Origin: a virus
Reading direction: 5' to 3' (one strand)
Length of the DNA stretch: 27,704 nucleotides
Virus record (IMG/VR): IMGVR_UViG_3300025815_002614
Span: 1 to 27,704 of that record
Below are positions 1 to 27,704 of this stretch, one piece after another. Below the pieces are notes generated by a model that was given only the letters and a program-made list of their open reading frames with translations, searched no databases and was not told the origin of the DNA. A program made the position numbers and the translations under genes. The first letter of the stretch is position 1. Every line of letters starts with the position of its first letter.

Positions 1-33
1 AAAACTCTGCGAGAAAATAACGAGGTATCAAAA

Positions 34-399
34 ATGATTAAATCCGCATTCGCAGTACTCGCTACTGCTCCCCTTTTCGCTGGTGCTGCAATGGCAGGAC
101 CCTATGTTAACATTGAAGCCAACTCTGGTTTCACTGGTAGCGATTACTCTGGCACCACCACCGACCTGCACGTAGGTTACGAAGGTTCTGCTGGTGCTCT
201 GGGTTACTATGTCCAGGGTGGTCCTTCGATCGTTTCCCCTGACGGTGCTGCTAGCGACACTGTTTTCTCTGGTAAAGTTGGTGGTGGAATTGCCGCTACC
301 GAGAACCTGGGTGTCTACGGTGAGTTCTCGCTCGCAACTGGTGCTAACGGTGGCACCAACTCCTACGGCACCAAGGCTGGTGTTAAGTGGACCTTCTGA
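34..399 (+). CDS. Small outer-membrane beta-barrel-like protein
   Basis: A 121-residue protein with an N-terminal signal peptide (basic MIKS, hydrophobic core, AMA-G cleavage-like site near residue 21). Its body is rich in Gly, Ser and Thr with alternating polar and hydrophobic residues, and it ends in a terminal Phe (VKWTF). These traits are typical of Gram-negative outer-membrane barrels, where the C-terminal aromatic residue is an assembly signal. It is short for a full porin, so it may be a single-sheet or oligomeric barrel, or a virion or host-envelope protein. The start is supported by GAGG at 22-25, eight bases upstream, and a strong terminator follows at once. The GC content and codon use are higher than in the glycan island. 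The exact function is unknown. Confidence 0.8.
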   Translation: MIKSAFAVLATAPLFAGAAMAGPYVNIEANSGFTGSDYSGTTTDLHVGYEGSAGALGYYVQGGPSIVSPDGAASDTVFSGKVGGGIAATENLGVYGEFSLATGANGGTNSYGTKAGVKWTF

Positions 400-418
400 T
401 AATCCTGTAGTATAATCA

Positions 419-442
419 GGGGGACTTCGGTCCCCCTTTTTT
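419..442 (+). terminator. Rho-independent terminator after the OMP-like gene
   Basis: A 7-bp GC stem (GGGGGAC/GTCCCCC, 419-425 with 430-436) closes a TTCG tetraloop and is followed by a run of six T. Confidence 0.93.
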
Positions 443-445
443 ATT

Positions 446-625
446 ATGAAGAAAATCCTTTTCTCACCAGTAACTCACTTTAACCTGATAGTTATTGGGT
501 TTTTCTGTATTATCCAAACCATTCATACACAAGCACACTATGCTATGGACAGTGATCCCAATAGTTACTGTTATTCCTTATACAAGAAGAATCCAGACTT
601 GTTAAATAGGCATAAGTATGACTGA
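446..625 (+). CDS. Small single-span membrane or secreted protein
   Basis: A 59-residue ORF starts four bases after the terminator T-run. It begins MKKILFSPVTHFNL and has one hydrophobic segment (about residues 12-27), which could be a membrane anchor or signal sequence. The hydrophilic C-terminal half carries a single Cys. I do not recognise the family. It is followed four bases later by the next small gene, as in the packed small-gene regions of T4-like cyanophages. No clear Shine-Dalgarno lies ahead of it, so translation from upstream read-through RNA is uncertain. Confidence 0.55.
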   Translation: MKKILFSPVTHFNLIVIGFFCIIQTIHTQAHYAMDSDPNSYCYSLYKKNPDLLNRHKYD

Positions 626-630
626 GGGGA

Positions 631-798
631 ATGAATATTAAACTCTGGTATTGTAAACATATGGGTCTGTGGCGCTGGACTCTTACTGATGACAGAAGAC
701 CAGTATGCCACCAAGAATCAGGTCAAAGAGATGACTTACGATTAGCAATTGAAGATGTTGCCAAAACCGTAGAGTATATGTTAGAATGTAGAAGTTAA
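631..798 (+). CDS. Small hypothetical protein, Trp/Cys-rich N-terminus
   Basis: A 55-residue ORF beginning MNIKLWYCKHMGLWRWTLTD and ending in a probable amphipathic helix (about residues 36-52). The N-terminal part looks like a short beta hairpin in which WRW faces a DDRRPVCH turn. I do not recognise the family. The GAGGGGA directly before the ATG is very close for a ribosome site. Nothing overlaps it on this strand and it abuts the cloverleaf at 808. Confidence 0.55.
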   Translation: MNIKLWYCKHMGLWRWTLTDDRRPVCHQESGQRDDLRLAIEDVAKTVEYMLECRS

Positions 799-807
799 TA
801 AAAGTAT

Positions 808-880
808 GCCCGATGACCCAGCAAGTGAAGGGACCTGATTTACACTCAGACATCGACGGGAGCGTTACCTGTATCGGGCA
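808..880 (+). ncRNA. tRNA-Val(UAC)-like cloverleaf with non-canonical loops
   Basis: The 73 bases fold as a standard-length tRNA. The acceptor is 808-814 with 873-879 (7 bp) plus discriminator A880; the D-stem is CCC 817-819 with GGG 830-832. The anticodon stem is 834-838 with 846-850 (4 of 5 pairs), with loop TTTACAC giving anticodon TAC. The T-stem is 856-860 with 868-872 (one G-U). However, the T-loop is AGCGTTA rather than TTCRANY, the D-loop lacks the GG pair, and position 8 is G. It is either a decayed tRNA-Val or a tRNA mimic, and I would not count on aminoacylation. Confidence 0.45.
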
Positions 881-905
881 TTATTAGAGTTTGCTAAAGT
901 TTCTA

Positions 906-913
906 CATAAATA
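906..913 (+). promoter_or_regulatory. T4-late-type promoter motif (CATAAATA)
   Basis: CATAAATA fits the NATAAATA late-promoter consensus known for T4-like phages and cyanophages. It lies 36 bases upstream of the zinc-ribbon-like gene at 949 and in the same direction. Confidence 0.5.
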
Positions 914-948
914 ACTGAAAACTGAAGACGAAAGATCACATTATACTG

Positions 949-1206
949 ATGGATAACATTAAAATAAGATGCCGCTCCTGTGGTAAGGAGTTAGAGGGGC
1001 ATCAGAATAAGACGGTGACTTGTGGTTGCCCAAATATGGCAACCATTCGTGGTGATAAAGTATCGGCACTTGACTTATCTCAAGTTGTTATGTTAAACTC
1101 TTATCAACCCAAAACTAAAAAGGGTGTTCTTACCAATGAAGACATTCTTTGGCAAGAAGAAAGGCGTCAACGCAAAGTGAGACGCTTGGACTTTGAGGTC
1201 CGCTAG
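949..1206 (+). CDS. Small zinc-ribbon-like conserved phage protein
   Basis: An 85-residue protein. The first 30 residues hold a CRSCG pair and a CGCP pair (Cys 8, 11, 25 and 27), consistent with one small zinc-binding ribbon. A predicted helical, highly charged C-terminus follows, containing [13 protein letters not shown] nucleic-acid-binding or adaptor role is plausible but not shown. A late-type promoter motif lies 36 bases upstream. The stop codon TAG shares its final G with the first base of tRNA-Ser, so the gene and the tRNA are physically fused on the transcript. Confidence 0.75.
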
Positions 1207-1290
1207 GAAAGGTGGCCGAGTGGTTTAAGGCGTTTGTCTTGAAAACAAAAGAGGTGAAAGCCTCCGGAGGTTCGAATCCTCTCCTTTCCG
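1206..1290 (+). tRNA. tRNA-Ser(UGA)
   Basis: A complete class II tRNA. The acceptor is GGAAAGG 1206-1212 with CCTTTCC 1283-1289 (7 of 7 pairs) and discriminator G1290. The D-loop is canonical, containing GAGTGGTTT. The anticodon stem is TTTGT/ACAAA with loop CTTGAAA and anticodon TGA. A long variable arm (GAGGTGAAAGCCTCC region) marks it as a Ser type. The T-loop is the canonical TTCGAAT. No CCA is encoded. Confidence 0.97.
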
Positions 1291-1310
1291 TTTACAAATA
1301 TTACAAGATT

Positions 1311-1335
1311 ACAGATTTTCTTAATCTGTGTTTTT
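1311..1335 (+). terminator. Probable terminator behind tRNA-Ser
   Basis: The 7-bp stem ACAGATT/AATCTGT (1311-1317 with 1323-1329) has a 5-base loop and is followed by GTTTTT. The stem is AT-rich, so termination may be partial. It could also define the 3' trailer of the tRNA. Confidence 0.55.
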
Positions 1336-1349
1336 GTATCAACACAAAC

Positions 1350-1377
1350 TTGACAGTTTAAAACTACTGACTATTAT
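1350..1377 (+). promoter_or_regulatory. Sigma70-type promoter for the small-gene run
   Basis: TTGACA at 1350-1355 and TATTAT at 1372-1377 are separated by 16 bases. It lies 27 bases upstream of the first gene of the 1405-2819 run and just after the terminator at 1311. Confidence 0.7.
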
Positions 1378-1404
1378 AGCTAGTAGATATTAAACACTGG
1401 ACCT

Positions 1405-1554
1405 ATGGATCAGCACACCTATAATAACTGGGTGAAGATCAAGGAGACCTTCGAACAGTCTGGCAACACAGACAATATGTTCTATAAAAGAGCAGTAGCA
1501 ATTCTAAAAACCAGAAAAGACCCTCTGGCAAAGTTTCTTGGAGATGAACCGTGA
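1405..1554 (+). CDS. Small hypothetical protein
   Basis: A 49-residue, mainly helical, soluble protein (MDQHTYNNWVKIKETFEQSG at the N-terminus; basic, Asp/Pro-containing end). I do not recognise it. It is the first gene after the promoter at 1350, and its TGA overlaps the next ATG in a TGATG junction, so it is probably translationally coupled to the following membrane protein. Confidence 0.6.
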   Translation: MDQHTYNNWVKIKETFEQSGNTDNMFYKRAVAILKTRKDPLAKFLGDEP

Positions 1555-1754
1555 TGGAACCTCAAGACGAATTGGTTAGTCGTGCTGAAGTTCAGGAGAT
1601 GATCGATGCAGCAATACGACGACACAACCGTAATGCTTCTATCATTAGTATGTGCGTCGGTTGGGTGGTTCTTGCTTTATTTGCTGAGGGACTACTAAGG
1701 CTTGTCGGAGTTATACCACCTGTGCTACCATGGATGGACATTACCCTGAAATAA
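1554..1754 (+). CDS. Small membrane protein with cytoplasmic helix
   Basis: A 66-residue protein. An acidic amphipathic helix comes first (about residues 2-25, including AEVQEMIDAAIRRHN), followed by one long hydrophobic span (about residues 30-52), consistent with an N-in single-pass membrane protein. The ATG at 1554 is preferred over the in-frame GTG three bases earlier because it gives the usual TGATG overlap with the upstream stop. Its 3' end overlaps the next gene by 25 bases. The function is unknown. Confidence 0.65.
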   Translation: MEPQDELVSRAEVQEMIDAAIRRHNRNASIISMCVGWVVLALFAEGLLRLVGVIPPVLPWMDITLK

Positions 1755-1909
1755 TTGGTATTGTTCTCTTGCTTATCTTTGCTGCCACGATGTTTTATCA
1801 GGGCACAATGATAATGCGGGGCAAGCGTGGTTACATTCATATGGACCATGAGAAGCAAAAGATGATAGATACGCGAAAGCGTGTTGAAGAATTAATGAAA
1901 CAAAAATGA
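1730..1909 (+). CDS. Small single-span membrane protein
   Basis: A 59-residue ORF with an N-terminal transmembrane segment (about residues 7-22: EIIGIVLLLIFAATMF) and a charged C-terminal helix (HEKQKMIDTRKRVEELMKQK). It overlaps its upstream neighbour by 25 bases and its downstream neighbour by an ATGA junction, so it is likely part of one coupled cistron set. The family is not recognised. The pair of small membrane proteins here may act on the host envelope, but that is inference from topology alone. Confidence 0.6.
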   Translation: MDGHYPEIIGIVLLLIFAATMFYQGTMIMRGKRGYIHMDHEKQKMIDTRKRVEELMKQK

Positions 1910-2130
1910 CTGTACCATTTTTTATTGAAGAACCCATTACTTGGAAAAAGATTGAGGTTCCACAAGACATTATTTACTACTGTGATATGACTACAGTGGA
2001 CGCAGACCGTGAAGACCTTCGTTATATTGACTGTGTGTGGATGCATATGGGTTACTACGGTGTCCCTAAGCATGTTATGAAAGCAGTCAGAGAAGAGTTT
2101 AATCCACCAGTACAACCAATCTTCGAGTAA
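1906..2130 (+). CDS. Hypothetical soluble phage protein
   Basis: A 74-residue acidic protein with mixed alpha/beta character and no membrane span. It includes an aromatic-rich middle section (IDCVWMHMGYYGVPKHVM). ATG 1906 overlaps the upstream TGA, and its TAA is followed directly by the ATG of the next gene. The family is not recognised. Confidence 0.7.
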   Translation: MTVPFFIEEPITWKKIEVPQDIIYYCDMTTVDADREDLRYIDCVWMHMGYYGVPKHVMKAVREEFNPPVQPIFE

Positions 2131-2292
2131 ATGAATCTTACCAACGAACAAACAGAACTTCTCATTGATGCTATCTGGAAGCGTCAGCACCACTTCATTG
2201 CTGGTGATAGAAGGTATCGTGAGTATGGAGAACTTCTGGAGACACTGGAAGCATCTCTGCCTTACAAGTACACCAGAGATGAGTTTAGATAA
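2131..2292 (+). CDS. Small helical hypothetical protein
   Basis: A 53-residue protein, almost wholly predicted helix (TNEQTELLIDAIWKRQHHF, then a second helix with YGELLETLEASL). The helix-turn-helix-length arrangement is typical of small T4-like phage accessory proteins, but I cannot assign a function. It begins the base after the previous stop codon and ends the base before the next start. Confidence 0.6.
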   Translation: MNLTNEQTELLIDAIWKRQHHFIAGDRRYREYGELLETLEASLPYKYTRDEFR

Positions 2293-2424
2293 ATGGAGCA
2301 CTTGTTAGGAAAAGCACTCATTATAGTTGCAATACCCTTTGTAATCGCTACAATTTACTTCGGTTCTAAGAAGGGGCACTACTATGAATCCGAACACTAT
2401 AAGGGCAATGGCACCGCACACTAA
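2293..2424 (+). CDS. Very small membrane protein
   Basis: A 43-residue ORF with one N-terminal hydrophobic span (about residues 5-23, LGKALIIVAIPFVIATIYF) followed by a His/Tyr-rich tail. It starts directly after the preceding stop and its last 41 bases overlap the next gene in another frame. The membrane topology and packing support a real gene, but no family is recognised. Confidence 0.5.
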   Translation: MEHLLGKALIIVAIPFVIATIYFGSKKGHYYESEHYKGNGTAH

Positions 2425-2602
2425 GAAGCGGTTTCATTTTGCGGCATCATCTTTCTCAAGAATGTATGGAGTCAGTCATGTCTCATCAGATATGATTGAC
2501 TTTTGCTATGAATGGGCACTCCAAGAGGAAGTGGCACCACTTGATTGTTTAAACCACACAGATCGATACTTTAGGGAGTTATGGAATTCTCAGAAGCATT
2601 AA
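2384..2602 (+). CDS. Hypothetical soluble phage protein
   Basis: A 72-residue protein with a basic N-terminus (MAPHTKKRFHFAASSFSRMY) and an acidic helical C-terminus. The ATG at 2384 is favoured because AAGGGG at about 2369-2374 provides a ribosome site at a sensible distance. The alternative ATG at 2408 would reduce but not remove the overlap with the upstream gene. Its end overlaps the following tiny membrane ORF by 22 bases. The family is not recognised. Confidence 0.65.
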   Translation: MNPNTIRAMAPHTKKRFHFAASSFSRMYGVSHVSSDMIDFCYEWALQEEVAPLDCLNHTDRYFRELWNSQKH

Positions 2603-2667
2603 TCTTACTTTTTATGATTTCATTTGGAATATTCATTTTCTTAGTTTCTATATTTACGGATCAATAA
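2581..2667 (+). CDS. 28-residue membrane peptide
   Basis: A very short ORF (MEFSEALILLFMISFGIFIF...) that is almost entirely one hydrophobic helix. It overlaps the gene before it, and its TAA shares a base with the next ATG (TAATG). The size is near the lower limit for belief; the packing and topology, which match other small membrane peptides in this run, are the only support. Confidence 0.4.
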   Translation: MEFSEALILLFMISFGIFIFLVSIFTDQ

Positions 2668-2819
2668 TGGGACACTTTGCACGCTGGACATTAGAGACAC
2701 CAGTAACATTAGGATTTCTTTGTTACCTTTTAGTTGTTGTGCCTATTCTGGGTATCTGGTTAGTCCACAAATACAACTGGCAACACTGGGAACCATTTGA
2801 CAGGGGGCACAAGAAGTAG
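2667..2819 (+). CDS. Small single-span membrane protein
   Basis: A 50-residue protein with a hydrophobic segment (about residues 13-32: TLGFLCYLLVVVPILGIWLV) and a Trp/His-rich, basic C-terminus. It is coupled to the preceding peptide by a TAATG junction and is the last gene before tRNA-Pro. Its function is unknown. Confidence 0.55.
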   Translation: MGHFARWTLETPVTLGFLCYLLVVVPILGIWLVHKYNWQHWEPFDRGHKK

Positions 2820-2859
2820 TATAATTACTTCTGTTGGGAGGCAAGACCACTCAACGCAA

Positions 2860-2935
2860 CCGAGTATCGCCTAACTTGGTCATGGCACCGCTTTTGGGAA
2901 GCGGAATAATTTCAGTTCAAATCTGAATACTCGGA
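2860..2935 (+). tRNA. tRNA-Pro(UGG)
   Basis: A complete 76-base class I tRNA. The acceptor is CCGAGTA 2860-2866 with TACTCGG 2928-2934 and discriminator A2935. The D-stem is GCC/GGC with a GG-containing loop. The anticodon stem is CCGCT/AGCGG with loop TTTGGGA and anticodon TGG. The T-stem is TTCAG/CTGAA around the canonical TTCAAAT loop. CCA is not encoded. Confidence 0.96.
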
Positions 2936-2937
2936 CT

Positions 2938-2957
2938 TGCCAGTTTCCTGACTGGCA
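2938..2957 (+). repeat. Hairpin behind tRNA-Pro
   Basis: The arms TGCCAGT (2938-2944) and ACTGGCA (2951-2957) flank six bases. There is no T-run, so this is more likely an RNA-processing or 3'-end stabilising hairpin than a terminator. The next promoter begins three bases later. Confidence 0.6.
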
Positions 2958-2959
2958 CC

Positions 2960-2988
2960 TTGACTATATAAAGTCAAACACTTATAAT
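2960..2988 (+). promoter_or_regulatory. Strong sigma70-type promoter
   Basis: TTGACT at 2960-2965, a 17-base spacer, and a perfect TATAAT at 2983-2988. It lies 23 bases upstream of the ATG at 3012. This is the kind of promoter expected to be read early by host RNA polymerase. Confidence 0.87.
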
Positions 2989-3011
2989 ACTCAGGTATTC
3001 AACACACAACA

Positions 3012-3227
3012 ATGTCTCTGATCGAAAAATTCAAGAAAGATGTTAGCACTCTGCGTTCTGCTGCTAACGGGGATATCTACCTTGATGTAAAGAGTCCGAA
3101 ACTTTATAAGAAAGTGCGTCGCTATTATGAAAATGAGGGCGTCGTGTTTTCTGGAGATCCCCTTGATGACTATGAAATGCTGATGGATTATCTCTATCAA
3201 GACCTTCAAACTATTGAGGTTGCATGA
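3012..3227 (+). CDS. Conserved-type small phage protein, promoter-proximal
   Basis: A 71-residue soluble protein, helical at both ends (SLIEKFKKDVSTLRSAANG; DDYEMLMDYLYQDLQTIEVA) with a central beta-like section. It sits directly behind a near-consensus host-type promoter, which suggests early expression and possibly a host take-over role, but that is inference from position. It overlaps the next gene by four bases (ATGA). The family is not identified. Confidence 0.75.
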   Translation: MSLIEKFKKDVSTLRSAANGDIYLDVKSPKLYKKVRRYYENEGVVFSGDPLDDYEMLMDYLYQDLQTIEVA

Positions 3228-3493
3228 TGAAAGTCACTCAAAAACCCACTGTTCTTATGGAGCAGTTTCCTTATCGTTATGTTCAGGTTGGTAAGTTGGA
3301 AATCAATGGAAAACCTGATTGCCGCATTCAAAAAGTAGATTCCTATACTGGACGCTACCGTGATATGTATCTCTGCGATAATGAGATGCAACTCATGACT
3401 GCTATGGAAGATTTTGAGTACACCAAGTGGTTGGACCCTGACATGGTTCCTTGCTATATCAAGGACGATGATGAAGACACGGAGAGTCTCTAA
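3224..3493 (+). CDS. Hypothetical small phage protein, acidic tail
   Basis: An 89-residue protein with an alternating beta-strand pattern in the middle (YRYVQVGKLEINGKPDCRIQ) and a strongly acidic C-terminus (DDDEDTESL). It is coupled to the preceding gene through ATGA and shares its promoter at 2960. Reading on past the TAA in the same frame gives 15 more codons before the next stop. This could be a decayed C-terminal extension, but the normal stop is the conservative choice. The family is not recognised. Confidence 0.72.
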   Translation: MMKVTQKPTVLMEQFPYRYVQVGKLEINGKPDCRIQKVDSYTGRYRDMYLCDNEMQLMTAMEDFEYTKWLDPDMVPCYIKDDDEDTESL

Positions 3494-3682
3494 AAGCACT
3501 GGTGGAGTCATCCTCATTATGCCCATGATGGAGACATGTAAAAAACCCTGGTCGGGATGGTCAAATGACCCTCGGAGTTTCCAGTTTCTCTAAAAAACTG
3601 GTGGTGCGGATGGGGTTTATACTCCCGCCCAGTTTCTTGCTTCTGGTCAAAGAGCAAGTGGCGTGCATGTAAAGACCTAGTG
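3494..3682 (+). other. Gene-free gap with several short inverted repeats
   Basis: I see no convincing gene here; the only ORFs are 20-24 codon scraps (for example 3519-3593). Inverted repeats include CCAGTTT 3581-3587 with AAACTGG 3595-3601, and a CTTGCT/AGCAAG pair near 3635-3657. An ACTGGTGG octamer occurs twice, about 100 bases apart. It may be a decayed gene or a structured transcript end. Confidence 0.4.
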
Positions 3683-3709
3683 GGACGGTTGCATAAACCG
3701 TCCTTTTTT
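3683..3709 (+). terminator. Rho-independent terminator ahead of the glycan island
   Basis: The 8-bp stem GGACGGTT/AACCGTCC (3683-3690 with 3696-3703) has a 5-base loop and is followed by six T. Confidence 0.93.
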
Positions 3710-3711
3710 AG

Positions 3712-3717
3712 TATAAT
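3712..3717 (+). promoter_or_regulatory. Probable -10 box of the glycan island promoter
   Basis: A perfect TATAAT lies two bases past the terminator T-run and 27 bases before the first island ATG. The hexamer at the right distance (TTGCAT, 3689-3694, 17-base spacer) is a poor -35 and lies inside the terminator hairpin, so the promoter is weaker or depends on phage factors. Confidence 0.5.
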
Positions 3718-3744
3718 ATATAGTATTGAATTATTTTTAAGTAT

Positions 3745-4338
3745 ATGTCTGAATTGTTTGAAAAAGAATTTGTTAATGCCTATACTAATCCTAGCGATAT
3801 GCATGAACATGTAAAATATCTCAAGTCACTTTGTGACGATGAAGATGTTAATCATGTTACTGAAATGGGTACTCGCACAGGGGTAAGTACTCGTGCATGG
3901 TTGAATAGTGATGTTATATTGAGAGCTTGTGATTTAAAGTTTGATCCTAGTATTAAAAAGTTAATGGACATTGCTGTTGAAGAAGGTAAGGATGTTTCAT
4001 ATTATGAGGGTAATTGTTTAGAAGTAGAGATTGAAGAAACAGATCTTCTTTTCTTGGATACTTGGCATGTTTATGATCAAGTTATTGCAGAATTAAATTT
4101 ACATGCTTCAAAAGTTAAAAAATATATTGTATTTCATGATACTATTACTTTTGGTTTTGTTGATGAGCAAAATAAAGTTAGATTTGGAATTCCTGAAGTG
4201 GATGATAAATTAAAAGATGGAACTAAAAACGTTGGTATTTTTAATGCCATCGTTAAATTTATGATTGATAACCCAGAGTGGAAATTTAAAGAGCACAGAA
4301 CTAATAATAACGGATTGACCGTTATTGAAAGAATCTAA
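3745..4338 (+). CDS. Class I SAM-dependent methyltransferase-like protein
   Basis: A 197-residue protein with a Rossmann methyltransferase layout. There is a motif I-like EMGTRTGVSTRAW (about residues 40-52), an acidic motif II region (RACDLKFDP), and a DLLFLDTWHVYDQV stretch (about residues 99-112) like the DxxFIDGxHxYxxV of the Methyltransf_24 and cephalosporin-hydroxylase-like families found in surface-glycan clusters. The canonical GxGxG is changed to GTRTG. The likely role is O-methylation of a sugar, but the substrate is unknown. It is the first gene of the island and sits 27 bases behind the TATAAT box. Confidence 0.75.
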   Translation: MSELFEKEFVNAYTNPSDMHEHVKYLKSLCDDEDVNHVTEMGTRTGVSTRAWLNSDVILRACDLKFDPSIKKLMDIAVEEGKDVSYYEGNCLEVEIEETDLLFLDTWHVYDQVIAELNLHASKVKKYIVFHDTITFGFVDEQNKVRFGIPEVDDKLKDGTKNVGIFNAIVKFMIDNPEWKFKEHRTNNNGLTVIERI

Positions 4339-4360
4339 ATATACTAGAAAATCAAAATTT

Positions 4361-5359
4361 ATGAAAAATAAAAAAACAGCACTTGTCCTTGGTGCTGGCG
4401 GATTTATTGGAAGTCACATGGTTAGAAGACTTCGTTCTGAAGGATTTTGGGTTCGCGGTGTTGATCTTAAGTATCCAGAGTTTTCTCTTAGTCAAGCAGA
4501 TGAGTTTGTTCGGGGAGACTTGAGAGATATCAGTTTGGTTGAAAGTATTATCTCTTGTGAGAATGATAGTTTTGATCAAATCTATCAGTTCGCTGCTGAC
4601 ATGGGAGGAGCGGGTTACATTTTTACGGGTGATAATGATGCAGACGTGATGCATAATTCTTCGATGATCAATCTTAATCTACTTGATTGTCAGAATCAAT
4701 TAAATCAAAAACTTGGTGTCAATAAAACTAAGATCTTTTATTCTAGTTCTGCTTGCATGTATCCAGAGCACAATCAACTGGATCCTGACAACCCCGACTG
4801 CCGTGAAGAATCCGCATACCCCGCTAACCCCGACTCCGAATACGGATGGGAAAAACTATTCTCTGAGCGACTTTACTTTGCATACCATAGGAATTATGGT
4901 ATTCCTGTTTGTGTTGCCAGGTATCATAATATTTTCGGTCCCGAAGGTACGTGGGACGGTGGAAGAGAGAAGGCACCAGCTGCAATCTGCCGTAAAGTCG
5001 CTCTCCTCTCAGAGGACGGTGGAGCAATCGAGGTGTGGGGAGACGGTCTACAAACTCGTTCCTTCCTGTTCGTTGATGAATGTATTGAAGCAACTCGAAG
5101 ACTGATGGACAGCGACTTTATGGGACCGGTGAATATTGGTTCTGAAGAAATGGTTACCATCAATCAACTGGTAGATACTGCTGCCAAAGTTGCTGGTAAG
5201 AACGTAGAGAAGAATCACATTGATGGTCCTCTGGGTGTTCGTGGTCGTAATTCTAACAATGATCTCATTCGTGAGAAACTGGATTGGGATTATTCACAAA
5301 CTCTGGAAGAAGGTATTCGTAAAACATATAACTGGATTAGTGAGCAGATTAAAAAATGA
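4361..5359 (+). CDS. GDP-mannose 3,5-epimerase-like extended SDR
   Basis: A 332-residue extended short-chain dehydrogenase. Features seen are a GAGGFIG nucleotide loop (11-17), SSACMYPE (129-136), YGWEK (Y161 and K165), ARYHNIFGPEGTW, GGREKAPAA (K204) and WGDGLQTRSF. These closely follow plant GDP-mannose 3,5-epimerase, where the Cys of SSAC (here C132) and the Lys of GREKAPAA act as acid and base for C3/C5 inversion to GDP-L-galactose or GDP-L-gulose. The C-terminal GVRGRNSNNDLI segment is also family-typical. ATG 4361 is chosen over an in-frame TTG at 4325 because it begins two strands before the nucleotide loop and avoids overlap. It would supply an activated hexose to the island's glycosyltransferases. 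It is locally richer in GC than its neighbours. Confidence 0.9.
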   Translation: MKNKKTALVLGAGGFIGSHMVRRLRSEGFWVRGVDLKYPEFSLSQADEFVRGDLRDISLVESIISCENDSFDQIYQFAADMGGAGYIFTGDNDADVMHNSSMINLNLLDCQNQLNQKLGVNKTKIFYSSSACMYPEHNQLDPDNPDCREESAYPANPDSEYGWEKLFSERLYFAYHRNYGIPVCVARYHNIFGPEGTWDGGREKAPAAICRKVALLSEDGGAIEVWGDGLQTRSFLFVDECIEATRRLMDSDFMGPVNIGSEEMVTINQLVDTAAKVAGKNVEKNHIDGPLGVRGRNSNNDLIREKLDWDYSQTLEEGIRKTYNWISEQIKK

Positions 5360-6237
5360 AAGTAACTATTCTTGGATCTAGCGGTCAGATTGGAGCATAT
5401 CTGACCGAATATCTTCGTGAAAAAGGTCATGATGTCACTGAGTTTGATATTTTAAATGGTGAAGATCAAGATTTGACAACAATACCAAACCGTAAGTTGG
5501 ATCATGACATTAGATTGTCAGATTTTGTTTTTTTCCTTGCTTTTGATGTTGGTGGATCAAGATATCTAAAAAAATATCAACACACATTTGATTTTATTAA
5601 CAATAACACTCGTATTATGGCGAATGTTTTTGGATTGCTTGAGAAGCACAATAAGAGGTTTGTTTTTGCATCTTCTCAAATGAGTAATATGAGTTACTCT
5701 CCTTATGGTGTAATGAAAAGACTTGGTGAACTTTATACTACCGCACTGAAAGGACTGACAGTTAAGTTTTGGAATGTATATGGTATTGAAAACGATCACG
5801 AAAAATCGCATGTTATTACTGACTTTATTCGCAGAGGATTTGAAGAAGGTGAGTTTGAAATGTTGACAGATGGGACAGAGGAAAGGCAATTTCTTTATGC
5901 AGAAGATTGTTGTGAAGGTTTGGAAACAATCATGACAAATTTTACAAACTTTAAGCCTGAAGACCCTCTTCACATCACCTCGTTTAAATATACAACTATC
6001 AAAAAAGTTGCTGAAATTATTCAGGGACAATTTAATTTGATCGGTATGTATGATGTAAAAATTAAACCTGGTCTTGCGAAGGATAGTGTTCAATTAGATA
6101 AGAGAAATGAAGCAGACACCTATGTCACTGGATGGTGGATGCCAAAAACAAGTATAGATAATGGAATTGCGAAAGTTTTTAATGAAATGAAAAAAAAATA
6201 TGTTGGAGAAAAAAATGAAGACGGCGATTTGTATTAG
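5356..6237 (+). CDS. NAD-dependent epimerase/dehydratase (extended SDR)
   Basis: A 293-residue extended SDR overlapping the upstream gene by an ATGA junction. It has a GSSGQIG loop (7-13), an active-site Ser pair (S106-S107), Tyr117 and Lys121 in YGVMK, and WNVYGIEN as in sugar-nucleotide epimerases. The C-terminal substrate-binding half is divergent, so the reaction (4-epimerase, reductase or dehydratase) cannot be assigned. Direct coupling to the GDP-mannose 3,5-epimerase-like gene suggests the two act in sequence, as do GDP-sugar dehydratase or reductase pairs, but that is inference. Confidence 0.85.
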   Translation: MKVTILGSSGQIGAYLTEYLREKGHDVTEFDILNGEDQDLTTIPNRKLDHDIRLSDFVFFLAFDVGGSRYLKKYQHTFDFINNNTRIMANVFGLLEKHNKRFVFASSQMSNMSYSPYGVMKRLGELYTTALKGLTVKFWNVYGIENDHEKSHVITDFIRRGFEEGEFEMLTDGTEERQFLYAEDCCEGLETIMTNFTNFKPEDPLHITSFKYTTIKKVAEIIQGQFNLIGMYDVKIKPGLAKDSVQLDKRNEADTYVTGWWMPKTSIDNGIAKVFNEMKKKYVGEKNEDGDLY

Positions 6238-6913
6238 TGGAATTGGTAGATCTATCGAATACACATTCGAAAATCTTAAAGAAAATTTAATTAATTGTTG
6301 GGAGGATAGAGACGTTTATGTTTTTCTTGGGAAAAGTAACGTATCATCACAAGCGGAATCCTTATTTAAAACCCTTGATAGGTGTGAAGTCTTAGTTAAG
6401 GAGGAGGAGCAAATGGATGAAGAAGGTATAATTCTACATCCATCATTGTTTGGACCAGGACATAGTTGCACTCCTCAATCTACACTAAAAATGTATAAAG
6501 CCAGATCTTTAGTGTGTGATATGATGAATAATTCTGGAAAAAAATATGATAGAGTTATTTTATCCAGAGAAGATGTAATTTATACTGAACCTGCTAATAT
6601 TTCTATCGAATCACTCGATATGAGTAAATTGTGGATTCCTGATTGGCATCATTGGTTGAATGGATATCATGATAGATTTGCAGTTTCTAATCAGGAATAT
6701 ATGAGCACATATGTCAAGATGACAGACCATCTTAAAGAATATCAGAAGCAAAAAGGTTATATTCATAGCGAAACTACTTTAAGGCAACACTTAGATAAAC
6801 ACATTGGTACAAAGAATATAAAAACTTTTTTCATTGAGTTTCATAGAATTAGAAATGGTGGAGAAGTTCTTTCGGAAGGAATGCCAAATCCCCAAGAACG
6901 GAGATATATGTGA
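6215..6913 (+). CDS. Glycosyltransferase-like island protein
   Basis: A 232-residue protein of GT-A-like appearance. It opens with a short strand and turn (TAICISGIGRSIEYTFENL), has a central YDRVILSREDVIYTEP resembling a strand followed by an acidic metal-site turn, and then WIPDWHHWLNGYHDRFAVS. The last motif type (a W-H-H-W-x-G-Y-x-D-R-F-A segment) occurs in bacterial proteins of uncharacterised glycosyltransferase-like families in polysaccharide loci. ATG 6215 is preferred to ATG 6200 because GGAG at 6204-6207 is correctly placed for it. Donor and acceptor are unknown. Confidence 0.65.
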   Translation: MKTAICISGIGRSIEYTFENLKENLINCWEDRDVYVFLGKSNVSSQAESLFKTLDRCEVLVKEEEQMDEEGIILHPSLFGPGHSCTPQSTLKMYKARSLVCDMMNNSGKKYDRVILSREDVIYTEPANISIESLDMSKLWIPDWHHWLNGYHDRFAVSNQEYMSTYVKMTDHLKEYQKQKGYIHSETTLRQHLDKHIGTKNIKTFFIEFHRIRNGGEVLSEGMPNPQERRYM

Positions 6914-7620
6914 TTGAACTTAAAATAAACGATCAGTTAAGTTCTATTGTATCTGATAAAGATATTACTATTGTTGGACCTGCTCCTTATCTGATAGGTA
7001 AGGATAGGGGATCTGAATTTGATAGTAGTGATATCATTGTTAGACCAAATGAAATAATTCCTCTAAAAAAATTGAGAAAAGATTATGGAAGTAGAACTGA
7101 TATCTTCTTCTGTAACTTTGGGAATATTTGGATGGATGGTATTAAAAGAAAACTGCTAATCGATGATCATGATGAACACTTTAAAAAATTAAAGTTAGTA
7201 GTCGGTAGTGCTATAAGAGGTTCTCATTCGGATAATATTTTTTCCGGTCAATATAAAAGTTCTGTACCCCAAAACTTCCAGAATATAAATGTACATAATC
7301 TTCCATTCTATTGGATTGGTAATGAAGATTATATGAAACTTTATCGGTTAATAGGGGCAGAATATAATACTGGTATCGCTGCCATATCCATTCTTTTAAA
7401 TTATCCGATCAAGAGTTTAAAGATATCTGGATTCACTTTCCACACAGGAGGATCTAGTTATAATGAACTATATTGTGATGGGCACATGGATGAGATAGAC
7501 ACCAGAGGAAGATCATTTGGTCATGGTACTGGACCGACAATTAATTATATGAGGAGACTTGCTGATACGTATAAGGATAAACTTATTTTGGACAATGAAC
7601 TGATTAATATATTATCATGA
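6910..7620 (+). CDS. Sialyltransferase-like (GT29-type motif) protein
   Basis: A 236-residue protein with a GTG start in a GTGA overlap. Residues 20-48 (TIVGPAPYLIG...SSDIIVRPNE) resemble sialyl motif L of GT29 enzymes (VGNGPS...D.VVRFN). Residues 151-176 (EYNTGIAAISILLN...LKISGFTF) resemble sialyl motif S (STG...A...C..V...GF). A later HGTGPT (205-210) could contribute the catalytic His. The family transfers CMP-activated sialic-type sugars. The fit matters because a CMP-sugar synthetase-like gene and a NeuB-like gene lie downstream. It is short for a eukaryotic GT29 enzyme but similar to compact bacterial and viral members. The donor is inferred. Confidence 0.68.
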   Translation: MIELKINDQLSSIVSDKDITIVGPAPYLIGKDRGSEFDSSDIIVRPNEIIPLKKLRKDYGSRTDIFFCNFGNIWMDGIKRKLLIDDHDEHFKKLKLVVGSAIRGSHSDNIFSGQYKSSVPQNFQNINVHNLPFYWIGNEDYMKLYRLIGAEYNTGIAAISILLNYPIKSLKISGFTFHTGGSSYNELYCDGHMDEIDTRGRSFGHGTGPTINYMRRLADTYKDKLILDNELINILS

Positions 7621-8372
7621 ACGTAAATGTGTTCGATAGTGAAAAAATAAAATTACAGGGTATATCGTATTATACTGACTGTTATGATTTTTGGGATTTG
7701 AATCACTGTAAAGATAACTTTAATTCTAAAAAATATAATGATATTATTAATTCTATAAAGAATAATAAGCATAGACTATATGGTAGAGAAATCATGGCTG
7801 TTATAAATCTGCAAAACTATGATAGTTTTGATGATTATAAAAACAGTCTTTCAATAAACATTCAAAGAGATATTCTTAACTCCACTAAGAATAAATTTTA
7901 TTTCAAGGAGTTTGATTTTAATAATCATGTTTTTGATTTTAGTGAAATCAATCATTCCCAGAGTAAAAAGAAGAATGGTATAAATTCTTGGTATCTTCAA
8001 GATCCTAAAAAGTATCTGGGGTCTCAAAATAATGAAAGGCATCATTGGGAAGATGATAGACATTATTCTAAATGGTTTGGTTTATTCAAATACTATAAAA
8101 ATTATAAACAAGGAGATTTGAAAACCAACGAAAAATTATTTGCATATTGTAAGTTAAATGTCGATGGTGAGATGGCATCAATAGGATTGATATGGTCACA
8201 TGCAAATTACTTAAAAAATGGATTAATGTTTTCTCTTATAACTTCATTGGTAGAAGAAGTGATGAAGGATGAAAATATAAAAATTTTTGTTTATTATGGA
8301 TTTAATCAATACTCTTCTTGGAAGAGAAGAATGTTATTTGAACCGATGAAGATCAATATAACATTGACATAA
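7617..8372 (+). CDS. Unassigned island protein, possible acyltransferase fold
   Basis: A 251-residue, very AT-rich gene (many Asn, Lys and Tyr codons) overlapping its neighbour by ATGA. The N-terminal 150 residues have no recognisable motif. The C-terminal part (about 175-245), with AYCKLNVDGEMASIGLIWSH, then a long helix and IFVYYGFN, has the strand-helix-strand order of GNAT-type acetyltransferases, but the acetyl-CoA P-loop motif (Q/RxxGxG/A) is not visible. I would leave it unassigned; sugar N- or O-acylation would fit the context. A perfect-consensus promoter begins nine bases before its stop codon. Confidence 0.6.
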   Translation: MNVNVFDSEKIKLQGISYYTDCYDFWDLNHCKDNFNSKKYNDIINSIKNNKHRLYGREIMAVINLQNYDSFDDYKNSLSINIQRDILNSTKNKFYFKEFDFNNHVFDFSEINHSQSKKKNGINSWYLQDPKKYLGSQNNERHHWEDDRHYSKWFGLFKYYKNYKQGDLKTNEKLFAYCKLNVDGEMASIGLIWSHANYLKNGLMFSLITSLVEEVMKDENIKIFVYYGFNQYSSWKRRMLFEPMKINITLT

Positions 8373-8392
8373 ATTATATTGTATCCTATAAT
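8364..8392 (+). promoter_or_regulatory. Perfect-consensus sigma70 promoter inside the glycan island
   Basis: TTGACA at 8364-8369, a 17-base spacer, and TATAAT at 8387-8392: 12 of 12 consensus positions. The expected start (about 8399-8400) falls on the first base or bases of the tRNA-like element at 8401. Confidence 0.88.
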
Positions 8393-8400
8393 ATGATCAA

Positions 8401-8537
8401 GGGGAAATAGTTTAATTGGTAAAATATTTGTATGTGTTATGATTTAAAAGATGGGGGTTCAAATCCCTTTTAGTAGTTTAATGGAAAAACATTTAAATCG
8501 CATATAAAAGTTAGAGGTTCGAGTCCTTTTTTCTCCA
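8401..8537 (+). ncRNA. Bipartite 'double tRNA' element
   Basis: Two tRNA-like bodies lie in tandem and share one acceptor stem. The 5' strand GGGGAAA (8401-8407) pairs with TTTCTCC (8530-8536, one G-U), with A8537 as discriminator. Body 1 has a D-arm (GTTT...GG...AAAT, 8410-8425), a possible anticodon arm with GTG, and a T-arm with loop TTCAAAT (8453-8469). Body 2 has a D-arm (8476-8490), an anticodon arm with a CGC triplet (8492-8508), a 4-base variable loop and a T-arm with loop TTCGAGT (8513-8529). TAGTTTAAT occurs at 8408 and 8474; removing that 66-base period leaves a near-canonical 71-base tRNA. It is either a tRNA fusion relic or a functional tRNA-like RNA. Confidence 0.6.
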
Positions 8538-8546
8538 TTTAATTGA

Positions 8547-9305
8547 ATGAATTGTATTTTTATTTCGGTTAGAAATTCTTCTACCAGACTTCCAAACAAG
8601 GCAATATTAGATTTGTGTGGCAAACCTACCATTCAGCATCTGATTGAAAGTATGATGAATAGTAAGTCTGCAGATAAAATTATACTGTGTACTAGTGATA
8701 GGGAAGAAGATGATGTTCTATGTAATATAGCATCAAATTGTGGGATAGAATATTTTAGAGGTTCATTGAATGATAAGTTAGTTAGATGGAGAGATGCCTG
8801 TAAAGAATATGAAGTAGATTTCTTTGTTAATGTTGATGGCGATGATCTATTCTTTGATGTTGATCTAGCAGATATTGTAATTGATCAGTACAAAAACGAT
8901 CCTTGTGATTTTATAGATGGTCATGGTCTTTACAATGACGTTTATGGGATAAAAACAACCGCCTTAAATGAAGTGTGTAAAATTAAGGATAGTGATTCTA
9001 CAGAATACATTAGATTATATTTTACAGAAACAGGAATTTTTCAAACTAGAAAGATAAAAGATATTCCTACCAAATATATTAAAGGAAATATCAGAATGAC
9101 TTTGGATTATCCAGAGGACTTTGAGTTCTTTAAGAAGGTCATAGAAGGGGTATTATCGGAACAATTAACGTTTGACAACATATTAGGATTCATTTATAAT
9201 AATCCTGAAACCTCTCATATAAATTTTTTTCTTGATGAGACGTGGAAAGAAAATCAAAAGAAAATAAAACATTTTAAATTGAAGAATGAACAATCAACAA
9301 ATTAG
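8547..9305 (+). CDS. CMP-sugar synthetase-like cytidylyltransferase (SpsF/NeuA type)
   Basis: A 252-residue nucleotidyltransferase. The N-terminus IFISVRNSSTRLPNKAILDL (about 4-23) is the nucleotide-binding region of acylneuraminate/KDO cytidylyltransferases and SpsF proteins (usual form R..S.RLP.K.l...g.p). GKPTIQHLI, ILCTSDREEDDVLCNIA, a YFRGS segment and a metal-site VNVDGDDLFFD (about 92-102) follow in the expected order. It would activate a sugar acid with CTP. It lies ten bases behind the double-tRNA element and overlaps the aminotransferase gene by 20 bases. Together with the NeuB-like gene at 12231 this suggests nonulosonic-acid activation; the exact sugar is not visible. Confidence 0.82.
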   Translation: MNCIFISVRNSSTRLPNKAILDLCGKPTIQHLIESMMNSKSADKIILCTSDREEDDVLCNIASNCGIEYFRGSLNDKLVRWRDACKEYEVDFFVNVDGDDLFFDVDLADIVIDQYKNDPCDFIDGHGLYNDVYGIKTTALNEVCKIKDSDSTEYIRLYFTETGIFQTRKIKDIPTKYIKGNIRMTLDYPEDFEFFKKVIEGVLSEQLTFDNILGFIYNNPETSHINFFLDETWKENQKKIKHFKLKNEQSTN

Positions 9306-10449
9306 AGATCTTGTTTCTAATGTATTTGAAAGAAATAATGAATATAGTTTGACACAGGAGTTTGAAGAAAAATTTTCTGAAAAGTTTGGTATAAAGTATT
9401 CTGTGTCAGTTAATTCTGGAACGTCAGGTCTTCATGCTGCTCTGTATGCCGCTGGAGTGGGTCCTGGAGATGAAGTTATTCAACCTTCTGTGACCGTTGT
9501 TATGGACTCTTATGTGACTCTCTACATGGGAGCAACGCCAGTATTTGTTGATATTAATCCTAATACTTGGAATATTGATGTTGGTGAGATTGAGAAAAAT
9601 ATTACTGAAAAAACAAAAGCAATTATCGTTGTATCTTTGTATGGTCTTCCTGTAGATATTGATCCAATCATGGAGTTAGCAAAAAAACATAACATTGTAG
9701 TTATTGATGATTCTGCTGAAACTGTATTGTCCGATTACAAAGGAAACATCTCAGGAACTTGTGCAGACATTGGTGTTTATAGTTTTGAAAAATCCAAGCA
9801 TATGACCTCTGGTAGTGAAGGTGGTATGGTTGTCACTAACAATGAGACTTTTGCTGAGAGGGCTAGAAAGTTTGCTGGCATTGGATATAAGAATCTTACC
9901 GCGACTGCTGGTAGAACCAGTCTTGCTTCTTCTGTATTTCAGGATCCAAACTATGAAAGATTTGATAGTATTGGATATAACTATAGAATGAATATAATTA
10001 CTGCTGCTTGTGGAATTGCTCAACTTGAAGTTCTTGATGAATTGGTTAATAATAGAAAGAAAATTGGAGCAATGTTTCTCAAAGCAGTTGAAGGTTGCTC
10101 TTGGATAAAAACACAAGAAGTATTTGAATATTGTGAGCACAGTTATTTCACCTTTGCTCTTCTTTACAATGGTGAACAAGAGCATGGCATATCTTGGAAA
10201 AAGTTCTATAATATGTACTTGAATATGGGTGGAGATGGTTTTTATGGTTGTTGGAAAAATCCATACCTAGAACCATCTTTGAGAGATAAAAATTTTGATG
10301 GAAGAGAATATCCTGTTGGATCTTTTCCTATAGCAGAAGAATATCAGAAAAAGATAATGGCGTTTAAAACGAATTATAAATCTCTTGATCTTGCCCGAGA
10401 AAAAATTTCCATACTTAGTAACCTTATAGACAAAATAGGGAGAGACTAA
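9286..10449 (+). CDS. DegT/DnrJ/EryC1/StrS-family PLP aminotransferase
   Basis: A 387-residue PLP enzyme of normal length for the family. SVNSGTSGLHAALYAAGVGP (about 41-60) is the cofactor phosphate region, VIDDSAE (139-145) holds the Asp that contacts the pyridine nitrogen, and YSFEKSKHMTSGSEGGM carries the predicted Schiff-base Lys171. These enzymes transaminate keto-sugars, mostly nucleotide-linked. It overlaps the cytidylyltransferase upstream and abuts the TIM-barrel gene downstream, so it is very likely part of the same amino-sugar pathway (for example an amino group on a nonulosonate precursor). The substrate is not assignable from sequence. Confidence 0.9.
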   Translation: MNNQQIRDLVSNVFERNNEYSLTQEFEEKFSEKFGIKYSVSVNSGTSGLHAALYAAGVGPGDEVIQPSVTVVMDSYVTLYMGATPVFVDINPNTWNIDVGEIEKNITEKTKAIIVVSLYGLPVDIDPIMELAKKHNIVVIDDSAETVLSDYKGNISGTCADIGVYSFEKSKHMTSGSEGGMVVTNNETFAERARKFAGIGYKNLTATAGRTSLASSVFQDPNYERFDSIGYNYRMNIITAACGIAQLEVLDELVNNRKKIGAMFLKAVEGCSWIKTQEVFEYCEHSYFTFALLYNGEQEHGISWKKFYNMYLNMGGDGFYGCWKNPYLEPSLRDKNFDGREYPVGSFPIAEEYQKKIMAFKTNYKSLDLAREKISILSNLIDKIGRD

Positions 10450-11247
10450 ATGTTCGGAGTAGTTCAGGGAAGATTATCAAAATCACCAAACAATCGATTA
10501 CAATGGTTTCCTCAAGACTGTTGGCAAGAAGAATTTCATAAATGTAAAAGACTGAACTTAGATTTTGTTGAGTTGTTGGATGAAAGATCTTATAATCCAA
10601 ATAATCCAATATGGTCTTCTGTGGGAATAGATGAGATAAAGAGTGTTGTCTTAGAGACAAACAGAACGATCTATTCTTCATGTACAGACTATATTATTGA
10701 CAACTCTTTGTTGTTGGGATCTACATTGGATCATGTGCTTGATTATTTTCAAGTGAGTGAAGAACTGGGATGTAAGATTGCAATCCTTCCCCTAATGGAA
10801 GAAAGTGGAGTTACAGAAAAAAACTTTGACAAATATGTTTCTGTAGTCAGAAAGTTGTGTAACTCTACTAATCTCACAATTTGTTTGGAAACGTTATTAA
10901 ATTGTAAGACACTAAACTACTTTATTGATCAAGTAAATGTGAAAAATCTAAAGTGTGTTTTTGATACTGGAAATAGATCGCACACCAGTAAAGATTTGTC
11001 AAAAGAGATAGTATTCTTGTCAAATAAGATTGGTCATGTTCATCTCAAAGACAAAAATAAAAAGGGTGAAAATGTTTATCTCGGAACTGGTAAAGTAAAT
11101 TTTTACAGCATATTCAAATCATTAAAAGAAATTGGATACAATGAATCTTTTGTATTTGAATCGGTTAGGGGAAATGATCCCATAAAAACAATGGAACATA
11201 ACATTGAATTTATCAATTTCTTTAGAAGTGAGGTTGAAAATGAATAG
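10450..11247 (+). CDS. Sugar phosphate isomerase/epimerase-like TIM barrel
   Basis: A 265-residue protein of the xylose-isomerase-like/AP-endonuclease-2 superfamily. It opens with FGVVQGRLS and carries FVELLDER, an ICLETLLN strand end (metal-binding Glu region), a CVFDTGNRSH (Asp/Asn-His metal site) and GHVHLKDKN (His-x-His-x-Lys). These are the standard metal-ligand strands of the fold. Members interconvert ketoses and aldoses or act on sugar derivatives. Genes of this type recur next to Gfo/Idh oxidoreductases in polysaccharide loci, as here. It starts at the base after the preceding stop and overlaps the oxidoreductase by eight bases. Confidence 0.83.
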   Translation: MFGVVQGRLSKSPNNRLQWFPQDCWQEEFHKCKRLNLDFVELLDERSYNPNNPIWSSVGIDEIKSVVLETNRTIYSSCTDYIIDNSLLLGSTLDHVLDYFQVSEELGCKIAILPLMEESGVTEKNFDKYVSVVRKLCNSTNLTICLETLLNCKTLNYFIDQVNVKNLKCVFDTGNRSHTSKDLSKEIVFLSNKIGHVHLKDKNKKGENVYLGTGKVNFYSIFKSLKEIGYNESFVFESVRGNDPIKTMEHNIEFINFFRSEVENE

Positions 11248-12205
11248 AGTTTTATTTGTTGGACTTGGTGGTGCTGGTCAGAGACACTTGAGAATTTTTA
11301 GATCTCTTCTTCCAGATACTGATTTTTATGCATTCCGCAGAAACAAAAAAACTCCTCTGTTGAATCCAGATTTTACTGTGGATACTTCTACTTCAATTGA
11401 AGATAAGTATAATGTAAATTTGATTGATGATTTGGATTCTTGTTGGAATCTCAAACCAGATTTTGTTGTTGTATCTACCCCAACAAAGTTTCATTCCGAT
11501 ATTTCTATTGATGCATCTAATCATGGTGTGAATGTTTTTGTAGAGAAACCTGGATTTGTTACTCTGCAAGAAGCGGAAGAGGTGAAGGAAACATTCATCA
11601 GGAATGATACAAATTTGTTTATTTCTTTTCAACGAAGATTTCATCCATTAGTTGATATCTTTAAAGATGGATTGAATGATATTGGAAACATCATTAATAT
11701 CCAAGTTAATGTTGGTTCTTATGTTCCTTCATGGCATCCATATGAGAACTGTCTGGATCTTTATGCATTCCGTAAAGATCTTGGTGGTGGAGTTGTTCGC
11801 ACAGAATGTCATGAGATTGATTTAATCGTTTCTATATTTGGTATTCCAAATACTATTAGTGGACTAACTTCTAAACAGAGCTCTTTTGATATTGATGTTG
11901 AGGATACCGCTAATTTCATCTTTGAGTATGATAGTTTTTCTGTGTCATTCAATTTATCATTTGTTCAGAATAGGCAGGAACGCATCATAAAAGTCAATGG
12001 ACAAGATGGGTGGTTGGAATATGATTTATTAGAACAGAAAGTCACTAAAAGTAATGAAGATGTTTATGAGAAGATTAGTAATGATGATTTGTTCTTGCTG
12101 CAATCAAAGTTTTATCTAAATGAATTCTCAAAGTCCGATAACTCCTATCTTGATTCTTTGGTGAGCAATGCCAAAATCATTGACAAAATATTGAACATAA
12201 ATTAA
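11240..12205 (+). CDS. Gfo/Idh/MocA-family sugar oxidoreductase
   Basis: A 321-residue NAD(P)-dependent oxidoreductase. The Rossmann motif VLFVGLGGAGQRHLR (4-18), the STPTKFHSD strand and the family signature EKP in VFVEKPGF are all present, followed by the beta-sheet C-terminal domain with GGGVVRTECHEID (His in the catalytic region). ATG 11240 is preferred to the earlier in-frame start at 11204 because it begins four residues before the Rossmann strand and has the usual short overlap. It probably oxidises or reduces a sugar or sugar-nucleotide, in sequence with the adjacent isomerase and aminotransferase; the combination is typical of rare amino-sugar synthesis. Confidence 0.9.
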   Translation: MNRVLFVGLGGAGQRHLRIFRSLLPDTDFYAFRRNKKTPLLNPDFTVDTSTSIEDKYNVNLIDDLDSCWNLKPDFVVVSTPTKFHSDISIDASNHGVNVFVEKPGFVTLQEAEEVKETFIRNDTNLFISFQRRFHPLVDIFKDGLNDIGNIINIQVNVGSYVPSWHPYENCLDLYAFRKDLGGGVVRTECHEIDLIVSIFGIPNTISGLTSKQSSFDIDVEDTANFIFEYDSFSVSFNLSFVQNRQERIIKVNGQDGWLEYDLLEQKVTKSNEDVYEKISNDDLFLLQSKFYLNEFSKSDNSYLDSLVSNAKIIDKILNIN

Positions 12206-12230
12206 ACTGTATAGTATTGACTTATTCTTT

Positions 12231-13046
12231 ATGTACGTAATCGCTGAGATTGGAATCAATCATAATGGTTCTTTGTCCAATGCAAAAAAATTAATCAAGC
12301 AGGCATATGACTCTAAGTGTCAAGCTGTGAAATTTCAAAAAAGAGATATTGAGTCGGTATATACAAAAAAAGAACTGGACCAGTATAGAGAGTCGCCTTG
12401 GGGAACTACTAACAGACAACAAAAAGAAGGTCTGGAGTTTTCTATTGAGGAGTATAAAGAACTTTACTCTTACACTAAGGAACTTGGAATGGACTTTATT
12501 GTTTCTTGTTGGGATAGAAAGAGTGTAAAACTGGTTGAAGATAATCTCAATGTTGATTATCACAAGGTTGCTTCTGCTCTTGTCACTGATGAAGAGTTTC
12601 TGAAAGATCTTGCAGACACTGGCAAACCAATCATCCTTTCTACCGGAATGTCTACAGAAGAACAGATTGATAGGTCTGTAGAAATACTGTCTGAGAATCT
12701 TGAATACATTCTTGCCTGCACCAGCACATATCCAACTGTTGTGGAAGAATTAAATTTGAGATACATCCAAACACTTAAAGAAAAGTATCCACAATTTAAA
12801 ATCGGATTCTCAAATCATTATAGTGGATTTGAGGCTAGTTTTGGTGCTGTTGCACTTGGTGCAGAGTGTATTGAATTTCATATCACAAGTGACAGAACTG
12901 CTTATGGTTCTGATCAAGCAGCATCCATTGAACATAGTTCGGTTCTTGTTGATGGTATCTTTGTCATGCAAAAAATGATGGGAGATGGTATTAAGAAAGT
13001 GTATGATAGCGAACTTCCGATTATGAAAAAACTTAGGAGAGTATAA
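12231..13046 (+). CDS. neuB: NeuB-family nonulosonate synthase lacking the SAF domain
   Basis: A 271-residue TIM-barrel enzyme. Family motifs in order: IAEIGINHNGSL (3-14), AVKFQKRD, DFIVSCWD, KVASALVTD, ILSTGMST, ILACTSTYPT, IGFSNHYSG, and an IEFHITSDRTAYGSDQAAS segment in place of the usual EKHFT.DR...G.DH..S. The family condenses phosphoenolpyruvate with a hexosamine-type sugar to give sialic, legionaminic or pseudaminic acid. Typical NeuB proteins are about 340-350 residues and end in an antifreeze-like SAF domain that covers the active site of the partner subunit; here the protein stops after the barrel. The change of Lys-His-Phe to Phe-His-Ile suggests a shifted substrate. It starts 25 bases after the oxidoreductase. 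Confidence 0.87.
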   Translation: MYVIAEIGINHNGSLSNAKKLIKQAYDSKCQAVKFQKRDIESVYTKKELDQYRESPWGTTNRQQKEGLEFSIEEYKELYSYTKELGMDFIVSCWDRKSVKLVEDNLNVDYHKVASALVTDEEFLKDLADTGKPIILSTGMSTEEQIDRSVEILSENLEYILACTSTYPTVVEELNLRYIQTLKEKYPQFKIGFSNHYSGFEASFGAVALGAECIEFHITSDRTAYGSDQAASIEHSSVLVDGIFVMQKMMGDGIKKVYDSELPIMKKLRRV

Positions 13047-13048
13047 AA

Positions 13049-13717
13049 ATGAATTTTAAAATTGAAAGTGCAAGAAAACTTGATTTGCCAGACTTGACTG
13101 ATGCAATTGATCTTTATGAGAGAGAGGCTAGATTTTGTCAACCAACACCACACGATTCTCATTTAAGTGTTATTTTTAAACTGAGAGAAACATTTGGAGA
13201 AACATGTGATTATATGGAAATAGGATCTTTGTTTGGGTTTAGTATGGTTAATGCTACCAGAAGTAAAACAAAGGGAAAGTTTGTTGGAGTTGATTTATTT
13301 GAAAACACTGGAAAAATTTTTGTAAATGATTATAGACCAGACGTATCGGAAAGAGGACTTTCAAAGAAAAAAACAGAAACCCTAGTTAAAAAATGTAACA
13401 TTCACAATCATGAAGTAAAATTTATTTCTGGTAACTCTCAACATGATGATACCTATAAACGTGTTTTGGATGTATCAGAAGAGTTTGATGTGATGTTCAT
13501 TGACGGTGATCATTCTTTTCTGGGAACATTTAATGATTTTAAAAAATACTCACCACATCTAAGAAAAGGAGGATATTTATTATTTGATGATCAAGATTAT
13601 AATGAAATTAAAAGGGTAGTTGATATTATTAAAAATGATTATAAAGATGAATATCAGTGGATAGAATGGGATGGATATTCTCCAAAGTTTCCTGGATTCT
13701 TTTTAAAAAATGTTTGA
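13049..13717 (+). CDS. Class I SAM-dependent methyltransferase (Methyltransf_24-like)
   Basis: A 222-residue protein. MEIGSLFGFSMVNATR (about 56-71) is motif I, KFVGVDLFEN holds the acidic ribose-binding residue, and FDVMFIDGDHSFLGTFNDF (about 145-163) plus GGYLLFDDQDY are the usual metal and catalytic strand motifs of this family. The likely role is O-methylation of a glycan or sugar intermediate. It begins two bases after the NeuB-like stop and overlaps the SDR gene by eight bases. Confidence 0.85.
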   Translation: MNFKIESARKLDLPDLTDAIDLYEREARFCQPTPHDSHLSVIFKLRETFGETCDYMEIGSLFGFSMVNATRSKTKGKFVGVDLFENTGKIFVNDYRPDVSERGLSKKKTETLVKKCNIHNHEVKFISGNSQHDDTYKRVLDVSEEFDVMFIDGDHSFLGTFNDFKKYSPHLRKGGYLLFDDQDYNEIKRVVDIIKNDYKDEYQWIEWDGYSPKFPGFFLKNV

Positions 13718-14519
13718 TCTTTCCGATAAGGTTGTATTGGTAACTGGAGGTGCAGGTCTTCTGGGAAGAATGCACTCAGAGGCAATTGTTTCTAATGGTG
13801 GAAAAGTTATCATTGGTGATATCAATCTTGAATCTGCAGAAAGAATTTGTGAAGAAATCAATGAACTATATTCTCCTGTAGGACCAGGATTTTCATATGA
13901 TCCACCACTACAAAAAGCATTTTCAGTATACTTAAATGTTCTGGACAAAGATTCAATACAGAATGTTCTAGAGACGTATCCAGACATTAACGTTCTAATT
14001 AATAATGCTGCCATTGATCCTAAGGTTACTGATACAACAGGACCTTCAGGATCATTTGAATCTCTTTCTATGGAAGAATGGGATTTATCTGTTGATGTGA
14101 TGCTGAAGGGAACCTTTCTGTGTTCTCAAGTATTTTGTCCTCACTTTGAGAATAATGGTGGAGGAGTGGTCATTAACATCTCTTCCGATCTTGGAATTAT
14201 TTCACCAGATCAAAGGATATATGATGGATCAAAAAAACCAATTACATATTCTGCTGCAAAGCACGGTATCATAGGTATGACTAAGTATTTGGCAACCTAC
14301 TATGCTCAGTCAAATATTAGAGTTAATTCAATATCACCTGGTGGTGTATATGTCAACCAACCACAGGACTTTGTTGACAGGTTGACTAATTTGATTCCTA
14401 TGGGTAGAATGGCTAATAAAGATGAATATAAAGGATCTATTGTATTCCTTTGTTCGGATGCCAGCTCATACATGACTGGTCACAATTTAATCGTTGATGG
14501 AGGTAGGACTGTATGGTAG
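13710..14519 (+). CDS. Classical short-chain dehydrogenase/reductase
   Basis: A 269-residue classical SDR with all key motifs: TGGAGLLG (Gly-rich loop, 13-20), a GDINLE acidic end of strand 2 favouring NAD(H), NNAA in INVLINNAAID, a catalytic Ser in INISSDLG, YSAAKHG (Tyr and Lys), and NSISPGG. SDRs of this subtype, including PtmA-like proteins, are found in legionaminic and pseudaminic acid gene sets next to NeuB, a cytidylyltransferase and an aminotransferase. That matches this context, though the substrate is inferred. The 20-residue insertion around FSYDPPLQKAFSVYLNVLD is typical of this sugar-locus subtype. Confidence 0.9.
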   Translation: MFDLSDKVVLVTGGAGLLGRMHSEAIVSNGGKVIIGDINLESAERICEEINELYSPVGPGFSYDPPLQKAFSVYLNVLDKDSIQNVLETYPDINVLINNAAIDPKVTDTTGPSGSFESLSMEEWDLSVDVMLKGTFLCSQVFCPHFENNGGGVVINISSDLGIISPDQRIYDGSKKPITYSAAKHGIIGMTKYLATYYAQSNIRVNSISPGGVYVNQPQDFVDRLTNLIPMGRMANKDEYKGSIVFLCSDASSYMTGHNLIVDGGRTVW

Positions 14520-14530
14520 GTAATTTTTAA

Positions 14531-15103
14531 ATGTTGATAACATCATGCATGAGAAGTGCTAGTTCAAGTATGCACTTATTTTTAAAAGACTTTTTAAATT
14601 TGGATAAGGTAGTTTATCCAAGGTATACAACAAGAGATTGGAGAAATGGTGAAGGATTGAAAGATTATATGTGTTATCCTAGTAGCACAGCTTTTGAAAT
14701 AGAGAAAGAAATTTTAACGGACTGGATAACAAACAGGAAAACTATAATACAGGAGCACCTCCTTCCTATTCAGCACCATAGGGATGTTATAATGAATATA
14801 CCCAAAGACAGAAGAAAAGTTGTTGTAATGAAAAGAAATGCCGAAGATTCTTTTTCATCTCAACTTCGTAGACGTGGAGAATGTCCTTATTTATCAAAAA
14901 CAACCAATAAAAATCAATGTTTAGAATCATTTAAAAAATTTAGAAATGATATTGATTTATTTTTTCCAGAACATGATGGATTTCTTCATATTGAATTTTC
15001 TGATGTCATATCCAATCCAGATAAAGAAATTAAAAAAATATTAAATTACTGGGAATATCCATACGATTCTAATAATACTTTTAAACTGCCACATTTAAAA
15101 TGA
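14531..15103 (+). CDS. Sulfotransferase-like protein
   Basis: A 190-residue protein. ITSCMRSASSSMHLFL (3-18) resembles the PAPS 5'-phosphosulfate loop (PRSGST-like, here MRSASSS), and VVVMKRNAEDSFSSQLRR (about 97-114) resembles the 3'-phosphate motif with Arg and Ser. A C-terminal EFSDVISNPDKEIKKIL is the helix often seen after the catalytic core. It would sulfate a sugar hydroxyl, but it is shorter than most sulfotransferases and lacks an obvious catalytic His/Glu pair that I can place, so substrate and activity are uncertain. It is strongly AT-rich and overlaps the next gene by ATGA. Confidence 0.7.
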   Translation: MLITSCMRSASSSMHLFLKDFLNLDKVVYPRYTTRDWRNGEGLKDYMCYPSSTAFEIEKEILTDWITNRKTIIQEHLLPIQHHRDVIMNIPKDRRKVVVMKRNAEDSFSSQLRRRGECPYLSKTTNKNQCLESFKKFRNDIDLFFPEHDGFLHIEFSDVISNPDKEIKKILNYWEYPYDSNNTFKLPHLK

Positions 15104-15888
15104 CTTTGATTCCTAATTTAGTTTTTCATCACCACACATCTTTAGGTGATCACTATATTTGTAATGGTATAGCGCATAATTATGCAAAGCAATGTGAGAC
15201 TCTGCATATACCTTGTTCTGAGAGTAACTATGAAACTGTAAACTCTTTGTATTCGGATTTTGATAATATTGTTGTTCATCCAATGAAATTTCAATCTCCT
15301 ATCAGCAAACATGAGGTTGATGCACTAGCAGCAAAAGAGGGATGGGTAGTAACCCGAATTGGATTTGAGAAAGTTTACTATCGTAGATTTCATAGACACA
15401 ATTCTCCTGGTATAGAAGGAATACCTGTAAATTTTGATAGACAATTTTATGAAGAGGCAGATCTTCTTTATCGAAAAAGGTATGAAGATTTTCATTTACC
15501 TAAAGAGATTCCTGGTGTTGATGAGGTATATGATAAATTAGTTGGGGATGTGGATGAGTATATTGTTTTACATAAAAACTCTAGTATCAGAGATGATTAT
15601 CCTGTAGAACTTTGGTCTTGGAGACAAGCGAAGTTCAATAAGAATATTAAGGTCATAGAAATTCGAAAAGGTCAGACTTCCAACATGCTTTCTTATATGA
15701 AAGTTATTGAAAATGCAAAAGAGATTCACTGTGTTGATAGTTCGTTTTTTTGTTTAGTTGACAGTGTATCTCCCAACCTTAAAGGTGAATTGTTCTATCA
15801 TGATATGCGTGTAAACAATCACGTCCAAGTTCATTGTAATTTTTCTATTCCGAAGTGGAATGTTATGAGTTATGATTTTGTAATCTAA
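15100..15888 (+). CDS. GT-B/heptosyltransferase-like glycosyltransferase
   Basis: A 262-residue protein. The opening NLVFHHHTSLGDHYICNGI matches the G-x-GDhI-x-N N-terminal loop of heptosyltransferase-like (GT9-fold) proteins in surface-glycan clusters. Later, YIVLHKNSSIRDDYP and IHCVDSSFFCLVDSV correspond to the C-terminal domain strands where the donor binds. The directly downstream genes are HldE-like heptose activation enzymes, so a heptose donor is an attractive but inferred choice. Confidence 0.68.
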   Translation: MTLIPNLVFHHHTSLGDHYICNGIAHNYAKQCETLHIPCSESNYETVNSLYSDFDNIVVHPMKFQSPISKHEVDALAAKEGWVVTRIGFEKVYYRRFHRHNSPGIEGIPVNFDRQFYEEADLLYRKRYEDFHLPKEIPGVDEVYDKLVGDVDEYIVLHKNSSIRDDYPVELWSWRQAKFNKNIKVIEIRKGQTSNMLSYMKVIENAKEIHCVDSSFFCLVDSVSPNLKGELFYHDMRVNNHVQVHCNFSIPKWNVMSYDFVI

Positions 15889-15889
15889 A

Positions 15890-16288
15890 ATGAAGATATC
15901 ATTTGTTAATGGATGTTTTGATGTGCTCCATCCAGGGCACATCGAACTCCTGAAGTATGCCAGGTCTCTTGGTGACTATCTCATCGTTGCTATCGATTCC
16001 GACAGGAAGGTGGCAGAGATGAAGGGTCCCGAGAGACCTATTTTTTCGCAGCATGATCGATCTATAATGCTAGCCGCGATAAGGCACGTGGATGTAGTTC
16101 ATGTATTTGACACCAAAGAAGAGTTGGAGGATTTGCTTGAATCCATCTCTCCTGATATAATGGTTGTAGGTTCTGACTGGAAAGGAAAAGAAGTAGTAGG
16201 TTCACAGTATGCCAAATCAGTTCGGTTTTTCGATAGACTCGGAGATTACTCCACCACAAAAACAATTCAAGGTTCTTCTTATCGGTGA
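15890..16288 (+). CDS. rfaE2: HldE C-domain-like sugar-phosphate nucleotidyltransferase
   Basis: A 132-residue nucleotidyltransferase of normal length for a stand-alone RfaE2 domain. FVNGCFDVLHPGHIELL carries the HxGH signature (H14-P-G-H17). Then come DYLIVAIDSD, KGPERPIFSQHDR (usual KGP.RP......R), DIMVVGSDW and a terminal GDYSTTKTI in place of the family ISTT region. It would transfer a nucleotide to heptose 1-phosphate or a related sugar phosphate. Its last 80 bases also encode the start of the PfkB-type kinase in another frame. The order is nucleotidyltransferase then kinase, the reverse of the fused E. coli HldE. Confidence 0.87.
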   Translation: MKISFVNGCFDVLHPGHIELLKYARSLGDYLIVAIDSDRKVAEMKGPERPIFSQHDRSIMLAAIRHVDVVHVFDTKEELEDLLESISPDIMVVGSDWKGKEVVGSQYAKSVRFFDRLGDYSTTKTIQGSSYR

Positions 16289-17000
16289 TACTTGCATTGA
16301 TGAATATATCTACGGAATGTGTGAACGTCTTAATCCAGAGGCACCTGTTCCTATTCTCAAGTATAGTAAAACTGAGAGAAAAAGCGGAATGGCATGGAAT
16401 GTTAAAAACAATCTTCAATCATTTGATGTAGATGTTTGTATTCTTACTCATAAAGAAAACATTATAAAAAGTAGATATATTGATAAGAGGTATAATCAAC
16501 AAATTCTGAGAGTTGATTGTGAGAATTATGTAAAACCAATGGACTATGAAATTTCATATGAAGGATATGATGCTGTAGTTATATCAGATTATGATAAAGG
16601 TTTTCTAACATCTCAAAAGATCACTGAAATAGTTACAAATGCAAAAATTCCTGTATTCATTGATAGCAAAAAAACATCTCTTCCAAAGTCAAATTGTTTT
16701 ATTAAAATCAACGACTCCGAATTAAAACTATTGAATGGTTCTTATGATAATATCATTGTCACCAGAGGATCTAATGGTGCCGACTATCAGGGTAAAAACT
16801 ATTCTGGATTTGATGTTGGTGTTTTTGATGTTTGTGGTGCTGGTGATACGTTTTTATCTGCACTTGTTTACTTTTATTTGAAGTATGGTAGAATAGAGAG
16901 AGCAATACCTTATGCAAATAAAGCAGCATCAATTGCTGTTTCTAACTTTGGAACATATGTTCTAACTGAAAAAGATATTAAAGAAATTAATGACATCTAA
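16209..17000 (+). CDS. rfaE1: HldE N-domain-like PfkB sugar kinase
   Basis: A 263-residue ribokinase-fold protein. VLLIGDTCIDEYIYG then RLNPEAPVPIL is the substrate-side signature of heptose 7-phosphate kinases (GD.MLDRY..G....ISPEAPVPV). VVISDYDKGFLT matches their SDYGKG, and FDVCGAGDTFLSAL contains the catalytic Asp213 in GAGD. ATG 16209 is the only usable start: no ATG, GTG or TTG lies in frame between it and the first core strand, so the 80-base overlap with the nucleotidyltransferase gene seems genuine. It is shorter than the approximately 315-residue HldE kinase domain, with losses mainly in the lid region. The GGAANVA motif is changed to SGMAWNV. Confidence 0.83.
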   Translation: MPNQFGFSIDSEITPPQKQFKVLLIGDTCIDEYIYGMCERLNPEAPVPILKYSKTERKSGMAWNVKNNLQSFDVDVCILTHKENIIKSRYIDKRYNQQILRVDCENYVKPMDYEISYEGYDAVVISDYDKGFLTSQKITEIVTNAKIPVFIDSKKTSLPKSNCFIKINDSELKLLNGSYDNIIVTRGSNGADYQGKNYSGFDVGVFDVCGAGDTFLSALVYFYLKYGRIERAIPYANKAASIAVSNFGTYVLTEKDIKEINDI

Positions 17001-17805
17001 ACTTACAATTTACAAACCAGAGTATCCTGGTTATGCCGAAAATCCTACTTATGAAAATAACTGTAGGGAGATGATGGGTATCTGGAGAGAGAATGGTTGG
17101 GTAGATTTTTCTTTTATTTCTGGTGATTATCTCTGGGCAGATAAAGAACAAACATTTCTTCTATGGGATAGGGCACGGATTGATGATCGACATGTTCCAC
17201 CTTTTGTAACTGGATTATTTGCTAATACTGTTCCAGAGCATCCTCAGATACATGCATGGACATTCTTTTCTAGACATCCACGAAAAGTATGTGAACAAAT
17301 TGATAAAGGTGTTAAATCTTATGATGATAGACCAATCAAGTCTATCTTCATGGGAAAAGTTGAAAATCAAATTCAAGCAAATGGAAGACTCAATTATGAT
17401 TGGTCTCAAGGGATAGAAGAGTTTGTTATGCCTCTTCAAGGTGGTGGACCAAATGCTTACCCCTATACTCAGGAAGAGTATCAGGAAAGGTTGGCATCTT
17501 CAAAATTTGGATTGCTATTACCTGGATATGGTCCCAAGTGTAATAGAGATATTGAATGTATGGCTCATGGCACAGTTCCAATTGTTGTGGATGGTTGTGA
17601 TGTTAAGAATTATCACGAACCTTGGATTGAGGGAGTTCATTATGTTAAAGTGAAAACACCGCAAGAAGTGAAAGAAAAATTAAATTCAATATCTAAGAAT
17701 GAATGGGAGTACATGCATAATGCATGTAGGAGTTGGTATGAAAGAAATGCCTCTCCTCTTGGGTCATTCAAACTTACTGAAATGTTAATTGAAAAATGGA
17801 GATGA
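16990..17805 (+). CDS. Exostosin-like glycosyltransferase
   Basis: A 271-residue protein. The C-terminal half has YQERLASSKFGLLLPGYGPK (about 159-178) and then CNRDIECMAHGTVPIVVDG, the donor-binding pattern of exostosin/GT47-like and related GT-B enzymes (F.L.P.G....R..E.m..G.iPVi). The N-terminal half carries a W-rich acceptor region with SIFMGKVEN as the first strand of the second domain. The linkage made is unknown. It overlaps the kinase gene by 11 bases. Confidence 0.78.
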   Translation: MTSKLTIYKPEYPGYAENPTYENNCREMMGIWRENGWVDFSFISGDYLWADKEQTFLLWDRARIDDRHVPPFVTGLFANTVPEHPQIHAWTFFSRHPRKVCEQIDKGVKSYDDRPIKSIFMGKVENQIQANGRLNYDWSQGIEEFVMPLQGGGPNAYPYTQEEYQERLASSKFGLLLPGYGPKCNRDIECMAHGTVPIVVDGCDVKNYHEPWIEGVHYVKVKTPQEVKEKLNSISKNEWEYMHNACRSWYERNASPLGSFKLTEMLIEKWR

Positions 17806-17809
17806 TGTT

Positions 17810-18544
17810 ATGAATTTAATGTGTATGGGTAGTGAATATGGTCGGTGGTGTTTTGTTGATCATCAAGACTTGTATAATTCTATCGTTATCAGTGGCGGAG
17901 TTGGGGAAGATATTTCTTTTGATGTAGATTTTGCATCAGAATATAACGCAAAGATTTTTTTGTATGATCCAACACCAAGAGCAATCAAGCATTTCGAAAT
18001 GGTGTCTGAAAACTTTGGTAATGCTTCTACTATTGATTATGTTCCTGGTGGAGATCAACCAGTTGAAACTTATGATCTATCAAATCTAACATCTGATAAT
18101 TTTACCTATGTTCCATATGCTCTATGGAGTGAGGAGACAACAGTTAAGTTCTTCAAACCACTGAAAGACGAATGGGTCAGTCATTCAATCTCTAATATCA
18201 ATCGGGGATACGATCAAAATTCTAAAGAGTATATTGAAGTTGAAACTATAAAACTTTCTGATCAAATCGAAAAAATGGATAAACTTCCATCTCTGCTTAA
18301 ACTTGATATTGAAGGTGCAGTTCTTGAAGTACTGAAAGATCTATTTGAAAATAATATTTTTATCAACCAACTCTGTGTAGAATTTGAGGAAGTTCAAAAT
18401 CCAAACAAGATAAACAACTCTAGAGTAATTGAAGTTGAAAAATTATTAAAAGATAATAATTATACCTGTGTCCATGCTGATGGATGGAATGAATGTAATA
18501 GATTATACCTTAAAAATGATTTCTTGAATTCTATTTTATTATGA
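17810..18544 (+). CDS. FkbM-family methyltransferase-like protein
   Basis: A 244-residue protein. VISGGVGEDISFDVDFASEY (about 30-49) replaces the usual VDVGAN.G motif I, and KIFLYDPTPRAIKHF is the motif II strand typical of FkbM proteins (v.afEP.p.a...). LSDQIEKMDKLPSLLKLDIE, with KLDIEGAVLEVLKDL, is the highly characteristic FkbM segment (lKiDvEG.E..vl). The likely role is sugar O-methylation. ATG 17810 is preferred over the in-frame TTG at 17789, which lies inside the preceding gene. Its stop overlaps the next ATG. Confidence 0.85.
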   Translation: MNLMCMGSEYGRWCFVDHQDLYNSIVISGGVGEDISFDVDFASEYNAKIFLYDPTPRAIKHFEMVSENFGNASTIDYVPGGDQPVETYDLSNLTSDNFTYVPYALWSEETTVKFFKPLKDEWVSHSISNINRGYDQNSKEYIEVETIKLSDQIEKMDKLPSLLKLDIEGAVLEVLKDLFENNIFINQLCVEFEEVQNPNKINNSRVIEVEKLLKDNNYTCVHADGWNECNRLYLKNDFLNSILL

Positions 18545-18861
18545 AAAGATATTGCTTTGACATTGACGGAACTATTTGCAATAATACTTGGGGTAAGTAT
18601 GAGGAAGCACTTCCATATCAAGATAGAATCGAATCTATTAATCGATTATATGATTCTGGAAATCATATCACATATTTTACTGCAAGAGGTATGGGTACTT
18701 GTGATGGAGATGTTCTGAGGGCATATGCAAAATTATACAATTTTACATATGAACAGTTATCTGAGTGGGGATGTAAGTTTCATGAACTGCGACTTGGAAA
18801 ACCAAATGCAGATTACTACATAGATGATAAAGGAATAGCAGATGGAAACTTCTTTGGATAA
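18541..18861 (+). CDS. Small HAD-superfamily phosphatase-like protein
   Basis: A 106-residue HAD-fold protein. FDIDGTICNN (6-15) is motif I with both Asp residues (D7 and D9), YFTARGMG is the Thr-containing motif II, a Lys is available in LRLGKPNADYY, and YIDDKGIADG is motif III with its Asp pair. This minimal, capless form occurs in polysaccharide loci and in phage genomes. It could remove phosphate from a heptose bisphosphate or a nonulosonate 9-phosphate, but no substrate determinants are visible. It overlaps both neighbours (ATGA upstream, 20 bases downstream). Confidence 0.82.
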   Translation: MKRYCFDIDGTICNNTWGKYEEALPYQDRIESINRLYDSGNHITYFTARGMGTCDGDVLRAYAKLYNFTYEQLSEWGCKFHELRLGKPNADYYIDDKGIADGNFFG

Positions 18862-19198
18862 CTTTGTCCCCAAAGGATGGGGATATGAAAAATGGATTGT
18901 CAATAATGAAGATTATTGTGGAAAGATACTCTTCTTTGTGAAAGGTATGAGATGTTCATGGCACTATCATAAAATTAAAAAAGAAACATTCTACATTCAT
19001 TCTGGATCCATAAGACTTTTATATTCTTTTGATAACTCTTTGGAATCTGCGGAAGAAATAATCCTCACAAAAGGTGATAAGTTTGATATTCCAGTAGGAC
19101 TTAGACATCAAATGATTGCTATAGAAGATACGGAGTTATTTGAATTTTCTACTCAGCACTTTGAGAAAGATTCTTATCGGATAGAAAAAGGTGATTGA
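18842..19198 (+). CDS. Cupin-fold protein (sugar isomerase-like)
   Basis: A 118-residue single-domain cupin. GWGYEKWIVNNEDYCGKILF is a common lead-in of cupins related to mannose-6-phosphate isomerase type II tails. CSWHYHKIKKETFYIHSG (His41, His43, Glu48) is cupin motif 1, and FDIPVGLRHQMIA supplies the His of motif 2. Such proteins bind a metal and can isomerise or epimerise sugars, or act as regulators. Here it lies between the HAD and glycosyltransferase genes, so a sugar-modifying role is likely. Confidence 0.82.
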   Translation: METSLDNFVPKGWGYEKWIVNNEDYCGKILFFVKGMRCSWHYHKIKKETFYIHSGSIRLLYSFDNSLESAEEIILTKGDKFDIPVGLRHQMIAIEDTELFEFSTQHFEKDSYRIEKGD

Positions 19199-19203
19199 TT
19201 TTG

Positions 19204-19959
19204 ATGTGTAAAAATCTTCTAGTTTATCCCTTATATAAAATTAATGGAAAAGAAACCGAATATCAGAAACACAAAAAGTTTGTAGATAAAAATATTGAGA
19301 TAGTTAAAAAGTTTGATTGTGTTGATGATATAATAGTTCTCGGAAAAGAAGTAGGATCCTGGTCTGAGATGATCAGTGATATTTTGTTTTCCATAAAAAA
19401 ATTAGTATCTGATGGATCAAATGTTTTGTTCTCTGAAGCAGACACTATTTTTACCAAAAAGTTTTCTGAGATATATTCTTTAGAAAAATTTATGATGTTC
19501 TCCAAGTGCGAAGAACATTCTAATATAGATTCATCCCTAACAAAAGAATTTTATTTTAATGGTGGATTTATATATTATCCTCATAATATGAACAGTGAAC
19601 TTTGGAAACATGTTGAGGATATTGATAAGTATGATTCTATAAAAATGACTGGAAATTTATACGAAGTCATTATGAATAGAATGTATTATTCTCAGTTTCC
19701 TAGTATGGATCATGGTTTGGAATACTTGGAGAATCTTAATATATCCAAATACAATTGGTGTATAAGGTCTCCAGCAGACTTTAAAAATTTGAGTCATATA
19801 CATTTTTTAAATATGTCTCATTATACATCAGATGAAAGTAAATTTTTTGGGTTCTGGTATGAGGATTTTTTTGATAGAATATATAAGTTGGTTATTAATG
19901 ATTGTCTATCTGACTCCATAATAATTGAGTTGCAAAATTATTACGATCTGAAAGTATGA
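19204..19959 (+). CDS. GT-A-like glycosyltransferase, divergent
   Basis: A 251-residue AT-rich gene. The protein opens NLLVYPLYKINGKETEYQKH and has VLFSEADTIFTKKFSEIY (about 78-95), where E-A-D follows a hydrophobic strand like the DxD metal site of GT-A folds. FYFNGGFIYYPHNMNSELW then matches the 'N-G-G' acceptor-site segment of GT8-like enzymes. Donor and acceptor are unknown. ATG 19204 is chosen over the TTG at 19195, which lies inside the preceding gene. The gene overlaps the next one by ATGA. Confidence 0.68.
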   Translation: MCKNLLVYPLYKINGKETEYQKHKKFVDKNIEIVKKFDCVDDIIVLGKEVGSWSEMISDILFSIKKLVSDGSNVLFSEADTIFTKKFSEIYSLEKFMMFSKCEEHSNIDSSLTKEFYFNGGFIYYPHNMNSELWKHVEDIDKYDSIKMTGNLYEVIMNRMYYSQFPSMDHGLEYLENLNISKYNWCIRSPADFKNLSHIHFLNMSHYTSDESKFFGFWYEDFFDRIYKLVINDCLSDSIIIELQNYYDLKV

Positions 19960-20660
19960 ACCTTATTATAGAATACTTTAACTCTCTCAATCATATGAGG
20001 AATGGAGAGTTTCTCTATTGTCTTCATCAAAATCTTGGAAATGATTTGATTGATAGTGTGTATCTTTTTATGGAAGAAGATGCAGAACTTTATTTTGATT
20101 CTCCTAAGATTAAGAAGGTAGTTAGAAATAAGAGACCAACTTATAAAGAAATTTTTGATTTCTGCAATGAGAATCTGAAAGACCAGATTTGTGTCGTTTC
20201 CAATGCCGATATCATCTTTGATGATACTCTGAGATACTTTAAGAGTATTAAGATGGAAAAGAACTTCTATGCACTGAGTCGCTGGGAGATTTCTACTGGT
20301 GATGGAAAGAACTGGGAGATTGAGCCTTTTGATAATGCTGCATCACAAGATTCTTGGATCTTTAAGACACCTATTCCAACTTCTGATGCAATGAATTATA
20401 CAATGGGAGTTCCTGGATGTGATAATAAGATTACCTATAACATGAGAGAACTGGGATATACCTGCAGAAATCCTGGAAAGAAAGTCATAACTATACACTT
20501 TCATCCAACTAACTTTAGAACATATAGTCCGAAAGATGATAGAGTTCCTGGACCATATCTTCTGGTTGCTCCATGTGACAACTTCAATGGAACACCAAGT
20601 TACATTGACATTGATGGGTTTGATGAATATGGGAGACCATTTAAAAGAGTGAAAGAGTAA
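19956..20660 (+). CDS. GT-A-like glycosyltransferase, last gene of the glycan island
   Basis: A 234-residue protein. ICVVSNADIIFDDTL (about 78-92) is a strand plus A-D-I metal-type turn as in GT-A sugar transferases, and FYALSRWEI and SQDSWIFKTPI follow, as in glycosyltransferase-like proteins of viral and bacterial glycan loci. GVPGCDNKITYNMRELGY supplies the late Asp-containing acceptor segment. The C-terminus is basic and Pro/Gly-rich. It resembles the preceding gene in overall layout but not closely in sequence. A terminator/promoter junction follows and closes the island. Confidence 0.72.
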   Translation: MNLIIEYFNSLNHMRNGEFLYCLHQNLGNDLIDSVYLFMEEDAELYFDSPKIKKVVRNKRPTYKEIFDFCNENLKDQICVVSNADIIFDDTLRYFKSIKMEKNFYALSRWEISTGDGKNWEIEPFDNAASQDSWIFKTPIPTSDAMNYTMGVPGCDNKITYNMRELGYTCRNPGKKVITIHFHPTNFRTYSPKDDRVPGPYLLVAPCDNFNGTPSYIDIDGFDEYGRPFKRVKE

Positions 20661-20693
20661 GCATTTATACTCATAAGGTGTGGAAACCGTAAC

Positions 20694-20714
20694 AAGAGGG
20701 GCTTGACGCCTCTT
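20694..20714 (+). terminator. Short hairpin ending the glycan island
   Basis: AAGAGG (20694-20699) pairs with CCTCTT (20709-20714) over a 9-base loop, followed by TATATTT rather than a clean T-run, so it is probably a weak terminator. The hairpin contains the -35 box of the hli promoter. Confidence 0.55.
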
Positions 20715-20731
20715 TATATTTGCTATATAAT
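20703..20731 (+). promoter_or_regulatory. Sigma70-type promoter of the hli-petF operon
   Basis: TTGACG at 20703-20708, a 17-base spacer, and TATAAT at 20726-20731. It lies 27 bases upstream of the hli ATG. Confidence 0.87.
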
Positions 20732-20758
20732 TGTGTAACAATTCTTAACGAATGTACA

Positions 20759-20953
20759 ATGACTGTAACAACTAATGAGTATGGGCAACAGAATATGTTT
20801 GCCAAAGAACCCGTAATGTACTATGAGAACTATGGGATGCTGACTCCTAATATGGTTAAGGAGCGCACCAATGGTCGCTGGGCAATGATGGGTTTCGTTG
20901 CGGGCTTGATTTCTTACGCCGCTACTGGCAAACTGTTTTTTGGCATTTTCTGA
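20759..20953 (+). CDS. hli: High-light-inducible protein (Hlip)
   Basis: A 64-residue protein with the chlorophyll-binding helix signature ERTNGRWAMMGFVAGLISYA (about 37-56) followed by TGKLFFGIF, the standard Hlip ending. Hlips sit in the thylakoid membrane, bind chlorophyll and carotenoid, and dissipate excess energy near photosystem II. Phage copies are thought to protect photosynthesis during infection. ATG 20759 is used rather than the upstream in-frame ATG, which would lie at or before the transcription start. It is the first gene of the operon driven by the promoter at 20703. Confidence 0.95.
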   Translation: MTVTTNEYGQQNMFAKEPVMYYENYGMLTPNMVKERTNGRWAMMGFVAGLISYAATGKLFFGIF

Positions 20954-20961
20954 CATAGGAT

Positions 20962-20990
20962 TTGACAATGACTTCACTTTTGTTTACAAT
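20962..20990 (+). promoter_or_regulatory. Second promoter directed at petF
   Basis: TTGACA at 20962-20967, a 17-base spacer, and TACAAT at 20985-20990 (11 of 12 consensus positions). It overlaps the 28-residue ORF at 20968, whose ATG directly follows the -35 box. The expected start lies about 57 bases upstream of petF. Confidence 0.6.
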
Positions 20991-21054
20991 AACTAGTGTC
21001 GCCTTTTTTGTTTTATTGGCGCACTCAGTAAACCAATTATCCGAAACTTACTAA
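20968..21054 (+). CDS. 28-residue membrane peptide upstream of petF
   Basis: [20 protein letters not shown]... is a single hydrophobic helix with a short polar tail. AGGA at 20957-20960 gives a usable ribosome site, and TAATG couples it to petF. It resembles small photosystem-type subunits only in size and topology; I cannot name it. The overlap with a good promoter sequence leaves open that only the DNA signal is functional. Confidence 0.45.
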
Positions 21055-21344
21055 TGGCATACAATGTTACTCTCCGCACTCCCGACGGCTCCGAGACCGT
21101 CATTCAATGTGAGGAGGATCAGTACATCCTTGAGGCTGCTGAAGAAGCAGGCGTTGACCTTCCTTCATCGTGTAAAGCTGGTGCTTGCTCCGCCTGTGCT
21201 GGTAAGTTGATTGAAGGTGAAGTTGATAATGAAGAACAGTCATTCCTTGATGATGATCAAATTGCAGATGGGTTTGTCCTCACCTGTGTCGCATATCCAA
21301 AGTCGGATTGCGTTATTCTGACTGAACAAGAAGAAAACCTCTAA
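21054..21344 (+). CDS. petF: Plant-type [2Fe-2S] ferredoxin
   Basis: A 96-residue ferredoxin with all four cluster ligands: Cys40, Cys45 and Cys48 in [13 protein letters not shown], and Cys78 in [13 protein letters not shown]. The acidic surface and the [16 protein letters not shown] lead-in are standard for photosynthetic PetF. It carries electrons from photosystem I to FNR, bilin reductases, ribonucleotide or nitrogen reduction and thioredoxin reductase; phage copies are usually thought to support phage-directed reductive metabolism. It is coupled by TAATG overlaps to the small membrane ORFs on both sides. Confidence 0.97.
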
Positions 21345-21427
21345 TGGAACTACTTGCCCTTGCAGGAATTCTATTCGCCTCTTTCGCAGGGGCAGCACTA
21401 CTCACTAAATCTGGAGAAGAACAATGA
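21344..21427 (+). CDS. 27-residue membrane peptide downstream of petF
   Basis: [20 protein letters not shown] followed by a polar TKSGEEQ tail: a Gly/Ala-rich single helix resembling a tiny photosystem-type subunit in form only. TAATG joins it to petF, and ATGA joins it to the next Hlip-like ORF. A GGAGAAG near its end can serve as the ribosome site for that next gene. The family is not recognised. Confidence 0.5.
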   Translation: MELLALAGILFASFAGAALLTKSGEEQ

Positions 21428-21531
21428 ACGAAAAAGCAGAACGCATTAATGGTTGGGCAGCGATGATTGGTATCGTTGCCGCCTTCGGTGCATATCTCAC
21501 CACTGGGCAGATCATTCCCGGAGTATGGTGA
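21424..21531 (+). CDS. hli: Very short Hlip (35 residues)
   Basis: MNEKAERINGWAAMIGIVAA then FGAYLTTGQIIPGVW. The E-R-x-N-G-x-A-A-M-x-G chlorophyll-binding helix motif and the TTGQIIPG ending are those of the single-helix high-light-inducible/SCP family, so this is a real Hlip of close to minimal size. It lacks the N-terminal extension of the 64-residue copy at 20759. GGAGAAG at about 21412-21418 is a suitable ribosome site. It overlaps the genes before and after it by ATGA and TGATG. Confidence 0.87.
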   Translation: MNEKAERINGWAAMIGIVAAFGAYLTTGQIIPGVW

Positions 21532-21659
21532 TGTTATTGTTTGCAGTCATTTTACTGGGGACATACTTCTTCATTATGGCTCTTGGTAATAATGATGCAG
21601 ACGATGATGATGACTTTGGCGGGGGTATGATGATTCCCGCCTATAATCCCACTAATTAA
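21531..21659 (+). CDS. Small membrane protein with poly-Asp segment
   Basis: A 42-residue protein with an N-terminal transmembrane helix (MLLFAVILLGTYFFIMALG), then NNDADDDDDFGGGMMIPAYN. The Asp run next to a Gly-rich turn is unusual. A lumenal or cytoplasmic metal or protein contact is possible but unproven. It is coupled to the short Hlip by TGATG, and its TAA is followed directly by the peroxiredoxin ATG. A longer in-frame ORF from 21453 overlaps the short hli gene and is less likely. Confidence 0.6.
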   Translation: MLLFAVILLGTYFFIMALGNNDADDDDDFGGGMMIPAYNPTN

Positions 21660-22196
21660 ATGATAGAAGTAAAAATGCGTAAAGAACAGTATCAAGTCCC
21701 CCAAGTAGAGTTTGTATTCCGTGAGAATGGAGAGTTTGTTACTAAACCTTCCCTGGATCTCTTCACTGGTAAGCGGGTGGTTATTTTTAGTCTACCTGGT
21801 GCATTTACTCCTACTTGCAGTGCTTATCAACTCCCTGGATTTGAAGAACGATTTGAAGAGTTTGTTCAACTTGGGATCGATGATATTTACTGCATCTCTG
21901 TTAATGATGGTTTTGTGATGAATGCCTGGGGCAAAGACCAGGGTATTGAGAAAGTAAAACTTATTCCCGATGGTAATGCTCACTTCACCCGCTCAATGGG
22001 TTACCTGGTTCGTAAGTCTAACCTTGGCTTCGGTGAGCGTAGTTGGCGTTATGCTGCTGTCGTTAATGATGGAGTCATTGAGAAAATCTTCGTTGAAGAA
22101 GGTTTCCGTGACAACGCAGACACCGACCCTTACGAAGCATCAACACCCGAAGCGGTCCTAGAATATGTGAAATCCACAACAGCAGTCCCTGCCTGA
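21660..22196 (+). CDS. Prx5-like peroxiredoxin
   Basis: A 178-residue thiol peroxidase. VVIFSLPGAFTPTCSAYQLP (about 40-59) contains the peroxidatic Cys53 in the PxxxTxxC motif of the Prx5/AhpE-related group, and WRYAAVVNDG supplies the conserved Arg region. It reduces hydrogen peroxide and alkyl peroxides, usually with glutathione, glutaredoxin or thioredoxin as donor; Cys79 (DDIYCISVND) is the only other Cys I see, so it may be a 1-Cys type. As the last gene of the hli-petF operon, it fits protection of photosynthetic membranes from oxidative damage. A strong terminator follows. Confidence 0.93.
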   Translation: MIEVKMRKEQYQVPQVEFVFRENGEFVTKPSLDLFTGKRVVIFSLPGAFTPTCSAYQLPGFEERFEEFVQLGIDDIYCISVNDGFVMNAWGKDQGIEKVKLIPDGNAHFTRSMGYLVRKSNLGFGERSWRYAAVVNDGVIEKIFVEEGFRDNADTDPYEASTPEAVLEYVKSTTAVPA

Positions 22197-22201
22197 TACC
22201 G

Positions 22202-22232
22202 ACTCTGCCCTATATACAGGGCAGAGTTTTTT
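22202..22232 (+). terminator. Strong terminator after the hli-petF-peroxiredoxin operon
   Basis: The 9-bp stem ACTCTGCCC (22202-22210) with GGGCAGAGT (22219-22227) is extendable by one A-T pair and followed by a T-run. Confidence 0.95.
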
Positions 22233-22237
22233 ACTAT

Positions 22238-22393
22238 ATGCCTAGAGGACAGATGACAAAGGATGAGTTAAAGTGTCACATCCTCAAACTAAAAAATCAA
22301 GTTGATCACGATGAGGGATATCCTGGAGAGAAGGCAATCGCTCATAAGTACCTCAACATGGTTCTGGACAAAATTAATGAGTACAGGGCTTGA
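22238..22393 (+). CDS. Small hypothetical protein upstream of psbA
   Basis: A 51-residue, charged, helical protein (MPRGQMTKDELKCHILKLKN then QVDHDEGYPGEKAIAHKYLN). It is soluble, with one Cys. I do not recognise a biochemical family, but its position directly before psbA and its codon use fit a real small cyanophage gene. It starts five bases after the terminator T-run. Its stop codon lies within the -35 box of the psbA promoter. Confidence 0.65.
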   Translation: MPRGQMTKDELKCHILKLKNQVDHDEGYPGEKAIAHKYLNMVLDKINEYRA

Positions 22394-22418
22394 CGGACAC
22401 GGAAAACCGTACTATAAT
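22390..22418 (+). promoter_or_regulatory. psbA promoter (sigma70-type)
   Basis: TTGACG at 22390-22395, a 17-base spacer, and TATAAT at 22413-22418. An overlapping AATAAATA at 22416-22423 also fits the T4-like late consensus NATAAATA, so psbA may be read by both host-type and late phage machinery. Confidence 0.87.
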
Positions 22419-22432
22419 AAATAGGTAAACAA

Positions 22433-22578
22433 ATGTTACGAACCTTAAAGGACTTGTAACATTGTTCTCCCTGCCGCTTGACCGAGACTAGGCAGGGTTA
22501 CCAATCCGTCTCTCATATCTTCGCCTGAGGGTGGCGAAGAAATAAGTACCTCCACCATTTCCCTGATGGATCTACTTA
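22433..22578 (+). promoter_or_regulatory. Structured psbA 5' leader
   Basis: Four inverted repeats lie in series between promoter and start codon: ATGTTAC 22433-22439 with GTAACAT 22456-22462; CCCTGCC 22469-22475 with GGCAGGG 22491-22497; TCTTCGCC 22518-22525 with GGCGAAGA 22533-22540; and TAAGTA 22543-22548 with TACTTA 22573-22578. There is no Shine-Dalgarno in the 12 bases before ATG 22591. No gene is visible in this 197-base interval. Confidence 0.6.
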
Positions 22579-22590
22579 CTTTTCAAAACA

Positions 22591-23670
22591 ATGACTGCTA
22601 CACTTTCACGTCAAAAACAATCGAATACTTGGGAACAGTTCTGCGAGTGGGTTACTTCCACTGACAACCGTCTTTATGTTGGTTGGTTTGGAGTCCTGAT
22701 GATTCCTTGCCTGCTTGCTGCTACTATCTGTTTCATCGTTGCCTTTATCGCTGCTCCTCCTGTGGACATCGATGGCATCCGTGAACCCGTTGCTGGTTCA
22801 CTCATGTACGGAAACAACATCATCTCTGGTGCTGTTATTCCTTCGTCCAATGCTATTGGACTGCACTTTTACCCCATCTGGGAAGCTGCTTCCCTAGATG
22901 AGTGGCTCTACAACGGTGGTCCTTTCCAACTGGTTGTCTTCCACTTCCTTATCGGTATCTACGCTTATATGGGTCGTGAGTGGGAACTTTCCTACCGCCT
23001 GGGTATGCGTCCTTGGATTTGCGTTGCTTACAGTGCTCCTGTCGCTGCTGCTTCTGCTGTCTTCCTGGTCTATCCTTTCGGTCAAGGTTCTTTCTCTGAT
23101 GCGATGCCCCTGGGTATCAGTGGCACCTTCAACTACATGCTTGTCTTCCAAGCAGAGCACAACATCCTGATGCACCCCTTCCACATGCTGGGTGTCGCTG
23201 GTGTCTTCGGTGGTTCTCTGTTCAGTGCGATGCACGGTTCTCTGGTTACTTCCTCGCTGGTTCGTGAAACCACCGAGAACGAGTCGCAGAACTATGGTTA
23301 CAAGTTCGGTCAAGAAGAAGAGACCTACAACATCGTTGCCGCACACGGTTATTTCGGACGCCTTATTTTCCAATATGCTTCCTTTAATAACTCCCGTTCG
23401 CTGCACTTCTTCTTAGCGGCGTGGCCAGTCGTCGGTATCTGGTTCACCGCTCTGGGTGTTTCTACGATGGCCTTTAACTTAAATGGCTTTAATTTCAACC
23501 AGTCTGTGATTGATTCACAGGGTCGTGTTATTAACACCTGGGCTGATGTTCTTAACCGTGCTGGTCTGGGAATGGAAGTTATGCATGAGCGTAACGCCCA
23601 CAATTTCCCATTGGACCTGGCAGCTGCCGAGTCAACTCCTGTTGCTCTGACTGCTCCTACCATCGGTTGA
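22591..23670 (+). CDS. psbA: Photosystem II D1 protein
   Basis: A 359-residue, uninterrupted D1 protein. The redox and metal ligands all fall at standard numbering: Tyr161 (TyrZ), Asp170, His190, His198 (P680), His215 and His272 (non-haem iron), Ser264 (QB site), His332, Glu333, His337, Asp342 and the processing site after Ala344. Residue 130 is Glu (GREWELSY), the form associated with high-light D1 variants in cyanobacteria. There is no group I intron, unlike psbA of some other cyanophages. D1 is the fastest-damaged subunit of photosystem II, and phage copies replace it during infection. It has its own promoter, a long structured leader and a terminator, so it is a single-gene unit. Confidence 0.99.
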
Positions 23671-23696
23671 TAAAAAACTGAATAACTGATATAATA

Positions 23697-23723
23697 AGAG
23701 GGGAATAAACACCCCTCTTTTTT
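23697..23723 (+). terminator. psbA terminator
   Basis: The 7-bp stem AGAGGGG (23697-23703) with CCCCTCT (23712-23718) has an 8-base AT loop and then a run of six T. The ATG of the endonuclease gene follows directly. Confidence 0.93.
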
Positions 23724-24224
23724 ATGTCTGATATTGATGTTGCTTGGTTAGCGGGAATACTTGAAGGTGAGGGACACTTTGGTTACAATAAAAGAAAATA
23801 CACACTCAAATCAACTGGTGAAGTAAAATTCTATTATGAACCATATGTTCATCTTCAAATGACTGATAAGGATGTTGTTTATAAAGTAGCATCTTTATTT
23901 CAATCAAAGAGCGTTAGAACATATCAAGATAAAAGAGGTAATCGTAAGTTACTTTACAGAGTTGGGTGTAATGGTAAAATACGCCTTCCTTCCCTGCTAA
24001 AATCTATCTTTCCTCATATGGGGGAAAGAAGAAAAACAAAAATTACAATTTTATTATTTTTAATCATGAACAAACAAGACTTTGTGACTTATATGTCTGA
24101 AAACGGCATGACTTCTGATGATGCTACTGGAATGTATGAGCATCTAAATGATAGGTTTGATGGAGACTGGAAACAAGCATCAGAATACTTGGAAAAACTT
24201 TATTCATATCTTCAACAGAATTGA
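23724..24224 (+). CDS. LAGLIDADG-type free-standing homing endonuclease
   Basis: A 166-residue protein. AWLAGILEGEGHFGYNK (about 7-23) is a single LAGLIDADG motif of the 'LAGxLEGEGxF' subtype; Glu or Asp in this motif binds the catalytic metal, and one copy implies action as a dimer. YVHLQMTDKDVVYKVASLF is the usual second strand-helix unit, and PSLLKSIFPHMGERRKTKI ends the core. The last 52 residues, after an internal Met (codon at 24066), do not look like part of the fold and may be a fused small gene. There is no clear ribosome site; the start lies directly behind the psbA terminator. Its location between psbA and psbD suggests the target is one of those genes in related phages. Confidence 0.85.
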   Translation: MSDIDVAWLAGILEGEGHFGYNKRKYTLKSTGEVKFYYEPYVHLQMTDKDVVYKVASLFQSKSVRTYQDKRGNRKLLYRVGCNGKIRLPSLLKSIFPHMGERRKTKITILLFLIMNKQDFVTYMSENGMTSDDATGMYEHLNDRFDGDWKQASEYLEKLYSYLQQN

Positions 24225-24245
24225 GACCTTTGGGTCTCTTTTTTT
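24223..24245 (+). terminator. Terminator after the homing endonuclease
   Basis: GAGACC (24223-24228) pairs with GGTCTC (24233-24238) over a TTTG loop, followed by seven T. The left arm overlaps the stop codon of the endonuclease gene. Confidence 0.92.
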
Positions 24246-24334
24246 ATGACTAGGTATAAACTCGTAGGCATAAATTTTTGTATCGCACATAACACTATCT
24301 TGTATAGATATGATAGAATAATGAGGTGAGACAA

Positions 24335-24421
24335 ATGAACCTAAACTCCAACTACATTATGTTTAACCTTGTGCGTGGAGGACATTATGCACAATCTGGT
24401 ATCTTACAATCAACTTGCTGA
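24335..24421 (+). CDS. Possible 28-residue leader ORF
   Basis: ATG 24335 has GAGGTGA at 24323-24329 as a good ribosome site and encodes 28 residues (MNLNSNYIMFNLVRGG...). It overlaps the next gene by 35 bases in another frame, so it could act as a leader or coupling peptide. No family is recognised and the coding evidence is weak. Confidence 0.3.
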   Translation: MNLNSNYIMFNLVRGGHYAQSGILQSTC

Positions 24422-24560
24422 ATGGAAACACTTTGAGCAAACCGTTGACCAATGTAATGATGAATTAGATTTAATCAATGATTATTTCAATTGTTTAATC
24501 GAATGCGACGAAGATCAACAAACTTGTAAACGGATATGTAGAAATATGCTAAACGATTAA
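24387..24560 (+). CDS. Small Cys-containing acidic protein between psbA and psbD
   Basis: A 57-residue acidic helical protein with four spaced Cys (QCNDELDLIND, FNCLIECDE, QTCKRICRN). The number and spacing could allow a disulfide hairpin or weak metal site, but no known motif matches. ATG 24387 is chosen because GGAGG (24377-24381) lies five bases upstream; the longer in-frame reading from TTG 24369 would ignore it. It is followed by a strong terminator. The function is unknown. Confidence 0.72.
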   Translation: MHNLVSYNQLAEWKHFEQTVDQCNDELDLINDYFNCLIECDEDQQTCKRICRNMLND

Positions 24561-24566
24561 TAAGAC

Positions 24567-24594
24567 AGGGAGGTTGCGGGAGCCTCCCTTTTTT
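24567..24594 (+). terminator. Terminator upstream of psbD
   Basis: The 7-bp stem AGGGAGG (24567-24573) with CCTCCCT (24583-24589) is followed by a T-run. Confidence 0.93.
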
Positions 24595-24611
24595 ATGAGC
24601 ACTAATACCCA

Positions 24612-24645
24612 TTGACTTTTATTGTAAAGAAGTGTAAACTAAATA
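24612..24645 (+). promoter_or_regulatory. psbD promoter region
   Basis: TTGACT at 24612-24617 and TAAACT at 24635-24640 (17-base spacer) form a moderate sigma70-type promoter. ACTAAATA at 24638-24645 resembles, with one mismatch, the NATAAATA late motif, paralleling the dual arrangement at psbA. Confidence 0.6.
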
Positions 24646-24667
24646 GGAAAAGTATTACTGGAGGATA

Positions 24668-25729
24668 ATGGTATCTTCAACACTTTCACAACCAATTCAA
24701 CAAAGGGGGTGGTTCGATGTCCTGGATGACTGGCTCAAGCGTGATAGGTTTGTTTTTGTCGGTTGGTCTGGCTTGCTTCTATTCCCGACTGCTTATCTTG
24801 CTCTTGGCGGGTGGCTTACAGGGACCACCTTCGCAACTTCATGGTACACCCATGGGATTGCGAGTTCATATCTTGAGGGGTGTAACTTTCTTACTGCTGC
24901 TGTATCTACTCCTGCTGATGCTCTCGGACATAGCCTTCTACTCCTTTGGGGTCCTGAAGCTCAGGGAGATTTCGTCCGCTGGGTCCAACTTGGGGGACTC
25001 TGGACTTTTGTGGCGCTCCATGGAGCCTTCAGTCTTATAGGATTCATGCTTCGGCAGTTTGAGATTGCACGTTTAGTAGGGATTAGACCATACAATGCTA
25101 TTGCGTTCTCAGGTCCTATCGCAGTATTTGTTTCAGTATTCCTGATGTATCCGCTGGGACAATCGTCCTGGTTCTTTGCTCCTTCCTTTGGAGTTGCTGC
25201 TATCTTCCGCTTCCTGCTCTTCCTTCAGGGTTTCCACAACTGGACGCTCAACCCGTTCCATATGATGGGAGTTGCTGGTATACTGGGAGGAGCACTGCTC
25301 TGTGCCATTCATGGTGCTACAGTAGAAAACACTCTGTTTGAAGACGGTGAACAAGCAAACACTTTTAAGGCGTTTGAGCCTACTCAAGAAGAAGAAACCT
25401 ATTCGATGGTTACTGCTAACCGTTTCTGGTCACAGATATTCGGTATTGCCTTTAGTAATAAGCGTTGGCTTCACTTCTTTATGCTTTTTGTACCCGTCAT
25501 GGGTCTTTGGACTTCTTCTATTGGTATCATTGGTCTCGCTCTTAACCTGCGTGCTTACGACTTTGTGAGTCAGGAGATTGAAGCAGCAGTCAATCCGGAA
25601 TACGAAACATTCTATCTTAAAAATCAGCTGCTAAACGAAGGCTTGCGTGCTTGGATGGCACCAGTAGATCAGCCACACGAATCGTTTGTATTTCCAGAGG
25701 AAGTTTTGCCCCGGGGCAATGCCTTGTGA
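24668..25729 (+). CDS. psbD: Photosystem II D2 protein
   Basis: A 353-residue complete D2 protein. Tyr161 (TyrD), His118 (accessory chlorophyll), His190, His198 (P680), His215 and His269 (iron) are in place, allowing for one extra N-terminal residue against standard numbering. The C-terminus PRGNAL is typical. GGAGG at 24660-24664 supports ATG 24668. D2 pairs with D1 to form the reaction centre. In cyanobacteria psbD usually overlaps psbC, but here it stands alone between terminators, as in other cyanophages that carry both psbA and psbD. Confidence 0.99.
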
Positions 25730-25755
25730 TAAAAACATAATACCTTGCGGAAACG

Positions 25756-25779
25756 AAAAGACCCTTCGGGGTCTTTTTT
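25756..25779 (+). terminator. psbD terminator
   Basis: AAAAGACCC (25756-25764) pairs with GGGTCTTTT (25769-25777) over a TTCG tetraloop and ends in a T-run. Confidence 0.94.
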
Positions 25780-25780
25780 A

Positions 25781-25789
25781 TGCTATAAT
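25781..25789 (+). promoter_or_regulatory. Extended -10 promoter upstream of the HNH gene
   Basis: TGCTATAAT matches the extended -10 form (TGnTATAAT). No -35 is visible because that region is the psbD terminator. The expected start is about 25796, near the end of the left hairpin arm. Confidence 0.5.
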
Positions 25790-25844
25790 ACCTTCATTTA
25801 GAAAAACTAAAATGTATAAATAGTAATAGTTATGAATGAAGGTA
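25789..25844 (+). repeat. 10-bp perfect inverted repeat around the HNH start codon
   Basis: TACCTTCATT (25789-25798) is exactly complementary to AATGAAGGTA (25835-25844), which covers codons 2 to 5 of the HNH gene. In RNA containing both arms, the start region would be closed in a hairpin. Confidence 0.75.
25815..25822 (+). promoter_or_regulatory. T4-late-type promoter (TATAAATA)
   Basis: An exact TATAAATA lies ten bases before the HNH ATG and between the arms of the inverted repeat. RNA begun from it would lack the left arm. Confidence 0.68.
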
Positions 25845-26392
25845 TGGTAAGGAAAAGTAGAGTAGGTCAAACCTTTAATAGATTGACAATTGAAAAGGAG
25901 TATCAATCTCCGTGTAAAAAATATGTTCTCTGCGAGTGTTCTTGTTCTTGTGGAGGTAAAACAACCAAAACAAGAAGGCACGATATTGTATCTGGAAAAA
26001 TAGTATCTTGTGGATGTTTTAGATTAGAAAGGTTGATAGAAGTTTCTCCTAACAATCCAAGAAGTAGAAAAGAACCTGGAACTCGCAAACAGGATGATAG
26101 AAGATATAAGATGTTTCATAACGCTCAACACAGAGCAAAGAAAAAAGGAATACCCTTTACAATTTCTATAGAAGACATTATAATACCAGAAACTTGTCCT
26201 CTACTTGGAATACCATTAGTATCTACAAATAATAAGAGAGACCCAAGAAATCCAAGTTTAGACCAAAAAGTTCCTGGTGAAGGATATACTCCAGATAATA
26301 TATGGGTAGTATCATCACGGGCAAATTGGATTAAGTCCGATGCTACAATACAAGAACTCAAAACACTGGTTGAGAACTTAGAGAAGTTATGA
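25832..26392 (+). CDS. HNH-type (possibly EndoVII-like) free-standing endonuclease
   Basis: A 186-residue protein in two parts. The N-terminal 70 residues, VGQTFNRLTIEKEYQSPCKK then CECSCSCGGKTTK and VSCGC, form a Cys-rich AP2/zinc-like DNA-binding module common in phage endonucleases. The C-terminal half, with CPLLGIPL, SLDQKVPGEGYTPDN and WVVSSRANWIKSD, is the His-Me/HNH-type catalytic region of phage homing nucleases (usual C..LG..l...SlDri.p..GY...N..v.s..aN..K). The canonical His is replaced by Gln in SLDQ, so activity should be checked. A perfect hairpin and a late promoter overlap its start. It sits just after psbD. Confidence 0.83.
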   Translation: MNEGMVRKSRVGQTFNRLTIEKEYQSPCKKYVLCECSCSCGGKTTKTRRHDIVSGKIVSCGCFRLERLIEVSPNNPRSRKEPGTRKQDDRRYKMFHNAQHRAKKKGIPFTISIEDIIIPETCPLLGIPLVSTNNKRDPRNPSLDQKVPGEGYTPDNIWVVSSRANWIKSDATIQELKTLVENLEKL

Positions 26393-26565
26393 GAAGAATG
26401 AGAGACCCATTGAAGTATGGGTTCTATTGTGTAGATTACGTCTATCAAGGCAAAGATAAAGTTGCCGTTCATTTCGATATGATATCCGCACAACAAGCAA
26501 TGATGTCAATGTTAAAACGCGGAGTTGAGTGTAAAGGAATGGGGGAATGGAAACCGAATGAGTAA
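26389..26565 (+). CDS. Small hypothetical phage protein
   Basis: A 58-residue protein (MRRMRDPLKYGFYCVDYVYQ then GKDKVAVHFDMISAQQAMMS), a beta hairpin followed by a helix. It overlaps the HNH gene by ATGA and the next gene by eight bases. No family is recognised. Codon use is more like the small-gene region than the glycan island. Confidence 0.65.
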   Translation: MRRMRDPLKYGFYCVDYVYQGKDKVAVHFDMISAQQAMMSMLKRGVECKGMGEWKPNE

Positions 26566-26782
26566 AAAGAAAAAGACTATCTGGCGTTTATGGGCAAAGG
26601 CACTTGGAGACAAATCGGGAAAGAATGATAGAGAAGCAGATACTGTTGCTTGGATACGCACCTTTATTTTTGTTTCTTACTTGGTCACTAATGTCGCTAT
26701 CGTGGCTAATGCAGTAAGACACTGGAATGATCTTGATTACCAAACAAAACCAGAGTTAACTTCTTGCACAAATTCTAAATAA
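26558..26782 (+). CDS. Small single-span membrane protein, cyanophage-type
   Basis: A 74-residue protein with a basic N-terminus (MSKKKKTIWRLWAKALGDKS), an acidic link (NDREADTVAWIRT) and one membrane helix (about 41-61: FIFVSYLVTNVAIVANAV) followed by RHW. This K-rich/W-x-x-W-x-K-x-L-G/E-A-D/I-R-T-F pattern is familiar to me from small conserved proteins in marine T4-like phages, with no known function. The ATG at 26558 is chosen over the in-frame start at 26525 because the longer form overlaps the upstream gene by 41 bases. Confidence 0.75.
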   Translation: MSKKKKTIWRLWAKALGDKSGKNDREADTVAWIRTFIFVSYLVTNVAIVANAVRHWNDLDYQTKPELTSCTNSK

Positions 26783-26799
26783 AATTTTACAATAGGTAA

Positions 26800-27465
26800 A
26801 TGCTACTAGAACTCGCACATACTATTGCTGACTATACTATCTGTGGTGAAGGAAATGTATCAGAAAGACTTACAGATGATACTTTTTTAATTAAAGCAAG
26901 CGGAACAAGTCTTCATACCCTTTCAGAAGAAGATTTGACTTTAGTAGACACAGACGCTAATCAACTCAATCCAAACGAAAAGAAACCAAGTATTGAAGTG
27001 CTGTTCCATGCATGGATTATGAAGCACTTTCCAGAAATCAATTATATTGCTCATACTCATCCACCAAAGACTACACAGATTCTTTGTTCACCAGCAGTTC
27101 ATGAGTTTGCTATCAATCGTTGGTTCCCAGATCAAATTGTAAGAAATGGTGTCATCTCTTGTTTAGTTCCTTATGCACCTCCTGGCGCCAGACTTCTTGC
27201 AAATGTAGAAGAACATGTTGGTGCTTTTGTTGATGAGTATGGATACTTTCCTAAGTTAGTTCTTTTGGAAAATCATGGTATCATTACAGCATCTCCTTAT
27301 CAGAAGGACTGTGCTGCTGCTACTTTGATGTGTGAGAAGTCTGCTGAGATTTTTATTGGTGCCAAACTTCTTGGTGGTGTAAACTTCCTTCCTGATGAAG
27401 AAGTGGAGCACCTAGAAAACTGCCCTGGTGAGCAGTATCGTCGTCATATGTATTTTGTAAAGTAA
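26800..27465 (+). CDS. Class II aldolase/adducin-family protein
   Basis: A 221-residue protein of normal length for bacterial class II aldolases. GEGNVSERL (phosphate/Gly loop, about 16-24), KASGTSL, the catalytic-region Glu66 in PSIEV, AHTHPP (His85 and His87, zinc ligands) and ENHGII (His159, third zinc ligand) are all present. The family includes L-fuculose- and L-ribulose-phosphate enzymes and dehydratases such as methylthioribulose-1-phosphate dehydratase. The substrate cannot be fixed here. As an auxiliary gene between the endonuclease module and petE it could belong to carbon or methylthio salvage. Confidence 0.87.
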   Translation: MLLELAHTIADYTICGEGNVSERLTDDTFLIKASGTSLHTLSEEDLTLVDTDANQLNPNEKKPSIEVLFHAWIMKHFPEINYIAHTHPPKTTQILCSPAVHEFAINRWFPDQIVRNGVISCLVPYAPPGARLLANVEEHVGAFVDEYGYFPKLVLLENHGIITASPYQKDCAAATLMCEKSAEIFIGAKLLGGVNFLPDEEVEHLENCPGEQYRRHMYFVK

Positions 27466-27490
27466 GTTAGTAACTCAAAACAAATCCACG

Positions 27491-27512
27491 CTATAAGTAG
27501 AAACACTTATAG
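27491..27512 (+). repeat. Hairpin in the petE leader
   Basis: CTATAAGT (27491-27498) pairs with ACTTATAG (27505-27512) over six bases. No T-run follows, so it is more likely a leader hairpin than a terminator. It ends 23 bases before the petE ATG. Confidence 0.5.
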
Positions 27513-27535
27513 ATAGTGATAGTTGCTAGAACTTA

Positions 27536-27704
27536 ATGAAGTTTCTTCTCGCACTGTTCGCTACACTGTTTTTTGCCCTTCCTGCTTGGGCGGTAGATAT
27601 TACAATGGGTGCCAACGGTAACTTGATTTTTGACCCATCAGATGTTACAATATCCGCAGGAGACACGGTTCACTTTGTGAATGGTATGCTCCCACCCCAT
27701 AATG
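27536..27704 (+). CDS. petE: Plastocyanin, 5' part (cut by window end)
   Basis: The first 56 codons are visible. A Sec signal peptide (MKFLLALFATLFFALPAWA, cleavage after AWA) directs the protein to the thylakoid lumen. The mature part VDITMGANGNLIFDPSDVTI then SAGDTVHFVNGMLPPHN ends at the first copper-ligand His of the PPHN motif. The remaining ligands (Cys, His, Met) lie beyond the window. Plastocyanin carries electrons from cytochrome b6f to photosystem I, complementing the ferredoxin and photosystem II genes here. Confidence 0.94.
   Translation, partial: MKFLLALFATLFFALPAWAVDITMGANGNLIFDPSDVTISAGDTVHFVNGMLPPHN

Follow-up and report, generated by a model that had tools for sequence, protein, structure and literature searches.

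Gene content of the psbD-HNH locus

The window, that is, the whole stretch of DNA that we analyzed, is a 27.7-kb IMG/VR virus record (27,704 nucleotides) and belongs to a cyanophage. Toward its right end it carries psbA (22591-23670), a nuclease-like ORF matching PHROG 5046 (23724-24224), psbD for the photosystem II protein D2 (24668-25729, + strand; Pfam Photo_RC, 1e-72) and an HNH-type endonuclease gene (25832-26392 if counted from ATG 25832, + strand; PHROG 3322). The closest relatives of its D2 protein are those of the freshwater Synechococcus phages DSL-LC02 (95.8% identical) and DSL-LC03. psbD, the would-be source of read-through transcripts, lies directly upstream of the HNH gene on the same strand, with a hairpin resembling an intrinsic terminator in between (AAAAGACCC TTCG GGGTCTTTT plus a T run, an inverted repeat at 25756-25779, + strand). 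As this terminator separates the two genes, read-through from psbD into the HNH gene may be rare. Other genes occupy the position behind psbD in the psbD-bearing relatives DSL-LC02, DSL-LC03 and L208, and the HNH nuclease gene is probably mobile.

The HNH protein matched the endonuclease family PHROG 3322 (2.5e-31) and, less strongly, the profile of a PHROG for endonuclease VII; sequence searches of Pfam, NCBIfam and the PDB yielded no matches. An AlphaFold2 model, computed from an alignment of the window and IMG/VR sequences only, reached a pLDDT of 83 and matched the fold of the HNH enzyme PacI (3ldy; probability 1.00, E 0.013). We rejected membership in the I-TevI protein family, which is GIY-YIG and intron-encoded, for this free-standing, HNH/Endo VII-like gene, as well as a relationship to the DHHRN-type nuclease F-CphI, for which BLASTP returned E 1.3 over 8 residues.

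Elsewhere in the window, the ATG of the 23724-24224 ORF directly follows a terminator-like hairpin of psbA (AGAGGGG/CCCCTCT plus a T run), the loop of which holds no late motif, and a PhotoRC-II RNA (RF01717, 61.9 bits) lies upstream of psbA at 22457-22553. A wcaG RNA (RF01761, 98 bits) at 3573-3672 precedes a long run of apparent sugar or surface-polysaccharide genes (about 3745-20660), inside which two weak tRNA matches stand side by side at 8406-8531.

A hairpin and a late motif at the start of the HNH gene

The initial annotation had described a perfect 10-bp inverted repeat at 25789-25798 and 25835-25844, and this repeat is present and in fact one base pair longer at its outer end (ATACCTTCATT at 25788-25798 with AATGAAGGTAT at 25835-25845). 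In the predicted RNA fold, one U-G and one A-U pair extend the stem to 13 bp, with the left arm at 25788-25800 and the right arm at 25833-25845 (both + strand, and located by repeat search, folding and covariation), and a further 5-bp stem forms inside it between AACTA (25805-25809, + strand) and TAGTT (25827-25831, + strand). This fold has an energy of -15.8 kcal/mol (z -4.94), which none of 200 shuffled sequences equaled. The loop holds an exact late promoter motif, TATAAATA, at 25815-25822 (+ strand), just as had been claimed, with a predicted transcription start at about 25828; the late motif of cyanophages is NATAAATA (PMC2984593). A search of the window against Rfam found no family at the hairpin.

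Within the window, neither element stands out by number. Perfect inverted repeats of at least 10 bp with loops of at most 60 nt occurred 4 times versus 2.1 expected, those of at least 11 bp once versus 0.55 expected, and TATAAATA at 25815-25822 is the only exact copy, with shuffled sequences averaging 2.5 copies. Counts of TATAAATA per genome were likewise rejected as a signal, because they did not exceed a reversed-pattern control and were strand-biased in the same way as the genes. As repeat and motif are each present at chance number, a comparison with relatives was needed, and we regard the hairpin as real because of its position over the start and its conservation with compensating changes.

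What the right arm covers depends on the start codon. Counted from ATG 25832, it would span codons 2-5, as the initial annotation had it. In the closest clade, however, ATG 25832 exists only in the window, L002 (with identical copies) and L004; L005-L010 have ATA at that position and share ATG 25844, which is probably the true start. Because ATG 25844 is shared and ATG 25832 mostly absent among close homologues, the right arm more likely lies over the Shine-Dalgarno-like GAAGG (25838-25842) and the start itself than over early codons. More distant homologues have GAAGG or GAGG in the right arm, 4-7 nt before the ATG, and the arm is thus probably ribosome-site sequence, with a spacing between GAAGG and ATG 25844 of only 1 nt in the window.

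Stems and covariation in homologous loci

We gathered HNH homologues from IMG/VR together with Synechococcus phage S-SKS1. Most close homologues sit directly behind psbD; in S-SKS1, the gene upstream of HNH is annotated as D1 and matches D2 by sequence, and DNA similarity to the window begins at the hairpin. The stems around the late motif are strongly diverse in sequence, as seen in ACCTTCATT/AATGAAGGT of the window, ACCTTCAGTT/AACTGAAGGT of L005, AACCTCATTTA/TAAATGAGGTT of L016, GACACGAACTATGA/TCATAGTTCGTGTC of L018, TTCCAAACTATG/CATAGTTTGGAA of L038, AGGGGTTAAAA/TTTTGACCCCT of L083 and TTTTACCAC/GTGGTAAAA of L166. The arms covary. Among the 12 sequences of the window's clade, 91% of cells were paired, five pairs had changed on both sides, and the covariation score was 0.184 versus 0.089 ± 0.025 after shuffling, a value reached by 0 of 500 shuffles, with at most 0.057 when the arms were slid against each other. 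A second clade (15 sequences) gave 0.198 versus 0.096 ± 0.017 (0 of 500; slid at most 0.090). Kinship among sequences can by itself beat such shuffles without any structure; the control with slid arms speaks against such an artefact, as does the concordance between separate clades.

The check on compensating changes that had been proposed for homologues came out in favor of the hairpin, in that pairing is kept by such changes in two clades. The pairing is not universal: about half of the unique homologues pair weakly or have lost it. By strict scoring, it was strong in 24 of 56 unique loci, which were scattered in patches across the protein tree (at least 11 state changes). This scoring overlooks the designs of L171-L182 and L174, in which the left arm sits on the motif or behind it. 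Some clades kept the late motif with little pairing. Hairpin strength did not differ between loci with and without a terminator, and we therefore rejected terminator presence as a predictor of hairpin loss. Free duplex pairing of wide flanks, in which cognate arms were compared to non-cognate ones, proved too permissive and was rejected as a sole test. Among departures from perfect stems in the homologues, G-U and A-C were equally frequent, so this count does not tell RNA pairing apart from a DNA palindrome.

Several individual loci deserve mention. Upstream of the nuclease start, L083-L087 have two stems, AGGGGTTAAAA/TTTTGACCCCT and ATACTTTT/AAAAGTAT, that overlap as alternatives and enclose the same late motif; this could be a two-state leader. 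L065 combines a right arm as in L018 with a left arm like that of L012, by recombination between the arms or one-sided decay. At the psbD starts of L039, L174 and L171, weaker stems surround NATAAATA, with the right arm on an AGGAGG-like ribosome site.

Predicted late and sigma70-like promoters upstream of the HNH gene

The late motif is nearly constant: of the 53 unique psbD-linked loci, 52 had NATAAATA between -50 and -4 relative to the HNH start, versus 75 of 647 other ORFs (11.6%) in the same DNA. In addition, about half of the unique HNH loci have a sigma70-like promoter composed of TTGACT or TTTACA and an extended -10 of the TGnTATTAT type (with variants), separated by exactly 17 nt; it ends at the late motif, and the left arm lies within its spacer. 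In the window's clade, one finds TGnTATAAT directly before the left arm instead, which in the window is the extended -10 TGCTATAAT at 25781-25789 (+ strand), with a predicted start at about 25796, inside the left arm. RNA from either type of sigma70-like promoter would lack the left arm entirely or for the most part. L208, an HNH-less relative, carries psbD, a terminator and the same TGnTATAAT behind psbD; hence the HNH cassette may have been inserted right after a -10 that was already there, and the extended -10 at 25781 may predate the insertion. Early and late promoters that overlap are known from RB49 and have been suggested for S-PM2 (PMC2984593).

These promoters speak against the idea that hairpin-free RNA is purely late, since conserved sigma70-like promoters would yield it in early-type RNA as well. 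As they too would bypass the hairpin, our model shifted from a late switch to a filter against read-through.

Predicted accessibility of the start

We folded RNAs beginning either 85 nt upstream, representing read-through, or at the predicted late start. Across 55 unique HNH loci, read-through RNA had a mean unpaired probability of the start 0.26 below that of late RNA, compared to a drop of 0.06 for 100 other late-motif genes from the same loci (Mann-Whitney 1.3e-10, for sequences that are related and not independent). The largest difference was that of the window, where ATG 25832 had 0.20 in read-through versus 0.99 in late RNA. For the region of ATG 25844 in nascent RNA, the predicted values were 0.08 for read-through, 0.74 for the sigma70 start and 0.82 for the late start; in longer own-promoter RNA, GAAGG can pair with ACCUUU near 25870, about 30 nt downstream, leaving 0.31-0.34 unpaired. 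The computations support the earlier proposal that a hairpin over the start would form in read-through RNA alone and that initiation near 25828 would drop the left arm.

Predicted start hairpins at other nuclease genes

When every NATAAATA site in the collected DNA was scanned for stems spanning it, the same arrangement came up at other endonuclease-like genes. A GIY-YIG gene (Pfam GIY-YIG, 2.7e-11; L007:430-1044, minus strand, and L217-L235) has a perfect or near-perfect stem of 16-23 bp around TATAAATA, with the ATG directly after it and compensating changes in seven variants. At an HNH/AP2-type nuclease gene (L297-L306, about 1430-1503), a conserved stem of 11-13 bp, AAGTCTTGGCG/CGCCAAGACTT, surrounds NATAAATA, and the scan further returned a gene of the Endo VII type, together with a weaker match to a homing endonuclease. 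For stems scoring at least 24, an ORF lay at the right arm in 32 of 38 cases on the sense strand versus 0 of 23 on the opposite strand.

In a scan of six cyanophage genomes or contigs (S-SKS1, DSL-LC02, DSL-LC03, S-PM2 and two large contigs), 7 of the 10 strongest start hairpins at late motifs belonged to nuclease genes, versus 2 nuclease genes among 20 random late-motif genes, many of which were virion genes (Fisher p 0.0017); this sample was not fully blind, because three of the genomes were known beforehand to carry this HNH family. F-CphI of S-PM2 has TATAAATA and showed no start hairpin. Whether free-standing nuclease genes of cyanophages recurrently employ a start hairpin around their own promoter, one that arose or was rebuilt separately at HNH, HNH/AP2, GIY-YIG and Endo VII-like genes, acts as a read-through filter and can serve as a search signature, is in our judgement evenly poised between yes and no.

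Discussion

We consider it likely that the hairpin gates translation of the nuclease gene, itself probably mobile: read-through RNA would be silent and RNA from the gene's own promoters translated. Transcripts running in from psbD would hold both arms and fold into the 13-bp hairpin with its short inner stem, which would bury the ribosome site and the start codon so that no nuclease is made. Transcripts from the gene's own promoters would start inside or after the left arm, at about 25796 (extended -10) or about 25828 (late motif), could not form the hairpin, and would be translated. The nuclease gene would in this way be uncoupled from psbD transcription and follow its own promoters, the late one being the most conserved. 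We infer promoter activity, read-through and the translational effect from sequence and modeling.

A narrower form of this gate, a strict temporal switch of the I-TevI type in which early read-through is silent and the nuclease purely late, appears unlikely to us. The presence of the late motif in almost all loci and the known T4 precedents favor it, but the conserved sigma70-like promoters would bypass the hairpin too, and overlapping early and late promoters have the phage precedents given above; a filter against read-through fits better than late-only expression. Of the I-TevI-like control put forward in the initial annotation, the T4-type design, the predicted fold and the covariation hold up, while corrections are called for by the sigma70-like promoters, the probable start at ATG 25844, the weak or lost pairing in about half of the unique homologues and the lack of kinship to I-TevI.

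That the palindrome acts as DNA is improbable in our assessment. Under this alternative, the arms would be an operator bound by the nuclease or another dimer that represses transcription, with the RNA hairpin incidental. It draws on the position of the arms, which flank or overlap both promoters, on the equal frequency of G-U and A-C departures, and on the known autorepression by T4 intron endonucleases, I-TevI repressing its own late promoter (PMC2988022). However, the operator of I-TevI resembles its homing site and not a palindrome (PMC2988022), and whereas the arms vary in sequence and spacing and the left one also in position, the right arm directly adjoins the start codon. Furthermore, an ORF follows on the sense strand only, and in L171-L182 and L174 the left arm coincides with the late motif or follows it, an arrangement that keeps the RNA logic and does not keep a flanking operator. 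More remote still is chance or a passive remnant, a decaying inverted repeat that travels with a mobile gene to no effect: repeat and motif counts at chance level in the window and the many homologues with weak or lost pairing are as it would predict, but compensating changes in three alignments, the fixed position over starts and the recurrence at unrelated nuclease genes are not.

The start-hairpin trick of T4 has been described for a handful of T-even endonuclease genes. In I-TevI, I-TevII and I-TevIII, a hairpin sequesters the ribosome site on upstream RNA, and, as proposed for the window gene, the promoter is placed so that its RNA misses the left part of the hairpin (PMC2988022). Those genes are intron-encoded (I-TevI and I-TevII being GIY-YIG) with a Shine-Dalgarno sequence about 8 nt before the AUG, whereas the window gene is a free-standing HNH gene behind psbD, has its start very close to GAAGG, and possesses additional sigma70-like promoters. 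SegB of T4 and MobE of Aeromonas phage Aeh1 are free-standing nucleases with a start hairpin and a late promoter, of which MobE is likewise HNH (PMC2988022); MobE lies within a ribonucleotide reductase gene region rather than behind psbD in cyanophages, and, unlike in SegB and MobE, the stems of the window family are diverse in sequence and covary over many loci. F-CphI of S-PM2 resembles the window gene as a free-standing nuclease behind a photosystem gene (psbA) and has TATAAATA about 30 nt before its start, but it is an Endo VII-type (DHHRN) enzyme and has an antisense RNA in place of a start hairpin (PMC2984593). The late T4 genes e and soc, which are not mobile nucleases, also have their ribosome site hidden on long early RNA (PMC2988022).

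An RNA structure over the start and a late transcript free of the left arm, as in I-TevI, SegB and MobE, are both predicted here, from folding, covariation and motif spacing. The predicted working principle is clearly the same; the gene family and the group of hosts are new, sigma70-like promoters overlap, and we infer the functional steps from sequence analysis and folding models. What is new is that the device occurs in a cyanophage, that its arms covary, and that it apparently recurs at nuclease genes unrelated to one another; the open-access literature that we searched held no earlier report of a start-hairpin device in cyanophages.

The covarying stems of unrelated sequence in cyanophages provide evolutionary evidence of selection on the structure itself, and the device offers a genome-scan signature for nuclease genes of this kind. 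If the gate indeed recurs, nuclease genes could follow photosynthesis or virion genes that are strongly transcribed and yet escape co-expression with them. The recurrence suggests that selfish cutting genes obey a general rule in limiting the harm done by their insertion behind busy phage genes, psbD being one.
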